A stretch of 64,000 nucleotides of DNA from Clostridium sp. M62/1 (GTDB lineage Bacteria; Bacillota; Clostridia; Lachnospirales; Lachnospiraceae): the NCBI RefSeq assembly GCF_020736365.1, contig NZ_CP085988.1, positions 417,501-481,500 on the forward strand, read 5' to 3'. Of this stretch, positions 1 to 64,000 are shown piece after piece. Each line of letters starts with the position of its first letter. Position 1 is the first letter of the stretch. The position numbers were made by a program, and so were the translations under genes. The notes under the pieces were generated by a model that saw only the letters and a list, made by a program, of their open reading frames with translations, did not search any database and was not told the DNA's origin.

Positions 1-2225
<2,225 letters not shown>

Positions 2226-2311
2226 AAGAGGTTGGGTAGGAAGGATGGAAAGGTAGGAAGAAGGAAGAGCGGAAGTTCAATGTGTGGTTTTGAGGGTATG
2301 TATCCTCATTT

Positions 2312-2385
2312 GGCCCGGTGGCTCAGTTGGTTAGAGCGCCGCCCTGTCACGGCGGAGGTCGTGGGTTCGAGTCCCATCCGGGTCG
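2312..2385 (+). tRNA. tRNA-Asp (GTC)
   Basis: A 74-base cloverleaf with acceptor arm GGCCCGG/CCGGGTC, anticodon loop CTGTCAC giving anticodon GTC, and T-arm GGGTTCGAGTCCC. It is the first of seven tRNAs co-oriented behind the 23S gene. CCA is not encoded. Confidence 0.97.
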
Positions 2386-2414
2386 CTTTAGCGACAAGCT
2401 AAAAATTAAAATCT

Positions 2415-2487
2415 GGGGTCTTAGCTCAGCTGGGAGAGCATCTGCCTTACAAGCAGAGGGTCATAGGTTCGAGCCCTATAGGCCCCA
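2415..2487 (+). tRNA. tRNA-Val (TAC)
   Basis: A 73-base cloverleaf with acceptor GGGGTCT/AGGCCCC, anticodon loop CTTACAA (anticodon TAC) and a canonical GGTTCGAGCC T-loop. Second gene of the tRNA string. Confidence 0.97.
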
Positions 2488-2495
2488 TTTCATTT

Positions 2496-2568
2496 GCCGA
2501 TGTGGCTCAATTGGCAGAGCAGCTGATTTGTAATCAGCAGGTTATCGGTTCGAGTCCGATCATCGGCT
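2496..2568 (+). tRNA. tRNA-Thr (TGT)
   Basis: A 73-base cloverleaf with perfectly paired acceptor GCCGATG/CATCGGC, anticodon loop TTTGTAA (anticodon TGT). Only 8 bases separate it from tRNA-Val, consistent with co-transcription. Confidence 0.97.
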
Positions 2569-2591
2569 CTAGGCGAAAGCCAATTTCATAT

Positions 2592-2673
2592 GGATGGATT
2601 CCCGAGTGGCCAAAGGGGGCAGACTGTAAATCTGTTGCGACACGCTTCGGTGGTTCGAATCCACCTCCATCCA
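2592..2673 (+). tRNA. tRNA-Tyr (GTA)
   Basis: An 82-base class II tRNA with a long variable arm, acceptor GGATGGA/TCCATCC and anticodon loop CTGTAAA (anticodon GTA). The long variable arm is expected for bacterial tRNA-Tyr. Confidence 0.97.
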
Positions 2674-2732
2674 TTTAAAATAAGTATTGATATTTTGATA
2701 CTTATTGTATATAATAGTAATGTAAATATTGA

Positions 2733-2806
<74 letters not shown>

Positions 2807-2865
2807 TTTTTTTATGCATTTTTTTAGACGGAGTCATCTGTCTGGTGAAGGTGCATAAGGAAAAT

Positions 2866-2938
<73 letters not shown>

Positions 2939-3018
2939 TTTATTTTTTTGCTTATGAATGTATGTTTAGAACAAAACATTCGTTTTGAAACGAAGCTTGT
3001 CATTTCAATAATATTTCC

Positions 3019-3091
3019 GGGGTATTAGCTCAGTCGGTAGAGCACTTGACTTTTAATCAAGTTGTCCGGGGTTCGAATCCCCGATGCCTCA
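3019..3091 (+). tRNA. tRNA-Lys (TTT)
   Basis: A 73-base cloverleaf with acceptor GGGGTAT/ATGCCTC (two G-U type pairs), anticodon loop CTTTTAA (anticodon TTT) and T-arm CCGGGGTTCGAATCCCCG. It is the last tRNA; a terminator follows 12 bases later. Confidence 0.96.
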
Positions 3092-3103
3092 TCCTTAAAA
3101 ATA

Positions 3104-3142
3104 AGCGGGAAGCCTTTAAGATAAGGGCTTTCCGCTGTTTTT
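3104..3142 (+). terminator. terminator of the rRNA-tRNA operon
   Basis: Hairpin with arms AGCGGGAAGCC and GGCTTTCCGCT around an A-rich loop, followed by GTTTTTG. It closes the 23S-tRNA transcript. Confidence 0.85.
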
Positions 3143-3198
3143 GTTATGATAAAAACTGACTGGAGGCTGCCAAACGCAAAGAAGACCTGATAACATTT

Positions 3199-3227
3199 TT
3201 GGACAGACCGAATATGATATGTAAAAT
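3199..3227 (+). promoter_or_regulatory. possible promoter of the M15 peptidase-like gene
   Basis: TTGGAC (3199-3204), a 17-base spacer and TAAAAT (3222-3227), ending 26 bases before the chosen ATG. A match to the sigma-A pattern by eye only. Confidence 0.45.
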
Positions 3228-3253
3228 GATATATGATAATAAAGGAAACTTGC

Positions 3254-4012
3254 ATGAGAGATATCACATTATGTCATCCAAGACTTCAGCATCTGGCCAC
3301 TCAGTGGCAGAAGGAGTGTCTGGATCAGGGGATTATTGTGGAGATTGGGGAAACGCTCAGGACTGTAAAGGAGCAGGATGCGCTGTATGAGCAGGGCAGG
3401 ACAAAACCTGGGCCGATTGTTACAAATGCAAAAGGGAGCAGCTATTCCTCACAGCACCAATGGGGGATTGCCTTTGATTTTTTTCTAAAAATGGATATTA
3501 ACGGAAATGGAGCTGTAACAGATGATGCCTTCAACGATTCTACGGGAATGTTTGAGAGGGCAGCTTCTGTGGCAGAGAAGCTGGGTCTCGGATGGGGAGG
3601 CAGATGGACGAGTATTGTGGATAAACCTCATTTATATCTGCCGGATTGGGGAAGCACAACGAAAGAATTGAAGAAAACTTATAAAAATCCCAAGGCATTT
3701 ATGGCGACCTGGCCGAAAAAGGCAGATGAGGGCTGGAAGATGGCCCAGGACGGCATTCGCTGGTGGTACCAGTATTCAGATGGCTCCTATGCAAAGGATG
3801 GATGGTTTTGGATGGAACGAAACAGTGCCTGGTATCTGTTTGACAGGGACGGTTATATGCTGACTGGACTTCAGAAAGATTCAGAAGGCCAGTATTTCTT
3901 TCTCTGGCCTGAGCATGATTCCAACGAAGGAAAATGTATGGTGACAGATGACAGGGGGGCCCTGAAAATTGTGTCAAAGTATGATTTTGACAGGCATAGA
4001 TACATTATGTAA
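3254..4012 (+). CDS. M15-type D-Ala/L-Ala-D-Glu peptidase with cell-wall-binding C-terminus
   Basis: Probable cell-wall peptidase of 252 residues. Residues 65-75 contain SSQHQWGIAFD, the S-x-H-x-x-G-x-A-x-D zinc-binding pattern of the VanY/endolysin M15 family, and residues 123-130 contain DKPHLYLP, matching the second His site. Residues about 158-215 hold Trp/Gly/Tyr-rich segments (WWYQYSDGSYAKDGWFW) that resemble choline/glucan-binding repeats. No clear signal peptide, so it may be a prophage-lysin relic or use a non-classical export route. The start at 3254 is chosen because AAAGGA lies 7-8 bases upstream; an ATG at 3233 has no ribosome binding site. Confidence 0.8.
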   Translation: MRDITLCHPRLQHLATQWQKECLDQGIIVEIGETLRTVKEQDALYEQGRTKPGPIVTNAKGSSYSSQHQWGIAFDFFLKMDINGNGAVTDDAFNDSTGMFERAASVAEKLGLGWGGRWTSIVDKPHLYLPDWGSTTKELKKTYKNPKAFMATWPKKADEGWKMAQDGIRWWYQYSDGSYAKDGWFWMERNSAWYLFDRDGYMLTGLQKDSEGQYFFLWPEHDSNEGKCMVTDDRGALKIVSKYDFDRHRYIM

Positions 4013-4119
4013 AGTGAAGACAGGATGAATGGGATGCATGCGAGAAAAAGAATTAAAGGGAATGAAACAGCAAACCAGAAAGAGATGGCGGGAAAAGAAA
4101 ATCGTCAGAATTTGTTAAG

Positions 4120-4148
4120 TTGTTTTATTCCATGCTTATTGATATAAT
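4120..4148 (+). promoter_or_regulatory. promoter of the secreted MBL-fold gene
   Basis: TTGTTT (4120-4125), a 17-base spacer and a perfect TATAAT (4143-4148), 56 bases before the start codon at 4205. Confidence 0.65.
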
Positions 4149-4204
4149 CGCAGTTAGATAAACCTCATGAAAGGACAGAAGATGGGAATCAGAAAGGATG
4201 GAAG

Positions 4205-5227
4205 ATGAAAGAAAACCTGAAAAAAAGACTGAAAAATAGAGGAAAAAGGCTGATGGCCGCGTTTATGGCGGCATTTATGATGTTTCTGGCAGTGCCGGCC
4301 GGGGAGAGCAGGGCTGATGAAAACGGATTGCTGATCGAGGCCATTCAGCAGGGGCAACAGCCTGGACAGCCGGCTGCCGGCTCGGCTACAGACTCTAAGG
4401 AGGAGGCGTATCTGGGAGGAGCAGCGCTTACAATGCTGGCTTCTCAGACTTCTGGCCAGAATATGTCGTTTCTGCTTCAGACAAATAACGGGGAGGTCAT
4501 TGTCATAGACGGCGGGCTTGATCAGGATGCAGATCATCTGGTGGAGACGATTCAGTCTATGGGAGGCAGGGTGTCTGCCTGGCTGATCACGCATCCCCAC
4601 AGTGACCATATCGGAGCTCTGACAAATATTTTAAACAGGAATCCCGTTCCAGTGCAGATTGACAGCATCTACTACTCCTTCTTGTCCAGGGAACAGTATG
4701 AGAAGGGCGATAATATGGGGCGCATGTCAGATTACGATAATCTGATGGCTGCATTTTCAAAGACAGCTCCGGAAAAGCTGCATACTCCTCTCTCAAAGGG
4801 GCAGGAATTCTGGGTGGACAACGCCAGAATTACCGTGATGAATGAGCCGTTTTACACAGAGTACAATACATTTAACAACAGCTCAGTGGTTTACAGGATT
4901 GACATTAACGGGAAGAGGATTATGTTTCTCGGGGATCTGGGATGGGAGCCGGGAACCAGGTTAATTCGCATGTGGAATTATAATGAATTGGAATCGGATG
5001 TTGTTCAGATGGCACACCACGGCCAGGACGGAGTGGGGGAGAATCTTTATCAGGTTCTCCATCCGGAAATCTGCTTTTGGCCTGCTCCGGACTGGCTCTG
5101 GGACAATATGAAGGACGGAGTGGCAGGCGCAGGTTCCTACAATACGATGAAAACACGGGCATGGATGGAGCGGATAGGAGTCCAGAGAAATTATGTTGCC
5201 AAGGACGGAGATCAGGTGCTCCGTTAA
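4205..5227 (+). CDS. secreted metallo-beta-lactamase-fold hydrolase (ComEC/Rec2-like domain)
   Basis: A 340-residue protein with a positively charged N-terminus and a hydrophobic signal segment (residues about 16-36, with a cleavage-like PAGESRA), so probably exported. The MBL fold is shown by VIDGG near 101, the metal motif HPHSDHIG at 130-137, FLGDLGW near 242-247 and the late AHHG at 270-273. This subgroup resembles the hydrolase domain of ComEC and free-standing MBL proteins; the substrate is not evident. The ATG at 4205 follows AAAGGATGGAAG, a good ribosome binding site. It stands alone between its own promoter and a strong terminator. Confidence 0.82.
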   Translation: MKENLKKRLKNRGKRLMAAFMAAFMMFLAVPAGESRADENGLLIEAIQQGQQPGQPAAGSATDSKEEAYLGGAALTMLASQTSGQNMSFLLQTNNGEVIVIDGGLDQDADHLVETIQSMGGRVSAWLITHPHSDHIGALTNILNRNPVPVQIDSIYYSFLSREQYEKGDNMGRMSDYDNLMAAFSKTAPEKLHTPLSKGQEFWVDNARITVMNEPFYTEYNTFNNSSVVYRIDINGKRIMFLGDLGWEPGTRLIRMWNYNELESDVVQMAHHGQDGVGENLYQVLHPEICFWPAPDWLWDNMKDGVAGAGSYNTMKTRAWMERIGVQRNYVAKDGDQVLR

Positions 5228-5299
5228 GGATGGAATGGTACCGGGACATGCAGCTCTGATATGCAGATAAGAGGCAAAAAAGAAGTAAAAGAATGACAT

Positions 5300-5358
5300 G
5301 CAGGAATATCCTGCCCTGGTATGACAGATACCCGGGCAGGACATTCCTGCTTTTTTTT
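5300..5358 (+). terminator. strong terminator after the MBL-fold gene
   Basis: Inverted arms GCAGGAATATCCTGCCC and GGGCAGGACATTCCTGC, followed by eight Ts. A near-perfect 17-base stem with one mismatched position. Confidence 0.92.
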
Positions 5359-5532
5359 ACAGGAGGCTGAAAAACAAGGAAGGATTTACTGCTCAGGAAG
5401 GGGAGGGGACGTTTCTGTGCGATTTATTTTCAGAAAAACGGTGGAAAAAAAGGGAGTTTTACCTTAAAATAATTACAATAACTGTTTGAGGGAATGCCTG
5501 TGATGGGATGTGTTTGGCAGGAGGAAGTTTTT

Positions 5533-7470
5533 ATGAAGAAGCAGACATTGCTTGAGCGGACGGCGGCTCAGGTGAGAATGGGGCAGACGGAAGAATTTGA
5601 AAATTTCTACATTCTGACTGTCCAGGATGTGTTTCAGGCTGCCTGTGAGGCCCAGGGACACGAGAAAGCAGGAGATCTGGTAATTATTACTTATGCTGAA
5701 CTGTTCGGCCAGAGAGAGACGATTCCGGAGTCTGAGGAGGCTATTAGAAACTACCTGAGGGAGCTTGTCTTTCACCATGCGGGGATGGCGCCGGAATCTG
5801 AGTCTGAGCCTGGAAGTGATCCGGAAAAAATTTCAGAAAATATGGCTGCAGAGCTTTGGATGACGGTGGAGGAAAAGGCGGGAATTTCGAAGGATGAAGC
5901 TGTGGAGGAGAAGGAGGAAAGCTCCCCGGGAGAATATGTAAAGAGCTTTGTACGGGTGACTCTGATGTTTGTGGTGCTCGGGATTGCCGCATTTATCCTG
6001 TACAGGGGAGTAATCCAGTTTATTGATGAACATAACAGAGTACAGGATACTGTTTCAGAGGGGACTGAATCAGAGGGCATCTACAAAGCAGGGGAGAACG
6101 GCACAAGTGATGGAAAAGCGCCGGATAGTGAAAATAAAACAGAGAACATGGATGGAAAGGAGGACCAGGCTGTTTCATTTCGCCTTGAGGGGGACAGGCT
6201 TCTAGTTGATTCTGAGGAAGGCGGGATGGAGACGGGAGAACTCTTTCTGGGAAGGCAGCGTCTGATTTTTGAGGACGGAGAGCTGACGGGAATTGAGAGA
6301 AACAGGCAGACAGAAGCTTCCCAGAATATCTTTTATGACGGAGAAACTAAGTATACGGTAAGGGATGGGGACATTTACCGGAAAATTCCCGGTCAGAAGG
6401 AGGAGTGCGTCATCCGAAACGGCCATGTGGAATGGGCCGATTTTCGTTTCCAGAGTCTTTACTATGTGTGCAGCTATCAGATTCCCAATTCTGAGCAGAT
6501 AAAGAGGACAGCCTATATGGCGGATAGAGATGGGGAAAATCAGTCAGAGCTTTTTACAGACAGTGCTGTTTTAGATAATGACGGACTTCAGTTTACAGAG
6601 GACTGGGTGTATTACCGAAAGGGAAATTCTGTATTCAGAACTGGCATGAGAGAAGCGCGAAAGGAAAGAATGGTCAAAACTCAGGGTGAGTATTTTGCTT
6701 TTGGGGATACTCTGTTTTATATGGATGAGAATGGACTGAACTGTGTTTCCGAGGGAGAGACAGATTATGCAGAGGGGGAAATTTTGCTGCCGGCTCTGGA
6801 AGATGGACAGATTGTGTTTGTGTACGAGGACGGAGAGCCGGCTCAGCCAGATGAAAACGGAGAACTTCACATCGGGGACATGGTCTATACGATGGATGGA
6901 AATGCTGTGACAGCAGTAAGGCCTGCCCAGCAGATTTATGGGAATGAATTATACTACCTGTATGGGAGCGGAATGGACAGAAAAATTTATAAAAAAGCCA
7001 TTGACAGTGATTCGACTGCGCTGGTTGCTCAGAACGGCATATACACGGACAGCTTCTGCATCATAGGAAGCTGGCTTTACTACAGCGCCTGCATGGAAAA
7101 TATTGACGGGGTACAGTACAGCCAGACTTACAGGGCAAATCTGGACACCATGGCCCAGGAGAAGGTGGGGCGCCTGTTCCAGGGAGTGATCACAGCCATG
7201 TACCCGGACAGGGAAGAAAACAGGATTTTCGGGGAATATATTTCTGAAACGGTGGACGGGAAGATTCACGGGAATATCTGTGCGATTATGGAGGACGGAC
7301 AGATGGGAATTATCGAGGATTCTATTCCGAGAAACAGCGGAAATGACAGACTGTCCTTTGTAGCTGCCCAGGGAGATGATATTTACTGTTTCTACCACGA
7401 ATGTACGTATGACAGTACATCGGGAGTGATCCGGGATATAAGTACAGAGGCATCGCTGGTAAAGTGGTAG
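5533..7470 (+). CDS. membrane-anchored protein with sigma-factor-like N-terminus and beta-propeller-like extracytoplasmic domain
   Basis: A 645-residue protein. Residues about 5-82 (FENFYILTVQDVFQAACEAQ and what follows) look like a degenerate ECF sigma region 2, predicted cytoplasmic. An acidic linker (85-135) leads to one transmembrane helix (about 139-160). The rest is a long extracellular part with repeated Y-Y, W-x-Y-Y and G-x-x-Y patterns, like DUF5050-type propellers. This layout suggests sensing across the membrane, but there is no adjacent sigma or anti-sigma gene. The start at 5533 has GGCAGGAGG 9 bases upstream; a start at 5494 lacks one. Function unknown. Confidence 0.72.
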   Translation: MKKQTLLERTAAQVRMGQTEEFENFYILTVQDVFQAACEAQGHEKAGDLVIITYAELFGQRETIPESEEAIRNYLRELVFHHAGMAPESESEPGSDPEKISENMAAELWMTVEEKAGISKDEAVEEKEESSPGEYVKSFVRVTLMFVVLGIAAFILYRGVIQFIDEHNRVQDTVSEGTESEGIYKAGENGTSDGKAPDSENKTENMDGKEDQAVSFRLEGDRLLVDSEEGGMETGELFLGRQRLIFEDGELTGIERNRQTEASQNIFYDGETKYTVRDGDIYRKIPGQKEECVIRNGHVEWADFRFQSLYYVCSYQIPNSEQIKRTAYMADRDGENQSELFTDSAVLDNDGLQFTEDWVYYRKGNSVFRTGMREARKERMVKTQGEYFAFGDTLFYMDENGLNCVSEGETDYAEGEILLPALEDGQIVFVYEDGEPAQPDENGELHIGDMVYTMDGNAVTAVRPAQQIYGNELYYLYGSGMDRKIYKKAIDSDSTALVAQNGIYTDSFCIIGSWLYYSACMENIDGVQYSQTYRANLDTMAQEKVGRLFQGVITAMYPDREENRIFGEYISETVDGKIHGNICAIMEDGQMGIIEDSIPRNSGNDRLSFVAAQGDDIYCFYHECTYDSTSGVIRDISTEASLVKW

Positions 7471-7618
7471 AGAAGAGATGAGAAAGAGATAAAGATTAGA
7501 TAAAGAATAGATTGAGAATAGATAAAGAAACAGAGGAACCATGAGAGACGAAACGCCAGACGGGGCAGGGCTGCTGTCATGGAATAAACAGAAACAGGAA
7601 CCTGGAAGGAGCAGGAGT

Positions 7619-9238
7619 ATGCGTCTGATTGACAGACTGGAGGAATATGGAAGGTCAGATTTTTATGGCTTCCACATGCCGGGACATAAAAGAAGGCAGG
7701 AGCTGGGGATAACTTCCTTCCCCAATCCGTTTTCTGTGGATATTACAGAGATCGAGGGGTTTGACAACCTTCACCACGCAGAGGGAATTTTGAGAGACTC
7801 CATGGAGCAGGCGGCTCAGATTTACGGGTCAGACAGGACGTATTATCTGGTCAATGGCAGCACCTGCGGAATTCTGGCAGCCATCAGCGCGGCGGTGCCC
7901 GAGGGAGGAACTCTCCTGATGGCAAGGAATTCTCACAAGTCAGCCTACCATGGAGTGATGCTCAGGGGACTGAAGGCCCTGTATGTATATCCTGAGATCT
8001 TTGAGGAATATGGAATTCAGGGAGGGATCTCTGCCGAAAAGATAGACAGGATTTTGAAGGAGCAGGGGAAGAGGGAGATAGGAGCTGTCTTTCTCACCTC
8101 TCCCACCTATGAGGGAATTGTGTCGGATGTGGAACGCATTGCAGAGACTGTCCATTCATACGGGCTTCCTCTGATTGTAGATCAGGCTCACGGCGCCCAT
8201 CTTGCATTTGGAGAAGGGACGGGAAAAGGCAGGAGAGAGGGGAGGCTGTTTGCGCGCTCTGCGCTGGAATTGGGAGCGGATGTGGTGATTGAGAGTGTGC
8301 ATAAAACACTTCCCTCTCTGACGCAGACGGCTCTGCTCCATATAAGAGGCAGCCGCATTGACAGGGAATGCCTGGAATTTTATCTGAGAGTGTATCAGAG
8401 CTCCAGCCCCTCCTATCTTTTGATGGCTTCCATCGATAACTGTATTCAGTATATGGACTTGGAGGGAAGAAAACACCTGGAGAAGTACGGAAGGCGTCTG
8501 GAGCAGTGGATGGAGAGAGCGGAGGAATGGAAATGCCTGTGGATCCTTGACGATTCTGTGATCGGGCGCAAGGCTGCAGCAGACAGGGATCTGTCAAAGC
8601 TGGTGGTGGGCATAAGACCCCATGTCAGGAGAGAACTTGGAGAGAAGACTGCAGAAGAGAACGGCGGCCGGGAAAGATACAATGGAACCTGGCTGGCAGC
8701 AGAGGTAAGAGAACGGTTTCATCTGGAACCGGAAATGTGCTGCGACAGGTATGTGATTTTTATGACCTCCCTGATGGACAGCGAGGAAGGACTTTTGCGG
8801 CTGATGGAGGCTCTGTGTACGATCGACAGGGAGTTATGTGAAAAAGCGGCAGAAGAGAACAAAAGGGAAGGCACAGAGGAAAGCAAAAGGGAGGATGAAA
8901 AAGGGGCAGAGCTGGCTGCGCAGGACAGCCGGCTCTTTACCTGGACGAGAGATACAGAGGTGAGGATGAATATGTCTGAGGCTATCAGACGGCCTGGCAG
9001 GCGCATTCGCCTGGAGCAGGCAGCAGGACTTGTGAGCAGAGGATTTCTCACCGTCTATCCGCCAGGAGTTCCGGCCATAGTTCCCGGTGAGGAGATTTCC
9101 AGGGAGGCGCTTCAGATGATTCTTTCCAACAGAAGGCTGGGCCTGACTGTGGAGGGAATTTATGAGGACGGGACAGTGGACACTGCAGTCAGGGAAGCGG
9201 TTGAAAAGAACGGTAAAGAAGGACAGATGGAAAGATAA
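7619..9238 (+). CDS. Orn/Lys/Arg decarboxylase-family PLP enzyme (YaaO-like)
   Basis: A fold-type I PLP enzyme of 539 residues. HMPGHK at 19-24 is the family signature; NGSTCG at 79-84 contacts the phosphate; D188 and H191 in DQAHGAH and K229 in ESVHKTLPS are the cofactor-binding residues, K229 forming the Schiff base. The C-terminal half has a Glu/Lys-rich insertion (about 405-440 region) before the final domain. It begins the yaaO-kinase-holB-yaaT-yabB-rsmI order also found in B. subtilis. AAGGAG precedes the ATG at 7619 at good distance; an upstream ATG at 7541 in the same frame would add 26 residues. Which amino acid is decarboxylated cannot be told. Confidence 0.85.
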   Translation: MRLIDRLEEYGRSDFYGFHMPGHKRRQELGITSFPNPFSVDITEIEGFDNLHHAEGILRDSMEQAAQIYGSDRTYYLVNGSTCGILAAISAAVPEGGTLLMARNSHKSAYHGVMLRGLKALYVYPEIFEEYGIQGGISAEKIDRILKEQGKREIGAVFLTSPTYEGIVSDVERIAETVHSYGLPLIVDQAHGAHLAFGEGTGKGRREGRLFARSALELGADVVIESVHKTLPSLTQTALLHIRGSRIDRECLEFYLRVYQSSSPSYLLMASIDNCIQYMDLEGRKHLEKYGRRLEQWMERAEEWKCLWILDDSVIGRKAAADRDLSKLVVGIRPHVRRELGEKTAEENGGRERYNGTWLAAEVRERFHLEPEMCCDRYVIFMTSLMDSEEGLLRLMEALCTIDRELCEKAAEENKREGTEESKREDEKGAELAAQDSRLFTWTRDTEVRMNMSEAIRRPGRRIRLEQAAGLVSRGFLTVYPPGVPAIVPGEEISREALQMILSNRRLGLTVEGIYEDGTVDTAVREAVEKNGKEGQMER

Positions 9239-9239
9239 G

Positions 9240-9923
9240 ATGAAGCAGAAAACAGGAACTGAATTAGAACAGGGAAGAGGACAAAGAGAAGAGGAGAGAA
9301 ACGAATACGGGAAAATCTACTTTGTGATGGGAAAGAGCGCTTCGGGAAAGGATACCATTTACAAAAAGCTGCTGGAACGTATTCCGGAGCTGAAAACCAT
9401 TATCCCCTATACAACCCGGCCTATGCGGGAGGGAGAAAAGGAGGGGGCAGAGTACCATTTTACAGATGAGGCCTCCTTACAGGAGATGTGGGAAATGGGA
9501 AAGGTGATTGAAAAGAGAACTTATCATACGATGTACGGCCCCTGGAGCTATGCAACCGTCGATGACGGGCAGATTGATCTCAGGGAGGGGAACATTCTGA
9601 TGATAGGAACGCTTGAATCCTACCAGAGTATCCGCAGCTACTTTGGACGGGAGAATACAGTCCCCCTCTATATTGAGGTGGAGGATGGAGAACGGCTTGA
9701 ACGGGCTCTGAACCGGGAAAAACAGCAGAAATGCCCGCGATATGCGGAGCTGTGCCGCCGTTTTCTGGCTGACGAGGAGGATTTTTCAGAGGAAAAGCTG
9801 GCTGAAGCAGGAATCACCGCGCAGGACAGATATGAGAACCGGGAGCTGGAAAAGTGTTTAGACGATCTGGCCCAGAGGATAACAGGGTTTCCCTTTTATT
9901 CTCGCTTTCCTCAAAAGGGATAG
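9240..9923 (+). CDS. guanylate kinase-like protein
   Basis: A 227-residue P-loop kinase starting one base after the preceding stop. GKSASGKD at 31-38 is the Walker A loop, and YTTRPMREGEKEGAEYHF (57-74) is the GMP-binding signature of guanylate kinases, with Arg60. The C-terminal third (RRFLADEEDF, RYENRELEKCLDDL) is typical of the divergent clostridial guanylate kinase-like group. In B. subtilis this operon position holds thymidylate kinase instead. An ORF extension to 9162 overlaps the decarboxylase and is unlikely. Whether it phosphorylates GMP, or only resembles Gmk, is unproven. Confidence 0.8.
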   Translation: MKQKTGTELEQGRGQREEERNEYGKIYFVMGKSASGKDTIYKKLLERIPELKTIIPYTTRPMREGEKEGAEYHFTDEASLQEMWEMGKVIEKRTYHTMYGPWSYATVDDGQIDLREGNILMIGTLESYQSIRSYFGRENTVPLYIEVEDGERLERALNREKQQKCPRYAELCRRFLADEEDFSEEKLAEAGITAQDRYENRELEKCLDDLAQRITGFPFYSRFPQKG

Positions 9924-10047
9924 TGTGATATAATAGCGAGGAAAGCGCATGCCATGCTTGCATGAGCATGCATTTGACGAGCGGCCCATCGAGACGTCAG
10001 TCGAGATGGTATAATGACCGCGAAAGTCTGTATCAGGAGGATACGAA

Positions 10048-10110
10048 ATGACAGCCGCACAGGCAGTGAGAGAAGAGACAGCGGCTTTAATGCGCAGCTT
10101 CTATGCATAA
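10048..10110 (+). CDS. possible 20-residue leader peptide upstream of holB
   Basis: A short reading frame (MTAAQAVREETAALMRSFYA) with a perfect AGGAGG 7 bases before the ATG, ending 20 bases before the holB start. It could be translationally coupled to holB, or be a remnant of a lost gene. It sits just after a TATAAT (10010-10015) and a hairpin-forming stretch (9986-10009). No homolog recognised; real translation is unproven. Confidence 0.4.
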   Translation: MTAAQAVREETAALMRSFYA

Positions 10111-10130
10111 CATTTTCTTCAGGAGGAATC

Positions 10131-11120
10131 ATGGCAGGCTTTAAAGATATTATCGGACATGAAATGATAAAGGATCATTTTCAGAAAGCAATCGAATACC
10201 ACAAGGTTTCCCATGCGTATATCCTTTCGGGCGAGCAGGGGATGGGAAGGAAGACATTAGCTAAGGCATTTGCCATGACGCTGCTCTGTGAAAAAAGTGA
10301 TAAGGAACCGTGCATGGAATGTCATTCCTGCAAACAGATACTGAGCGGGAACCATCCGGATGTGATCTGGGTCACCCATGAAAAGCCAAACAGCATCGGT
10401 GTTGACGATATACGGGAGCAGCTCAATGACACCATACAGATTAAGCCCTACAGCAGCGCCTACAAGATCTATCTGGTGGACGAGGCGGAGAAAATGACGG
10501 TTCAGGCTCAGAACGCCCTTTTAAAGACCATTGAGGAGCCGCCGTCCTATGCGGTGATTATTCTGATGACCACCAACGAGGAGGCATTTCTGCCGACCAT
10601 CCTGTCACGGTGTATTAAGCTGAAGCTGAGACCATTAAAGGATCAGACCGTCAGCAGCTATCTGATGGAATCCATGGGAATCGGGGAGAGCCAGGCGGAT
10701 ATCTATGCGGCATTTGCCAGAGGAAATCTGGGAAAGGCCATTCATCTGGCGTCTTCAGAGGAGTTTAAGCTGCTTTACAGGGAGATTCTGAACCTTTTAA
10801 AGCATGTGAAGGAGATGGATCTTGTCATGCTTCTCGACTACATCAGGAAGATGCAGGAGGAAAACCTCGATCTGGACGAGTGCCTGGATTTCATGCAGCT
10901 CTGGTACAGGGACATTTTGATGTACAAGGTGACAAAGGATATGAACTGCCTGATTTTTAAGGAGGAATATACAACCGTCAGCAAGCTCTGCCAGAACAGC
11001 TCCTATGAGGGGCTTGAGACCATTCTGAATGCCATTGACAAGGCAAAGGCAAGGCTGGCGGCCAATGTAAATACAGAGCTCGCCCTTGAGCTTATGCTCT
11101 TAACAATGAAGGAGAATTAG
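10131..11120 (+). CDS. holB: DNA polymerase III subunit delta'
   Basis: Clamp-loader subunit of 329 residues. The protein begins MAGFKDIIGHE, typical of the family; the P-loop GEQGMGRK lies near 33-40, the Cys cluster C-x8-C-x2-C-x2-C forms the zinc site, and LVDEAEKM is the Walker B/sensor region followed by NALLKTIEEPP. It acts with the gamma/tau and delta subunits to load the sliding clamp. AGGAGGAATC precedes the ATG at 10131, so a longer frame to 10014 is not needed. RicT follows 4 bases after the stop. Confidence 0.93.
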   Translation: MAGFKDIIGHEMIKDHFQKAIEYHKVSHAYILSGEQGMGRKTLAKAFAMTLLCEKSDKEPCMECHSCKQILSGNHPDVIWVTHEKPNSIGVDDIREQLNDTIQIKPYSSAYKIYLVDEAEKMTVQAQNALLKTIEEPPSYAVIILMTTNEEAFLPTILSRCIKLKLRPLKDQTVSSYLMESMGIGESQADIYAAFARGNLGKAIHLASSEEFKLLYREILNLLKHVKEMDLVMLLDYIRKMQEENLDLDECLDFMQLWYRDILMYKVTKDMNCLIFKEEYTTVSKLCQNSSYEGLETILNAIDKAKARLAANVNTELALELMLLTMKEN

Positions 11121-11124
11121 ATTG

Positions 11125-12033
11125 ATGATAAAGGTAATAGGTGTCAGGTTCCGGACGGCGGGAAAGGTTTATTTTTTCGACCCGGCCGGATTGGAGATCA
11201 ACACGGGAGATCATGTAATTGTAGAAACAGCCAGGGGTATTGAGTTTGGCCATGTGGTTCTCGGCAGCAGGGAGGTGGACGAGTCCAAGGTCGTTCAGCC
11301 CTTAAAGTCCGTGATCCGTATGGCTACGGCAGCGGACGAGGAGACAGAGCGTAGGAATAAGGAAAAGGAGAAAGAGGCCTTCGGCATCTGTCTGGAAAAG
11401 ATTAAAAAACACAATCTTCAGATGAAACTCATTGACGCGGAGTACACCTTCGACAACAATAAGGTGCTCTTTTACTTTACTGCTGACGGCAGAATCGATT
11501 TCAGGGAGCTTGTAAAGGATCTGGCTGCCGTGTTTAAGACCAGGATTGAGCTTCGCCAGATCGGAGTCAGAGATGAGACGAAGATCATGGGAGGAATCGG
11601 AATCTGCGGACGCCCCCTGTGCTGCCATACCTACCTGTCAGAGTTTATCCCCGTCTCTATTAAGATGGCCAAGGAACAGAATCTGTCCTTAAATCCCACA
11701 AAGATCTCAGGCGTCTGCGGCAGGCTGATGTGCTGTCTGAAAAATGAGGAGGAAACCTACGAGGAGTTAAACAGCAAGCTGCCGGGAATCGGCGACTATG
11801 TGACGACGGACGACGGCCTCAAGGGAGAGGTCCACAGCGTAAGTGTGCTGCGCCAGCTGGTAAAGGTAGTGGTGACAGTGGGAAAGGACGAAAAGGAGAT
11901 CCGGGAATACCCGGTAAAACGCCTGAAATTCAGACCGAAGCGCAGAAAAGAAAAGGTAAATGTGGATGCGGAGTTAAAGCAGCTGGAGGCCCTTGAAAAG
12001 AGGGAAGGAAAATCCAAGCTGGACAATAACTGA
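11125..12033 (+). CDS. ricT: PSP1-family regulatory protein RicT (YaaT)
   Basis: A 302-residue PSP1 C-terminal domain protein. Cys pairs in GICGRPLCCH and GVCGRLMCCL are the conserved ligands that in B. subtilis RicT help bind [4Fe-4S] clusters in the RicA-RicF-RicT complex, which tunes RNase Y and sporulation phosphorelay. The C-terminus is Lys/Arg-rich (KFRPKRRKEKVN). It lies directly behind holB as in B. subtilis. A TTG three bases upstream (11122) could also serve as start; the ATG has better spacing from AAGGAGAA. Confidence 0.9.
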   Translation: MIKVIGVRFRTAGKVYFFDPAGLEINTGDHVIVETARGIEFGHVVLGSREVDESKVVQPLKSVIRMATAADEETERRNKEKEKEAFGICLEKIKKHNLQMKLIDAEYTFDNNKVLFYFTADGRIDFRELVKDLAAVFKTRIELRQIGVRDETKIMGGIGICGRPLCCHTYLSEFIPVSIKMAKEQNLSLNPTKISGVCGRLMCCLKNEEETYEELNSKLPGIGDYVTTDDGLKGEVHSVSVLRQLVKVVVTVGKDEKEIREYPVKRLKFRPKRRKEKVNVDAELKQLEALEKREGKSKLDNN

Positions 12034-12075
12034 TCCAGGTGAAAACTTCGTGAAAGACTCAGGAAGGGACAGGAC

Positions 12076-12828
12076 TTGAATACAGAGAAAAGAGAGATTG
12101 AACTGAGAGAGGATGAGAGGATCGACGATCTTCACAGAAATGGCTACCGGATCATCCAGAACCAAAAGGCATTCTGCTTTGGAATGGATGCAGTGCTTCT
12201 GTCTGGATATGCGTCGGTAAAGCCGGGGGAGAGGGCTCTCGACCTGGGAACGGGGACGGGGATTATCCCCATCCTTCTGGAAGCCAAGACAGAGGGCAGC
12301 TATTTTGCTGGGCTGGAAATCCAGGAGAACATGGCCGAGATGGCAAGAAGGAGCGTTTGGCTCAACGGCCTGGAGGGGAAAATTGAGATTGTGACAGGAG
12401 ATATAAAAGAAGCAGGCCGGATTTTCGGTGCTGCCTCTTTTGATGTGGTGACATCAAATCCTCCCTATATGAACGACAGCCACGGGCTGAAAAATCCGGA
12501 TCTTCCCAAGGCCATTGCCCGCCATGAGGTGCTCTGCACCCTGGAGGACGTGGTGCGGGAGGGAGCGAAGGTGCTCCGGCCGGGAGGCCGGTTTTATATG
12601 GTGCACAGGCCTCACAGGCTCATTGAGATTATCACTGCATTTACGAAGTATAAGCTGGAGCCAAAGAGGATGAAGCTCGTACACCCCTTTGTAGACAAGG
12701 ATGCCAACATGGTTCTTATAGAGGCGGTGAAGGGGGGGCGTTCCATGATAAAGGTGGAAAAGCCGCTGATCGTGTACCGGGAACCGGGGGTTTACATGGA
12801 TGAGATTTATGATATCTACGGGTATTAA
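12076..12828 (+). CDS. tRNA1(Val) (adenine37-N6)-methyltransferase, TrmN6/YabB family
   Basis: A 250-residue SAM-dependent methyltransferase: DLGTGTGIIP at 55-64 binds SAM and SNPPYMN near 127-133 is the N6-adenine NPPY catalytic motif. E. coli TrmN6 modifies A37 of tRNA-Val; the firmicute YabB proteins are its orthologs by operon position. The start is TTG at 12076 after AGGGACAGG; no earlier ATG exists and the next Met is at residue 38, inside the fold. Confidence 0.87.
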   Translation: MNTEKREIELREDERIDDLHRNGYRIIQNQKAFCFGMDAVLLSGYASVKPGERALDLGTGTGIIPILLEAKTEGSYFAGLEIQENMAEMARRSVWLNGLEGKIEIVTGDIKEAGRIFGAASFDVVTSNPPYMNDSHGLKNPDLPKAIARHEVLCTLEDVVREGAKVLRPGGRFYMVHRPHRLIEIITAFTKYKLEPKRMKLVHPFVDKDANMVLIEAVKGGRSMIKVEKPLIVYREPGVYMDEIYDIYGY

Positions 12829-12846
12829 AAGAGGAGGGAACGGAAG

Positions 12847-13725
12847 ATGGATGACAAGGCTCTTCTGAGTGAAAAGACACAAAAGGCAGGGACGGGAAAG
12901 CTGTACCTGTGCGCCACTCCCATCGGCAATCTGGACGATATTACCCTTCGGGTGCTGGATACTCTGAAAAACGTGGATCTCATCGCTGCGGAGGATACCA
13001 GGCACAGCATCAAGCTGCTGAACCATTTTCAGATTAAGACTCCTATGACAAGCTACCATGAGTACAACAAGGTGGAGAAGGCCAGGTACCTGGTGGATCA
13101 GATGAAGAAGGGGGTAACGGTGGCGCTGGTGACGGATGCGGGGACACCGGGTATCTCCGATCCCGGGGAGGAGCTGGTGCGCCAGTGCCATGAGGCGGGG
13201 ATTCCCCTCACCTCTCTTCCGGGGCCTGCAGCCTGCATCACAGCCCTGACTATTTCCGGTCTTCCCACCAGGCGTTTCTGTTTTGAGGCCTTTCTGCCGG
13301 CGGATAAGAAGGAACGGCAGTGGATTCTGGAGGAGCTGAAGAAGGAGACTAGGACGATCATTGTCTACGAGGCTCCCCACCATCTGGTGAGGACGCTTTC
13401 AGAGCTTGCGGCTGCTCTGGGGGAGAGGAATATCACCGTCTGCAGGGAACTGACAAAGCGCTATGAGGAGGCCTTTCGCACCACGTTTTCCGGCGCTCTG
13501 GAATTTTATAAGGAGAATGAGCCTAAGGGCGAGTGCGTGGTAGTCATCGAAGGAAAATCCTTTGACCAGGTGAACCGGGAGAAGCAGCAGGAGTTTGAGG
13601 AGATGACCGTCGAGGAGCATATGGAGCTGTATCTCTCACAGGGGATGGATAAAAAAGAGGCCATGAAGCGGGTGGCCAAGGATCGGGGGATCAGCAAGAG
13701 AGAGGTTTATCAGGCGCTTCTGTAG
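12847..13725 (+). CDS. rsmI: 16S rRNA (cytidine1402-2'-O)-methyltransferase
   Basis: A 292-residue tetrapyrrole-methylase-fold enzyme with LYLCATPIGNLDDIT near the N-terminus, AAEDTRHSIKLL, and TDAGTPGISDPG, all RsmI signatures. It makes 2'-O-methyl-C1402 in the ribosomal P site. It is the last gene of the operon; the conserved C-terminal HTH-like tail (DKKEAMKRVAKDRGISKREVYQ) is intact. Confidence 0.95.
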   Translation: MDDKALLSEKTQKAGTGKLYLCATPIGNLDDITLRVLDTLKNVDLIAAEDTRHSIKLLNHFQIKTPMTSYHEYNKVEKARYLVDQMKKGVTVALVTDAGTPGISDPGEELVRQCHEAGIPLTSLPGPAACITALTISGLPTRRFCFEAFLPADKKERQWILEELKKETRTIIVYEAPHHLVRTLSELAAALGERNITVCRELTKRYEEAFRTTFSGALEFYKENEPKGECVVVIEGKSFDQVNREKQQEFEEMTVEEHMELYLSQGMDKKEAMKRVAKDRGISKREVYQALL

Positions 13726-13742
13726 GGGAAGAGGGGAAGTGG

Positions 13743-13803
13743 GGAGAAAAGGGGAAGTTTTTTTGTTCCGATGAAAGTCACAAAGAAACTTCCCCTTTTC
13801 TCC
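13743..13803. terminator. terminator with an 18-base perfect stem
   Basis: The arms at 13743-13760 and 13786-13803 are perfect reverse complements (GGAGAAAAGGGGAAGTTT and its complement). The left arm leads straight into a T run, and AT-rich sequence surrounds it. It lies between rsmI and the convergent metal-binding gene, so it may act in both directions. Confidence 0.75.
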
Positions 13804-13897
13804 TGGATGAATGGGAGGAGAGGCCGCCCCGCTCTTTCAGTTCAGACAGATAGGAATGTTCATCTTAGCACTCGCAATGCTGGCTAAATTTCTTATT

Positions 13898-14278
13898 TTA
13901 ATCAGTTATCCGGATGACGGTGTACCCCTGTTTTCTGACGGCATTTTTTAAGAGCTCCGGGTCCATGGGCTGCTTCATCCGCACCAGGGCTTCCTGGCTT
14001 CCCAGATCCACAGAGGCCCAGACTCCGTCAAGGGCGTTTAATGCATTTTCCACCCGGTTTGCGCAGTTTCCGCAGGACATGCCGTCAATTTTCAGGATTT
14101 TTGTGTACGGATAATGGGCTTTGTTTCGATCCGATACTCTCCTTTTTTTGACTGTTCCCTCCCCGCCTGCACCGCAGCAGCCGGAGGTGAGCTTCTTTCT
14201 GTATTTCTTTACAGAAAAAATACAGATGACGGCCAGTATGACACAGATGACAGCCGTTGAAATCGTTCCTCCTGACAT
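13898..14278 (-). CDS. membrane-anchored heavy-metal-associated (HMA) domain protein
   Basis: A 126-residue protein: one N-terminal transmembrane helix (about 7-22), a Cys-rich stretch SGCCGAGG near 32-39 like FeoB-associated small proteins, and an HMA domain from about 58 to 126 with the metal site GMSCGNC. The fold binds Cu(I) or other soft metals and passes them to transporters; here it is tethered to the membrane. AAAGGAGG precedes the ATG. A sigma-A promoter overlapped by a DtxR-like palindrome lies upstream, pointing to metal-dependent control. Confidence 0.82.
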   Translation of the reverse strand: MSGGTISTAVICVILAVICIFSVKKYRKKLTSGCCGAGGEGTVKKRRVSDRNKAHYPYTKILKIDGMSCGNCANRVENALNALDGVWASVDLGSQEALVRMKQPMDPELLKNAVRKQGYTVIRITD

Positions 14279-14303
14279 GGCAAAAGACCTCCTTTACACA
14301 ATG

Positions 14304-14319
14304 GTTAGCTAATACTAAC
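14304..14319 (-). promoter_or_regulatory. DtxR/IdeR-like operator in front of the HMA gene
   Basis: Palindrome GTTAGTATTAGCTAAC on the minus strand. It resembles the TTAGG-TTAG-CTAA pattern of iron-responsive DtxR-family repressors. It begins 8 bases downstream of the -10 box, where bound repressor would block transcription. The regulator identity is inferred from the pattern only. Confidence 0.5.
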
Positions 14320-14327
14320 TTTCTGTT

Positions 14328-14357
14328 ATTATACCTGCAGCGGACATGCTGTGTCAA
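14328..14357 (-). promoter_or_regulatory. sigma-A promoter of the HMA gene
   Basis: Reading on the minus strand: TTGACA (14357-14352), an 18-base spacer and TATAAT (14333-14328). Both hexamers are consensus, so strong when not repressed. Confidence 0.8.
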
Positions 14358-14393
14358 GAGGGAAGAAAGGGGAGAAGGAAGCTGGAGGGCAGG

Positions 14394-14423
14394 AAAAAGG
14401 GCCGCCGCAGAAGCGGCAGCCCT
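14394..14423 (-). terminator. terminator of glgB
   Basis: On the minus strand GGGCTGCCGC, a TTCT loop, GCGGCGGCCC, then TTTTT. It lies 80 bases past the glgB stop codon. Confidence 0.8.
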
Positions 14424-14502
14424 GAATCTGTCCATAGACAGTGGGAAAGTGGAAATAGACGGCGAAAATGGACAGCGGAAGGAATAGGGAATATTCCATC
14501 TC

Positions 14503-16476
14503 TTAAAAGCGGAACACGGCCGTCCCGTAGGGGGGAAGCGGATAAGAGAAGGAGTAGGGCTGGCCGTCGCACTCTCCCTTCTTGGAGCGGTAAACGTGCA
14601 CGTCATCGTTTTTCTCATAATATCCGTGATGGCTGTCCAGAACCAGGGTGAAATTGCCCCGCTTCGGCACGCCTACCCGGTAATCCGCCCTCTCCACCGG
14701 AGTGAAATTGATGATGAAGAGGAGATTTTTCTTCTTCGTTTCATCCCGGCGTACGAAGCTGAAAATGCTTCGGTCAGCGTCGTTGGCATTGATCCACTGG
14801 AAGCCTGCGTAGTCATTGTCCAGGCGGGACAGGCAGGGGTATTTCCGATAGAGGGTGAGAAGGCCCCTTACATAGCTTTGAAGATCTGCATGGAGGGGTT
14901 CGTCAGCCAGATACCAGTCCAGAGATACCTTTTCATCCCACTCGTGGAACTGGCCGAAATCCTGTCCCATAAACAGCAGCTTTTTGCCGGGATGGCCCAG
15001 CATGAAGGTGTAGCCTGCCTTCAGGTTGGCGAATTTGTCCTCGTAGATGCCGGGCATCTTATTGATCATAGAGCATTTTAAATGGACAACCTCATCGTGG
15101 GAGAGAACGAGGATGAAGTTTTCACTGGTGGAGTAGGTAAGCCCGAAGGTCATGTGGTTGTGGTTAAATTTCCTGTAAATGGGATCCAGCTTCATGTATT
15201 CCAGGAAATCGTGCATCCAGCCCATGTTCCACTTGAAGGTAAAGCCAAGTCCGTCATCCTCCGGCCGGTGCGTGACCTTCGGCCAGGCTGTGGACTCCTC
15301 GGCGATAATCATGCAGCCGTCCTTTCTCCCTGTCAGAACACTGTTTAAATGCTTGAAAAATTCGATGGCTTCCAGATTCTGATTGCCGCCGTACTGGTTG
15401 GCAACCCACTCCCCGTCCTTTCTGCCGTAATCCAGATAGAGCATGGATGCCACTGCATCCACCCTCAGTCCGTCTATGTGGTACTGCTCGATCCAGTAGA
15501 GGGCGTTGGCGATCAGGAAATTTTTGACCTCGTTCTTTCCGTAATCAAATACCTTTGTACCCCAGTCGGGATGCTCTCCCTTGCGGGGATCTGCGTACTC
15601 ATAGAGGGGTTCCCCGTCAAAATCAGCAAGCCCGTGGGCGTCCCTGGGAAAATGGGCGGGAACCCAGTCTAAAATAACGCCGATTCCTTTTTTATGGAGA
15701 TAATTTACAAGGTACATGAAATCCTTGGGAGCACCGTAGCGGGAGGTGGGAGCATAATAGCCGGTCACCTGATAGCCCCAGGAGCCGTCAAAGGGGTGCT
15801 CTGCGATCCCCATAAGCTCCACATGGGTATAGCCCATATGCTTTACATAGTCTGCAAGGGCCTTGGCTGCCTCCCTGTATGTATAGCAGTTGTCCCGCTC
15901 CGGACGGATGGTTTTTCGCCAGGACCCCAGATGCACCTCGTAGATTGCGAGGGGAGCCTTGACAGGGTCTGTCTGCTTCCTCTTTTCCATCCAGGCGGAG
16001 TCGCTCCAGGAAAAGCCTGTAATGTCAGAAGTTACAGAGGCAGTTCCCGGCCGGTATTCGGCGCTGAAGGCAAAGGGATCGGATTTTAAGAGCAGAGAGC
16101 CCGTTTGGGTGGTGACAGCGTATTTATAGAGCTCGCCCTCCTTTAAATCAGGCACAAAGGCCTCATAAATTCCCTGTCCATTGATATTTTTCATGGGATT
16201 TTTTTCGGGATTCCATCCGTTGAAATCCCCTACTACGCTTACGGACTGTGCGTGAGGCGCCCATACGGCAAAGTGCATGCCGGCTTTTTTCCGGTAGGTG
16301 TAAGGGTGGGCTCCCATCTTTTCATAGAGACGGTAATGGCGTCCCTCACCGAACAGGTAGAGGTCGAGTTCACCAAAAAATCCCATTCCTGCTTTTGAAG
16401 TTTTTGTCTTTTGCCCGGCCGTTTTTTTCATGTACTGGTCCTTGCCAAAAGATTTGGTATCTGTTGTTGTGTTCAT
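14503..16476 (-). CDS. glgB: 1,4-alpha-glucan branching enzyme
   Basis: A 657-residue GH13 enzyme. After a Lys/Thr-rich N-terminal tail comes the CBM48-type domain (HFAVWAPHAQSVSVVGDFNGW), then the TIM barrel with GVILDWVPAHFP, the nucleophile in DGLRVDAVASML, the acid Glu in IIAEESTAWP and VLSHDEVVH, and the all-beta C-terminus. It forms alpha-1,6 branches in glycogen. Start at 16476 follows AGGGGGA. No other glycogen gene is beside it. Confidence 0.96.
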   Translation of the reverse strand: MNTTTDTKSFGKDQYMKKTAGQKTKTSKAGMGFFGELDLYLFGEGRHYRLYEKMGAHPYTYRKKAGMHFAVWAPHAQSVSVVGDFNGWNPEKNPMKNINGQGIYEAFVPDLKEGELYKYAVTTQTGSLLLKSDPFAFSAEYRPGTASVTSDITGFSWSDSAWMEKRKQTDPVKAPLAIYEVHLGSWRKTIRPERDNCYTYREAAKALADYVKHMGYTHVELMGIAEHPFDGSWGYQVTGYYAPTSRYGAPKDFMYLVNYLHKKGIGVILDWVPAHFPRDAHGLADFDGEPLYEYADPRKGEHPDWGTKVFDYGKNEVKNFLIANALYWIEQYHIDGLRVDAVASMLYLDYGRKDGEWVANQYGGNQNLEAIEFFKHLNSVLTGRKDGCMIIAEESTAWPKVTHRPEDDGLGFTFKWNMGWMHDFLEYMKLDPIYRKFNHNHMTFGLTYSTSENFILVLSHDEVVHLKCSMINKMPGIYEDKFANLKAGYTFMLGHPGKKLLFMGQDFGQFHEWDEKVSLDWYLADEPLHADLQSYVRGLLTLYRKYPCLSRLDNDYAGFQWINANDADRSIFSFVRRDETKKKNLLFIINFTPVERADYRVGVPKRGNFTLVLDSHHGYYEKNDDVHVYRSKKGECDGQPYSFSYPLPPYGTAVFRF

Positions 16477-16616
16477 AACTAAGTTCCCCCTGAAATACAG
16501 GCCTGCAGGACATGAAAGAATCCGGCATCCGGTAACAGTCCTGCCAATGCCATAGTTTTTGTTTGGATAATCAGTGTCCCCCTGTGAGCCAGCTTTGATA
16601 AGAGATGAAAGCTCTT

Positions 16617-16841
16617 CTAAAGTTCCTGGCTTTTAATTCGGCGCAGGAGAAACTGATAACGCAGCTGGGCTGCGTTGATCTCGTAAATATAGCAGTCGAT
16701 AAGCACCGGATCAACTGCCTGATCAAAGTGATTTCTGGCGCAGTCCATTTCGGCCATGATCCGGCGCAGCTCATCCTTCACAGTCATCGCAGTAGGCTTT
16801 CCTCCGGCCTTTGCTTCCTGTTTTGTTTTTGTCTTAATCAT
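16617..16841 (-). CDS. DUF2508 (YaaL-like) family protein
   Basis: A 74-residue soluble helical protein. The pattern A-x-x-x-F-D-x-A-V-D-P-x-L-I-D, then Q-L-R-Y-Q-F-L-L-R near the C-terminus matches the small YaaL/DUF2508 family, of unknown function. AAAGGAGG precedes the ATG. In B. subtilis yaaL lies in the same chromosomal zone (recR-yaaL-bofA); here it sits between an ArsR regulator and glgB. Confidence 0.75.
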   Translation of the reverse strand: MIKTKTKQEAKAGGKPTAMTVKDELRRIMAEMDCARNHFDQAVDPVLIDCYIYEINAAQLRYQFLLRRIKSQEL

Positions 16842-16959
16842 GTATTTTTCCTCCTTTGAAGCCTAGTATGGCTGGAAAAAAGAAAAAATATGTGCAGAAA
16901 CGTGCAGCAGTTCAGATAAAAGGATAAATTGTTAAAAAAAGGAAAAGGAAAGTCAGTCC

Positions 16960-17289
16960 CTAGTCAGGGGACTTTATGCCGAGGAAGGACTGGAGCCTGC
17001 GGCCCAGACCGATGAGCTCAGCTGTGGCCTCGGAGATTGTGAGATAGTAGTAATTGCAGGTCCCCGAGCGCCTGATATCGATAAGTCCAGCCTCTTTTAA
17101 AATTTTCAGATGGTGGGAGACAGCAGGCCTTGAGAGGCTTGTATACTCTGTGATTTCCTTCACATTCAGGCCGTGCCGGCTCATATTTTCCCGGGAAAAA
17201 TCTCCGCTGCAGTTTTTAGAGGCGGCTTCCGTCAGCACCTCCACGATTGTGAGACGTATTTCGTCGCCCAGCGCTATGAAGAAGGGCAT
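16960..17289 (-). CDS. ArsR-family winged-helix regulator
   Basis: About 109 residues: ALGDEIRLTIVEVL and the recognition helix region SLSRPAVSHHLKILKEAGLIDIRR followed by the wing GTCNYYYLT are classic ArsR features. No metal-ligand motif like ELCVCDL is seen, so the signal is unknown. The reading frame stays open upstream of the ATG at 17289, and the family usually has 10-15 more residues there (LKKQFHQCMPFF). A CTG at 17331 lies 9 bases after AAAGGAGG, so the real start may be that codon. Confidence 0.85.
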   Translation of the reverse strand: MPFFIALGDEIRLTIVEVLTEAASKNCSGDFSRENMSRHGLNVKEITEYTSLSRPAVSHHLKILKEAGLIDIRRSGTCNYYYLTISEATAELIGLGRRLQSFLGIKSPD

Positions 17290-17496
17290 GCACTGGTGAA
17301 ATTGTTTTTTTAAATCTTCTGCCTCTGTCAGAACATCACACCTCCTTTGCGCCTGTATGGCGATAAAAAGTTAAAAAATTTGGTCTGCAAATTTACTGAA
17401 AGTATTGGTTTAAAAAAATGAACTAATATAGGAATATTTTAACACCTGTAAGAAGAAAAAGTCAATGGGGAAGAGAAAATACAACTTCGGTTTATA

Positions 17497-17524
17497 TTGC
17501 AAATGAGTGTGAATGTGATAGAAT
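17497..17524 (+). promoter_or_regulatory. possible promoter of the transaldolase-like gene
   Basis: TTGCAA (17497-17502), a 16-base spacer and TAGAAT (17519-17524), 51 bases before the start codon. Confidence 0.5.
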
Positions 17525-17574
17525 AAATCTATGCGTGAAAGCATTTGATGAGAGTCCGGTGAAAGGAGAAAGGT

Positions 17575-18231
17575 ATGAAATTTTTTATTGACACGGCTAA
17601 TGTGGATGAGATCAGAAAGGCCAATGACATGGGGATTATCTGCGGAGTTACGACAAACCCATCTTTGATTGCCAAGGAGGGACGTGATTTTAAGCAGGTA
17701 ATCGAGGAGATTGCTTCTATCGTCGACGGGCCGATCAGCGGGGAGGTAAATGCCTTCACAACTGATGCAGAAGGGATGATTCGTGAGGGACGCGAAATCG
17801 CAGCCATCCACCCCAACATGGTAGTGAAAATTCCTATGACAGCGGAAGGACTGAAGGCTACAAAGGTGCTTTCTTCAGAAGGGATTAAGGTAAATGTAAC
17901 ACTTATTTTCTCGGCAAATCAGGCGCTGCTGGCAGCGAGAGCAGGAGCAGCCTACGTGTCGCCGTTTGTGGGAAGGCTGGACGATATCTCAGAGCCGGGT
18001 GTGGAGCTCATTGAAATGATTATGGATATTTTTGAAACCCACGGAATTGAGACAGAAGTAATTGCCGCCAGCATCCGTACAACCATGCATGTGACACAGT
18101 GTGCACAGGCAGGGGCAGACATCGCCACCGTTCCCTATAAGGTGCTTGAGCAGATGCTTCACCATCCTCTGACCGATCAGGGAATTGTGAAATTCCAGGC
18201 TGACTACAGAGCTGTATTTGGAGAAAAATAG
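17575..18231 (+). CDS. fructose-6-phosphate aldolase / transaldolase-like protein
   Basis: A 218-residue small transaldolase (MipB/TalC type). The start [23 protein letters not shown] at 24-32, the Schiff-base Lys85 in VVKIPMT, NVTLIFS and the ASIRTT segment are all present. Members act as transaldolase in the pentose phosphate pathway or as fructose-6-phosphate aldolase; the sequence alone does not decide. AAAGGAGAAAGGT precedes the ATG. Single-gene unit with promoter and terminator. Confidence 0.93.
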
Positions 18232-18247
18232 ATATCGAGAACATAGG

Positions 18248-18289
18248 ACAGGCGCATCTTCTTTTTGAAGGGAGAGGATGCGCCTGTTT
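18248..18289 (+). terminator. terminator of the transaldolase-like gene
   Basis: Arms ACAGGCGCATC and GATGCGCCTGT around an 18-base loop, then TTTCATTTC. The stem is perfect over 11 bases. Confidence 0.8.
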
Positions 18290-18866
18290 CATTTCTTAGG
18301 GCTGTTTCAGTGCTTCCCGAGGAATGGGTAACAGTTTTAACTGGCCTGAAATATGCACAAAAAAACAGGCCTATTTTTAGCAGAAATTACAATATAAAGT
18401 GGGAAAATTTCGCTTGACATTTTAGAACTGCATGACATAATGAGGTTACATTTACAGAAGCAGGAGACAGCTTCGGAGGCACTGCCATTTGATGATTGTG
18501 AAAGCTCGAATGTGCTGGTTTCCGTGCTTCTGCAGCATCATATCTTTGCCATTTTAGAGAGCTGCGCGCGTCTATATCTTTACGAAAGTCTGTTATGAGA
18601 AAAATCCATTCAGCATTTTCGCTGAAAATCTGGGAAATGGTATTATCGCAAAATTTTATCTTCTAACCAGCTCTGAAGCTGGGCTTGGATGTCCCATTTT
18701 GAGCTGGCACATTCAAATAAATGGATGTCTGTGGGGGATTTCCTTAAAATATCTGTCCGCAGTTAAGGCCCCCTTAGACGGGAAGGGTTATGGCCGGACA
18801 GAGAAGGAAAATCGGGGAAGAAGGCTCAGGGGAAAAATGAGAAAATCTGTGGGAGGAGGTGAAAAG
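18290..18866 (+). other. long non-coding region before the host Tad locus, possibly a structured leader RNA
   Basis: About 575 bases with no credible reading frame on either strand. A promoter sits at 18414-18441. After it several inverted repeats are visible: GAAGC-N8-GCTTC (18456-18473), CAGAAGCA (18454) with TGCTTCTG (about 18526), TTCAGC-N6-GCTGAA near 18608-18625, and CCAGCTC/GAGCTGG (about 18667-18707) enclosing GGGC/GTCCC. I matched it by eye against c-di-GMP-I and 6S patterns and found no fit. No clear terminator lies before the first pilus gene. Confidence 0.45.
18414..18441 (+). promoter_or_regulatory. promoter upstream of the host Tad locus
   Basis: TTGACA (18414-18419), a 16-base spacer and CATAAT (18436-18441). 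It is the only good promoter before the pilus genes, 425 bases upstream of the first one. Confidence 0.6.
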
Positions 18867-18901
18867 ATGGGGAGGAGATAAAGTGGATTCTGCACGCATT
18901 T

Positions 18902-19387
18902 TTGACAGCTGTATGTCTGTGTGATTTCAGAGATGGGAAAATTCCCAACTGCCTTTCAGTTATGATCCTTCTTTCAGGCTGCGGCTATCTGTTTATGACA
19001 GGGGGGATTGTCTCTGCTGGAAAAGCCCTTGCTGCCTGCTGTCTGGTTCTTCTGGCATTTTACCCTCTGTTCTGGCTGCGGATGATGGGGGCAGGTGATA
19101 TCAAGGTCATTTCTGCCATTCCCGCCTTTTTAAGCAGCCGGGAATGGTTTCAGGTGGTGGGGTGTGCATTTGTGCTGGCGGGGATATGGTCTGTGTACAG
19201 CATGGTGAGACGAAAAGCCCTGAAAGAGAGGTTTGCCTGTTTTTTTAGCTATGTACAAGGCCTTCTGGAAACGGGGATGAGAACGCCCTACAGCAGTCTG
19301 GAAGCAGATTCATGGGAAGTTTTGCGTATAGGGCCGTTTCTCTGGGCAGGCATGACTGTTTTTTTGATGAGAGGGGGCATAGGATGA
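18902..19387 (+). CDS. prepilin peptidase, TadV/CpaA-like (host Tad locus), 5' end disturbed
   Basis: A24-family membrane aspartyl protease of about 161 residues. The first catalytic Asp is in CDFRDGKIPN near residue 8-17 and the second in MMGAGDIKV near 60 (G-x-G-D). It would cleave and methylate the Flp prepilin. Family members have a full transmembrane helix before the first Asp; from the TTG at 18902 this is missing, but the frame is open upstream (KWILHAFLTAV). A good GGAGG-ATG at 18867 lies one base out of frame: one more G in the GGGG run at 18869-18872 would give MGEEIKWILHAF. Overlaps tadZ by 4 bases. Confidence 0.72.
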   Translation: MTAVCLCDFRDGKIPNCLSVMILLSGCGYLFMTGGIVSAGKALAACCLVLLAFYPLFWLRMMGAGDIKVISAIPAFLSSREWFQVVGCAFVLAGIWSVYSMVRRKALKERFACFFSYVQGLLETGMRTPYSSLEADSWEVLRIGPFLWAGMTVFLMRGGIG

Positions 19388-20400
19388 AGCGGATTCTGGC
19401 TGTATATGACGTAGATCCGTTTTATGCACAGAGGTTTGCAGAAGTGGCAAACCAGAGGGAAAACATACCATTTACGGTGATGGCCTTCACTTCCATGGAG
19501 CGCCTGAAAAATTATGTGAAGGAGCATCAGGTAGAGCTTCTTCTCATAAACAGTCAGGTAGGTCAGGAGGAAATAAGGCAGCTGGGGATCAGCAGAGTCG
19601 TCTCTCTGACAGAAGGGGAGGGGACGGATGCAGATTATGAATATCCCTCCGTCTATAAGTACCAGTCGAGTGCCGGAATAATCAGGGAAGTGATAGCCTG
19701 CTACAGTGAGAGAACAAAGGAAATCTATTCCGCCGAATCGGGTACGCCTGCCAGGATTATCGGGGTATACTCACCGGTGGGAAGATGCCTGAAAACATCG
19801 TTTGCCCTGACGATGGGCCAGCTTATGGCTTCTGACAGGAGAGTCCTCTACATTACGCTGGAGGATTATTCAGGGATGGCGGCTATGACGGGGGAAGAAT
19901 ACAAAAATGATCTGTCAGACGTCCTCTACTACTTCGGACAGGGAAATTTTAATCTTCTAAGGCTCAGCGGAATTGTACATTCCATTGGAAATATGGATTA
20001 TATTCCTCCAGTGAGATACCCGGAGGATCTTTCTCAGGTCTCCTCCTCGGATATGGCGGATATGATCCAGCGCCTGGCGGCAGAGAGCGGCTATGAGATC
20101 ATGATTATCGACGTGGGAAATTACGGGCATCAGGCAGCTCCGCTTTTATCTGTGTGCCAGGTTATCTATATGCCTGTAAAGGAGGACAGTATTTCAGCGG
20201 CTAAAATCCAGGAGTTTGAAGATTATCTGGGCAGGGTGGGGAAAAGAGAGGTTATGGACAAGGTCAGGAAACTGAAGCTTCCCTATCACAGGAACTTTGG
20301 AAAAAAGGAAAATTACATCGAGCAGCTTTTATGGAGTGAGCTGGGGGATTATGTGAGGAGGCTTCTAAGAGGAGGAAACCGCCAGGAAATTGACTTCTAG
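19384..20400 (+). CDS. TadZ/CpaE-like ATPase of the host Tad pilus locus
   Basis: A 338-residue protein starting MKRILAVYDVD, with an ATGA overlap with the prepilin peptidase. Residues about 1-110 form a receiver-like domain; the rest is MinD/ParA-like (GVYSPVGRCLKTSFALTMGQL near 131-151, IIDVGNYG for the Walker B region). The P-loop lacks a standard GKT/GKS, as in many TadZ proteins that are atypical ATPases. TadZ places the pilus machine at the cell pole. Confidence 0.8.
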   Translation: MKRILAVYDVDPFYAQRFAEVANQRENIPFTVMAFTSMERLKNYVKEHQVELLLINSQVGQEEIRQLGISRVVSLTEGEGTDADYEYPSVYKYQSSAGIIREVIACYSERTKEIYSAESGTPARIIGVYSPVGRCLKTSFALTMGQLMASDRRVLYITLEDYSGMAAMTGEEYKNDLSDVLYYFGQGNFNLLRLSGIVHSIGNMDYIPPVRYPEDLSQVSSSDMADMIQRLAAESGYEIMIIDVGNYGHQAAPLLSVCQVIYMPVKEDSISAAKIQEFEDYLGRVGKREVMDKVRKLKLPYHRNFGKKENYIEQLLWSELGDYVRRLLRGGNRQEIDF

Positions 20401-20623
20401 GGCGGATCCTCCACTGTGAAAGAAAAGGAAGAGGCAGGACAGACAGGCAGAGGGAAAGAAGGGACAGCATACGGGCTTTGTATCGGGAAGAAAAGAGGGA
20501 GGGGAAGAGCGCTGCCAGGCCGTTTCCGGGGGCGGTGATGAATGGAAAGAAAGAAGAGAACCGGACAGTACGGGAAAAAGGCTTAAGTCCAGGCTTCAGA
20601 GGGAGCTTGAGGGAAGAAGGCAG

Positions 20624-21781
20624 GTGGAGGAGGAAGAGCTTACCGGTCTGATCGATTCCTTTATCAGTGAGGAGGGCGAAAGGGAGTATCTGCCTCTGAG
20701 AGAGAGGCTCCGTCTTAGAGCAGAGCTTTACAATTCATTCAGAAAGCTGGACATTCTCCAGGAGCTGGTGGACGATCCTGGGATCACAGAAATTATGGTG
20801 AATGGGCCGGATTCTGTCTTTGTGGAGAGCCAGGGAAAAATCAGAAGATGGGAGAGGACATTCGAGAGCCAGGAACAGCTGGAGGATTTGATCCAGCAGA
20901 TTGTGAGCCGTGTAAACAGAACGGTGAACGCATCGTCACCGATTGCGGATGCCAGACTGGATGACGGTTCGAGAGTTCATGTGGTGCTGCCTCCGGTGGC
21001 GCTGAACGGCCCGGTTCTTACTATCAGAAAATTCCCGGAGCCTATTACGATGGAGCGCCTGATCCGGCTGGGAAGCATTACAGAGGAGGCGGCCGGTTTT
21101 CTGAAAAAGCTGGTAGCATCAGGCTATAACCTTTTTATTAGCGGAGGAACGGGATCTGGCAAGACCACCTTTTTAAATGCCCTTTCTGAATTTATTCCTG
21201 AGAGCGAGCGACTGATCACCATTGAGGATTCGGCAGAGCTTCAGATTACCCATATTCCAAACCTTGTAAGGCTGGAGACAAGAGCGTCAAACCATGAGGG
21301 AAGCCGCGAAATTTCAATCAGGGATCTGATAAGGGCAAGCCTGAGAATGCGGCCGGATCGGATTCTGGTGGGGGAGGTGCGAGGCGCAGAAGCCCTTGAA
21401 ATGCTGCAGAGCATGAACACCGGCCATTCCGGCTCAATCTCGACCGGACATGGAAACAGCAGCAGAGATATGCTTCTGAGACTGGAAACCATGGTTCTTA
21501 TGGGGGCTGAGCTTCCGCTGTCTGCCATAAGAAGCCAGATCGCGTCTGCGATTGATATTCTGATCCATCTGGGGAGACTGAGAGACAGAAGCAGGAGAGT
21601 CCTGGAGATAGCGGAGGTGACAGGAATTGAACATGGGGAAATTACCCTTCATCCACTTTTTCAGTTCAGGGAGAGAAAGGAAGAAAAAGGAAAAGAAAAT
21701 GAGGGGGTCAGGGGATGTCTGGAAAAGGTTGGTGAGCTTCAGGATCGGCAGAAGCTGGAACTGGCCGGGGAAAAGCTGTGA
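20624..21781 (+). CDS. TadA/CpaF-type secretion ATPase (host Tad locus), 5' end disturbed
   Basis: Hexameric pilus-assembly ATPase, 385 residues from a GTG. ITEIMVNGPD, SSPIADARLDDGSRVHVVLPP, the Walker A GGTGSGKTTFLNAL, the Asp box ITIEDSAELQI and GEVRGAEALEMLQSMNTGH are all intact. The GTG has no good ribosome binding site. In-frame sequence before it (KRLKSRLQRELEGRRQ) looks like the normal N-terminal helix, and an ATG at 20542 would reach it if the AAAAA run at 20575-20579 were one A shorter. Confidence 0.85.
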   Translation: MEEEELTGLIDSFISEEGEREYLPLRERLRLRAELYNSFRKLDILQELVDDPGITEIMVNGPDSVFVESQGKIRRWERTFESQEQLEDLIQQIVSRVNRTVNASSPIADARLDDGSRVHVVLPPVALNGPVLTIRKFPEPITMERLIRLGSITEEAAGFLKKLVASGYNLFISGGTGSGKTTFLNALSEFIPESERLITIEDSAELQITHIPNLVRLETRASNHEGSREISIRDLIRASLRMRPDRILVGEVRGAEALEMLQSMNTGHSGSISTGHGNSSRDMLLRLETMVLMGAELPLSAIRSQIASAIDILIHLGRLRDRSRRVLEIAEVTGIEHGEITLHPLFQFRERKEEKGKENEGVRGCLEKVGELQDRQKLELAGEKL

Positions 21782-22538
21782 CAGAGGCGAAAAAGGGGCC
21801 TTTCTCTATGACAGGTATATCCTTTCCTGCTCAGAGTGGCTTCTCTATGCAGGGCAGGGAATCTGTGCGTGCGCAGCAGTTTCCTATGTATTTTACAGAA
21901 ACGCGGCTGTTTTCTTCCTGTTTCTTCCGGCTGGAATTCTTTATCCGCTGTACAAAAAAAGGGAGCTGAAAAAGCGCAGAAAGGAGGAGCTGAAACGCCA
22001 GTTTAAGGAGGCAGTCCTCATGCTCTCCTCTTCTCTGGCTGCCGGTTATTCCATGGAAAATTCCTTTTCTCAGGCGGAGATACAGCTCAGGGAGCTTTAC
22101 GGAGAACGGGCAATGATGGCAGATGAATTCTCTGACATGAGAAGACAGCTTTCCCTGAACCGCACACTGGAGGAGCTGTGGAGCGATTTTGCCGATCGAA
22201 GCGGTGTGGAGGAAATCAGAAGCTTTGCGCTGATTCTCAGGTCTGCCAGACGAAATGGAGGGAGAATGGGAGCTGTGATTTCTCACATAGCAGAGATCAT
22301 AGGGGGAAAGCTGCAGGTGCAGGAGGAGATCCGGACAATGACGGCCCAAAAGCAGTTTGAACAGAAGATTATGAATCTGCTGCCGATATTGATAGTTCTC
22401 TATATCGATGTGACCTCGCCCGGATTTTTTGATTCCATGTATGAGACAACTGTTGGAAGGATTGTGATGACCGTATGTCTGGCTGTGTATGCGGGGGCGT
22501 ACGTCCTGGCTGGGAGGATGTTGGAAATTGAAATTTAG
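21699..22538 (+). CDS. TadB-like inner-membrane platform protein (host Tad locus)
   Basis: About 279 residues with the T2SS-F domain: two N-terminal helices (about 52-86), a cytoplasmic helical bundle with LKRQFKEAVLMLSSSLAAGYSMENSF, GRMGAVISHIAEII, and two C-terminal helices (LLPILIVLYIDVTSP, IVMTVCLAVYAGAYVLAG). It forms the platform for pilus extrusion with TadC. The frame overlaps the end of tadA by 83 bases from this ATG; a GTG at 21778 (GTGA overlap with the tadA stop) lies in a different frame, so the exact start is uncertain. Confidence 0.8.
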   Translation: MRGSGDVWKRLVSFRIGRSWNWPGKSCDRGEKGAFLYDRYILSCSEWLLYAGQGICACAAVSYVFYRNAAVFFLFLPAGILYPLYKKRELKKRRKEELKRQFKEAVLMLSSSLAAGYSMENSFSQAEIQLRELYGERAMMADEFSDMRRQLSLNRTLEELWSDFADRSGVEEIRSFALILRSARRNGGRMGAVISHIAEIIGGKLQVQEEIRTMTAQKQFEQKIMNLLPILIVLYIDVTSPGFFDSMYETTVGRIVMTVCLAVYAGAYVLAGRMLEIEI

Positions 22539-23919
22539 TTGGAAGGCGGCAGGGAGGCCAGACAGGAAAGAGAGCATTGTCAGGTGGGAGAGAGGACATA
22601 GGAAACAGGAAAGCACAGGAGGGCAGAACAGAGGGAGAATTAAGAAAGAGGAAAACGGGGAAAGAAAGGCCGCTGACTCAGAGCGCAGAAAGAAACAGGC
22701 AGTCTGCCTGGCAGCTGGAATCCTGCTTTTTATCGCATATCCCATGACAAAAACTGACTCAGAATTTTTAATTAATGGAACTATGATAGAGAGAAATTCC
22801 TACGGGCAGGGAGAACGGGAGGGCACAGTTCTGGTAGAAGGGCTGTCGGAGGATGAGCTGAAGCTCCCGATCAGCCTTGCAGAGAGGCAGTACAGCAGAG
22901 AGGAGGCGCGCATACAGTTTGATCTGGCACTGGAGGAGGCCAGACAGCTGATGCTTGGAGAAAATGAATCGCTGGAACAGGTATCTCATCCGTTAAGCCT
23001 GCCCTCCTGGCTGGACAGTATGGGAATGGGCATGAGATGGGAGGCTGAGAATCCAGAGCTGGTAAGCTCCAGCGGTGAAATCAATCTGGGGACGCTGGAA
23101 GATTTGCTTGAAACAGACAAGACTGACTGTGCAAAAACGTCTCTTTTCGTGACATTTGAGGCAGGAGAGTATGAGAAAACCTATGAGATTCCTGTCACTC
23201 TGAAGCTGCCTGAGCAGACGGAGGAGGAAAAACTCCTGGCACTGCTGTCGAAAAGAATTGAAAAGCTGGATGAGGAGCAAAGATTCGCAGAGAAAATGAA
23301 ACTGCCGGAAGAGCTGGACGGAAAACGGCTTTATTACAAAAATGAGCCGGAATATGACAGAGTCCTGTTTCTGGTTTTGGGAACAGCTGCTGCTGTGGCT
23401 TTGGAATTTCAGAAGACTGCCAGGCAGAGGGAGGAACAGAAAAAGAGGAACAGAGAGCTGCTGTTTGATTACTCGGATATTGTTTCTGGCTTATGTGTTT
23501 ATCTGAATGCAGGGCTGCCGGTCAGGAAAGCCTGGGAGCGGCTGGCAGAGGAATACCGAGAAGGGCTTGAACTTCCCGGCAGCAGAAGGAGGGCTGGCTA
23601 TGAGGAGATTGCAGCCTCTGTGAGTGCTATGAATCAGGGAATGCCGGAGCTGAAAGCTTATGGAGAATTCGGGAGAAGCTGCGGGCTCAGATCTTACAGA
23701 AAACTGGCCGGTCTGATGACACAGTATGTAAAAAACGGCTCAGGAAGTCTTTTAAAAAGCCTGGAAGAAGAGATGGAATCTGCATTTGAGGAGCGCAAGG
23801 AAGCTGCAAGAAGAGCCGGAGAGGAGAAAGGAACGAAGCTTTTGCTTCCGCTGTTTATGATGCTTATGGTGGTTATGGTAATGGTGTCTGTGCCTGCATT
23901 TCTGGCATTTGGAATTTAG
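22528..23919 (+). CDS. TadC-like platform protein with long extracytoplasmic N-terminal region (host Tad locus)
   Basis: About 463 residues from a TTG that overlaps the tadB end. A transmembrane helix at about 64-80 is followed by a 200-residue charged region that may face outside, a second helix (VLFLVLGTAAAVAL), then the T2SS-F-type bundle (LLFDYSDIVSGLCVYLNAGLPVRKAW ... GRSCGLRSYRKLAGLM) and the terminal helix LLLPLFMMLMVVMVMVSVPAFLAF. Usual TadC proteins lack this long insert; firmicute versions often have it. The pilin follows 179 bases later. Confidence 0.75.
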   Translation: MKFSWKAAGRPDRKESIVRWERGHRKQESTGGQNRGRIKKEENGERKAADSERRKKQAVCLAAGILLFIAYPMTKTDSEFLINGTMIERNSYGQGEREGTVLVEGLSEDELKLPISLAERQYSREEARIQFDLALEEARQLMLGENESLEQVSHPLSLPSWLDSMGMGMRWEAENPELVSSSGEINLGTLEDLLETDKTDCAKTSLFVTFEAGEYEKTYEIPVTLKLPEQTEEEKLLALLSKRIEKLDEEQRFAEKMKLPEELDGKRLYYKNEPEYDRVLFLVLGTAAAVALEFQKTARQREEQKKRNRELLFDYSDIVSGLCVYLNAGLPVRKAWERLAEEYREGLELPGSRRRAGYEEIAASVSAMNQGMPELKAYGEFGRSCGLRSYRKLAGLMTQYVKNGSGSLLKSLEEEMESAFEERKEAARRAGEEKGTKLLLPLFMMLMVVMVMVSVPAFLAFGI

Positions 23920-24098
23920 CTGAACAATCGGAAAAGTTCCAAAAGAGCAGGCTCAGATAAAGAGAAAAGGTACCTTAAAAAACTGCAAAATCCATACCCG
24001 GACAACAGAGAAGGAAGAGGGCAGGGGAAGCATATCGCACAAAAATCTGGATGTAAGTAAGAGGATGGAGAGAGCTATATTGTGAAAGGAGAAGAAGG

Positions 24099-24251
24099 AT
24101 GAAAGACACAGGGGTTCAAAGAGAAAGAAAATTAAAATCCGATGGTCTGCCGCAGGTGGTAAAGAGGGAAGCCGCGGCGTTCTGGGAGGATGAGAGCGGA
24201 GTGGGAGTCATTGAAATTGTGCTGATCCTCGTGGTAAATCCTACCCCCTAA
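24099..24251 (+). pseudogene. Flp-type pilin of the host Tad locus, truncated by element insertion
   Basis: A 50-codon frame ending ...FWEDESGVGVIEIVLILVV then NPTP-stop. The E-S-G-x-G-x-I-E-I-V-L-I-L-V-V core is the start of the hydrophobic helix of Flp1-type pilins in Clostridia, which normally continues for another 10-20 apolar residues. Here host coding sequence stops around 24236 and unrelated sequence follows. AAGGAGAAGAAGG precedes the ATG. The rest of the pilin is not in the window; it should lie past the right end of the element. The product could not form a stable pilin. Confidence 0.8.
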
Positions 24252-24331
24252 AAGGACAGTAAGCACAAGGCTAAACCGTTGATTTAGCAAGGAAAAAGAA
24301 CTATATACACACTTTTGACTATACAGTAGGC

Positions 24332-24362
24332 TTGTGAAGTTTTCCAGGGAAGGGGTTCACAA
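24332..24362. repeat. inverted repeat near the left end of the element
   Basis: Arms TTGTGAA (24332-24338) and TTCACAA (24356-24362) with a 17-base spacer, 95 bases inside the left end and 75 bases before the recombinase. It could be a recombinase or accessory-factor binding site, or an operator. Confidence 0.4.
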
Positions 24363-24436
24363 TTTAGTAGGTTTGCTGAATGGATATGTGGAGGGAAACA
24401 GGGTATTGTGTTGTAGTAAGACCAAGGAGGTGTGCT

Positions 24437-25957
24437 ATGACACAAAAGCTGATGTTCTCCGAATTATATCACTATCAGAGGGCCACAGAGCAGCAGAGAG
24501 AGCAGGCGGGGATTTGCGCAGAGGACTATTATGACCTGAATTGGTTTCAACATGATGTGTTAAACGTCGAAGTGGAGATGTTCATTCTGCATAGGGCCTA
24601 TGAGAAGCCGTTACATATCCTAAAAAGAGAAAGAGCAATTGTGGATATTATCGGTTGGTTCTGTATGGAGTGCGAGCCATATATGGATAACCTGGTGGAT
24701 TATAAAAACGGGAGGATTATAAAAGGATTTAATCAATGGTTCAGTATCCTTCGGTTGAAAAGGGTGATAAGTCGATATGGATCAGACGAGGAGAGTGATT
24801 TGACCTTCAAGGAGATTGAAGAGTATCTTAGAACCTTGATAGGATACAGCAAAGAACATGATTTTAGAACAGAAATTGAGAAGCAAAGATGGGACCTAAG
24901 AAAGCTGGAGATGCCTTATCGGACAAAAGTGACAGAGAGATGTTTTTCAATTAGTTTTACGAATATCGCGCAGATACGCATGCGATATGAAATGAAAAAG
25001 ACCGTACTGCTTTGGATGAAACAATTTTCTGCAGGCACTATCAGAGGAAGAATTGCCGCTTTTGCTAAATTTTCGAACTATCTTCTGGAACGGTATGCCT
25101 GGGTGGAATCGATCCGCCAGCTAAATAGGGATATGATAGAAGATTATTTGATTTACCGTAAAGTAGAATGTATTTCTACAAAAGGATTTTCGACAGAGCT
25201 GAAATCATTAAAAGCGACTCTGGATGAATGTGCATTAATTTTTGAGTGCAACAGCCTTAAAGGACTGATCCTTGATACGGATGTGCCAAGCAGACCTAAA
25301 CACAGGCTTCAAACTTATTCAGAAGATGAACAGAAATTATGGATAGAAGCAACTCGGCATATGGAAGGACAAGTCGGACGTGCGCTGCTTCTACATATGA
25401 TTTTGGGAACAAGAATATCCGAGATCCAGTCATTAAGGCAGGACTGCATAATAAAAAAAGAGGAGCACTATTGGATTCGAATCGATGGTATAAAGGGCAG
25501 AACCTATTTAAAGCCAATTACTGAAGAGATTAGGGCGATTATTGAAAAGGCAATTTGCTATACCGAAGAAGTGTGCGGAGCTTCGGAGTTTGTTTTTGCA
25601 GATAAGAGAGATCCGGCCAAACCGATGCCATATTCTACGATAGTTTACCATCTGAATAAAGTTATTAATGAGTTTGATATGAGAGACGATCAGGGAAAGC
25701 GATTTAAGTCCAAGACACATATATTCAGACATTGTTATGGAGTGAAGCTGACAGAACTCCATGTACCGGATGAAATAATCGCTCTGCTTTTGGGGCATAA
25801 AAATACAGACAGCGTCCAGGTTTATAGACGAATGAGCAATAAAATTATGGCTGAAGAGACAAGGCAGGTCAGAAGAAAAATTGACGATATTTTACTTGAG
25901 ATTGTAAAAGAATGGGATGGATATGAAGATATTTATACATTCGAAAGATTTTTATAG
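24437..25957 (+). CDS. tyrosine recombinase / integrase of the element
   Basis: A 506-residue site-specific recombinase. The catalytic set is visible: R326 in GTRISEIQSLR, K353 in GIKGRTYLKP, H428-x-x-R431 in THIFRHC, H454 in LLGHKNTDS and Y463 in VYRRMS. It is much longer than lambda-type integrases: about 190 extra N-terminal residues, recalling Tn554 TnpB-like recombinases. AAGGAGG precedes the ATG at 24437. It presumably cut and joined DNA at the pilin gene. Base composition is AT-richer than the transfer genes. Confidence 0.9.
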   Translation: MTQKLMFSELYHYQRATEQQREQAGICAEDYYDLNWFQHDVLNVEVEMFILHRAYEKPLHILKRERAIVDIIGWFCMECEPYMDNLVDYKNGRIIKGFNQWFSILRLKRVISRYGSDEESDLTFKEIEEYLRTLIGYSKEHDFRTEIEKQRWDLRKLEMPYRTKVTERCFSISFTNIAQIRMRYEMKKTVLLWMKQFSAGTIRGRIAAFAKFSNYLLERYAWVESIRQLNRDMIEDYLIYRKVECISTKGFSTELKSLKATLDECALIFECNSLKGLILDTDVPSRPKHRLQTYSEDEQKLWIEATRHMEGQVGRALLLHMILGTRISEIQSLRQDCIIKKEEHYWIRIDGIKGRTYLKPITEEIRAIIEKAICYTEEVCGASEFVFADKRDPAKPMPYSTIVYHLNKVINEFDMRDDQGKRFKSKTHIFRHCYGVKLTELHVPDEIIALLLGHKNTDSVQVYRRMSNKIMAEETRQVRRKIDDILLEIVKEWDGYEDIYTFERFL

Positions 25958-25965
25958 GAGTGTGT

Positions 25966-26256
25966 ATGGAATACAGTAATCATTGCGCGGTATATGGAAT
26001 CAGATATTTTAATGTGATTTTTTATTTATTAGCAGAAACCGAAATGGATTCTTATAAAATCAACCTATTAGGGGAACAGATAGAAAACGGACGTTCCATA
26101 AAGATGAGGGATATTCATATGTGGTGCTTAAGCCAAAATATCTGCTACAAGACGATATTTAAGTACCGTAGAGATTTCCCTATAAGAGCAAATATATGGA
26201 ACTTCTATTCTTACTGCAGATTTATGTTAGAGAAACACTGGAATACGATTAAATAA
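25966..26256 (+). CDS. small protein encoded with the recombinase
   Basis: 96 residues starting 8 bases after the recombinase stop, with TAGGAG before the ATG. Aromatic-rich (MEYSNHCAVYGIRYFNVIFYL) with a basic C-terminal half (KYRRDFPIRANIWNFYSYCRF). No family recognised. Position and size recall TnpC of Tn554, an accessory to the recombinases, but no sequence likeness was confirmed. A terminator follows, so the two genes form one unit. Confidence 0.6.
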   Translation: MEYSNHCAVYGIRYFNVIFYLLAETEMDSYKINLLGEQIENGRSIKMRDIHMWCLSQNICYKTIFKYRRDFPIRANIWNFYSYCRFMLEKHWNTIK

Positions 26257-26304
26257 AGGGTAACCTTTTTCCATATAGATGCAGCGGCCAGACACCAAAT
26301 GGAT

Positions 26305-26347
26305 CGGTTATGTTCTTTGCAATAGCGAAAACATAACCGGTTTTTTT
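26305..26347 (+). terminator. terminator of the recombinase unit
   Basis: Arms CGGTTATGTT and ACATAACCG, then GTTTTTTT. It separates the recombinase module from the anti-restriction block. Confidence 0.9.
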
Positions 26348-26415
26348 ATGTTTGGACGGAATCGGCATCACGAGAAATTTTAGAAATCATGTGCAGAGAT
26401 AGATGGAGGTGAAGG

Positions 26416-26694
26416 ATGGAAAAGAAAATCCGTACAGATCAAAGCGGAGATGGTTCAAGGCTTCCTTATGGATGGAATAAGGGAGATACATGCGTGATGA
26501 TTACGAATAAAGCTAAGAAAAGTACCAGTGAATATATCGTAGAAAATTATGATGGAGTATATTTTGGCGTTCGTAGCCATACGGGATTGTATCATAGGGT
26601 ATCTCCATGGAGAATGTTTCATACACGGGAAGAAGCAATAGAAGCGTTGTCGGGTCAGGAAAGTGGCGGAATATCATTTCAGCAAACGGTATGA
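26416..26694 (+). CDS. uncharacterised small ICE protein
   Basis: 92 residues, soluble, no transmembrane helix. Sequence shows a beta-rich middle (CVMITNKAKKSTSEYIVENYDGVYFGVRS) and a helical end (REEAIEALSG). GGAGGTGAAGG precedes the ATG. First gene after the recombinase unit, and 20 bases before the next gene, so likely cotranscribed with it. Function unknown. Confidence 0.6.
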   Translation: MEKKIRTDQSGDGSRLPYGWNKGDTCVMITNKAKKSTSEYIVENYDGVYFGVRSHTGLYHRVSPWRMFHTREEAIEALSGQESGGISFQQTV

Positions 26695-26714
26695 GTGGAA
26701 GGAGGAATAAGACA

Positions 26715-27407
26715 ATGACAGCACGATTTATGAGTGGGACTCCCTATGCTGCCTTAGAGATTGAAATGCAGAGGCCGCCCAGTTTTCGCCCCCGTAAGAA
26801 CGGGATGTTTATCAGCAGATGTGTCTGTGGCACACAGGAATGTGACTGTAGCTTGTGCGCTCATAAAGAGAGGAACGGTACCGACCAAACGGCAAAAAGA
26901 TGTGCCTGCCTTTGTGAGCAGATTTTGGCAGGCTGTACGCCTCTTTCCAAGCTGATGGGAGATCTTACCGCCGAGGCGGCCGGAAAGCCGTTTGCGGCCC
27001 GTGTGGCACGCGTGTCGGAAGATTTTTCTTCGATCTTTTTCCTGGCCGGACATCAGGAACGATTTGACAGTTTATTGGATGGAAAGAGCAATCCTGCGGA
27101 TACGGATGCGTTATACGCAGCGCTGTATCTGCTGTCGGCAGATCGCTTTTTATGGGGAAAGTCTGTTCCGGCAGTCAAGCCGGATGCGGTCCGTTTTAAA
27201 GAAATTCAGATCCATGGGGTTGATCTGGGAGGCTATGTACTCTTCCATACTGCCAAGGATCTGTATCAGGGAACACAGCACATCAGTCTGTCGGAACTGA
27301 CCGATCCGGAACTGGTGGGCGATGAGATCTTCCGTTTGATCATTCATGCGCTTCTGATCCGCAGGTATGGGCTTGAGGCCATAAGTGCAGAGAGGAGAGA
27401 CAGATGA
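26715..27407 (+). CDS. uncharacterised Cys-containing ICE protein
   Basis: 230 residues, start at 26715 after GGAGGAATAAGACA. An N-terminal part (30-65) has six Cys (RCVCGTQECDCSLCAHKE and CACLCEQ), a possible zinc site. The remainder is a mixed domain with FFLAGHQERFDSLL and AALYLLSADRFLWG. Its end overlaps the next gene by 4 bases (ATGA), so the two are translationally coupled. Not recognised as a known family. Confidence 0.65.
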   Translation: MTARFMSGTPYAALEIEMQRPPSFRPRKNGMFISRCVCGTQECDCSLCAHKERNGTDQTAKRCACLCEQILAGCTPLSKLMGDLTAEAAGKPFAARVARVSEDFSSIFFLAGHQERFDSLLDGKSNPADTDALYAALYLLSADRFLWGKSVPAVKPDAVRFKEIQIHGVDLGGYVLFHTAKDLYQGTQHISLSELTDPELVGDEIFRLIIHALLIRRYGLEAISAERRDR

Positions 27408-28498
27408 CAGGTAAGGAACAGAAACCGGTATTTGAATTACAGCTGTATCTGCCGCCTGAGATTAAAAGGAGCGGCAGCCGCCATATCGAAACACTTTCCC
27501 TTCCGGCTGCGGATGAACGTTTCGAGCAGGTCAGGGAAGCACTCGGAGCGGATCGGTTGGAACAGTGCCGTATTATCAACGTGATCGGGGCAAAGCGGGA
27601 TCTGGTGTACTGCCTTCCCCTGTCCTATGACCTGAAGGGCTTAAATGCGTTTGCCAAAGCCCTTGCCCGAAAGGATATCCTTTCGTCAGAGGATGGGAGC
27701 AATAAGTTGATGGCCGCACTGGAAGCAGAGCTTCCGGAAGATATGGAGGCCGCTTTGGAGATCGCAGAGAACCAAGAGCGGTACGACCTTCTCCCGGCAG
27801 GAATCAAGTCCCCGAAGGATTATGCGTTCTATGCAATGGGAAGAGATGAAATCCGGGCAGATAAGGAACTGGACGCGTTTGTGGATTATGAAGCCTTCGG
27901 GAGCTACCGCATGGAGAAAGACGGTGTCATACAGACCAGCCATGGGTTGATTCTTCGGAAGGACAGGCCGATTGAGGAACTTCCGGATGAATTGACAGAG
28001 ATCCGCCTGTTCAGTCCTTTAAAGGCAGAATTCTACTATAGGGATGAATGGGGAGATCTCTCCGAGGATCGTGAGGAAATGTCCCCAAGCGAACTTTGTG
28101 AGTATGAAGAGCAGATCAAGGAGAAAATCGAGCAGGAGCATTTGGATTCAGAAGGCAGCCGAGGCCTTGCTGTTTATCTGGACCATTGTTTTCTGGAGCG
28201 GAAGGTGGCCAGCATGATGCCGGCGGTGGAGATCTGGCAGGGAGAATTATGGGGTGTGCTGGAAGTAAAGAGCCATGGCAGCCTTTCCGAAAAGGAGCTG
28301 GAAGCGGTCAAGGACTACTGGAGCGGCCAGGAGAGCGACGGCTGGGGCGAGGGTTTTGAACAGCGTCCGATTCAGACAGAGGAAGGGGAGCTGTATGTCA
28401 GCTTTTGGAATTCGTCGGACAGCTTCTTTATTACGACAGAGGAACAGCTGAAGGGCACTCAGATGCCGGAACGATCAATGAGGATGGGAGGCATGTAA
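27404..28498 (+). CDS. ArdA-like antirestriction protein with C-terminal extra domain
   Basis: A 364-residue very acidic protein. Residues about 1-60 resemble a YLPPE...L-x-LP-A module; about 70-190 show the ArdA-like layout (LNAFAKALA, MEAALEIAENQERYDLLPAGIKSPKDYAFYAMG, then FVDYEAFGSYRMEKDGVIQTSHGLI), as in antirestriction proteins that mimic DNA and block type I restriction enzymes. A C-terminal part (about 240-350, with SDGWGEGFEQ and ELYVSFWNSSDSFFI) is an added domain of unknown role. Overlaps both neighbours. Confidence 0.7.
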   Translation: MTGKEQKPVFELQLYLPPEIKRSGSRHIETLSLPAADERFEQVREALGADRLEQCRIINVIGAKRDLVYCLPLSYDLKGLNAFAKALARKDILSSEDGSNKLMAALEAELPEDMEAALEIAENQERYDLLPAGIKSPKDYAFYAMGRDEIRADKELDAFVDYEAFGSYRMEKDGVIQTSHGLILRKDRPIEELPDELTEIRLFSPLKAEFYYRDEWGDLSEDREEMSPSELCEYEEQIKEKIEQEHLDSEGSRGLAVYLDHCFLERKVASMMPAVEIWQGELWGVLEVKSHGSLSEKELEAVKDYWSGQESDGWGEGFEQRPIQTEEGELYVSFWNSSDSFFITTEEQLKGTQMPERSMRMGGM

Positions 28499-29676
28499 TG
28501 CAGGAAATGCGCGTCTTTATTTTCTCAAACGATTATCGGGGAAAACGGGGATATCAGCCAGTAAGGCTTGAACTTCCGGCGGGAAAGGAAAGAATAGCGG
28601 ATGCCCTGCAGCGTGCGCATGTGAAAGGGACAGGCTACAGCCTGGAATACGCCGGCTGGCCGTATTTCCTTACGGAGCCGTTAGAGGCGCTGAAGGACAG
28701 CCGTCTGGAAGAAGCGAACCTTTTGGCATATCAGATCCGGGGGATGGATGAGGAACAGTTAGGGACGTTTGAAGGAGCCGTAGCGCTTCGGATGGAGGAA
28801 GATGCCGAAAACCCGGTCACAATGAAGGAACTGATCAATTTTACTTATAACCTGGGAAGTTACGATTATTATCCGGGTGTGAGAAATGATACAGAACTGG
28901 GAGAAATCTGCATAGAAGGGGAGATGATGGATTTTCTTAAACAGCTTCCCGATGATGTAATCGAGCTTCTCGATCCGAAAAAGGTCGGCGAGGAACTCAG
29001 GAGAGACGATCAGGGAACCTTTACTCTAAGCGGATATGTGTTCAGAAACGGTGAGGAGTTTCAGGAGGTTTATGGAGAGGGGCCATGCCCGGATGTGCCG
29101 GATAGGGGAAGCGGAATTCTCTCAGTGCGGCTCATATCGTTAACCGATCCGGACGGGAAGGGCGTATGGCTGGAGCTTCCGGCAGGAGAAGAGGATATGA
29201 GGCAGGCTTTGGATACCCTGAAAGCAGATTCTTTTGCTTGCTGCCTGATTGCGGAGAACAGGGGATTGGCACTTCCGTTTTCCCTTGCCGGAGATGAGGA
29301 TATGGAGAAGCTCAACCTGCTGGCGGAAAGAGTACAGAAATTTCCTGATAACCGGACGCTGGCAAAATACAAAGCGGCCTTAGAGCTGGAGCTTTGCAAT
29401 GATCTTGATCTGGCGCTGGATATTGCGGCAAATCTGGACTGTTACAGCTTTGACCAGGAAATGTTTTCGCCTGCACGATATGCGGAATATCTGCTGGAGG
29501 AAGCCGGATTTGATACGGAAGATCCTGCATTCCGCGGGTTTGATTTTGAAGGGTATGGAGAGAGAAAGTTAAAAGAGATCGGATTTGCTTCAACCGCCTA
29601 TGGTGTGGTCGCCCGCAATGAGGTTCCATTCCGTCAGGAATATTCTGCAGCACAGCAGGGGATGAAGATGCAGTGA
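28498..29676 (+). CDS. double-domain ArdA-like antirestriction protein
   Basis: 392 residues starting in a TAATG overlap with the previous gene. Two ArdA-like units are visible in tandem: about 1-195 (VRLELPAGKERIADAL ... LINFTYNLGSYDYYPGVRNDTELGE ... GYVFRN) and about 205-390 (VWLELPAGEEDMRQAL ... DIAANLDCYSFDQEMFSPARYAEYL ... FDFEGYGERKLKEIGFASTAYGVV). Strongly acidic, as expected for a DNA mimic. With the preceding gene the element encodes three such units. Confidence 0.72.
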   Translation: MQEMRVFIFSNDYRGKRGYQPVRLELPAGKERIADALQRAHVKGTGYSLEYAGWPYFLTEPLEALKDSRLEEANLLAYQIRGMDEEQLGTFEGAVALRMEEDAENPVTMKELINFTYNLGSYDYYPGVRNDTELGEICIEGEMMDFLKQLPDDVIELLDPKKVGEELRRDDQGTFTLSGYVFRNGEEFQEVYGEGPCPDVPDRGSGILSVRLISLTDPDGKGVWLELPAGEEDMRQALDTLKADSFACCLIAENRGLALPFSLAGDEDMEKLNLLAERVQKFPDNRTLAKYKAALELELCNDLDLALDIAANLDCYSFDQEMFSPARYAEYLLEEAGFDTEDPAFRGFDFEGYGERKLKEIGFASTAYGVVARNEVPFRQEYSAAQQGMKMQ

Positions 29677-29788
29677 GAGCAGGAGACAGCAGAAAAGAGA
29701 AAGGGAAACCGGCAGGAGGTGATACGGAATCAACAGCTTTATTTCATGGGTCGGAGGGAAGAAAGCCCTGCGGAAGCTGATTTATACC

Positions 29789-30691
29789 ATGTTTCCCGCT
29801 AAATTTGACCGTTATATCGAGGTGTTCGGAGGAGGCGGCTGGGTGCTGTTCGGAAAACCGCCGGATGGCAAATGCATGGAGGTCTATAACGACTACAATT
29901 CCAATCTTGCAAACCTGTTTTATTGTGTGAAGAACCGCCCTGGGGCAATGCTTAGGGAGCTTGGATTTCTGCCGCTTAACAGCAGGGATGAGTTTACGGT
30001 CATCCGAAACTTTATTGACAAGAAGGAATTTGACTCACGATTTTTAAAGGAAGAACTGGATCTGGCAGAGCAGTATCTGCCGCCACCTGATTTTGAGGAG
30101 ATCCGGCAGATCCTTTTGGAAAATGCGGAGGTTACGGATGTAAAGCGGGCCGCCGCTTTTTTTAAACTCATCCGTTACAGTTACGGAAGCGGATGCACTT
30201 CTTTCGGCTGCCAGCCATGTGATGTACGCCGCTGTTTTGATGCGATCTGGCAGGCATCCAGGCGACTTGCGGATACTGTGATCGAGAATAAAGATTTTGA
30301 GGCGCTGATCCGGCAGTATGACCGGGAAAGCGCCTTTTTCTATTGCGACCCGCCTTATTATGAAACCGAAGGACATTATGAAGTGGTATTTCGGAAAGAG
30401 GATCACAAGAGGCTTCGGGATACGCTGTCAGGCTGTAGGGGAAAGTGGATGGTCAGCTACAATGACTGCGCATTCATCCGGGAACTTTATGAAGGATACC
30501 ATATTACGGCAGTTACGAGAATCAATAACCTGGCGCAGCGATATGACGGGGGATGTGAGTTCCCGGAGGTGCTGATCACCAATTATGACCCGAAGGAGCT
30601 GGAGAAGTCACAGCCCAGGCAACTTCAGCTTTTCAGTTTTTATGAAGAGGCAGAGGAAGATGCCTATGTGGTAACAGGAGAAGATACATGA
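29789..30691 (+). CDS. D12-class DNA adenine-N6 methyltransferase (Dam-like), start codon anomalous
   Basis: 300 residues from the first ATG. FGGGGWVLF is motif I and FFYCDPPYYETEGHY holds the DPPY catalytic motif; YSYGSGCTSFGC lies between. It methylates adenine, probably to protect the element from restriction. The family N-terminus SFISWVGGKKALR is encoded just upstream in frame (29732-29785), but the codon at the expected start, 9 bases after AGGAGG, is ATC (29729), not ATG. From 29789 the protein lacks the conserved WVGGKK segment that contributes to SAM binding. Confidence 0.82.
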   Translation: MFPAKFDRYIEVFGGGGWVLFGKPPDGKCMEVYNDYNSNLANLFYCVKNRPGAMLRELGFLPLNSRDEFTVIRNFIDKKEFDSRFLKEELDLAEQYLPPPDFEEIRQILLENAEVTDVKRAAAFFKLIRYSYGSGCTSFGCQPCDVRRCFDAIWQASRRLADTVIENKDFEALIRQYDRESAFFYCDPPYYETEGHYEVVFRKEDHKRLRDTLSGCRGKWMVSYNDCAFIRELYEGYHITAVTRINNLAQRYDGGCEFPEVLITNYDPKELEKSQPRQLQLFSFYEEAEEDAYVVTGEDT

Positions 30692-30807
30692 CGAAATATT
30701 CTGAGAATCCGCTTTTAGAGTTGCTGCAGGAACTGGAGATCCCGTATGAGGAGGTAAAACAGGCACTGGAGGAAGGAGGATATATTGAAAGAGAAACCGA
30801 TTTATAA
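30688..30807 (+). CDS. 39-residue small protein
   Basis: MTKYSENPLLELLQELEIPY and a Glu-rich end. The ATG overlaps the methylase stop (ATGA) and the end overlaps the next gene by 23 bases, so it bridges two genes in a coupled chain. No recognised family; helical and acidic. Confidence 0.55.
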   Translation: MTKYSENPLLELLQELEIPYEEVKQALEEGGYIERETDL

Positions 30808-31066
30808 GCTGGTGGATGGAAAAGGGAGAGTGTTGATCCCAAAGAGTCTGCGGGATGCAGCCAAGATGGAGTATGGCGATATCGTGCGCCTGGGGCTCGC
30901 GGAGGGAAGAATTACGATACGCAAGGTAGATGTGGTGGAAGCCGGCGACCAGTCTCCGGAAGCGGTGGAGGCCTATGTGCGTGCCGCATTCAAATCCATG
31001 CCGGACGCAGTCAGGCTGGAACTGATCGGAGAGCTGAGTGCTCTTTTGCAGAAAAAGGAGGGATGA
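30785..31066 (+). CDS. AbrB/SpoVT-type swapped-hairpin DNA-binding protein
   Basis: 93 residues from a TTG with GGAGGATATA ahead. Residues 7-48 (KLVDGKGRVLIPKSLRDAAKMEYGDIVRL and on) are the AbrB fold pattern: D-x-x-G-R-V-x-I-P-x-x-L-R. Such proteins act as transition-state regulators or antitoxins; no toxin gene lies next to it. The C-terminal 40 residues are helical and may oligomerise. Probably regulates element genes. Confidence 0.82.
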   Translation: MKEKPIYKLVDGKGRVLIPKSLRDAAKMEYGDIVRLGLAEGRITIRKVDVVEAGDQSPEAVEAYVRAAFKSMPDAVRLELIGELSALLQKKEG

Positions 31067-31069
31067 GCC

Positions 31070-31636
31070 ATGAAGCGGTTTCTATTTGAGGACTGCAGTA
31101 AAACAGGATATGGCTTTTCCATTGAAAAGAAAGCCGTACTGCTTTCTGATCATGCACCGGCTGTCGAAAAGCATGGGCAGCTTTTTTTCTGCATGGGCGG
31201 AGACGGCGCAGGAGCCGCACTCCGGCAGGGAGAGGTTTTTCTGGTGTCCTTATCGGATGGGGAACGCTGCCGGTGCAGCCGCGGCGAGGTAATCGGTATC
31301 GTAAAACCGGAACTTCTGCCGGATGAGGCAAAGCTCCACCTTTCCCAGATCCGGCCACCGGGAGCGGCGGATTTAAATTCCTGTGCTCCGGAGTATTCCG
31401 GGTACAGCTTCCTGCCGGACGGACGGTATGCTTCCGGTGTGTGGCTGGCAGGTCCGGAAGAAGTCAAAGGATATGTGGAAATGCAGAAAGATTACCAGCA
31501 CAGGGTTCTGATCTGTGACCGCGATGATTTTGCGGTGCTGGAGATCGTGGAAGGAAAACCGGTATTTCTGGATGAACAGGCTCTGCAGGAGTTTTATAAG
31601 GAGCACCAATCGGACGGAGGGATGACCATGGTTTAA
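31070..31636 (+). CDS. uncharacterised ICE protein
   Basis: 188 residues, starting 3 bases after the AbrB-like stop (GGAGGGATGAGCC before the ATG). Beta-rich, no transmembrane segment, no family recognised. A first half (GYGFSIEKKAVLLSDHAPAV ... GEVFLVSL) and a second (GYSFLPDGRYASGVWLAGPEEVKGYVEMQ) each look like small globular units. Likely cotranscribed with its neighbours. Confidence 0.6.
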   Translation: MKRFLFEDCSKTGYGFSIEKKAVLLSDHAPAVEKHGQLFFCMGGDGAGAALRQGEVFLVSLSDGERCRCSRGEVIGIVKPELLPDEAKLHLSQIRPPGAADLNSCAPEYSGYSFLPDGRYASGVWLAGPEEVKGYVEMQKDYQHRVLICDRDDFAVLEIVEGKPVFLDEQALQEFYKEHQSDGGMTMV

Positions 31637-31651
31637 AGGGAGAGGACGGGA

Positions 31652-32215
31652 ATGAAAACGATTTATATGGAAAATGGCGTCATCATGTACTATGGAAGCC
31701 GCGTAGGGCAGATCGCAGATGGCTGTGCAGTGGTAGATCCCCTGTTTCAAGGGCCGGAGCTTCAGGATTTTCTGGATAAGCAGAAGCATATCCGGGAAGT
31801 GAAGTGGATGGATGGGATCTATGACCGCCTGATGAATGCCCCGAAAGAGGCAGGATTTCGGCAGGCGGCACTCAAAAATGTGCGGATATGGCAGCTGAAG
31901 CCCGATGTGGACATCCAGATGAAATTTATTCCGTTTGATGAATTAAGCCACAGGTTCGGCCCGCCGAATCTGTCAAATTATGAGGCGGTATATGACGGAG
32001 CCGCAGATACCAATGACTTGGAAGCGCTTTATCTGAAGTTCCGGGATCAGAAGCCGCCAGGCTTTACCGGTTATCCCATGTCCATCAGCGATGTCATTGA
32101 ACTGTATGACAGCCGGGACAGCTCTTTTTATTATGTGGATCGGAGAGGCTTTCGGCAGATAAAAGCCATGCAGCCGGCACAGGAGCCGATCCATACCCAT
32201 AACATGCAGCTTTAG
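31652..32215 (+). CDS. YodL-domain protein
   Basis: 187 residues. The C-terminal half (about 125-170: FTGYPMSISDVIELYDSRDSSFYYVDRRGFRQI) matches the YodL-like domain, in which an S-x-S-D-V-I strand and a Y-Y-V-D-x-x-G-F motif recur. In ICEs and phages this domain is common beside anti-restriction and SpoVG genes; its function is unknown. A terminator overlaps the stop codon. Confidence 0.7.
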   Translation: MKTIYMENGVIMYYGSRVGQIADGCAVVDPLFQGPELQDFLDKQKHIREVKWMDGIYDRLMNAPKEAGFRQAALKNVRIWQLKPDVDIQMKFIPFDELSHRFGPPNLSNYEAVYDGAADTNDLEALYLKFRDQKPPGFTGYPMSISDVIELYDSRDSSFYYVDRRGFRQIKAMQPAQEPIHTHNMQL

Positions 32216-32241
32216 CAGACGGAATATTTCGTCTGCTTTTT
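32214..32241 (+). terminator. terminator after the YodL-domain gene
   Basis: Perfect arms GCAGACG and CGTCTGC around an 8-base loop, then TTTTTG. It ends the anti-restriction/regulator block and separates it from the pilus block. Confidence 0.85.
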
Positions 32242-32303
32242 GCTGAATAGAAGCAGAAAGGAAACATGTGAAATGAAAAGGCAGAAGAAAAGGAGGAACA
32301 CAC

Positions 32304-32642
32304 ATGCCCGCTTTGGAAATCCGTATCACATCCATGTATCCGCCCGGAGCTGCGGGTGGAACAAGAGCCTACGCATCCGCAACCATCGACGGATGCTTTG
32401 GCGTCCGGGGAATCAAAATTGTCGAGGGAGGTAAGGACGGCCTGTTTGTCTCTATGCCCAGCCGTAAAACGCAGGACGGCTACAGGGATATCTGTTTTCC
32501 CGTAACGGCGGAATTCAGGAATGAGCTTCACACCGCCGTATTGGATGCATACCATCAGGCCCTTACCATGGCGCAGACAGCGCCGGCACCACAGGCACAG
32601 CCGGAAGCATCAAAAGCCGGACAGCAGATGTCCGGAATGTAA
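32304..32642 (+). CDS. SpoVG-family protein
   Basis: 112 residues. RAYASATIDGCFGVRGIKIVEGGKDGLFVSMPS then a DGYRDICFPVTAEFRNELHTAVLDAYHQAL segment is the SpoVG pattern. SpoVG is a small DNA/RNA-binding global regulator in Firmicutes. Here it opens the pilus block of the element. Pro/Ala/Gln-rich tail. The ATG at 32304 follows AAAAGGAGGAACACAC. An element-borne copy rather than the housekeeping gene, judged from context. Confidence 0.87.
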   Translation: MPALEIRITSMYPPGAAGGTRAYASATIDGCFGVRGIKIVEGGKDGLFVSMPSRKTQDGYRDICFPVTAEFRNELHTAVLDAYHQALTMAQTAPAPQAQPEASKAGQQMSGM

Positions 32643-32678
32643 GGAATCAAAACAAAAAAGGATTTGGAGGATAACGAC

Positions 32679-32918
32679 ATGATGAAAATGAAAAATCAGA
32701 TGATGAAGGTTTATACGGCGGCTGCCATGAAGGCTCTGCAGGCGAAGCAGAAGATCAGGGAAACTTCCGGCGAGGGATATGTGGATACCGCTGTAAAGAT
32801 CCTGATTGCCGTCGTGCTGGGTGCGCTGCTTCTGGCCGGCCTTTATGCCCTGTTCAATGATACGGTTCTTCCGACGCTGGTGGAGCGCGTGGAAGAAATG
32901 TTTGACTATGCCGGCTGA
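32679..32918 (+). CDS. pilin-like small membrane protein (DUF6133-type)
   Basis: 79 residues: a charged N-terminal part (about 1-30), SGEGYVDTAVKI, one long transmembrane helix (LIAVVLGALLLAGLYALF) and a short acidic end. The S-G-E-G-Y-V-D-T-A pattern before the helix recalls Flp-type prepilin cleavage/E5-like positions, and a prepilin peptidase gene overlaps its end. Best candidate for the major pilin of the element's pilus. GGAGG sits 7 bases before the ATG; a TTG at 32664 is less likely. Confidence 0.68.
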   Translation: MMKMKNQMMKVYTAAAMKALQAKQKIRETSGEGYVDTAVKILIAVVLGALLLAGLYALFNDTVLPTLVERVEEMFDYAG

Positions 32919-33360
32919 TCCGGCGGCATCCCTGCAGGGCATCCTGTTTTTTTTGCTGCTGTCTGCGGTATCGGTTTGGGACATTCGGTGCCGGAGGATC
33001 CCGGATTTTCTCCAGGCAGGGATTGCGGCATTGGCACTTTTGGATTTTTCGCCGGATCATTTGGCGGGGATCTTGTGTATGATCCCTTATCTGGCTGTTG
33101 CTCTTTTTAGCAGGAAGAAGGAAGGAATCGGTGGCGGAGATGTGAAGCTGGCGGGAAGCACCGGCCTTGTGCTGGGCCTTCCCGCAGCCCTTACGGCATC
33201 CGTGGCGGGGCTTTCCTGCTTTATTCTCTTTGGGGCAGGCCTTTCTTTATGGAAACGGGCAGGGGAAAAGGAAACCCGCTCCCCGTTTCCGGTCGGCCCA
33301 TTCCTTGCCGCAGGATGCATGTGTGCGTATGTTATGAAAATGAAAGGACTCATCGTATGA
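32908..33360 (+). CDS. A24-family prepilin peptidase of the element's pilus
   Basis: 150 residues, mostly membrane helices. The two catalytic Asp are in VWDIRCRRIPD near 24 and in GIGGGDVKLAG near 73 (G-x-G-D). It would cleave leader peptides of the element's own pilin-like proteins. The ATG overlaps the pilin-like gene by 11 bases and the end overlaps the next small gene (ATGA). Confidence 0.87.
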   Translation: MPADPAASLQGILFFLLLSAVSVWDIRCRRIPDFLQAGIAALALLDFSPDHLAGILCMIPYLAVALFSRKKEGIGGGDVKLAGSTGLVLGLPAALTASVAGLSCFILFGAGLSLWKRAGEKETRSPFPVGPFLAAGCMCAYVMKMKGLIV

Positions 33361-33452
33361 AGAAAAAAATCATGATTGCTGTCTGCGCTGTGATACCGGC
33401 GGCTGTTTTTACAGCAGTCCTGTATCGCTGCAGGAGAACCATCAGCAGGTAA
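33357..33452 (+). CDS. 31-residue membrane peptide
   Basis: MKKKIMIAVCAVIPAAVFTA then VLYRCRRTISR: a positively charged start, one hydrophobic helix and a basic end. ATGA overlap with the prepilin peptidase suggests coupled translation. It looks like a single-pass membrane peptide; role unknown. Confidence 0.5.
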   Translation: MKKKIMIAVCAVIPAAVFTAVLYRCRRTISR

Positions 33453-33458
33453 ACCGAA

Positions 33459-33494
33459 GGGGCGGGCAGAAGAAAAGCCTGCCCCATATTTTAA
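33459..33494 (+). terminator. hairpin with weak T run before cpaB
   Basis: Arms GGGGCGGGC and GCCTGCCCC (one G-T pair) around AGAAGAAAA, then ATATTTT. May act as a leaky terminator that sets pilin and assembly-gene levels apart. Confidence 0.6.
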
Positions 33495-33509
33495 CAGGAG
33501 GATGGATAT

Positions 33510-34352
33510 ATGAGTTTTTTAAAGAACAGGGCGGTAATCGGTGTGATCTGCATCGTCCTTTCCCTGATCATTTGCTTTGCGGTAACCCCGCTGTTTAACA
33601 AGGCCATCAGTGACAAAACAGAGATTGTCCGTGTGGTAAAAGAAATCCGAACCGGAGAGGAAATCACAGCGGATATGGTAAAGACCGTTGAAGTCGGAGC
33701 GTATAACCTGCCGGAGGATGTGGTAAGGAGTACGGAGACTGTCGTTGGAAAATTCGCTTCTGCGGATATGGTCCCCGGAGATTATATTATCGCGTCCAAG
33801 ATTGCGGAGGAACCAGCGGCGGAAAATGCCTATCTTTATAGCCTGACCGGGGAAAAACAGGCAATTTCCGTATCCGTCAAATCCTTTGCAAACGGCCTTT
33901 CCGGGAAGCTGCAGAGTGGGGATATTGTCTCTGTGATTGCGCCGGATTATAAGAAGCAGGGGCTGACCGTGATTCCGCCGGAATTAAAGTATGTGGAGGT
34001 AATTGCAGTCACCGCAAACAGCGGAGCGGATGCCAACACCGGAGAACATTCAGAGGATGAAGGAGACAAGGAACTTCCTGATACGGTCACGCTGTTAGTC
34101 ACACCGGAGCAGTCCATGATCCTTGCGGAGCTGGAGGCCGACGGGGATATCCATCTCTCCCTTGTGTACCGCGGGGAGCAAAAAAATGCTGCAGAGTTTG
34201 TTAAGGCGCAGGAAACCATTTTGGAAGAGATCTATGCACCGGAGGAAGAAACGGACAGGGAGGCGGAGCAAACGGGAGAGCCTGCAGAGACGGAAAGCAG
34301 TGCACAGGAGGAAACGTCGGAAAGTGGTACTGAGGAAAGCGAGGTGGGGTAA
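33510..34352 (+). CDS. CpaB/RcpC-like SAF-domain pilus assembly protein
   Basis: 280 residues. One N-terminal transmembrane helix (about 8-28), an SAF domain (VVKEIRTGEEITADMVKTVEVG ... ASADMVPGDYIIASKI, about 40-100), then a RcpC-like beta domain (AISVSVKSFANGLSGKLQSGDIVSVI), and a Glu/Thr/Ser-rich tail. CpaB proteins stabilise the Tad secretion channel. ACAGGAGGATGGATAT precedes the ATG. First gene of the assembly operon. Confidence 0.87.
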   Translation: MSFLKNRAVIGVICIVLSLIICFAVTPLFNKAISDKTEIVRVVKEIRTGEEITADMVKTVEVGAYNLPEDVVRSTETVVGKFASADMVPGDYIIASKIAEEPAAENAYLYSLTGEKQAISVSVKSFANGLSGKLQSGDIVSVIAPDYKKQGLTVIPPELKYVEVIAVTANSGADANTGEHSEDEGDKELPDTVTLLVTPEQSMILAELEADGDIHLSLVYRGEQKNAAEFVKAQETILEEIYAPEEETDREAEQTGEPAETESSAQEETSESGTEESEVG

Positions 34353-34355
34353 GCC

Positions 34356-35168
34356 TTGAACTTTTTAAAAAACAGTATTTTCAGCCGCAGCCAGAAAGGG
34401 GATGACTCCGGCTGGGAACCGGAAAAAGAGAACCGGATGTTAGCTGTCTGGGGAAGCCCCGGATCCGGAAAAACCACAACTGCGGTAAAGCTGGCAGCCC
34501 ATCTTGCAGGAAAGAAACGGGATGTGGCTCTGCTTTTATGCGATATGAATACGCCGATGCTTCCATGCATCTGTCCGCCGGGAGATCTGGAGGAGGAGCA
34601 TTCCCTGGGAAGCATTCTGGCGGCAGCCCATGTGTCGGAATCCCTGGTGCGGCATAATTGCATGACCCATAAACGGTTCCGCCACCTGACTATCCTTGGG
34701 ATGCGGAAGGGAGAAAATGAATACACCTATCCGCCTTATGAGCGCACCCAGGCGGAGGAACTGCTTTCCTGCCTGCGGGAGATTGCCCCGTATATTGTCA
34801 TTGACTGCGGAAGCCATATTGCGAATGATATCCTTTCGGCTATTGCACTGATGGAATCGGATGCGGTGCTGAGACTTGTAAACTGTGATTTAAAGTCCAT
34901 AAGCTATTTGTCCAGCCAGCTTCCCCTGCTTCGGGAGAGCAAATGGGATGCGGAGAAGCAGTATAAAGTAGCCAGCAATGTGCGTCCCAATGAGGCCAGC
35001 AGCCATATTGAACAGGTACTTGGAAGCGTGGCCTTTCAGATCCCACACTCGGAGGAAGTGGCTGCACAGGTACTGGAAGGGAATCTGTTTAAAGAACTGA
35101 GCTTAAAAGACAGCCGTGGCTTTCGAAAATCCATTGAGGCGATTACGAGGGAGGTGTTCGGATGTTAG
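34356..35168 (+). CDS. TadZ/CpaE-like MinD-type ATPase of the element's pilus
   Basis: 270 residues from a TTG 3 bases after cpaB. Unlike the host TadZ it keeps a canonical P-loop, WGSPGSGKTTTAVKLAAHLA (residues about 32-51), and has YIVIDCGSHIAND as Walker B. No receiver domain. Likely positions or energises the pilus machine. Its end overlaps tadA by 7 bases. Confidence 0.83.
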   Translation: MNFLKNSIFSRSQKGDDSGWEPEKENRMLAVWGSPGSGKTTTAVKLAAHLAGKKRDVALLLCDMNTPMLPCICPPGDLEEEHSLGSILAAAHVSESLVRHNCMTHKRFRHLTILGMRKGENEYTYPPYERTQAEELLSCLREIAPYIVIDCGSHIANDILSAIALMESDAVLRLVNCDLKSISYLSSQLPLLRESKWDAEKQYKVASNVRPNEASSHIEQVLGSVAFQIPHSEEVAAQVLEGNLFKELSLKDSRGFRKSIEAITREVFGC

Positions 35169-36763
35169 GCGAGAGACGGAGCAAAGGCGCATTTTATGAA
35201 GGGTTTGGTGAAGGTGTTCGGGAAGAAAAAGAGGCTTTAGAATCGGCATCCGTACAGCTTCCTGAGCATGATAAGGGCCTGCCTGTCGAAATGCTCCCTG
35301 AGCCGGATGCCCATATCGGCTCCCAGGAAAGAGAGGAAGAACCGGAAGCTCGATCCGATGAGGATGACGGCTATGTTCCTCCCAAAAGGACAGTCCGCAG
35401 CCTGCAGACCAAGGATCTGTTCTTCTCATCCGGCAGGGAGAATCGGGAGTTCTCGGATGTACTGAGGGAGGTGCAGGGGTATCTCTCCAAGGAATACAGC
35501 AGCCTTGTGACCGACACGGGAAGTGAGGATGCCAAATCCCAGATCCGCCGCTTTGCCGGGAAATACATCCAGGATCACCGAATTTCTGTGAAGGGGATGT
35601 CCACGGATGAACTGATCAGTGCCATTTATTCCGAGATGGCGGAGTTTGGTTTCTTGACCAAGTATATCTATGGGGAGGGGATCGAGGAAATCGATGTGAA
35701 CGCCTGGGATGATGTGGAGGTGCAGTTTTCAGGCGGAGTGACAAGGAAGCTGGATGAGCATTTTGACAGCCCGGAGCATGCCATCAACGTGGTCCGGCGT
35801 ATGCTCCATGTTTCGGGTATGGTACTCGACGATGCCAGCCCCAGCGTCCTTGGACATCTCAGTAAAAACATCCGAATTGCGGTACTTAAAACGCCTATCG
35901 TGGATGAGGATGTAGGCGTGGCCGCCTCCATTCGAATTGTCAATCCCCAGAGCATGAAAAAGGAGGATTTCCTAAGAGGCGGGACAGCCACCGGCGAAAT
36001 GCTGGATTTTCTTTCGGAGTGCATACGCTATGGTATTTCTGTCTGTGTGGCAGGAGCAACCAGCTCCGGGAAAACAACGCTCCTTGGCTGGCTTTTAACC
36101 ACCATACCGGACAGCAAACGTATTTACAGTATTGAGAACGGATCCAGGGAGCTGGCATTGGTGCGCCGAAAGGAAGGAAAAGTCGTAAATTCAGTCATTC
36201 ATACGCTTACCCGTGACAGCGAAAATGAACGCCAGCGTGTGGATCAGATTGCCCTTTTGGATATGGCGCTCCGCTTTAACCCGGACATTATTGTGGTCGG
36301 CGAGATGCGCGGCCCGGAAGCGAACGCGGCTCAGGAGGCGGCCCGCACCGGTGTGGCGGTGGTGACCACAATCCATTCCATGAGCTGCGATGCTACCTAC
36401 CGAAGGATGGTATCTTTGTGCAAGCGGGCTGTGGACATGAGCGATGAAACCCTGATGGGATTTGTGACGGAGGCGTACCCCATTGTGGCGTTCTGCAAAC
36501 AGCTGGAGAACAAGGAGAGGCGTCTGATGGAGATCATGGAATGTGAGATCCAGCCGGACGGCAGACGGGTGTTCCGTCCGCTGTTCCAGTATCAGATTAC
36601 AGAAAACCGTGTGGAGAACGGAAAATTCATCATTACGGGAAGCCATAAACAGGTAAACGCCATCTCGGACAGCCTGGCCCGCCGGTTTATGGAAAACGGG
36701 ATGCCGCAGGAAATGCTTGCAAAGCTCCTTGCAGTCCCGGAAAAGGGAAAGGAGGAAGTATGA
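35162..36763 (+). CDS. TadA/CpaF-type secretion ATPase of the element's pilus
   Basis: 533 residues. A long acidic N-terminal region (1-100) precedes the N-domain (EEIDVNAWDDVEV), the Walker A VAGATSSGKTTLLGWLL, the Asp box YSIENGSRELAL, and Walker B IIVVGEMRGPEANAAQEAARTGV with TTIHS. Long relative to host TadA and with a different box spelling. It powers assembly of the element-encoded pilus. Overlaps tadZ and tadB. Confidence 0.9.
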   Translation: MLGERRSKGAFYEGFGEGVREEKEALESASVQLPEHDKGLPVEMLPEPDAHIGSQEREEEPEARSDEDDGYVPPKRTVRSLQTKDLFFSSGRENREFSDVLREVQGYLSKEYSSLVTDTGSEDAKSQIRRFAGKYIQDHRISVKGMSTDELISAIYSEMAEFGFLTKYIYGEGIEEIDVNAWDDVEVQFSGGVTRKLDEHFDSPEHAINVVRRMLHVSGMVLDDASPSVLGHLSKNIRIAVLKTPIVDEDVGVAASIRIVNPQSMKKEDFLRGGTATGEMLDFLSECIRYGISVCVAGATSSGKTTLLGWLLTTIPDSKRIYSIENGSRELALVRRKEGKVVNSVIHTLTRDSENERQRVDQIALLDMALRFNPDIIVVGEMRGPEANAAQEAARTGVAVVTTIHSMSCDATYRRMVSLCKRAVDMSDETLMGFVTEAYPIVAFCKQLENKERRLMEIMECEIQPDGRRVFRPLFQYQITENRVENGKFIITGSHKQVNAISDSLARRFMENGMPQEMLAKLLAVPEKGKEEV

Positions 36764-37689
36764 CAGCGATTCAGTTATTAGCCTGTGCGGGAATGATCGC
36801 GGGAGCGTTCCTGATTCTGGGGATCCGGCCCGTGGAATTTACGGACAGCCTGTTTGCATGGCTTTTAAAGCCGAAAAGAAGTATCCGGGAGGAGATCAAG
36901 GAATCATCAGGAAGAAAAAAGGCGGGGATTTTGCGAAGGGAGATATCGGAAGCACAGTCCGTCCTGGAAATGACCGGACGGGGGAACCGCTTCTCTATGA
37001 TCTGCGCCATATCTCTGGCGCTGTTCTGCCTGGGAGGATCCCTGGCAATTCTGCTTGGGAATTTCTTTCTGGCTCCGGTCATGGCAGTGGGGTTTCTGTT
37101 CCTGCCATTCTGGTATGTGAAGCTAACGGCCAGCCACTACAAGAGGGATGTATCGGCGGAACTGGAAACCGCCCTTTCTGTCATCACGACCGCCTATCTT
37201 CGGACCGAGGATATCGTGACGGCCGTAGAAGAAAACATCGCGTATTTAAACCCTCCGGTGTCAAAGGTGTTTCAGAATTTCCTGACGCAGATTAAATTGG
37301 TAAACCCCAATGTGGAAGCAGCCCTTCGCGGGATGCAGGGACGGATTGATAATGAGGTATTTCGGGAATGGTGTGATGCGCTAAGCGACTGTCAGCATGA
37401 CCGCAGCTTAAAGACGACGCTTACCCCCATTGTTGCCAAGCTCTCTGATATGCGCAATGTCAATGCCGAGCTGGAGTATCTGATTGCGGAGCCGAGGAAG
37501 GAATTCCTGATCATGGTCATCTTTGTCATCGGCAATATCCCCCTTATGTATATGCTTAATAAGGACTGGTATGATGTGCTGATGCATACACCTTTGGGAC
37601 AGATCATCCTGTCCGTGACGGCCGCTGTGATTTTTGTGTCTGCCGGCTGTGTGGTAAAGCTGACCCGTCCCATTGAATACAGGAGGTGA
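36760..37689 (+). CDS. TadB-like platform protein of the element's pilus
   Basis: 309 residues; ATGA overlap with tadA. N-terminal helix (LLACAGMIAGAFLILGI), a pair of central helices (about 80-118), the T2SS-F bundle (AELETALSVITTAYLRTEDIVTAVEENI) and terminal helices (FLIMVIFVIGNIPLMYML, IILSVTAAVIFVSAGCVV). Inner-membrane platform with TadC. Confidence 0.82.
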   Translation: MTAIQLLACAGMIAGAFLILGIRPVEFTDSLFAWLLKPKRSIREEIKESSGRKKAGILRREISEAQSVLEMTGRGNRFSMICAISLALFCLGGSLAILLGNFFLAPVMAVGFLFLPFWYVKLTASHYKRDVSAELETALSVITTAYLRTEDIVTAVEENIAYLNPPVSKVFQNFLTQIKLVNPNVEAALRGMQGRIDNEVFREWCDALSDCQHDRSLKTTLTPIVAKLSDMRNVNAELEYLIAEPRKEFLIMVIFVIGNIPLMYMLNKDWYDVLMHTPLGQIILSVTAAVIFVSAGCVVKLTRPIEYRR

Positions 37690-37694
37690 GCCGG

Positions 37695-38567
37695 ATGATG
37701 GGATTATTGTTTTTATTCGGCTGTTTCCTCGCCCTTGGACTGTTCTTTCTGGCGGCGGCAGCCCTGCGCCTGCCTACCATTGGCGCGGCCAAGGCTATGT
37801 TAGGTACCGTAAAGCAGGAGCGTAAATCTGCTAAAACCCTGGAAACCGGACTGATGACTGTGGCGGTAAGGCTGGCAAAGCACATCCGGATGGATGAATA
37901 CAAGCGAGGCCGCATGGCGAATGTGCTGAAGGCCGGAGGTATCAACGTGACACCGGAGGTCTACCAGGCATATGCCCTGACGAAAGCGGGAGCGGTTCTT
38001 TTGGGAGTGATTCCCTGTGTGTTTCTGCTGCCGCTTTTGTCACCGATTGTTGTCATTTTGGCAGTGCTTCTCTACTTTAAGGAAACCCAGAAGGCAGACG
38101 AAAAGCTGAAAGCCAAGCGGGAAGAGATCGAAGGGGAGCTGCCGAGAATGGTGGCAACCATTGAGCAGGAGCTAAAATCCAGTCGCAACGTAATCGGGAT
38201 GCTGGAACGGTTTAAGACGAATGCAGGTCCGGCGCTTACCGGGGAACTGGATATCCTCTTGGCGGATATGCGCTCGTCCAACTATGAAGCAGCTCTGACC
38301 CGGTTTGAGGCAAGGCTCAATTCCCCTATGCTGTCGGACGTGGTAAGAGGGCTGATCGGTGTGCTGCGCGGCGATGACAGCGTGGTGTATTTCCAGATGC
38401 TGGCCCATGACTTTAAGCAGATCGAATTACAGCGCCTCAAAGCGGAAGCGCAGAAGATTCCGCCCAAGATCCGGGTCTTTTCCTTTGCCATGCTGATGTG
38501 CTTTCTGTTAACCTATCTTGCCATTATCTGCTATGTGGCTCTGGAGAGCCTTGGCGGGATGTTTTAA
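37695..38567 (+). CDS. TadC-like platform protein of the element's pilus
   Basis: 290 residues. AGGAGG lies 8 bases before the ATG at 37695, overlapping the tadB end. Helices at about 1-20 and 93-125 and the C-terminal IRVFSFAMLMCFLLTYLAIICYVAL frame the T2SS-F domain (GELPRMVATIEQELKSSRNVIGMLERF). Partner of the TadB-like protein. Confidence 0.82.
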   Translation: MMGLLFLFGCFLALGLFFLAAAALRLPTIGAAKAMLGTVKQERKSAKTLETGLMTVAVRLAKHIRMDEYKRGRMANVLKAGGINVTPEVYQAYALTKAGAVLLGVIPCVFLLPLLSPIVVILAVLLYFKETQKADEKLKAKREEIEGELPRMVATIEQELKSSRNVIGMLERFKTNAGPALTGELDILLADMRSSNYEAALTRFEARLNSPMLSDVVRGLIGVLRGDDSVVYFQMLAHDFKQIELQRLKAEAQKIPPKIRVFSFAMLMCFLLTYLAIICYVALESLGGMF

Positions 38568-38578
38568 GGAGGTGTATC

Positions 38579-38986
38579 GTGCAAAGGAGATTACGATATA
38601 TACTCAAAAGTCAGCGCGGTGAAGGATATGTAGATGTGATCGTTCTGGTATTGTGCGCGGTGATGGTTCTGGCCTTGGCCATGCGGGTGCTTCCTGTGTT
38701 TATCCAAAAACAGCAGTTGGATACCTTTGCCACGGAGTTGGTACGGGAGGCGGAGGTTTCCGGGCGGATCGGATCCGAAACCGACCGCCGTGCGGCGATC
38801 CTGTCGGAGCAGACAGGCCTTGATCCGGAGATTGAATGGTCGGATGGCGGAAGGATCCAGCTGAATGATGATATTACCGTCATACTGACATTGGAGACAA
38901 ATATCGGGCTATTTGGAGAATTCGCTTCCTTCCCAATTACCCTGCGCTCTCAGGCAACAGGAAAATCCGAAGTCTACTGGAAGTGA
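38579..38986 (+). CDS. DUF4320-type pseudopilin-like membrane protein
   Basis: 135 residues from a GTG, with AAGGAGG 8 bases upstream. Basic N-terminus (RRLRYILKSQRGEGYVDVI) leading into a transmembrane helix (VLVLCAVMVLALAMRVLPVF) is a TadE/prepilin-like arrangement; the G-E-G-Y-V-D pattern is shared with the pilin-like protein at 32679. C-terminal part is beta-rich and extracytoplasmic. I recall this family as DUF4320. Probably a minor pilin. Confidence 0.72.
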   Translation: MQRRLRYILKSQRGEGYVDVIVLVLCAVMVLALAMRVLPVFIQKQQLDTFATELVREAEVSGRIGSETDRRAAILSEQTGLDPEIEWSDGGRIQLNDDITVILTLETNIGLFGEFASFPITLRSQATGKSEVYWK

Positions 38987-38995
38987 GGTGGCCAT

Positions 38996-39556
38996 TTGGG
39001 AAGAAAAATCAGGAATATCTTAAAAAGTGAGCGGGCTGCGTCCTTTCCGATGACGATTGGAATCGTGCTGGCACTGATCATTCTGCTGTGCGGTATCAGC
39101 GAATATTTCCGCCTGCAGGTTATTGCAGCGGGCGTGCGGGAAGCCGTGGAGGATGCCATCATTTCTACGGTAAATGATAATTATGCCGGCGTCTATCATG
39201 GAGTCCGGGAAGGATATTCTGGAAATTACATGCCATTTGGAACGGAAGGCTGGGAGGAAACACTGGATGTGGGGGATATCTATGGATATCTGGACGATAC
39301 CATTGGTACGACCTTCCAGGGAGGCCGACATGTAAAATACGGGGATGACGGGAATCAGGAGCTGGAGTTTGCTATTGATCGTCTGGATGTTACTATACGC
39401 AATGCACCATTGGCTCCATCGGATCCGGAGAATGCACAGCGCTTTGAAGCAGATGCCCTTGTGCGGCTGGAGGTTCCGGTACGGTTTGGAGGAAGGCTCC
39501 TTCCCTCTATGTTCATTACCTTGAAGGTACAGGCGGGCTATATTGAGGTGTTTTAA
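38996..39556 (+). CDS. TadE-like pseudopilin
   Basis: 186 residues from a TTG after GAGGTGG. N-terminus KIRNILKSERAASFPMTIGI and a hydrophobic helix (LALIILLCGISEYFRLQ) are typical of TadE-like minor pilins; the rest is a soluble domain ending VPVRFGGRLLPSMFITLKVQ. Last of the tightly packed pilus run; a 130-base gap follows. Confidence 0.75.
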   Translation: MGRKIRNILKSERAASFPMTIGIVLALIILLCGISEYFRLQVIAAGVREAVEDAIISTVNDNYAGVYHGVREGYSGNYMPFGTEGWEETLDVGDIYGYLDDTIGTTFQGGRHVKYGDDGNQELEFAIDRLDVTIRNAPLAPSDPENAQRFEADALVRLEVPVRFGGRLLPSMFITLKVQAGYIEVF

Positions 39557-39688
39557 ACAATGAAAGACCGGCAGAATTGTTGGAATCGTAGATTTTAGAA
39601 GAGAATGCGAAAGTCAGATAGACTTGTGAACAAGCATACCGTATTGTGTGAGATACGATACGGAAAACGGTAAAGGAGGCTTAGAACA

Positions 39689-40297
39689 TTGAAACTGACA
39701 GAAAAGACAAAAAGGTATCTGGCAGTCGGCGGAGGGAGTATGATCTGTATTGCACTGATTGCAGTAATCAGCCTGCAGTTTGGGAAAACTTCTTCAGGAG
39801 AGGATGTCCTGCCGGAAGAAACCTCGGCGGTGACAGAAATCGTTGTAGATCCCGGTATCGTTCAAACGGAAGAAGCGAAAGCAGATATCGAGCAGGATAT
39901 AAAGCCGGAAACGGATAGGATAACAGACACCATAAAGGAAACCGAGGAAACGGTTCGTCCCGTAGACAGCCGCCCTGCGCAGACAGACCAAACGGAACAG
40001 AGTATCCAGCCGGATGTGACCAGACCGGAAGCACCAAGTGAAGATGTGCTTACGGATCCGACACAAATGCCGGATGGAACCAAGGTGGAATCACCTCCCG
40101 TGCCTGTGGAGCATGATGCGGTTGTGACACCTACGGAGCCGGCAGCAAAGCCGGATGAGCCGCAGGCGGGGGATACTAAGAATGGGCAGATTTATATTCC
40201 GGGCTTTGGCTGGGTCCAGAATAATGGCGGCGGAGGATCCGGCACGGTTGCTGAGGATATGTATGAAAACGGAAATAAGATCGGGATCATGGACTGA
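39689..40297 (+). CDS. membrane-anchored Pro/Thr/Glu-rich protein (DUF6550-type)
   Basis: 202 residues from a TTG after AAAGGAGG. One N-terminal transmembrane helix (about 11-29), then a long disordered Pro/Thr/Glu/Asp-rich stalk (30-165), and a short end GQIYIPGFGWVQNNGGGGSG that is family-conserved in my recollection (DUF6550). Looks like a surface stalk or spacer between membrane and wall. Preceded by an imperfect hairpin at about 39637-39664. Confidence 0.65.
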   Translation: MKLTEKTKRYLAVGGGSMICIALIAVISLQFGKTSSGEDVLPEETSAVTEIVVDPGIVQTEEAKADIEQDIKPETDRITDTIKETEETVRPVDSRPAQTDQTEQSIQPDVTRPEAPSEDVLTDPTQMPDGTKVESPPVPVEHDAVVTPTEPAAKPDEPQAGDTKNGQIYIPGFGWVQNNGGGGSGTVAEDMYENGNKIGIMD

Positions 40298-40328
40298 GAA
40301 CCAAATGAACCGAATCAAAAGGAAGAAG

Positions 40329-40352
40329 CATCGCGGAGACGCGGTGTTTTTT
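40329..40352 (+). terminator. terminator between the stalk protein and the large surface protein
   Basis: Arms CATCGCG and CGCGGTG around GAGA, then TTTTTT. The next gene begins 20 bases later, so it may work as an attenuator inside the operon. Confidence 0.8.
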
Positions 40353-40371
40353 CGTGGAAAGGAGCAGCTCT

Positions 40372-42075
40372 TTGAAGCGAAAATTTGGCATTTTTCTTGT
40401 TCTGGCGATACTCTCATCCCTGCTGTTTGTACTGCCGGCCTATGCGGTTGGGGAAGGAAACCTTGATGGAGGCGGCGGAAGCATGGGGCAGGGAACCACG
40501 CAGAATTTTTGGTCGCCGGGAAATGAAGGAGTACGGGTAACGGTCGTTCGGACAGAGGGAAGGGAGCCGGTAACCAGACCAATCGACCTGACCAATAAGC
40601 AGCCGGCCATTGTGTATTCATTTGGGAAAGAGTGCAAGATCTCATATAATAACGGGACAGCACTGGCAGTCAACACGGCCCCATATGAGTATGTCAATCC
40701 TGCGCAGGCCCTGCCGAGGATCATCAGTTCCCAAAGTCTTGGGCAGGCAAATATTGAGGAAATTAAAAGCTATTTTACAGATGAACAAGTCATTCGCAGT
40801 ATTGCCGGGCTTACAGGAATGGATTTTGATACGCTGATCAATGGGGAATACCGACTCTTGATTGAACCCATCAGCTTCCTGACCTTTCAGGGGAACCTGA
40901 TTGCAGCCACCGCCACAGAGGCGGCACTATATGACGAGCTGACAAGCGGAGCAGTCCGTGCGGTTCTTCCTACTGTAGCATTCCAGAACCTCCCGTTATC
41001 CATGTTTTTAGAGGTGCCGGATCTGGGATATCCGGCATGGAACGGCGGAACAACCGGTGTTCGATCCAATATGGAGATCAAAACGTCCCTGGGCCTTGGG
41101 GTTGTGCGGTTTAATGAAGAGCCTCCGGAGGAAGTGGAGGTTACTGAGTTTGACTATGAATACCGGACGAATACGGAGGTAATCACGGCGGTAGAAGTAA
41201 AAGGCGGGCAGAGCGATCCTGATGATCCGGTGTCGGTTACTTTTACTGTAGATGGGCGTTCCTATCGGGTAGACAATGTGTATTATCCGGAGGGAGACAG
41301 CCAGCTTGCCTGGATCCGCTGGACAACGCCGGAGGAACCCCAGGCAATGACGATTACAGTGCGGGTACATGGCGGAGGACATGTGGATAAAGGAACCATC
41401 CAGGTAAACATTGTGGATCTGGATGAGAACCCGCCGCCGGATCCTAACGCGGATGACCGCAATGACGATTTCAGCCGTCCATCCGTCCCGGAAAATGAGG
41501 AAAAAACTTCCGCAGAGTGGGGTGTGTGGAGACCCTGGTGGCGGGAATACTGGGTATGGCACAGCGGTGACGAGGATGATGACGGATATTGGTGCGACCA
41601 TGGTTGGTGGGAGTTTGATTTTGACCGATATTCTGCAAGCCTGACCGCCTCGATGGAGATTTCTCCAGATGAGAAAGCGCCGACCGCCAGCGGAAATACC
41701 ATGAAGTCCGGGTATGGCTTCAATGAGAGGGTGGAAACGCATGTCAGCACAAACCAAAGCTCTGCAGTTACACCTGCACAGAATGCGGTGACTTATTTCC
41801 CTGAATTCCAGTACCAGAATTTCTGGAGGCTTTTGGAGCGGATGAATAGCGGGAATGATATGGCTCATGAATTTAAGGAAAACCGTTACAGCACGTATAA
41901 CAGGCGCACCCACTTCACACCGATCTGGTATCCGGACGGGAGCTATACCGCTTATACATGGCTGATCGACTGCTGGACCCCGGCAGGGATGCTGTCCATG
42001 AACCTGACAGATTCCCTGACGATTGACGGGAACCTTTGGAGTGACTGGCACATCGCGCCGCAGACACCGGATTAA
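40372..42075 (+). CDS. large secreted Trp-rich surface protein
   Basis: 567 residues from a TTG (AAAGGAGC upstream). A clear signal peptide (KRKFGIFLVLAILSSLLFVL then PAYA) precedes a mature protein with a Gly-rich start, a domain with DTLINGEYRLLIEPISFLTF (VTA-like pilus-tip/ice-binding style), and a Trp-rich patch near residues 388-422 with nine Trp in 34 residues (WRPWWREYWVW, YWCDHGWWEF). No LPXTG or C-terminal membrane helix. Probable pilus-associated adhesin or exported conjugation factor; the role is inferred from context. Confidence 0.72.
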   Translation: MKRKFGIFLVLAILSSLLFVLPAYAVGEGNLDGGGGSMGQGTTQNFWSPGNEGVRVTVVRTEGREPVTRPIDLTNKQPAIVYSFGKECKISYNNGTALAVNTAPYEYVNPAQALPRIISSQSLGQANIEEIKSYFTDEQVIRSIAGLTGMDFDTLINGEYRLLIEPISFLTFQGNLIAATATEAALYDELTSGAVRAVLPTVAFQNLPLSMFLEVPDLGYPAWNGGTTGVRSNMEIKTSLGLGVVRFNEEPPEEVEVTEFDYEYRTNTEVITAVEVKGGQSDPDDPVSVTFTVDGRSYRVDNVYYPEGDSQLAWIRWTTPEEPQAMTITVRVHGGGHVDKGTIQVNIVDLDENPPPDPNADDRNDDFSRPSVPENEEKTSAEWGVWRPWWREYWVWHSGDEDDDGYWCDHGWWEFDFDRYSASLTASMEISPDEKAPTASGNTMKSGYGFNERVETHVSTNQSSAVTPAQNAVTYFPEFQYQNFWRLLERMNSGNDMAHEFKENRYSTYNRRTHFTPIWYPDGSYTAYTWLIDCWTPAGMLSMNLTDSLTIDGNLWSDWHIAPQTPD

Positions 42076-42104
42076 TTTTTCAGAAAAAGGAAGGAGAAAA
42101 CCAA

Positions 42105-42440
42105 ATGAGACTGAAGCGAATGAAACTGCTCCTCATCACTGCTGCACTGGCTGCCTGTGTGCTTAGCATTCCGGCTTATGCGGCATCGGGTGATGTTGCC
42201 GGAGCAATCGAAGGGACTTGGGATACGGCATCCGAACAGATCAAAACCGTGGTAAACAATGTCGTGTTTCCCGCAATTGATTTAATCCTGGCGGTATTTT
42301 TCTTTGGGAAACTCGGCACCGCATATTTTGATTACCGAAAGCATGGGCAGTTTGAATGGGCCGGCCCTGCGATCCTGTTTGCGTGCCTGGTCTTTACTCT
42401 TACCGCGCCGATGTATGTATGGCAGATCTTGGGGATGTGA
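42105..42440 (+). CDS. VirB2-like small membrane protein (DUF3852-type)
   Basis: 111 residues: signal peptide (MKLLLITAALAACVLSIPAYA), then two transmembrane helices (VVFPAIDLILAVFFFGKL and WAGPAILFACLVFTLTAPMYVW) with a short charged loop. The layout is that of T4SS pilin/VirB2-like subunits. Good AAGGAGAAAACCAA upstream. First conjugation-type gene after the Tad block. Confidence 0.72.
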   Translation: MRLKRMKLLLITAALAACVLSIPAYAASGDVAGAIEGTWDTASEQIKTVVNNVVFPAIDLILAVFFFGKLGTAYFDYRKHGQFEWAGPAILFACLVFTLTAPMYVWQILGM

Positions 42441-42486
42441 TTTGCTTTGCCGATAGAGAAATCGGAACAGAAAAAACAAGGGAGGA

Positions 42487-43056
42487 ATGAAGGTGGGATG
42501 CTGGGGAATTACAGCTTTTGAGTCTGATGCGGGACTGGATGCGGTGGATTTAATCCGAGAAAATTTGCCTGACGATGGGAAAATGAACCTGAAAACCATG
42601 ATCCAGTTATTGCAGGAAGATGGATGGTGTTCTCCACAGGACGTAACCGATGGGGACAGCCATAGCAGCCCGATGGCATTGGCAGAAATTATTGTGAAAT
42701 TTCGGAATAAAGACATGACGGGGCTGGATGCTGATCTTTATGCGACGAAAGGCAGGAAGTTTGCTTTTATGACATCGTTTACAGCTGACAAAGAGTCCAT
42801 CGGATGGCTTCAGGGTTATCTGACAGATACGCTTAAATACAGCCGGGAGAATGCTGCCAGGGGAAGGAAATGGAATGGATGGTTTAAAGAAAAGGACTGG
42901 AACAACTGGCAAAACCATATGGAATGTCTCATCCGGCACATGGATGAACTTCTTTCGACACCGGAAGATACGATTGAACTGATCCAACCAGAAACGCAGG
43001 AGATGAGTGGGCTGACAGGAAGAAATAATGGGATTTCCGACATGAGGATAACGTAG
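42487..43056 (+). CDS. DUF4259-domain protein
   Basis: 189 residues. The N-terminus V-G-C-W-G-I-T-A-F-E-S-D-A-G-L-D matches the DUF4259 pattern (G-x-W-G-x-x-x-F-x-S-D-x-A-x-D). Soluble, mostly helical. Role in transfer unknown; possibly accessory. GGGAGGA precedes the ATG. Confidence 0.7.
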   Translation: MKVGCWGITAFESDAGLDAVDLIRENLPDDGKMNLKTMIQLLQEDGWCSPQDVTDGDSHSSPMALAEIIVKFRNKDMTGLDADLYATKGRKFAFMTSFTADKESIGWLQGYLTDTLKYSRENAARGRKWNGWFKEKDWNNWQNHMECLIRHMDELLSTPEDTIELIQPETQEMSGLTGRNNGISDMRIT

Positions 43057-43071
43057 AAAAGGGGGCTTCGG

Positions 43072-43500
43072 ATGACAAAGTTTGAACAGGAACTTCGCAG
43101 GATGTTTGACCATGATGCGGTGTTCCCAAAAACAAAATTTGCAGGGAATGCCTGCTATGGAAGGCTTACGGACCAGATTCGTGTAAAGATCCACTTCCAG
43201 ACAGGAATGGTGGCAGACCACTATGACCGCCTGAAAGTCACGCTATTGAACCGAAATGAGGGAGTCATTGACACTGTAGCATTAAAATTTCAGGATCTTT
43301 TGGGGATGAAGAAAGTCAGCAATCCCAACTTTGGAGAAGGCATTTCCCCACATCTGTGGCGTGATGGAAATAAGGTGGATTGGTATGTATATCATCCGAC
43401 CGAAACGGATTACCGGGCGCTGACCGATGCGGTAAAGACGTACTTGGAGGTTTTTCTGGAGCCTTCGGAGGAATTGCAGCCAGGGCAGAAGATGTGCTGA
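43072..43500 (+). CDS. uncharacterised soluble ICE protein
   Basis: 142 residues starting 15 bases after the previous gene. Alpha/beta with KIHFQTGMVADHYDRLKVTLLN and a C-terminal helix. No known family recognised. The pair with the DUF4259 gene lies between the VirB2-like and VirB6-like genes. Confidence 0.6.
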   Translation: MTKFEQELRRMFDHDAVFPKTKFAGNACYGRLTDQIRVKIHFQTGMVADHYDRLKVTLLNRNEGVIDTVALKFQDLLGMKKVSNPNFGEGISPHLWRDGNKVDWYVYHPTETDYRALTDAVKTYLEVFLEPSEELQPGQKMC

Positions 43501-43526
43501 GACAGGAAGGGAGGTAAAACCAAAGC

Positions 43527-44429
43527 GTGTTCATATGGGATTTTGTCGCCGATACCGTACTCGGACAGATCGTAGACTGGATCTACGGTCAGGTGGTAGG
43601 GTTTCTTGGTGATTTTTTTATGCAGATGGGAAATATGGGCGCTGATCTGTTTGAGATGACCTGGGTGCAGTCCATTGTCCTGTTCTTTTCTTATCTGGCC
43701 TGGGCGCTTTATATCACGGGGCTTGTAGTGGCTGTGTTTGAATGCGGGATCGAATGCCAGAATGGGAGAGGCAGCATCCGTGAGACGGCAATCAATGCGG
43801 TTAAAGGATTTATGGCGGTAAGCCTGTTTACAGTGGTGCCGGTGGAACTTTATAAGCTCTGTGTATCCCTCCAGGGGAGTTTTACAGCGGATATTACCGG
43901 CTTGGGGGATGATTTCGGAACCGTTGCGTCGAATATCATTACTTCCCTGCAGGATGCGGGAACCTGGGAGGAAGCTGCGAATGCAGGTGTGTTCGGAGGC
44001 CTTAACAGTATCACAAGTCCTCTCTTGATGATCTTTATCCTGATTATGATGGGATATGCTGTGATTAAAGTGTTTTTTGCCAATTTAAAGCGCGGCGGTA
44101 TCCTGTTAATCCAGATCGCAGTGGGAAGCCTTTATATGTTCAGTGTACCGAGAGGGTATATTGACGGGTTTGTCAGCTGGTGCAAGCAGGTCATTGGGCT
44201 GTGTCTGACGACTTTCCTGCAGGCAACAGTATTGATTGCGGGCCTGATGGTAGTAAAGGATCATGCTCTTTTAGGGCTGGGACTCATGCTATCTGCCGGG
44301 GAAATCCCCAGGATTGCCGGACAGTTCGGACTGGATACAGGAACCAGAGCCAATGTGATGGGAGCGGTCTATGCGGCACAGGGAGCGGTTAACCTGACGC
44401 GTACTGTCGTACAGACCGTAGCAAAATAA
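43527..44429 (+). CDS. VirB6/TrbL-like conjugation membrane protein
   Basis: 300 residues from a GTG. About six hydrophobic segments (VQSIVLFFSYLAWALYITGLVV, FMAVSLFTVVPVELYKL, ITSPLLMIFILIMMGYAVIKVFF, GGILLIQIAVGSLYMF, LTTFLQATVLIAGLMVV) fit the polytopic TrbL/VirB6 proteins that form the T4SS inner-membrane channel. In related ICEs the same position, before PrgI-VirB4, holds this gene. Confidence 0.8.
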   Translation: MFIWDFVADTVLGQIVDWIYGQVVGFLGDFFMQMGNMGADLFEMTWVQSIVLFFSYLAWALYITGLVVAVFECGIECQNGRGSIRETAINAVKGFMAVSLFTVVPVELYKLCVSLQGSFTADITGLGDDFGTVASNIITSLQDAGTWEEAANAGVFGGLNSITSPLLMIFILIMMGYAVIKVFFANLKRGGILLIQIAVGSLYMFSVPRGYIDGFVSWCKQVIGLCLTTFLQATVLIAGLMVVKDHALLGLGLMLSAGEIPRIAGQFGLDTGTRANVMGAVYAAQGAVNLTRTVVQTVAK

Positions 44430-44444
44430 GAAAGCGGGTGGAAT

Positions 44445-44828
44445 ATGGCAGAGAAAAAACTGGTATATATTGCATCTCCTTATGCGGGGGATATTGTGGA
44501 GAATATCAAAACGGCGCAGGAAGCCTGCCGGTATGCTGTGGAACAGGGGGCAGTCCCCATAGCGGTGCATCTGATGTATCCGCAGTTTTTGGATGACGGC
44601 TCCCCGAAAGACCGGGAAGTCGGACTTCAAATGGGGCTTCGGATATTAGGTGTCTGTGATGAACTGTGGTTGTGCGGGGACCGCATCTCTTCCGGCATGC
44701 AGAAAGAGCTGGAAGCGGCGGAAAGGCTTTCCATCCCGGTAAGAAGAGTCAGTGGCCAGGAACTTGCAGACTCTTTGGCACAGGAAGCCGGGCAGGCGTT
44801 TGTCGGCATGGGGATGAGCCATTGCTGA
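44445..44828 (+). CDS. DUF4406 / nucleoside 2-deoxyribosyltransferase-like protein
   Basis: 127 residues. VYIASPYAGDIVENI near 6-20 and ELWLCGDRISSGMQKELEAA near 75-95 match the fold in which the first motif binds the nucleoside and a Glu acts as nucleophile. It may process modified nucleotides. Coupled to the cytosine methylase by a 7-base overlap, which suggests a joint role in DNA modification. Confidence 0.75.
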   Translation: MAEKKLVYIASPYAGDIVENIKTAQEACRYAVEQGAVPIAVHLMYPQFLDDGSPKDREVGLQMGLRILGVCDELWLCGDRISSGMQKELEAAERLSIPVRRVSGQELADSLAQEAGQAFVGMGMSHC

Positions 44829-46429
44829 CGCTTGGGAGCCTGTTTGACGGGATCGGCGGCTTTCCCCTTGCCGGCATCCATAACGGCATTACGCCGCTTT
44901 GGGCCAGTGAAATTGAACCATTTCCCATCCAGGTAACGAAACTCCGATTTCCGGATATGGAACATGTGGGGGATATCACAAAGCTGGATGGCGGGAAGCT
45001 GCCGCCGGTGGATGTAATCTGCGGGGGAAGCCCCTGTCAGGATCTGTCCGTTGCAGGACAGAGACGAGGCCTTGCGGGGAAACGCTCCGGCTTGTTTATG
45101 GATCAGGTACGCATTGTAAAGGAGATGAGAGAAGCAGATGCCGAACGAGGAATACCAGATTACCTTAGCAGACCTCGATACCTCGTTTGGGAAAATGTAC
45201 CGGGAGCCTTCAGCTCTTCAGACGGCGAGGACTTCCGGGCGGTCATCGAGGAAATCGTCCGTATTAAGAAGGGTTCCTGTCATGTGCCTCGACCTGACAC
45301 CGGGCGCTGGGAATCTGCTGGGGCTGCCATTTTGGGAACTGAATTCAGCTTGGCTTGGCGAGTATTGGACGCTCAATACTGGGGAGTCGCCCAGCGTCGC
45401 CGTCGTATCTTCCTTGTCGCGGATTTTGGAGGCCTCACCGCACCCCAGATATTATTTAAGCAGGACCGCCTGCTTAGGGATTCTGCGAAGGGCAAAGGCG
45501 AGAGGAAAGAATCTGCCGCCTCAATTAAAAACGGCGCTGATGATCCAGGCGGGGGTAACAGAGACATAACAGAAGAAGAAAATTGCCTGTGCTTGAATGA
45601 TCAAGGAGGCAGCCGGATGCATATGACGGAGGATGTGTCAGGGACGTTGCGGGCGCAGGAACAAGGGCACCAGCCCCTTATCTTGGCAAACCAGCAGAGC
45701 CGGGCTTATATTGGAGAAGGGGTCTGTCCTACCATTACAGCAGCGGCCGGAACCAGCGGGAATAATCAGCCGGTGCTGTTTGAGAATCATGGGATTGATG
45801 CCCGCTATACCGGACCCCACGAAGTAGCGCCGACTATGTCCGCCCGGTATGGGACCGGAGGAAACAATGTTCCTCTGGTGGCCGAAGAACCGGAGAGCTA
45901 TTGCATTTCAGGAAATATTATTGACAGACAGGAAAAAAACGGAGGGAACGGCTTCGGCTGTCAATCGGATCTCAGCTACACGTTGACAGCTACGGACCGG
46001 CATGCGGTGTTCAGCCGGCAGCGGAGCGATGAGTTTATGGAAAATGAGGTAACGGCAACACAGAGTGCAAGACAGCACAAGGATGCAACGGATCTTGTGT
46101 GCCAGCCGGAGGTGTTCGGACAGTCCCAGTATGGGGCTTATGCAAAAGGGTGTGCGACTATTCGAGCAAGCGGCGGTGATCATGGAGGCGGCAGCGAAAA
46201 TTTGGTGGCGGTAACGTCATGCCAAACAGTTTCCAACCGCCTGATCCGCCGCCTGACTCCGTTGGAGTGTGAGCGCCTTCAGGGGTTTCCTGACGGCTGG
46301 ACGGATATTCCGGGCGCCTCGGACAGTGCCCGATATAAGGCTCTCGGCAACAGTGTAGCGATTCCATGTGTGGATTTTGTTCTGCGTGGAATCGCTTATT
46401 TTTTGCAAAAGAGGGGAGAAAAACAGTGA
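44822..46429 (+). CDS. DNA (cytosine-5) methyltransferase
   Basis: 535 residues from a TTG. Motif I is LGSLFDGIGGFPLAG (4-18), motif IV GGSPCQDLSVAG with catalytic C72, motif VI VWENVPG (122-128), motif VIII QRRRRIFLV, and motif X ALGNSVAIPC. The stretch of about 265-460 between VIII and IX, the target-recognition part, holds five variations of a T-x-x-A-x-x-G motif (SGTLRAQ, CPTITAAAG, APTMSARYG, SYTLTA, CATIRASGG). No partner nuclease is near; likely protective against host restriction. Confidence 0.9.
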   Translation: MLTLGSLFDGIGGFPLAGIHNGITPLWASEIEPFPIQVTKLRFPDMEHVGDITKLDGGKLPPVDVICGGSPCQDLSVAGQRRGLAGKRSGLFMDQVRIVKEMREADAERGIPDYLSRPRYLVWENVPGAFSSSDGEDFRAVIEEIVRIKKGSCHVPRPDTGRWESAGAAILGTEFSLAWRVLDAQYWGVAQRRRRIFLVADFGGLTAPQILFKQDRLLRDSAKGKGERKESAASIKNGADDPGGGNRDITEEENCLCLNDQGGSRMHMTEDVSGTLRAQEQGHQPLILANQQSRAYIGEGVCPTITAAAGTSGNNQPVLFENHGIDARYTGPHEVAPTMSARYGTGGNNVPLVAEEPESYCISGNIIDRQEKNGGNGFGCQSDLSYTLTATDRHAVFSRQRSDEFMENEVTATQSARQHKDATDLVCQPEVFGQSQYGAYAKGCATIRASGGDHGGGSENLVAVTSCQTVSNRLIRRLTPLECERLQGFPDGWTDIPGASDSARYKALGNSVAIPCVDFVLRGIAYFLQKRGEKQ

Positions 46430-46548
46430 CCTGCTCTCTTTGTTGGTAGTGCTTCCTTTGAAGGAAATTCCTTGTTGGGTATTGCCATAGCTATTCCATA
46501 AGGCTTTCGATATACTTGGCTTGCAGGATCAAAGAAAGGAGCGTTCCT

Positions 46549-46845
46549 ATGGAGAACCGAAAAAATTTATGCGCAATGATCCCGGAAGCCCTGTATGAAA
46601 AAGTCGGGAAAGAAAAGGGACGGCTGGAAATGACACTGAACCAGTACGTTGAGATGGTACTGAAGGAACATTTTGAAGGAGGAAAGATAATGGCAAACGG
46701 GACAAGAACACTGGCATTTCAGGTATCAGAGGAATTATTTATGCGGATCAAGGAGCACTTAAAAAAGACAGGGCTTAGTCAGAAAGACTTCGTGATCGGG
46801 CTGATTGAGAACGCCCTGCAGGAAGCAGAGAAAGAAAAGCCGTAA
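46549..46845 (+). CDS. tandem ribbon-helix-helix-like protein
   Basis: 98 residues. Two units in line: NLCAMIPEALYEKVGKEKGR with TLNQYVEMVLKEHF (6-42) and RTLAFQVSEELFMRIKEHLKKTGLSQKDFVIGLIENAL (52-90). Each reads as strand-helix-helix of the Arc/MetJ type, so a single chain may form the dimer-like DNA-binding unit. AAAGGAGC precedes the ATG at 46549. Probably regulates the VirB3/B4 genes that follow. Confidence 0.7.
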   Translation: MENRKNLCAMIPEALYEKVGKEKGRLEMTLNQYVEMVLKEHFEGGKIMANGTRTLAFQVSEELFMRIKEHLKKTGLSQKDFVIGLIENALQEAEKEKP

Positions 46846-46864
46846 GGGAGATAAGGAATGATTC

Positions 46865-46908
46865 AAATTTAGTGCCGCCGGAAGCAATATGCTGCCGGCG
46901 GTAAATTT
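46865..46908 (+). other. long hairpin before the PrgI gene
   Basis: Arms AAATTTA-GTG-CCGCCGG and CCGGCGG-TAAATTT with a 3-base bulge and a 13-base loop; no T run follows. It ends 17 bases before the TTG start of the PrgI-like gene, where it could affect translation or RNA stability. Confidence 0.6.
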
Positions 46909-46924
46909 ATGTGGAGGTGAAGGT

Positions 46925-47209
46925 TTGTATATCTATCCGGACAACTTAAAATCCAGGGCAGTCTTATGGCTCTGGCAGCTTCGGGATATCGGTATCATCG
47001 GTGTGTGCGCTTTGATATCCGTTTTATCCCTTACACAGGCAGGATTTGTCCCGCCGATTGTCCTGACCGCGGTATATGCGTTTCTGACGATCCGCTTTGA
47101 GGATACAAGCATCCTGGATTTTATCCGGTATGCCTGTGCGTACTTTTTTACCAGACAGCAGCTCTATGAGTGGAGGTTTACGGAACATGAGCAGAGAGAA
47201 GAAACTTAA
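46925..47209 (+). CDS. PrgI/VirB3-like conjugation protein
   Basis: 94 residues from a TTG (GGAGGTGAAGG upstream). Starts YIYPDNLKSRA, followed by two transmembrane helices (RDIGIIGVCALISVLSLTQ, FVPPIVLTAVYAFLTI) and a short cytoplasmic tail with FEDTSILDFIRYACAYF. This is the small VirB3-like partner that always precedes VirB4 in Gram-positive T4SS. Overlaps the next gene by 23 bases. Confidence 0.85.
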   Translation: MYIYPDNLKSRAVLWLWQLRDIGIIGVCALISVLSLTQAGFVPPIVLTAVYAFLTIRFEDTSILDFIRYACAYFFTRQQLYEWRFTEHEQREET

Positions 47210-47786
47210 AAAGCAGGAGGCAAAGAGACAGGCTTCCACAAGGCAGCTCATCGGGGCAAAAGAGATCACGGACTACAGCCTTGTGACTTATGGACAGGGA
47301 GAATTGGTGTATTTTATCGTGAAGCCGACCAACATCTCTGTGCTCTCCCAGGCCAGCGTGGGGGCAAGGATCTATGCGCTGATGACGGTACTAAAAGGCG
47401 TAGCGGAAATTGAAATGTTGTGCTTAAACAGCCGGGAGAGCTTTGAGGATAATAAGCAGTTTTTGAGGTCCCGGATTGAGCAGGAGGAAAATCCCGTAGT
47501 CCGAAAGCTGCTGGAAAAAGACCTGACTCATCTGGATCGGATCCAGGTGCAGATGGCAACCGCCCGCGAATTTTTGATCGTAATCCGGTTGAAGGATGAA
47601 AAAGAAACCGAGGTGTTCCCCTATCTTGCGCGTATTGAAAAGTCCTTAAAGGAGCAGGGCTTTTCCGTCAAGCGTGCGGATAAGGAAGATATCAAAAGAC
47701 TTTTAGCTGTGTACTATGAGCAGAACGTGACCACCGAAAAGTTTGAAGATTTTGACGGGGAGCGCTGGATTATCCCGGACGATTAA
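47187..47786 (+). CDS. conjugation protein encoded between PrgI and VirB4
   Basis: 199 residues, strongly charged N-terminus (SREKKLKKQEAKRQAS) and a soluble alpha/beta body resembling the N-terminal domain of VirB4-type proteins (YFIVKPTNISVLSQASVGARIYALMTVLKG). No Walker motif. Fixed position next to VirB4 suggests it is a VirB4 partner; 13 bases separate them. Confidence 0.65.
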   Translation: MSREKKLKKQEAKRQASTRQLIGAKEITDYSLVTYGQGELVYFIVKPTNISVLSQASVGARIYALMTVLKGVAEIEMLCLNSRESFEDNKQFLRSRIEQEENPVVRKLLEKDLTHLDRIQVQMATAREFLIVIRLKDEKETEVFPYLARIEKSLKEQGFSVKRADKEDIKRLLAVYYEQNVTTEKFEDFDGERWIIPDD

Positions 47787-47799
47787 AGGAGGTACTCAT

Positions 47800-49632
47800 T
47801 TGAGAAGAACAAATACAGCTGCGGCACCCGAAATGGCTGGGGATGTGAGAATCCAGGAATTTCTGGATATGATCGCCCCATCGGTCATCAAGTTTGAAAC
47901 CGATCACTTTATCTGCGGCAATACCTTCCGCTGCGTGTGGGCGTTGAGGGAATACCCGACATCCACCGATGAGCAGGCGATCCTTTCCCATCTTGGGGAA
48001 AAAGACGGGGTGACCCTTCGGATCTATACCCGCCATGTGACGCCGATGGAGGAAAAGAAGATTATCAGCAACGCGGCGAACAAAAACCGCATGGACCGCA
48101 GCAATACGAACGATCTTCAGCAGACCGTGCTGGCGGAGAGCAACCTGCAGGATGTGGCGACAATTGTAGCACAGATGCACCGAAACCGGGAACCGCTCCT
48201 TCACACGGCGGTATATTTGGAGCTGTGTGCCCATGATATCGACCAGTTAAAGCTTCTTCAGACCGAGGTACTGACGGAACTGATCCGCGCAAAGTTAAAT
48301 GTAGACCGGCTGATGCTAAGGCAACAGCAAGGGTTCCAGTGTGTAATGCCAACCGGATGGAACCTGTTCCGTGACCAGTTTGAGCGGGTGCTTCCCGCGA
48401 GCAGTGTGGCGAACCTATACCCTTTTAACTATTCGGGGAAAACGGATCCCAACGGATTCTATATCGGCAGGGATAAGTTCGGCAGCAACGTGCTGGTGGA
48501 TTTTAACCGCCGGGCGGATGACAAGACCAATGCCAACATCCTGATCCTGGGAAACAGCGGCCAGGGAAAGAGCTACCTGTTAAAGCTTCTGCTCACTAAC
48601 CTTCGGGAATCCGGCATGCGGATCGTGGCTCTGGATCCGGAAATGGAATATGAGGATCTGACGAATAACCTGGGCGGCTGCTTTATTGACCTGATGAGCG
48701 GGGAGTTTCTTATCAATCCTCTGGAGCCAAAGACCTGGGATGATACAGGAAGCCCGGAGGATCTGGATGCGCCGCAGACCTTCCGCATACGCTCCCGCCT
48801 GTCGCAGCATATCAGCTTCTTAAAAGATTTTTTCCGAAGCTACAAGGATTTCAGCGACCGGGAAATCGATGTGATCGAGATCATGTTACAGAAACTTTAT
48901 ACAAAATGGGGGATCAGCGATCAGAGTCCTTTTGACCGGATGGCCTCCACGGACTACCCGATCCTTTCCGACTTTTACACCTTTATCGAGCAGGAGTATA
49001 AGGATTTTGATGAAAACAAGAGACAGCTCTATACTGCAGAGATGCTCCAGAGCATCCTGTTGGGGCTTAACTCTATGTGTGTGGGAGCAGAGAGCAAGTT
49101 TTTTAACGGCCACACGAATATCACGGATGCGGGCTTTATTACTTTTGGAGTAAAAGGACTTTTACAGGCAGGGAGGAGCCTTAAAAATGCCCTGTTGTTT
49201 AATATCCTATCCTTTATGTCCGATGAACTTTTGACGGAAGGGAATACCGCGGCAAGCCTGGATGAGTTCTATCTGTTCCTTTCAAACCTGACCGCCGTGG
49301 AATATGTCCGCAACTTTATGAAGCGTGTCAGAAAGAAAGAATCGGCGGTCATCATTGCCAGTCAGAACCTGGAGGATTTTAATTTGGACGGTGTGAAGGA
49401 GTACACCAAGCCGCTGTTTTCCATCCCGACCCATCAGTTCCTGTTCAACGCCGGCAGTATTGATGCCAGATTTTATACGGATACATTGCAGTTAGAGGAC
49501 AGTGAGTATAACCTGATCCGCTACCCACAGAGGGGCGTGTGTCTCTATAAATGCGGCAATGAGCGTTATAACCTGATGGTTCATGCACCGGAACACAAGG
49601 CGAGGCTGTTCGGAAAGGCAGGTGGAAGATAA
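47800..49632 (+). CDS. VirB4-type conjugation ATPase
   Basis: 610 residues from a TTG after AAAGGAGG. N-terminal domain (1-240), then Walker A LGNSGQGKSYLLKLL (250-264), EMEYEDL, and C-terminal motifs including SLDEFYLFLSNL, IIASQNLEDF and the FNAGS/TDTLQL end typical of VirB4/TraE. It energises substrate translocation and assembly of the T4SS. Confidence 0.95.
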   Translation: MRRTNTAAAPEMAGDVRIQEFLDMIAPSVIKFETDHFICGNTFRCVWALREYPTSTDEQAILSHLGEKDGVTLRIYTRHVTPMEEKKIISNAANKNRMDRSNTNDLQQTVLAESNLQDVATIVAQMHRNREPLLHTAVYLELCAHDIDQLKLLQTEVLTELIRAKLNVDRLMLRQQQGFQCVMPTGWNLFRDQFERVLPASSVANLYPFNYSGKTDPNGFYIGRDKFGSNVLVDFNRRADDKTNANILILGNSGQGKSYLLKLLLTNLRESGMRIVALDPEMEYEDLTNNLGGCFIDLMSGEFLINPLEPKTWDDTGSPEDLDAPQTFRIRSRLSQHISFLKDFFRSYKDFSDREIDVIEIMLQKLYTKWGISDQSPFDRMASTDYPILSDFYTFIEQEYKDFDENKRQLYTAEMLQSILLGLNSMCVGAESKFFNGHTNITDAGFITFGVKGLLQAGRSLKNALLFNILSFMSDELLTEGNTAASLDEFYLFLSNLTAVEYVRNFMKRVRKKESAVIIASQNLEDFNLDGVKEYTKPLFSIPTHQFLFNAGSIDARFYTDTLQLEDSEYNLIRYPQRGVCLYKCGNERYNLMVHAPEHKARLFGKAGGR

Positions 49633-49647
49633 AGGAGGTGACGGCAG

Positions 49648-50709
49648 ATGGATCTCAAAGAACAGAGATTTGGGATCGAGATCGAGATGACAGGCATCAC
49701 CCGTGAGGCCGCGGCGGAAACGGCGGCGGAATACTTCGGGACCCGCAGCCGCTATATCGGAACCTATTATGATGCCTACGCGGCGCTGGATCCGGAGGGG
49801 CGGCAGTGGAAATTTATGAGTGACGGAAGCATTGATGCGCAGAAAAGGGCAGGAGGAAAGAAGATATCGGCTGACCGTGAATACCAGACGGAAATGGTAA
49901 GCCCCATCTGCCGGTATGAGGACATTGCCTCCATTCAGGAGATTGTGCGGAAACTAAAAGAGCGGGGTGCCTTCGTAAACAAAACCTGCGGGATCCATGT
50001 GCATATCGACGCCTCTCCGTTCGATGCCAGGACGCTCAGAAATATCACCAACATCATGGCGTCCAAGGAGGATCTGATTTATAAGGCCTTGCAGGTCTCC
50101 GTGTCCCGCGAGCATTCCTACTGCAGGAAAGTGGAGCAGCGTTTTCTGGAGGAGCTGAACCAGAAGAAACCGAAAACACTGGATGGGGTGGAGCGCATCT
50201 GGTACGGCGGGGATAGCCGCAGGGATATGCACTATGATGACAGCCGCTACCACTGCCTGAACCTGCATTCCGTATTTCAGAAAGGGACCGTGGAGTTTCG
50301 GCTTTTCAACGGGACGCTCCATGCGGGTAAGATCAAAGCCTATATCCAGTTTTCTCTTGCAATCGGGGCGCAGGCGTTAAACCAGAGCTGTGCCAGCCGG
50401 AGGAAAACCCAGACGACCAATGAAAAATATACCTTCCGTACCTGGCTCTTACGGCTGGGATTAAACGGGGAGGAATTCGCCACAGCCCGCTATCATCTGT
50501 TGAAGGAACTGCCCGGCTGCATTGCATGGAGGGATCCCGCCCAGGCGGAGGCTCAAAAGGAACGGATGCGGCAGAAAAGGGAAAAAGAGAGGGAGGCGGC
50601 AGCATCGGAGCGGCAGGCCCCTTCCAGTGTGCAGGAGCCGAATCAAACAGAAGGAGCAGAAGATGCCGAGGTTTTGGAAGAAGCCCCGGCTTTTATGATG
50701 CGGATGTAG
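49648..50709 (+). CDS. amidoligase-family enzyme (COOH-NH2 ligase)
   Basis: 353 residues. FGIEIEMTG at the start, YQTEMVSPI, TCGIHVHIDAS and LNLHSVFQKGTVEFRLFNGT are the motifs of the amidoligase_2 family, a glutamine-synthetase-like fold that joins amino groups to carboxylates with ATP. The Glu residues in IEIEM and EFRLF are probable metal ligands. The last 60 residues are a charged low-complexity tail. Followed after 17 bases by a gamma-glutamylcyclotransferase, a pairing known in some mobile elements. Substrate unknown: wall peptides or a protein. Confidence 0.87.
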   Translation: MDLKEQRFGIEIEMTGITREAAAETAAEYFGTRSRYIGTYYDAYAALDPEGRQWKFMSDGSIDAQKRAGGKKISADREYQTEMVSPICRYEDIASIQEIVRKLKERGAFVNKTCGIHVHIDASPFDARTLRNITNIMASKEDLIYKALQVSVSREHSYCRKVEQRFLEELNQKKPKTLDGVERIWYGGDSRRDMHYDDSRYHCLNLHSVFQKGTVEFRLFNGTLHAGKIKAYIQFSLAIGAQALNQSCASRRKTQTTNEKYTFRTWLLRLGLNGEEFATARYHLLKELPGCIAWRDPAQAEAQKERMRQKREKEREAAASERQAPSSVQEPNQTEGAEDAEVLEEAPAFMMRM

Positions 50710-50726
50710 GAAAGGAGAATCGTGCA

Positions 50727-51242
50727 ATGAGCAGGAAAGAGAGACTTTATATTGCCTACGGCAGCAACCTCAATCGGCCGCAGATGGCATTCCGCTGTCC
50801 GACCGCAAAGGTGGCCGGAGCGAGCGAGCTGAAAGGGTATGAGCTGCTGTTTCGAGGCGGAAGGCTTGGAGCGGTTGCGACCGTGGAACCCAAGGAAGGA
50901 AGCTCGGTCCCTGTGCTTCTCTGGAAAATCCGGGAAGCGGATGAGGCAGCGCTGGACCGCTATGAAGGATACCCCAGATTTTATGGGAAGCAGATGATGG
51001 AGGTGGATTTAAACGGGAAAAAAGTGTCGGCCATGGTGTATGTGATGACTCCCGGATATGAATTCGGGATCCCTTCGGAGCGCTATGCGGATACGATCCT
51101 TAAAGGCTACGAGGAGGCGGGATTTGATCCTCAGATTTTGGAGGATGCGATTGACCATGCCTATGAGCTTGTGGCTGAGATGGAAGAGCAGGCAGGAATG
51201 AAAGCCCGGTTCGGGATGGGAGGATTCGATACGTTCCACTAA
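50727..51242 (+). CDS. gamma-glutamylcyclotransferase-like (AIG2/GGCT) protein
   Basis: 171 residues. YIAYGSNLNRPQM at 8-20 is the GGCT signature (Y-G-S-N), and LDRYEGYPRFYGKQMMEV has the conserved catalytic Glu. Such enzymes cut gamma-glutamyl amides by cyclisation. Beside the amidoligase it may remove or recycle what that enzyme attaches. Start at 50727 shortly after the amidoligase end, so translationally linked. Confidence 0.87.
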   Translation: MSRKERLYIAYGSNLNRPQMAFRCPTAKVAGASELKGYELLFRGGRLGAVATVEPKEGSSVPVLLWKIREADEAALDRYEGYPRFYGKQMMEVDLNGKKVSAMVYVMTPGYEFGIPSERYADTILKGYEEAGFDPQILEDAIDHAYELVAEMEEQAGMKARFGMGGFDTFH

Positions 51243-51275
51243 AAAGCAAAGAAAAAGTGAGACGGAAGTCCCCGC

Positions 51276-51611
51276 TCACTTCTTTACGGCTGTAATTGCT
51301 TTGATATAAGAACGGAGCATCTCCTCCACATAAGGGAGATATTCCGGATCCAGACCGGACAGCATGGCGTTGACCGTTGACAGGTCTCCATGTTCTTCTT
51401 TTCCGAAGAGAATATAGTCGGCAGAGACTCCCAGTGCATGGCAGAGCTTTACAAGGGATTCAGCGGTAAAACTGCCGGAGCCAAGCTCGATGGTGCCTAA
51501 AAACGAGCTTGCCAGATCCGCTTTTTCCGCAAGAGTTTCCCGTGAATATCCGAGAGCTTCCCTGCATTTTCGGATCCGTCCGCCTATCTCTATATTGAAC
51601 TGTTTTTTCAA
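51276..51611 (-). CDS. XRE-family repressor-like protein
   Basis: 111 residues, read against the transfer genes. GGRIRKCREALGYSRETLAEKADLASSFLGTIELGSGSFTAESLVKLCHALGVSADYIL is a standard HTH_XRE. A C-terminal helix (LPYVEEMLRSYI) may dimerise. Start TTG at 51611 follows GAGGTGGTGATGG. It is divergent from the NlpC/P60 gene with a 120-base shared control region, so it likely represses that gene and itself. Confidence 0.85.
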   Translation of the reverse strand: MKKQFNIEIGGRIRKCREALGYSRETLAEKADLASSFLGTIELGSGSFTAESLVKLCHALGVSADYILFGKEEHGDLSTVNAMLSGLDPEYLPYVEEMLRSYIKAITAVKK

Positions 51612-51686
51612 ACCATCACCACCTCATATACCCTTGATAGTGATAGTTTATCTTACTCAATCGAATATAAACATCATTGATAGAGG

Positions 51687-51714
51687 TTGATTGACAACCT
51701 GTATAAAGTATAAT
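51687..51714 (+). promoter_or_regulatory. promoter of the NlpC/P60 gene
   Basis: TTGATT (51687-51692), 16-base spacer and a consensus TATAAT (51709-51714), 17 bases before the start region. Upstream the repeats TTGATAG (51635-51641 and 51678-51684) and GATAGTTTATC are candidate binding sites for the divergent XRE protein. Confidence 0.7.
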
Positions 51715-51731
51715 AGAAAGGGGGAATGCCT

Positions 51732-52772
51732 ATGGCAGCTCCGGCCGCAGTAGTGGCGGCAAAGGCCGTCCTGGCCACGGCAGCGGATAAACGAACGAGG
51801 ACTGTGGTTCTTTCTGTAGCTGCGGCACTGCTTGTTCCGTTTATCTTAATTATGACTGTTATCTTATGTACCTTATCCGGAGCGGCGGATCATAACACCT
51901 CAGCCGTAAATACGGCGTTTCATGGCGGGTATCTATCTTCAAAGGTACCAGGCCAATACCGGATGTACATTGAGAAGATGCAGGACTGCTTTCTTAATCT
52001 GGATCAGGCAGTCGCAGAGATTAATGACATGGCAGAGAATGAAACTTTAGATGCGGATCAGGTAAAATCGGTTTTTTATTCTCTGTTTTTTGGCGCGGAC
52101 CAGCCCCGCATGGGCATGGAAGAATACCGGAAATTTGCAGATTGCTTTGTGGCGTATGAGGAGAGAGAGGACGAAGAAGGGGACAGCTATACGGTGGCTG
52201 TGCCGGTTCATGACCTGCAGACGGTCTATTTCAACCTGAATTCTGTGTTTGGCATATCGGCAGCCATGGAAACTCAGGTCAATGCGAACCGAATTTATAC
52301 GCTGGTAAAATACGGACAAGCCCTGCCGGGAGGAAACGGTATGCTGCCGGGAGAGGCCATGGGAGACGGCAGCTTTGCGGCTCTGATGGCGGAAGCAACC
52401 AAATACATTGGCTGGCCTTATGTGTGGGGAGGAAGCTCGCCAGCGACCAGCTTTGACTGCAGCGGATATATTTGCTGGGTCTATACCAAGTCCGGTGTCT
52501 ATAATCTTCCCCGTACCACGGCCCAGGGAATCTTCGATCAGTGTGCAGTAATCCCCAAGGAGGAAGCCAAACCCGGCGACCTGATCTTTTTTACAGGAAC
52601 CTATGCGTCCGCAAGCCCTGTAAGCCATGTAGGGATCTATGTGGGAGGAAACCAAATGCTACACTGCGGGTCCCCCATCGGGTATGCCAATATTGATTCC
52701 GCTTATTGGTCCGGGCATTTCTATGCGATGGGGCGGCTTCCGGGAGGAGGGACTTATGAAAGCGACCTTTGA
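51732..52772 (+). CDS. NlpC/P60 peptidoglycan hydrolase of the T4SS
   Basis: 346 residues. A membrane anchor at about 25-48, a helical middle, and a C-terminal NlpC/P60 domain (about 215-340) with catalytic C243 in FDCSGYI, H299 in SHVGIYVGG and H311 in MLHCGSP. It would open the cell wall for the transfer channel, like VirB1 or CwlT. No transmembrane beyond the anchor. An ATG 6 bases earlier (51726) is an alternative start. Has its own promoter. Confidence 0.9.
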   Translation: MAAPAAVVAAKAVLATAADKRTRTVVLSVAAALLVPFILIMTVILCTLSGAADHNTSAVNTAFHGGYLSSKVPGQYRMYIEKMQDCFLNLDQAVAEINDMAENETLDADQVKSVFYSLFFGADQPRMGMEEYRKFADCFVAYEEREDEEGDSYTVAVPVHDLQTVYFNLNSVFGISAAMETQVNANRIYTLVKYGQALPGGNGMLPGEAMGDGSFAALMAEATKYIGWPYVWGGSSPATSFDCSGYICWVYTKSGVYNLPRTTAQGIFDQCAVIPKEEAKPGDLIFFTGTYASASPVSHVGIYVGGNQMLHCGSPIGYANIDSAYWSGHFYAMGRLPGGGTYESDL

Positions 52773-53355
52773 ACGTAAGCCGGATTTTAACTTTAAGGAT
52801 TTTGTCATTGAGAAAACAGTCGTAGTTCCTACGGAAGTGTTCGAGGATATGTTAAAGCATCCTCTGGAGGAGCGTCCTTTTATTACAGAGAACATCTCTT
52901 TGATGCATCAGGACGAGGGCGGCGTATACCACTGCCTCCTGGTTACCGGGAGGGGCAGAGCGGATGGAATCCTGGTGGAAAGTGAAGGCTATAGATACCC
53001 CAGATATGCGTCTTATGTGCCGGAGGCCGCCGCACTGCAGTACCCATCTCTCTCAAAGTGGAACATGGAATTGGCGTCCGCTGTGGATTTTATTATCACA
53101 GAAGGCACTGCCCAGACAACTGAAGGCAACTGGATTATAGACTTTGAAGAGCTGGAAGCCCGGACCGGTTTATGTGTGGATGGAAAGCCATTCCTGCAGG
53201 AGATGTTTAGAGATATGCTCTGGGATCGCCCGGAAACAGCCGATGTGATCATTGATGATGGCAGAATTGACATTGCTTATTATCTGGATTTCTGCCCAAA
53301 TGTCTCGGAGAATCAGCAGGAGGAAGGTGTAGGAAGCGAGATGAAAATGCAGTGA
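52756..53355 (+). CDS. uncharacterised ICE protein (DUF6329-type)
   Basis: 199 residues, soluble and acidic, overlapping the hydrolase end by 17 bases. VVPTEVFEDMLKHPLEERPFITENISLMHQDEGG and RYPRYASYVPEAAALQY recur in relatives I recall from clostridial ICEs (probably DUF6329). Function unknown. Confidence 0.62.
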   Translation: MKATFERKPDFNFKDFVIEKTVVVPTEVFEDMLKHPLEERPFITENISLMHQDEGGVYHCLLVTGRGRADGILVESEGYRYPRYASYVPEAAALQYPSLSKWNMELASAVDFIITEGTAQTTEGNWIIDFEELEARTGLCVDGKPFLQEMFRDMLWDRPETADVIIDDGRIDIAYYLDFCPNVSENQQEEGVGSEMKMQ

Positions 53356-53462
53356 TAAAAGGATCTCTGTGAAAAAGTGACAAGAAGATTTGTCCGGTTC
53401 TCGTATCGACTTTTCCGGGGCGTTACGGTATCCTCTGTGGCTGAAAGGAGGGATCCGGACAG

Positions 53463-53741
53463 ATGGATGGAATACTGGATCAATTGAATCAGGTGATCGA
53501 AGCCAGGCTCGCGCAGATCAAGGACGGGATGGAGGAGAAAAATCTAACGGAGTGCTTGAAAGAGACAAAAGAAGAAGTGGAGCGTATGGATCGGATTTTG
53601 CGCATGCTGCCGAGAGACGAAATGGAGTGGCTGAATGACAAGCTGTTGGAACGGCTTACCATTCCAATGGAGGAGCGGATGCGATATTACAAAACCGGCT
53701 TGTCCGATGCCATCGAGCTTCTGCGGTTTCTTAGAGCCTGA
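53463..53741 (+). CDS. small helical protein
   Basis: 92 residues, nearly all helical, coiled-coil-like (IEARLAQIKDGMEEKNLTEC). GGAGGGATCCGGACAG before the ATG. No family recognised. Followed by a hairpin. Confidence 0.55.
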   Translation: MDGILDQLNQVIEARLAQIKDGMEEKNLTECLKETKEEVERMDRILRMLPRDEMEWLNDKLLERLTIPMEERMRYYKTGLSDAIELLRFLRA

Positions 53742-53752
53742 AAAAAGGATGG

Positions 53753-53784
53753 AACAGAAAGCGGCCTTTAAACGGCCGCCTGTT
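53753..53784 (+). terminator. hairpin terminator-like element
   Basis: Nested arms AACAG/CTGTT and GCGGCC/GGCCGC around TTTAAAC, followed by CTTGTC. The T run is weak, so termination may be partial. Confidence 0.55.
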
Positions 53785-53819
53785 CTTGTCATATATTATA
53801 AAAAACAGGAGGACTGCGA

Positions 53820-54116
53820 ATGAAGAATACAACCCTGACAGTAACGTTCAATACGGAGAAACTGGATGCGCTGACATTCCATATGGAAAAACGCGAAGCG
53901 GATCTGCAGACAGAGTTAAATGATACAGTCCAGCGGCTTTATGAAAAATATGTGCCGCAGGCAACCCGTGAATATATTGATGACAAGGTCTCCCGTGATG
54001 CTGCGGGAAAGGACCGTGCCCGCCGTCCGGTACGCCCGGCAGCCCGCAGATCGGAGGAGGAGAACTCAGAGAAAACCCTGGCGGGAGGCAACGCTGAACT
54101 GCTTCCACCCGTGTAA
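53820..54116 (+). CDS. small ICE protein (DUF6103-type)
   Basis: 98 residues. A beta-helix start (TLTVTFNTEKLDALTFHMEKR) and ELNDTVQRLYEKYVPQATREYID recall the DUF6103 family of ICEs. The second half is basic and disordered (RARRPVRPAARR). AGGAGG lies 8-9 bases before the ATG. Possibly a nucleic-acid-binding relaxosome accessory protein; unproven. Confidence 0.6.
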   Translation: MKNTTLTVTFNTEKLDALTFHMEKREADLQTELNDTVQRLYEKYVPQATREYIDDKVSRDAAGKDRARRPVRPAARRSEEENSEKTLAGGNAELLPPV

Positions 54117-54472
54117 GCCCCTGTGGGCCGCCGTGTCGGCTTTTTGGGAAAGGAGTGGGACCTGCATCCCCTGACAGAAGATTTCGGCCATGTCGAGGCG
54201 ATTTGGGAAAAGGGAAGAAAACCCTCCGGGAATGCTTTCCCAGGCGGGATTTTGACAGAGCAGGCAGGGTCGAAATGTGTGCAGGTTAAAGGGCGGGTGG
54301 CTTTAAAGAGCCTCCCTGCCCGCTTCACACCGCCCGGCAAAGCCGTGCGGGGATTTTCCTTTCCACCCATAAAATGGTCTTTAGAGAATCCAAGTGGCTT
54401 GGAGGGGAGTTAGGCAGGCTGTTTGGAAAAATGACAGGTGGCTTTGGAATCAACGGCGGAAAGGAGGCGTTT
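54117..54472 (+). other. 356-base non-coding region with hairpins before the RHH gene
   Basis: No credible gene. A G/C-rich near-palindrome GGGCGGG ... CCCTGCCC lies at about 54290-54330, closing a smaller GGCTTT/AGAGCC stem, and CCGCCCGGCAAAGCCGTGCGGGG follows. This sits just upstream of the RHH and relaxase genes, where an origin of transfer would be expected, but no nick consensus is recognised. Confidence 0.4.
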
Positions 54473-54886
54473 ATGAGCGGAAATGCAGAGAAAACCAAGT
54501 TTTCCATTCGGGTGGATACGGAACTGGTTGCCCTGGCAGATGCTTATATCAAAGACAGCACGGTAAGGAACCGCACGGAGCTTATGGAAGATGCGCTGCG
54601 TTTCTACCTGGGATTTCTGACATCAAAGAAAGCGGAGGATTACCTGCTCCAGTCAATTTCCTCTGTGATGACGGGAACAATGCAGGACAGTGAAAACCGC
54701 TTGGCTCGCATGGATTTTAAAATCGCGGTGGAGTTGTCAAAGCTGTCCCAGGTCATCGCCTACACACATGATGTTGACGAGGAGGCCATGAAGCGCCTGC
54801 ATACAAAATGTGTGGAGGAGGTCAGGCGCATCAACGGAGCGATTGATTTTGAAGATGCATACAAATATCAGAAGCGAGAAACCTAA
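54473..54886 (+). CDS. RHH-type mobilisation accessory protein
   Basis: 137 residues. KFSIRVDTELVALADAYIKDSTVRNRTELMEDALRFYLGFL is a CopG-type ribbon-helix-helix (about 9-50); the rest is helical. AAAGGAGG lies before the ATG. MobC-like RHH proteins near relaxases help bind oriT, and the relaxase is 430 bases downstream. Confidence 0.72.
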   Translation: MSGNAEKTKFSIRVDTELVALADAYIKDSTVRNRTELMEDALRFYLGFLTSKKAEDYLLQSISSVMTGTMQDSENRLARMDFKIAVELSKLSQVIAYTHDVDEEAMKRLHTKCVEEVRRINGAIDFEDAYKYQKRET

Positions 54887-54972
54887 AGGAACAGGAAAAT
54901 CTTTGTTGGGTTTTGGTATAGACTTACCACTCAGAATTTGTTTATTGTGTGCTGAAAAAGGAGTGATCCGGT

Positions 54973-55260
54973 ATGGACAAGAAGGAAATTTATGAGATGG
55001 TCATTCAGGAGATGACGGAGCATGCGCTGATGCGGCGCAGGGAAAGCTGTGAGGAAGAAGAACAAAAACTTTATCAGGAGATTGGTGTCTTATCGGAACA
55101 GAAACGGGATGTGCTTGCAAAGCTTTCAACTGAGGCTCGTCAGGTGATTGATGACTACATCACGAAAACAAATCTGATTGCACAGCATGAATGCGAGTAT
55201 CTCTATGTACAGGGCGCAAGGGACTGCGTAGAGCTGTTAAAAAAGTTAGGTGTATTGTAA
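54973..55260 (+). CDS. small helical protein (DUF6809-type)
   Basis: 95 residues, all-helical (ESCEEEEQKLYQEIGVL, RQVIDDYITKTNLIAQHECEYLYVQGARDCVELLKKLGVL). Resembles the ICE family I recall as DUF6809. AAAGGAG precedes the ATG. A terminator follows before the relaxase. Confidence 0.6.
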   Translation: MDKKEIYEMVIQEMTEHALMRRRESCEEEEQKLYQEIGVLSEQKRDVLAKLSTEARQVIDDYITKTNLIAQHECEYLYVQGARDCVELLKKLGVL

Positions 55261-55271
55261 AACACAGAAAG

Positions 55272-55300
55272 AAGGGTCTGCTTCGGCAGGCCTTTCTTCT
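55272..55300 (+). terminator. UUCG-loop hairpin before the relaxase
   Basis: AGGGTCTGC, a TTCG tetraloop, then GCAGGCCTT and TCTTCTTTC. The extra-stable loop and pyrimidine tail suggest a terminator or attenuator 21 bases before the relaxase start. Confidence 0.65.
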
Positions 55301-55320
55301 TTCAAGGAGAGGAAACCGGA

Positions 55321-58014
55321 TTGCCAAAACTGATTTTTACTTCCCGGTATCTTAAAGACGCACCGGCAGCGCAGCTGGAAAACTATGTGCGATACATCGG
55401 TACACGCGAGGGAGTTGAAAAAATTGATGAAAGTAAATTGTATCTTCCAGCGACGGGCAATCAGAGACAACTGATCACTAAGCTCATCCGTGATATTCCA
55501 CAGACAAAAGAACTGCTGGAATACACGGATTTTTTATTGAAGCCAACGATTGGCAATGCTTCTGAACTGATCTCTCGTGTGCTGGAGCAAAATGTGGATC
55601 TTATTGGGACGCGCAGAAACTATGTGGATTATCTTGCAAACCGTCCCCGCGTGGAGCGGGTGGGAGAGCATGGTCTTTTTACAGATGCCGGAGAGCCTGT
55701 CATCTTAAAAAAGGTACAGGAAGATGTGGCACAGCATAAAGGACCGATCTGGACCCATGTGATCTCTCTGCGGCGGGAGGATGCAAAACGGCTTGGATAT
55801 GACTGTGCATCCCAATGGATGGCACTGCTTCGTTCCAAGCGCGCCATGCTTTGTCGGCACATGAAAATCGACAGCGCAAATCTCAGATGGTATGCAGCGT
55901 TCCATAACGAGGGCCATCATCCCCATGTGCATCTGGTGGTTTATTCCGCAAAAGAAAACGACGGATATCTTACCAAGCCGTCCATTGAAGCCATGCGCTC
56001 CGAACTGGCCCATGATATTTTCCGGCAGGACTTTGCAAACCTTTATGAGGAACAAAATCCGGCGAGAGAGGAATTGAAATCCGGCGCGGAGGATGTACTG
56101 CGGCAGAAACTGGAGGAACTGAAAAGCGGTGTCCTTGTGAATGGCCGGATTGAACGTATGATGATTACTTTGTCGGAACGCCTGCAAAATACGTCAGGGA
56201 AAAAGGTCTATGGGTATCTGAAACGGGATGTGAAAAATCTTGTGGATCAGATCGTGGATGAGCTGGAAAAAGATAAGCGTGTGTCGGAATTATACCAGGC
56301 TTGGGGAAAGTGGCAGAATGAGATTCTCCTGACCTATCGGAATGATTCGCTGCCCCTTCCTCCTTTATCGAAGCAGAAGCAGTTTAAAAGTATCAAAAAC
56401 ATGGTAATCGCGGAGGCGTTAAAGCTGGACGGTTCCCATTTTTCATTTGAGGATGCGCATGCTCCGGAGCCGGAGGAAGGTTGGGAACTGGAAGAATCTT
56501 TGGAGAGAGAAAACCTGTTGGAACCGGATGCTCTCTTAGAAGAACGGGAACTGCCGGAAGAGGGAGAAGCACAGAATCGACAGGAAGCATTTCATGCAGA
56601 CTGGACTAAGCAGTATAAACTTGCGCGAAAATATCTGTATGGCGGAAACGATGTGGAGCAGGATTTTTCCCAAGCGCTTGTGTTGTTCCTTGCTGAAGCA
56701 AAAACAGGAAATGCGCTTGCCATGTATGATCTGGGGAGGATGTGCGCGGATGGGCTTGGGTGTGAAGCAGATCCGGAATTGGCAAAAGACTGGTACCGGA
56801 AGGCCCTGACGGCTTTCCTTTACGCAGAGCGCACGGGGAAAGAACTGAAGCTCCCCTACCTGTGGTATCGCATCGGAAAGATGTATGCTGCGGGGCTTGG
56901 GACAGAACACAAGGTAAGTGGCACCGAAGGTGCAGGAGAGGAAAACCTGGGCCGGGATTATGCATCCGCCGCTACATGGTTTTCAAAGGCGGTCTCACGA
57001 AACCATAAGTATGCTCAATATTCTCTTGCCGGATTGTATTACCGCGGGCAGGGAGTAGAGCAGGATTTTTCCCAGGCGTTCCTGCTGTATCAGTTGTCTG
57101 CCAAACAGGGAAACCCGTATGCATCTTATGAACTGGCAAAGATGCTTGGGGACGGGATAGGCACGGATCCGGATCCTTGGCAGGCGAAGGAACAGTTTGA
57201 GAAAGCATTTATCGGTTTTTCCGCTCTGGAGAGGGAAAGCCATGATGATAAGCTGCAGTACCGCCTGGGATGGATGCTCCATACCGGGACCGGCACAGAA
57301 AAGGATGAGGAACGGGCGGCAGAGTATTGGAAACAGGCTGCACAGCTCGGAAATATTCATGCACAGTATGCTCTGGGAAAGTTATGGCTTACGAATGGTG
57401 CCGGTAATCTAAAGCAGGCAGTGGAATGGATCGAGAAAGCGGCAGAAGCAGGGAACGGTGCTGCGCAGTATGCGTTGGCAAAAATCTATCGGGACGGAGA
57501 ACATGTCTCAAAAGATATTGGAAAAGCAGTCGACCTCTTCACTTTATCTGCGGAACAGGGAAATGGGTATGCGGCTTATCAGCTGGGGAAATTGTATCTT
57601 GCCGGTGAAGAAATCCCAAAAGATGTGCAGGCGGCTGTGCGGTGGATGGAAGCTGCGGCTGAGAAAGGAAATTCCTATGCCCTGTATGCTCTCGGCAAGC
57701 TGTATCTCTGCGGGAAGGATGTCCCATACGATAAAGAGAAAGCTGTTTTTTATCTGCAGGCATCTGCCGAGCAGGGAAATATGTATGCACAGATTCTTCT
57801 GGAACATATGGGGTCATTTCACAATCCGTTCACCTTTCTTGCAGCAACTCGGCTTTTGCACCATTTGGAAAAACTGTTTCAGGAGGATTACTGGAAAGGC
57901 ACAGGAGGTGTTTCCTATCACATCGACCGAAAGCGCAGAAGGAAACTGGCGGAGAAAAAGCAGGCACAGGGGCATAAACGGGATGACCATGAGCCGGTAC
58001 AACAAGTTTATTAA
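55321..58014 (+). CDS. MobP-type relaxase fused to Sel1 repeats
   Basis: 897 residues from a TTG. Residues 1-330 form a MobP-like relaxase: YVRYIGTREGVE (22-33) with candidate catalytic Tyr, and the metal site HHPHVHLVVY (199-208). A linker (390-425, Glu-rich) leads to Sel1-like repeats across about 425-800 (A-x-x-x-L-G-x-x-Y-x-x-G repeated, e.g. AQYALAKIYRDG, AAYQLGKLYLAG, ALYALGKLYLCG). The relaxase nicks oriT and pilots the strand; the repeats likely bind partner proteins. The end KRRRKLAEKKQ is basic. Confidence 0.9.
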   Translation: MPKLIFTSRYLKDAPAAQLENYVRYIGTREGVEKIDESKLYLPATGNQRQLITKLIRDIPQTKELLEYTDFLLKPTIGNASELISRVLEQNVDLIGTRRNYVDYLANRPRVERVGEHGLFTDAGEPVILKKVQEDVAQHKGPIWTHVISLRREDAKRLGYDCASQWMALLRSKRAMLCRHMKIDSANLRWYAAFHNEGHHPHVHLVVYSAKENDGYLTKPSIEAMRSELAHDIFRQDFANLYEEQNPAREELKSGAEDVLRQKLEELKSGVLVNGRIERMMITLSERLQNTSGKKVYGYLKRDVKNLVDQIVDELEKDKRVSELYQAWGKWQNEILLTYRNDSLPLPPLSKQKQFKSIKNMVIAEALKLDGSHFSFEDAHAPEPEEGWELEESLERENLLEPDALLEERELPEEGEAQNRQEAFHADWTKQYKLARKYLYGGNDVEQDFSQALVLFLAEAKTGNALAMYDLGRMCADGLGCEADPELAKDWYRKALTAFLYAERTGKELKLPYLWYRIGKMYAAGLGTEHKVSGTEGAGEENLGRDYASAATWFSKAVSRNHKYAQYSLAGLYYRGQGVEQDFSQAFLLYQLSAKQGNPYASYELAKMLGDGIGTDPDPWQAKEQFEKAFIGFSALERESHDDKLQYRLGWMLHTGTGTEKDEERAAEYWKQAAQLGNIHAQYALGKLWLTNGAGNLKQAVEWIEKAAEAGNGAAQYALAKIYRDGEHVSKDIGKAVDLFTLSAEQGNGYAAYQLGKLYLAGEEIPKDVQAAVRWMEAAAEKGNSYALYALGKLYLCGKDVPYDKEKAVFYLQASAEQGNMYAQILLEHMGSFHNPFTFLAATRLLHHLEKLFQEDYWKGTGGVSYHIDRKRRRKLAEKKQAQGHKRDDHEPVQQVY

Positions 58015-58027
58015 GGGAGGTGGATGT

Positions 58028-58963
58028 ATGGCCGGGTATGTTTATTTCACAGAAGAGCAGAAACAGCGGGCCAACCAAGTAGATCTGGAAGATTTCCTGT
58101 CCCGCCAGGGGGAGAAACTGCTGCGCTCCGGCAGGGAGAAGCGTCTGTCCAGCGATCACAGTATCACTGTGCGGGGAAACCGCTGGTATGACCATGCCAC
58201 AGAAAAAGGCGGATATCCGATTGACTTTGTGAAGATGTTCTACGGGCAGAGCTTCCCCGATGCGGTAACGATGTTGCTGGGCGGAGAGCAGGGACAAACT
58301 TACCGTGAAAGCAGAAAAGTGGAACCGGAGCCACAAAAACCGTTTCTGCTTCCCGAAGCCAATCCGGATATGCGCCGGGTATTTGCATACCTTACCGGAA
58401 CACGCTGCTTGGACCGAAGTGTGGTAAAAGTATTTGTAAAAGCAAAGATGATCTATGAGGATGCGGTGTACCACAATGCGGTGTTTGTCGGCTATGACTC
58501 AGACGGTGTTCCCCGTCATGCGCATAAGCGGGGAACTTATACGAAAGGGGAACCGTTCAAAGGAAATGTGGACGGATGCGATCCGAGATACAGCTTTCAC
58601 TGGATCGGAAAGAGCGATATGGTCTATGTGTTTGAGGCGCCTATTGATCTGCTTTCCTTTATTTCCCTTTATCAAAAGGACTGGCGGATACACAGCTATG
58701 TGGCTCTCTGCGGTGTGGCGGAACATGCGCTTTTGCAGCTTCTATCCGATGTATCTCAGGTAAAAAGAATTGCATTGTGCCTTGATAATGATAAAGCGGG
58801 GATACAGGCGCGGGAGAGAATCAAACAGAGGTTATCGGAGCGGGGATACCGGGATGTATTCCCGCTCTTTTCACAGCAAAAAGACTGGAATGAGGATCTG
58901 CAGGCACTTACAAAGCCACCTCCAAAGCAGGAGGAGCAAGGATTTGCTATGCGGATGGACTGA
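58028..58963 (+). CDS. DUF3991/TOPRIM primase-like protein
   Basis: 311 residues. The N-terminal part has RLSSDHSITVRGNRWYDHATEKGGYPIDFV, a primase zinc-domain-like fold, then TOPRIM motifs VYVFEAPIDLLSFI (about 196-209) and IALCLDNDKAGIQAR (about 253-267, D-x-D). Likely a DNA primase or replication helper for the transferred strand. AAGGGAGG before the ATG at 58028; another frame overlaps upstream and is not used. Confidence 0.85.
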   Translation: MAGYVYFTEEQKQRANQVDLEDFLSRQGEKLLRSGREKRLSSDHSITVRGNRWYDHATEKGGYPIDFVKMFYGQSFPDAVTMLLGGEQGQTYRESRKVEPEPQKPFLLPEANPDMRRVFAYLTGTRCLDRSVVKVFVKAKMIYEDAVYHNAVFVGYDSDGVPRHAHKRGTYTKGEPFKGNVDGCDPRYSFHWIGKSDMVYVFEAPIDLLSFISLYQKDWRIHSYVALCGVAEHALLQLLSDVSQVKRIALCLDNDKAGIQARERIKQRLSERGYRDVFPLFSQQKDWNEDLQALTKPPPKQEEQGFAMRMD

Positions 58964-58976
58964 AGGGAGGAATGAA

Positions 58977-60803
58977 ATGGAAGCAGAGAACATTATCCTG
59001 TTTGTCTGCATCGGACTTGGGATGTTTGCGGTGATCGGCGGTCTTGCGATGCTGTCCAATTACTATACGTTAAACGGAATCAAGTCACGGACGGTCGGAG
59101 ACGGCCAGCATGGGACCGCAAGGTTTGCCACGGAGAAAGAGATCCGGGAGACATACGCTCATGTCTCCTATGAACCGGAAAAATGGAGGCGCGGGGAAGC
59201 TCTTCCTACGGAGCAGGGACTGGTGGTGGGATATAAAAAGAAAGGGAACTCCATTACAGCCCTGGTAGACAGCGGAGATATCCACTGTTTGATGATCGGG
59301 GCGGCTGGTGTCGGCAAGACTGCTAACTTTTTATACCCGAATATTGAATATGCCTGCGCATCAGGAATGAGCTTTCTGACAACCGATACCAAGGGTGACC
59401 TGTTCCGAAATTATGCGGGAATCGCAAAGGAGTGCTACGGCTATCATATTTCCATCCTGGATCTCAGAAATCCTACCCGCTCGGATGGAAACAACATTTT
59501 GATGCTGGTCAACAAATATATGGATGAATATCTGCTGGATCCGAAGAATCTGGCGGCAAAGGCCAAGGCGGAAAAATACGCGAAGATCACAGCAAAGACC
59601 ATCATCAGTTCGGATGGTGCATCCGCCAGCAGCTACGGACAAAATGCATTTTTCTATGATGCGGCGGAAGGGCTTCTGGCATCGGTGATCCTGCTGATTG
59701 CGGAATACTGCCCGCCGGAGAAAAGGCATATCATTTCGGTGTTTAAACTGATCCAGGATCTGCTGGCCCCGTCCCCGGTAAAGAACCGGAGCCTGTTCCA
59801 GCTTTTGATGGATAAGCTTCCGCCTACCCATAAGGCAAAATGGTTTGCCGGCGCTGCGCTCAATTCTGCGGATCAGGCCATGGCGTCCGTGCTGTCAACC
59901 GCTATGAGCCGTCTCAATGCCTTTCTGGACAGTGAGATGGAACAGATCCTGTGTTTTGACAGTTCCCTGGATACGGAAACCTTTTGTTCCACGAAGTCAG
60001 CCATATTTATTGTCCTGCCGGAGGAAGATAATACAAAATATTTTATGGTATCCCTGTTCCTCCAGCAGCTCTACCGGGAGATGCTGACCATTGCGGATGA
60101 GCATGGAGGAAAGCTCCCGAACCGTGTGATGATGTTTGCGGATGAGATCGGGACGATCCCCAAGATTGAATCCATGGAGATGATGTTTTCCGCAGGGCGT
60201 TCCCGCCGCATCAGTATGGTGCCGATCATTCAGTCCTTTGCACAGCTGGAGAAAAATTATGGGAAGGAAGGGGCAAGCATTATTATTGACAACTGCCAGG
60301 ATATCCTGTTCGGAGGCTTTGCACCCAATTCGGAAAGCGCGGAGATCTTATCAAAGGCACTCGGCAACCGCACGGTGTTGTCCGGTTCCATATCCAGAGG
60401 GAAGAATGACCCCAGCCAGAGCCTGCAGATGATGAGCCGACCCCTGATGTCGCCGGATGAATTAAAAACTCTGCCGAAAGGCCGGTTCATTTTGGCAAAG
60501 ACCGGATGTTTTCCGATGCAGACGCAGCTTCCCTTGTTTTTGAAATGGGGGATTCGATTTGGAAAGCCTTATGAAGTCCCTGAGCAGTCGGCGAGGTCGG
60601 TGGCTTATGCGGATCGGTTTGAGCTGGAGCAGGAGATCGTGCGCCGAAGGGATGAAGAGGAAGATAACGGATGGGATGATATGCTGGAAGGAGAAAATGC
60701 ATCAGGCGAAGGAGGGCAAATCCATGCCGCGGTTCCGCAGCCGGGAGAATTACCGGGAAAGCACAGGAGAACGGCCAGGCGTCCGCCCCTTCGCACGGAT
60801 TAG
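58977..60803 (+). CDS. VirD4/TraG-type coupling protein (T4CP)
   Basis: 608 residues. Two N-terminal helices (about 5-30), then Walker A IGAAGVGKTANFLYP (107-121), TDTKGDLFRNY, Walker B-like VMMFADEIGTIPK, and the sensor segment FAQLEKNYG. It delivers the relaxase-DNA complex to the T4SS channel. GGAGGAATGAA precedes the ATG at 58977. The end overlaps a DNA-binding gene by 80 bases. Confidence 0.95.
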   Translation: MEAENIILFVCIGLGMFAVIGGLAMLSNYYTLNGIKSRTVGDGQHGTARFATEKEIRETYAHVSYEPEKWRRGEALPTEQGLVVGYKKKGNSITALVDSGDIHCLMIGAAGVGKTANFLYPNIEYACASGMSFLTTDTKGDLFRNYAGIAKECYGYHISILDLRNPTRSDGNNILMLVNKYMDEYLLDPKNLAAKAKAEKYAKITAKTIISSDGASASSYGQNAFFYDAAEGLLASVILLIAEYCPPEKRHIISVFKLIQDLLAPSPVKNRSLFQLLMDKLPPTHKAKWFAGAALNSADQAMASVLSTAMSRLNAFLDSEMEQILCFDSSLDTETFCSTKSAIFIVLPEEDNTKYFMVSLFLQQLYREMLTIADEHGGKLPNRVMMFADEIGTIPKIESMEMMFSAGRSRRISMVPIIQSFAQLEKNYGKEGASIIIDNCQDILFGGFAPNSESAEILSKALGNRTVLSGSISRGKNDPSQSLQMMSRPLMSPDELKTLPKGRFILAKTGCFPMQTQLPLFLKWGIRFGKPYEVPEQSARSVAYADRFELEQEIVRRRDEEEDNGWDDMLEGENASGEGGQIHAAVPQPGELPGKHRRTARRPPLRTD

Positions 60804-61083
60804 AAAGGCGGTGAAGCCCATAGGATATTTTTCTAAGATATACGCTGAGGAACTGCCGCATCGGGCAAAAGCGGTGTATATGTACTTGAAAGACCGCAGC
60901 GACAAAAAGGGGCAGTGCTATCCGGCAATTGGGACAATCGCAAAGGAGCTGCATCTGTCACGCAGGACGGTGGAGCGGGCGATTGAAGATCTGATTCGCG
61001 CCGGCCTTCTTAAAAAGGAGCAGCGGTGGCGGGAAAATGGTGGAAGGAGCAGCCTGCTTTATACACTGACCGACAGCAGTTAA
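60724..61083 (+). CDS. helix-turn-helix DNA-binding protein
   Basis: 119 residues, start at 60724 within the T4CP tail with GAAGGAGGGCAAATCC ahead. KAVYMYLKDRSDKKGQCYPAIGTIAKELHLSRRTVERAIEDLIRAGLLKKEQRW is the HTH_36 pattern common in ICE and plasmid replication-initiator or control proteins. Last plus-strand transfer gene. Confidence 0.8.
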   Translation: MPRFRSRENYRESTGERPGVRPFARIRKAVKPIGYFSKIYAEELPHRAKAVYMYLKDRSDKKGQCYPAIGTIAKELHLSRRTVERAIEDLIRAGLLKKEQRWRENGGRSSLLYTLTDSS

Positions 61084-61086
61084 GAA

Positions 61087-61134
61087 GAAAAAAATACGCC
61101 GCCAAGGGGATGCTTTGCTCTCTTGGTGGCGTAT
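61087..61134 (-). terminator. 13-bp hairpin between the transfer block and the XRE gene
   Basis: Arms ATACGCCGCCAAG and CTTGGTGGCGTAT, one G-T pair. On the minus strand the stem is followed by TTTTTTT, so it fits as terminator of the XRE gene; it may also end the plus-strand transfer transcript. Confidence 0.75.
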
Positions 61135-61213
61135 GGAATATGGCACCATGACGTATGCAGGGAAGGGAACACCTGAAGAAATCGTTTAAGATCAGAGAAA
61201 AAGAATAGTCGTT

Positions 61214-61561
61214 TCAACAGTCTGCACGATACGTTTCCAGCATGGACAGGATCGTGCTGCGGATTACCTGTTTGTCTCTGCTGTTTAACCGCATCATCAT
61301 ACGGATCAGCTGTTCATCCTCGCCGTCAATGGTCTGTAACTGTGGGTGGAGGATGGCATCTCCCGGTATATTAAGCACATCTACCAGGCGGAGAAGAATA
61401 TCCAGACTGGGGCGTTTCTCTTCATTTTCCAAGGCCATAAGGAAGCGGGTGGTAATGCCGACTTTTTCAGCGACCTCATCCTGTGTACGCTTGGCGTCCA
61501 GCCGATATTTTTTAAATATAGGTCCCATGTAGGAAATATCCAACTTTTCCAGTCTATCCAC
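61214..61561 (-). CDS. XRE-family element regulator
   Basis: 115 residues from a GTG at 61561 that has GGAGGTGAA upstream; a longer frame from 61636 lacks one. RLDAKRTQDEVAEKVGITTRFLMALENEEKRPSLDILLRLVDVLNIPGDAILHP is HTH_XRE. A C-terminal helical part (LIRMMMRLNSRDKQVIRSTILSML) probably dimerises. An inverted repeat upstream is a candidate operator. Confidence 0.85.
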   Translation of the reverse strand: MDRLEKLDISYMGPIFKKYRLDAKRTQDEVAEKVGITTRFLMALENEEKRPSLDILLRLVDVLNIPGDAILHPQLQTIDGEDEQLIRMMMRLNSRDKQVIRSTILSMLETYRADC

Positions 61562-61621
61562 TATCAGTTCACCTCCAACACCATTGTACAGTTCGGGTAA
61601 GGATTGGAGAACGTTTGCAAA

Positions 61622-61640
61622 GTTCGTTAAAAACACGAAC
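61622..61640. repeat. operator-like palindrome in the divergent XRE/HTH control region
   Basis: GTTCGT-TAAAAAC-ACGAAC, perfect six-base arms. Partial half-sites CGAATAA and ACGAATAA lie at 61669-61683. Placed between two divergent regulator genes and next to the promoter at 61657, it is a likely binding site of the XRE protein. Confidence 0.55.
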
Positions 61641-61656
61641 TAAATATACAAAAGAC

Positions 61657-61686
61657 TTGACAATAGTGCGAATAAACGAATAATAT
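61657..61686 (+). promoter_or_regulatory. promoter of the small HTH gene
   Basis: Consensus TTGACA (61657-61662), an 18-base spacer and TAATAT (61681-61686), 37 bases before the ATG at 61723. Confidence 0.7.
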
Positions 61687-61722
61687 TCAGTATAGAATTT
61701 AAATTTAGAAAACGAAAAAACT

Positions 61723-61899
61723 ATGGATTACATATCGGTTAAAGATGCAGCAATTAAATGGAATATTTCTGAAAGACGTGTTCAAAAGCTTTGTGAGTCG
61801 GGGCGAATAGAAGGTGTGCTTCGGTTTGGAAGATCGTGGATGATTCCGAAAGGGGAGGAAAAGCCTGCTGATAAACGACGGCGCATAATTCAGAAATAG
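61723..61899 (+). CDS. small helix-turn-helix protein (excisionase-like)
   Basis: 58 residues: YISVKDAAIKWNISERRVQKL is the winged-helix HTH_17 start, then GRIEGVLRFGRSWMIP and a Lys/Arg tail. This is the form of Xis-like or MerR-type small DNA-binding proteins. Ribosome binding site is weak (AACGAAAAAACT). AT-rich. It could be the element's directionality factor, though it lies far from the integrase. Confidence 0.72.
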   Translation: MDYISVKDAAIKWNISERRVQKLCESGRIEGVLRFGRSWMIPKGEEKPADKRRRIIQK

Positions 61900-61928
61900 T
61901 CTTAATATTTAAAGAGGTGAAAGGATAT

Positions 61929-62822
61929 ATGTATAATCCACAATTAGAAACATTTCTTTGTGTTGCCGAGTGTGGGAGCTTCAATAAAGCTGCAGAAAAA
62001 TTATTTATCTCTCCGCCCGCTGTAATTAAGCAGATTAATCTTCTGGAGGAAAGCCTTGACCTTCAGCTTTTTGTCCGTACTCATCGGGGCCTTAAACTCA
62101 CGGCTGCAGGGAAATCACTGGAAAAAGATACCCGATATATCATTCAGTACTGTAATGCATCGGTTACACGGGCTAAGAATGCAATGCAAAAGGATAAAGA
62201 AGTTATCCGCATAGGTAACTCTCCTATGACTCCTGCGGAGGCTATTGTTAATTTGTGGCCGAAGATCAAGGATGAATGCCCGGACATTAAGTTCCAGTTG
62301 ATCCCGTATTATAATACCCCTGAAAATGCCAGGGAGATCCTTGCGAATCTGGGGGAAAATATCGATGTCGTGCCAGGAATCTTTGATGAAACGATGCTGG
62401 AACTGCGCAAGTGTGCAGGTCTTGAGATATCCAGGGAACCGATCTGCTGTGCCGTGCCCATTCACCATCGTTTGGCAGAGAAAGACTCGCTTACCGTTAA
62501 GGACCTTTATGGAGAAAAACTGATGCTCATAAGACGTAACTGGAGCCATCATGTAGATCTTTTACGGGATGAGATCTGGAAAAACCACCCGCAGATCCAG
62601 ATCGTAGATTTTGATTTTTATAATACAGATGTGTTTAATGAATGCGAAAACAATAATTATATTTTAATGGCGATACAAAAATGGCAGTATGTACACCCAT
62701 TTTTGAAGATCGTGCCTGTGGACTGGAGCTTTTCCATACCATATGGACTCCTCTATGCGACAAAACCTTCGCCTGTTGTGCGTAAATTTTTAAATGCGGT
62801 GGAAAAAGTGACTCATCAATAG
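61929..62822 (+). CDS. LysR-type transcriptional regulator
   Basis: 297 residues. PQLETFLCVAECGSFNKAAEKLFISPPAVIKQINLLEESLDLQLFVRTHRGLKLTAAGK is the LysR HTH, followed by a co-inducer domain (IRIGNSPMTPAEAIVNL ...). GAGGTGAAAGG precedes the ATG at 61929. A terminator follows, so transcribed alone; it probably controls the hydrolase next door. Confidence 0.9.
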   Translation: MYNPQLETFLCVAECGSFNKAAEKLFISPPAVIKQINLLEESLDLQLFVRTHRGLKLTAAGKSLEKDTRYIIQYCNASVTRAKNAMQKDKEVIRIGNSPMTPAEAIVNLWPKIKDECPDIKFQLIPYYNTPENAREILANLGENIDVVPGIFDETMLELRKCAGLEISREPICCAVPIHHRLAEKDSLTVKDLYGEKLMLIRRNWSHHVDLLRDEIWKNHPQIQIVDFDFYNTDVFNECENNNYILMAIQKWQYVHPFLKIVPVDWSFSIPYGLLYATKPSPVVRKFLNAVEKVTHQ

Positions 62823-62867
62823 CATCAAGTAACTGATAACCTTTAAGTTTATACTGCATAACCAATC

Positions 62868-62896
62868 GAGACTTCTTTGGAAGTCTCCTTTTTTTT
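62868..62896 (+). terminator. terminator of the LysR gene
   Basis: Perfect arms GAGACTTC and GAAGTCTC, loop TTTG, then CTTTTTTTT. Confidence 0.92.
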
Positions 62897-62931
62897 ATAA
62901 TAAAACCATCAAAGAGCAAGGGAAGTGAAAC

Positions 62932-63963
62932 ATGAACATCGGGAAAGTATTTTTGGGACTCTTATGCATCCAGCTTAGCCTGAATGGCTGCAGCACTCAA
63001 AGTCAGGCTTCGGTGCAGGCCTCTGAATTTTCAGAAGGCGAAGAAGATGAATATGTAACAGCTTCCGTAAAAAAGGATATGATGATAACACCGTTCGCTG
63101 AAGATACACCGATCAATACTGTGGCAAGCGATTCCGTGTTCGGTGACTATGGGCGTCTTTTATTTCCTGTTGATGACTGGTACATGAATGGAGATACTTT
63201 GGGAGAATTGAGGCTTACCTGGTACAACAATATCGATCCCAAGGAGACAGTAGAGATCGTAAATACACTCTGGCAGCGGGCAAATGCCGGAGAAACGGTG
63301 TTTTATGATATCTATACGGATGAAGAAAAAACAGCAGATCCTGCTAAGGAGGATACAGGCTTGTTTTTCTTTAAAGGCGATCCGGGAGCAAAATTTGCAG
63401 TATGCAATGCCGGCGGAGGATTTGCATATGTGGGAGCCATGCAGGACAGCTTTCCGCATGCTCTGGAACTGTCAAAACTTGGATATAACGCATTTGCATT
63501 GATCTACCGCCCAGGAGCACAGACTGCCTGTGAAGATCTTGCAAGAGCCATCAGCTTTATTTTTGAACATGCAGATGAGCTGGAAGTGGATACAGACTGC
63601 TATTCCCTGTGGGGCGGTTCTGCGGGAGGGCGCATGGCGGCATGGCTTGGAACCTACGGCCCGAAAGCCTTTGGAGGTGACGATCTTCCAAGACCAGGCG
63701 CAGTCATCATGCAGTACACTGGGCACAGTGAATATTCGGAGCAGGATCCGCCTACCTTTGCCTGCGTGGGAGAAAGAGATGGCATTGCAGACTGGCACAT
63801 TATGCAGAGAAGGCTTGAGGCCATGAGTGCAGCGGGAATCTCAACGGAATTCCACCATTATCCGGGCCTGCCCCATGGTTTCGGACTGGGAACAGGTACA
63901 GCTGCGGAAGGATGGCTTAATGAAGCTACAGCATTTTGGGAGGCACAGATGCCGACTGATTGA
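62932..63963 (+). CDS. lipoprotein alpha/beta hydrolase (esterase-like)
   Basis: 343 residues. A lipobox-like LSLNGC at 15-20 predicts a lipid anchor. The fold is shown by AVCNAGGGFAYVG (oxyanion region), the nucleophile elbow LWGGSAGG (G-x-S-x-G, about 222-229), the Asp in CVGERDGIADW and His in LPHGFG. Related to BD-FAE-like carbohydrate esterases. Probably deacylates glycans or other esters outside the cell. GGGAAGTG before the ATG. A ribosome binding site (AAAGGAAG) after it implies another gene beyond 64000. Confidence 0.87.
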   Translation: MNIGKVFLGLLCIQLSLNGCSTQSQASVQASEFSEGEEDEYVTASVKKDMMITPFAEDTPINTVASDSVFGDYGRLLFPVDDWYMNGDTLGELRLTWYNNIDPKETVEIVNTLWQRANAGETVFYDIYTDEEKTADPAKEDTGLFFFKGDPGAKFAVCNAGGGFAYVGAMQDSFPHALELSKLGYNAFALIYRPGAQTACEDLARAISFIFEHADELEVDTDCYSLWGGSAGGRMAAWLGTYGPKAFGGDDLPRPGAVIMQYTGHSEYSEQDPPTFACVGERDGIADWHIMQRRLEAMSAAGISTEFHHYPGLPHGFGLGTGTAAEGWLNEATAFWEAQMPTD

Positions 63964-64000
63964 CATAGATAAACAGATGAACAAAGAAAGGAAGCAGTGA

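Follow-up and report, generated by a model that had tools for sequence, protein, structure and literature searches.

A Tad-type pilus gene set on a conjugative element of Clostridium sp. M62/1 and its probable role in mating

A conjugative element in the genome of Clostridium sp. M62/1 carries a Tad gene set of the monoderm kind next to its T4SS genes, and we consider it probable, judging from the genes, that this set encodes a conjugative Tad pilus of the element's own, with which a donor would reach recipients and hold on to them. Little is understood of how monoderm donors find recipients and keep hold of them. Mating-pair formation is the role that would best fit the linkage, co-divergence and selection described below, and we infer from the genes that the pilus forms, contacts recipients and supports pilus-dependent transfer. 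The Tad genes lie on one strand at 32679-42440 of the window (the whole stretch of 64,000 nucleotides that was analyzed), an interval that runs from the ATG of the pilin gene to the stop of the VirB2-like (DUF3852) gene; the set itself ends 29 bp 5' of the latter.

Gene set and proteins of the Tad module

The first-pass annotation had claimed a series of Tad-type genes in this interval, and all were present on the same strand, with the order and coordinates claimed. Profile matches exceeded their cut-offs for DUF6133, A24, CpaB, AAA_31, T2SSE, DUF4320, DUF6550 and DUF3852. The series (all on the + strand) begins with a small DUF6133 protein, the candidate major Flp-like pilin (32679..32918; PF19629, 9.9e-32; open frame from 32664), and an A24 prepilin peptidase (32908..33360; PF01478, 3e-10), whose open frame runs from 32806 and whose start was judged by eye to lie probably near 32908; a GxGD pattern was present in 31 of 32 members of the A24 family. 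CpaB/RcpC (33510..34352) exceeds the equivalog cut-off of TIGR03177 (8.1e-22) and also matches PF16976 and SAF. The MinD/ParA-like ATPase in the TadZ/CpaE position (34356..35168) was matched over cut-off by the generic models PF13614 (AAA_31; 7.8e-07) and PF01656 and by no TadZ-specific model, and its name rests on position. The open frames of TadZ, TadA, TadB and TadC overlap by 4-7 bp, and larger spacers lie 3' of A24 (149 bp) and 5' of DUF6550 (132 bp).

The platform protein TadB (36760..37689) is named by position: no relevant Pfam family was matched among 21 members scanned, one of which matches TrbL at 0.0015, and its C-terminal part aligned weakly with the host TadB in hhalign (E 0.0017, 59 columns, probability 15). 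TadC (37686..38567) was matched by PF00482 (T2SSF) at 0.003, below the cut-off; the same model matched 10 of the 19 TadC members scanned at up to 0.01.

The later genes of the set encode two pseudopilin-like proteins, a DUF6550 protein and a Trp-rich exported protein. The first is a TadE-like DUF4320 pseudopilin (38558..38986; PF14208, 2.4e-36; open frame from 38498, start set by eye), while the second (38996..39556), without a Pfam match, has a conserved N-terminal hydrophobic segment and is TadF-like by position and N-terminus. In the aligned relatives, the DUF6133 pilin and DUF4320 have in common the consensus RGEGY[IV]D followed by a hydrophobic segment, which identifies both as small pilins or pseudopilins with a predicted processing site; the strict form of the motif was found in 21/40 DUF6133 and 58/81 DUF4320 sequences, and our own pattern for the second pseudopilin in 53/81. 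The DUF6550 protein (39689..40297; PF20187, 2.6e-25), Pro/Thr-rich with an N-terminal hydrophobic segment, proved to be what had earlier been described as a stalk-like protein. The Trp-rich protein (40354..42075), a marker of the element's Tad clade, had no match in the Pfam copy used; its AF2 model (pLDDT 86) has C-terminal beta-sandwich domains, and at least 3767 relatives were found at 1e-10 among 7995 candidates scored in the protein set.

The TadA/CpaF ATPase (35162..36763; PF00437 (T2SSE), 1.3e-23) bears directly on how the module might work. Of 63 family members, 60 have a Walker A pattern and 34 a Walker-B-like pattern in its strict form. To our knowledge, monoderm T4SSs have no VirB11 ATPase, and TadA is related to VirB11. 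A hybrid channel, in which the Tad motor and a pseudopilus lie within the DNA path and TadA replaces VirB11, would draw on this relationship; we regard it as quite unlikely, since among solved structures the TadA-family profile fits CpaF (1.1e-41, positions 40-423 of 455) far better than the best VirB11 relative (3.2e-21), and the element retains a set of pilus genes in which neither pilin nor peptidase is missing. The same comparison led us to reject the idea that TadA is simply the VirB11 component of the T4SS. Another role of the pilus, in exclusion of elements, DNA uptake, biofilm seeding that aids transfer only indirectly or protein secretion via a pseudopilus, is highly improbable: a Tad locus is required for transformation in Micrococcus according to PMC5696575, but no competence gene was recognized among the module genes in the Pfam scan and the partner of the module is an export machinery.

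The conjugative element and linkage of the Tad module to T4SS genes

The first T4SS gene 3' of the Tad module encodes the VirB2/TrbC-like DUF3852 protein (42105..42440; PF12963, 4.1e-46; TrbC 7.5e-05, below cut-off). It is followed on the + strand by TrbL_5, which is VirB6-like (43527..44429; PF19511, 3.3e-153), the N-terminal part of VirB4 as a gene of its own (47097..47786; a separate ORF in relatives, with a true start later than that of the open frame) and its Mbov_0397-like ATPase part (47743..49632). The latter stays below the cut-off of NF045975 (1.3e-88), probably because the VirB4 protein is split. The label 'PrgI' at 46889-47209 rests on position, with no Pfam match. Further along the + strand lie an NlpC/P60 cell-wall hydrolase with a putative VirB1-like role (51726..52772; PF00877, 1.4e-24), a MobL relaxase with Sel1 repeats (55321..58014; PF18555, 1.4e-31) and a VirD4/TraG coupling protein (58770..60803; PF02534, 1.6e-44). 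MobL, VirD4 and TrbL_5 all exceed their cut-offs, identifying a conjugative element with pilus genes and T4SS on the same element.

A second, chromosomal Tad locus is located at 18902-24236 and is interrupted by the island that holds the element. One recombinase gene lies at 24380 and another beyond the window, at window-equivalent 103725-105050. The two ends tested share no repeat of at least 11 bp, and in the sequence examined around type I relatives the same two recombinases were not detected. The host flp gene was rejected as the usual integration site, as flp is intact at the Tad locus found in four genomes (G038, G223, G013 and G119) that hold ICE-clade Tad modules, that of G119 being of type IV.

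The Tad clade was found linked to T4SS genes in three partly overlapping sets. In the family survey, in which up to five candidates per genome were scored, T4SS genes were linked in 14 of 15 loci among the matches listed; one locus was too short, and two of the 14 were judged across contigs. At the class level, linkage was found in 18 of 20 places outside the genome itself (17 full-length and three split or partial, with C-terminal-only and other fragment matches left out), the other two being cut by contig ends. All six plasmids with a Trp-rich gene carry linked T4SS genes, and all six are typed 'non-mobilizable' in PLSDB. No Tad-clade locus without T4SS genes was found among loci with enough context. 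The Trp-rich and VirB2-like genes lie on one strand in 60/60 loci with both, with a gap of at most 200 bp in 53. In two genomes assembled in one or two contigs, a VirD4 gene is found no more than 26 kb away from each of the 5 loci (chance ~7e-6, for a distance chosen after the data had been seen and VirD4 positions without weak fragments). By our own grouping, the T4SS backbones that carry this one Tad clade number at least six. Most type III elements have their Tad genes within the T4SS operon itself, with TrbL on one side and VirB4 on the other, a placement that would suit a hybrid channel; type IV modules have a different gene order.

Linkage alone could also reflect a host-useful pilus that rides as cargo, aiding surface colonization by the host as a fitness gene of the element and contributing nothing to transfer. 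Several bacteria use Tad pili as adhesins (PMC5696575), C. difficile elements often carry accessory surface genes (PMC6814731), and the module is lost from some elements. We nevertheless consider this reading unlikely, given the constant position 5' of the same VirB2-like gene, the co-divergence with the T4SS, the recurrence on several backbones with no locus of enough context lacking T4SS genes, and the varied hosts, which by record names range from gut commensals to relatives of Desulfosporosinus and Sedimentibacter.

Descent, selection and loss of the module

In the TadA tree, the element TadA proteins form a clade apart from chromosomal TadA with support of 100/100, and TadA identity between element and chromosomal Lachnospiraceae loci was 24-31% among the matches listed. 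Chance acquisition of a host Tad locus by the element was rejected on account of this separate clade. Type II rows fall at two places within type I, and the Tad module appears from the tree to have been exchanged between T4SS backbones. Mantel correlations between Tad and T4SS proteins were 0.70-0.91, compared with 0.86 within the T4SS. The Tad module is under purifying selection like the T4SS: in 14 hand-picked near pairs, median dN/dS was 0.065-0.12 for most Tad genes, similar to T4SS genes, with looser values for A24 (0.24, 2 pairs) and DUF6550 (0.26, 14 pairs). Not every module is intact. Interruptions of tadA were seen in G149 and at 1.27 Mb and 6.80 Mb of G046, a genome flagged as 8% contaminated, and a split tadA in G388_C18; G608, G507 and G013_C19 have a split Trp-rich gene.

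One pattern-based genome scan yielded 338 TrbL_5 relatives, the closest 80 of which (70 different TrbL sequences, overlapping the genome surveys, e.g., G527/L104, G388_C18/L144 and G038/L099 + L107) were scored by TadA, TadB or Trp-rich matches above 25 bits and then read individually. Genes for the Tad motor, platform, CpaB or TadZ lie upstream in 54 of the 80. Nine others (L085, L108, L109, L111, L125, L126, L128, L143 and L155) display only later Tad genes because the sequence examined ends there; in L143 an unrelated ORF lies 5' of DUF4320. Ten loci were too short to score, and four were counted neither with nor without Tad: in L149 and L136 other DNA lies upstream of a Trp-rich gene, and the flanks of L133 and L156 are filled by cargo. 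Absence of the Tad genes from most otherwise identical elements, which the first-pass annotation had named as evidence against its reading, was thus not what we found, with 54 loci bearing and three lacking the module among these closest 80 of 338.

The three Tad-less loci are L134 and L135, near-identical and hence one event, and L078, the best match (92% TrbL identity), in which an intron-type ORF has taken the place of the Tad stretch and the Trp-rich ORF survives in truncated form. The tree count of two changes is too low by about one, since L078 was coded as Tad-bearing. These three loci, and the distant relative G106, keep the T4SS without Tad, which speaks against the single hybrid Tad plus T4SS transfer machine first proposed and suggests that the T4SS channel of this element family may not need Tad. 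The loss in L078 also takes some weight from the mating pilus and adds it to cargo.

A candidate mating pilus and its known counterparts

A conjugative Tad pilus remains the reading we favor, because of the steady linkage on at least six backbones, the Mantel co-divergence and purifying selection, because the host genome possesses, besides the element, a chromosomal Tad locus that belongs to a different clade, and because of the precedents of the TP114 and PAPI-1 pili; it is weakened by the Tad-less relatives with a T4SS, some broken modules and a TadB known mainly by position. By analogy with the protein families, the DUF6133 pilin and the two pseudopilins would be cleaved by the A24 peptidase that the element itself encodes, and TadA, TadB and TadC would polymerize them together with TadZ and CpaB. 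The pilus would cross the wall and contact a recipient, and retraction by the single bifunctional TadA/CpaF motor, as published for Caulobacter, could draw the recipient close, after which the separate MobL/VirD4/VirB4/TrbL T4SS would pass the DNA. For the part that forms the tip, adheres or anchors the pilus to the wall, the Trp-rich exported protein is the most promising candidate.

Gram-negatives are already known to have conjugative type IV pili. The IncI plasmids R64 and TP114, with their thin type IVb pilus, likewise carry genes for a type IV filament together with those for a conjugative T4SS, but are Gram-negative, with a Pil-type pilus and the PilV shufflon adhesin, whereas the element described here is Tad-type and monoderm. 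The pilins of TP114 are reported to be important for its transfer in broth and in the mouse gut, though not on a solid support. The island-encoded type IV pilus of PAPI-1 in Pseudomonas is described in a review as essential for island transfer, and that review also mentions a proposed hybrid channel; PAPI-1 is Gram-negative with VirB4 and VirD4 as its only clear T4SS homologues there, whereas the monoderm T4SS here is fuller. Another counterpart is a Gram-positive plasmid of Cutibacterium acnes with a tad locus and transfer genes, for which PMC5696575 reports a detected pilin and visible appendages and calls the functional link unclear; it is actinobacterial, and its transfer genes include one for a TraB-like FtsK-domain protein, whereas the present element is clostridial. 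Chromosomal Tad/Flp loci of Lachnospiraceae share TadA, TadZ, A24, TadB/C and Flp-type pilins with the element but belong to the separate TadA clade, and no Trp-rich protein was found in the host's own chromosomal locus (other chromosomal loci were seen with short flanks). The thioester-domain adhesin of pLS20 is a surface protein without which conjugation in liquid is reported to be inefficient in a Gram-positive. It is no pilus system, and the Trp-rich protein of the present element has no invariant or near-invariant Cys in alignment A2. Our literature search found no paper on the clostridial Tad module.

More tentatively, with the balance slightly against it, the module may be a portable 'conjugative Tad' and the general mating apparatus of monoderm Clostridia: DUF6133/DUF4320 pilins, A24, CpaB, TadZ-A-B-C, DUF6550 and the Trp-rich protein, retractile, shared and swapped by ICEs and plasmids whose T4SSs are of six or more types, with a motor that in type III may be mechanically coupled to the channel. 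Gram-positive conjugation systems would then have a dedicated retractile pilus. If pili form, this element family may be an exception to the earlier view that conjugative pili are normally absent from Gram-positive ICEs. As a mating pilus, the module would explain contact for many elements (338 TrbL_5 relatives and at least 3767 Trp-rich relatives), give a function to DUF6133, DUF4320, DUF6550 and DUF3852, and provide a marker for conjugative plasmids missed by MOB-typing, with the Tad-less relatives as a natural comparison.

Composition of the Tad module

The window (G000:C1:417501-481500) belongs to a 3.92-Mb genome in two contigs. All genes of the Tad set named in the first-pass annotation were found on the plus strand as a single compact run (32679-42440). 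The run encodes a DUF6133 pilin, an A24 peptidase, CpaB, TadZ, TadA, TadB, TadC and DUF4320, followed by a second pseudopilin-like protein, DUF6550, a Trp-rich exported protein and, last, DUF3852, a VirB2/TrbC-like protein. ArdA, a Dam-type methylase, YodL and SpoVG are encoded 5' of the run, while TrbL_5, a split VirB4, an amidoligase, NlpC/P60, a MobL relaxase and VirD4 are encoded 3' of it. VirB4 (47097-49632) consists of two ORFs, one for the N-terminal part and the other for the ATPase part, and the same division recurs in relatives, where both parts were found in 56 loci, some far apart.

The TadA-family profile matched solved CpaF at 1.1e-41, compared with 3.2e-21 for the best VirB11 relative. 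CpaB passed its equivalog cut-off, and the GxGD pattern of the A24 peptidase was present in 31 of 32 relatives. DUF6133 and DUF4320 share the consensus G-E-G-Y-[IV]-D and, after it, a hydrophobic segment, a pattern that we take to be the form of a prepilin site with an acid at +5; the strict form of the motif was seen in 21/40 and 58/81 sequences, respectively. TadC showed a weak T2SSF match in 10 of 19 members. Pfam recognized no family in TadB, which is tentatively named from its position and a weak C-terminal match, and TadZ is a putative assignment by position, on generic ATPase matches. No secretin match was obtained among the Tad-module genes, as expected in a monoderm.

The Trp-rich protein (40354-42075) is a marker of the element Tad clade. 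At 1e-10, at least 3767 relatives were found, named 'hypothetical protein' among the matches listed. An AF2 model built with 64 sequences (pLDDT 86) shows a signal-like N-terminal helix and an N-terminal domain, then two sandwiches, the first Ig/CARDB-like and the second at the C-terminus. The matches were too weak for a function name; the protein may be a tip, an adhesin or a wall-anchor. Its C-terminal domain also matches stretches within open frames of ~1000 residues in other Clostridia genomes (e.g. G608:C1:1191183-1191599).

Linkage of the Tad clade to conjugation genes

In a tree of 83 TadA rows, several of them long-branched, a branch with 100/100 support separated 66 element rows from the 17 chromosomal ones. 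Among the matches listed in the TadA search, element-clade TadA occurred in 11 of 250 family genomes, at 15 loci, with scores of at least 274 bits (the lowest being a fragment) compared with 121 bits for the next match. T4SS genes were linked in 14 of these loci, with the linkage in two genomes (G223 and G227) assessed across contigs; the 15th (G016) is a 9-kb contig. The Trp-rich profile gave a match at some level in 35 of 391 class genomes, and T4SS genes were present at 18 of the 20 class places examined besides the source genome, including one (G340) where the VirB2-like gene is the sole T4SS gene in view before the contig stops; the other two places are cut by contig ends. Six of 72,556 plasmids carry the Trp-rich protein. 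The same six are the best TadA plasmids, and all have T4SS genes near the module. The family, class, plasmid and TrbL_5 surveys share some loci.

In the source genome and G046, which are one- or two-contig genomes, the distance of all five Tad loci to a VirD4 gene is 11.6 to 25.3 kb. Positions within 26 kb of VirD4 make up about 11% and 8% of the two genomes, respectively, giving a chance probability of ~7e-6 for five out of five at a distance that was picked post hoc, after the data had been seen. Two other T2SSE-type ATPase loci tested in the source genome lie 38 and 65 kb from VirD4, the former being the interrupted host Tad locus.

The accompanying T4SSs were assigned to at least six types, a grouping made in this analysis. 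Type I, with TrbL_5 and MobL, includes the window element; an amidoligase gene (PF12224, 49648-50709 in the window) is a common neighbor in this type. Type II (G164; G046 at 4.00 Mb by similarity) has a CD1110-type VirB4, a CD1115-type VirD4 and a MobA-type relaxase. Type III has TrbL_4 and a MobA-type relaxase, with the Tad genes within the T4SS operon (TrbL-Tad-VirB4); G054 and G046 at 1.27 Mb were assigned by Pfam, and G573, G264 and G394_C1, in which the Trp-rich gene is located elsewhere, by similarity. Type IV has VirD4 directly 5' of Tad, a different gene order and a large VirB4, and was found in the source genome (3.13-3.15 Mb), G119, G149, G046 (6.80 Mb), G013, G559 and a Subdoligranulum plasmid. 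The VirB4 N-terminus of the source-genome member weakly resembles PrgI (0.001, below the cut-off). The source genome holds a second element (3.134-3.149 Mb on C1; L062, L196), which has another T4SS type and carries a separate Tad module from the same clade. Type V comprises pLS20_p028-type plasmids of Peptostreptococcaceae, with MobP2 where the relaxase is in view, and type VI a MobP3 plasmid of Oscillospiraceae. On plasmid pESS17301a, Tad stands beside PrgI, a VirB4-like ATPase and NlpC/P60. In the TadA tree, types III and V are intermixed and type IV forms a single clade. The two type II rows fall at two separate places within type I, which requires at least two exchanges between backbones, in a direction that we infer.

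The host chromosomal Tad locus (18902-24236) breaks off inside the Flp pilin gene. The remainder of flp and the tad operon lies ~81.5 kb further on, at ~105.75 kb in window numbering continued along the contig (G000:C1 about 523,250; L203), indicating that the ICE sits in an island within the host pilin gene. Insertion into flp as a rule for the element family was rejected, since G038, G223, G013 and G119 have an uninterrupted flp at the Tad locus identified in each. In G222, of the same genus, flp is truncated and accompanied by a short remnant that by eye is like the ends at 24.25-26.1 kb of the window. By eye, the 'integrase' at 24380-25957 is similar to the last member of a trio of recombinases at 85-90 kb in the continued numbering, a trio that looks Tn554-like; instead of belonging to the ICE itself, the 'integrase' may be left over from such a transposon.

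Retention and loss of the module in related elements

TrbL_5 (43527-44429) was chosen as a marker of the window element's T4SS and was found in 6 of 250 genomes sampled from the family. A pattern-based scan of one genome per species (84,980 species) yielded 338 relatives, of which the best 80, 70 of them differing in sequence, were retained. The claim that a Tad machine is carried inside a conjugative element held up in this neighborhood survey: genes for the Tad motor or platform, CpaB or TadZ lie 5' of TrbL_5 in 54 of the best 80 loci, and the module is absent in three (L134, L135 and L078). In nine others, pseudopilin, DUF6550 or Trp-rich genes reach the edge of the examined stretch, and in ten the upstream contig is shorter than 5 kb. 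Four loci (L133, L156, L149, L136) were counted neither as Tad-bearing nor as Tad-less. The upstream side of L133 and L156 is occupied by a cargo cassette (ArsR/permease-like by eye), and a similar cassette lies between the Trp-rich gene and TrbL_5 in L155. Trp-rich and VirB2-like genes are co-stranded in all 60 loci with both, with a gap of at most 200 bp in 53. Of the 22 loci with CpaB as well as the Trp-rich gene, 20 have all eight core genes at full length, and in the remaining two the examined stretch ends within CpaB.

In the near-identical Pseudoflavonifractor loci L134 and L135, the nearest recognized gene before the VirB2-like gene is a SpoVG or Dam-type gene. A quick tree places both loci within a group of Tad-bearing relatives, so that the absence looks like one loss. 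L078 of Clostridium porci is the top TrbL match (92% TrbL identity). Here an ORF at 4809-6787, by eye like a group II intron protein, replaces the expected ArdA-to-DUF6550 stretch, and a leftover Trp-rich ORF is truncated and devoid of a signal peptide. Judged from this sequence, the Tad module is lost from L078 by deletion. A more distant cousin (G106, 48% TrbL identity) is also without Tad.

Distances of Tad and T4SS proteins were correlated (Mantel r 0.70-0.91, n = 31-60; TrbL and VirB4, 0.86). Median dN/dS values over up to 14 near pairs were 0.065 for TadA, 0.071 for TadB, 0.076 for TadC, 0.096 for DUF4320, 0.107 for the Trp-rich protein and 0.124 for the second pseudopilin, alongside 0.056 for TrbL, 0.055 for VirB4 and 0.119 for the VirB2-like protein. 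The A24 peptidase (0.24, 2 pairs) and DUF6550 (0.26, 14 pairs) were looser. Against this picture of selection, some modules are broken: G046 (at 1.27 and 6.80 Mb) and G149 have an interrupted tadA, G388_C18 has a split one, and the Trp-rich gene is split in G608, G507 and G013_C19. The interruption in G046:C1 at 1.27 Mb (L070, 7883-9709) is, by eye, a group II intron protein-like ORF. G046:C1 at 6.80 Mb (L068) and G149:C1 (L067) have equal scores and may be one element.

Proposed role in conjugation

Passages of earlier reports already describe Tad systems as frequent on plasmids (PMC6668835). The closest precedents are Tad plasmids of C. acnes, whose tie to transfer is termed unclear in the passages concerned (PMC5696575), and a C. 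difficile contig, suspected to be a plasmid, for which CpaB/CpaE/CpaF genes are mentioned in passing (PMC5337907). No link of a Tad module to clostridial ICEs was recognized among the best-ranked titles of the open-licence PMC literature, and the whole word 'Tad' is absent from the main text of a December 2025 T4SS review. According to the relevant passages, CpaF of Caulobacter is a single motor for extension and retraction (PMC12019362), and type IV pili aid IncI plasmids in broth and gut (PMC9045228) and are essential for PAPI-1 (PMC12857230). Most likely, a self-sufficient Tad pilus would contact recipients and retract, and the adjacent T4SS would pass the DNA. The Tad-less relatives argue for Tad as a contact aid rather than a part of the channel.
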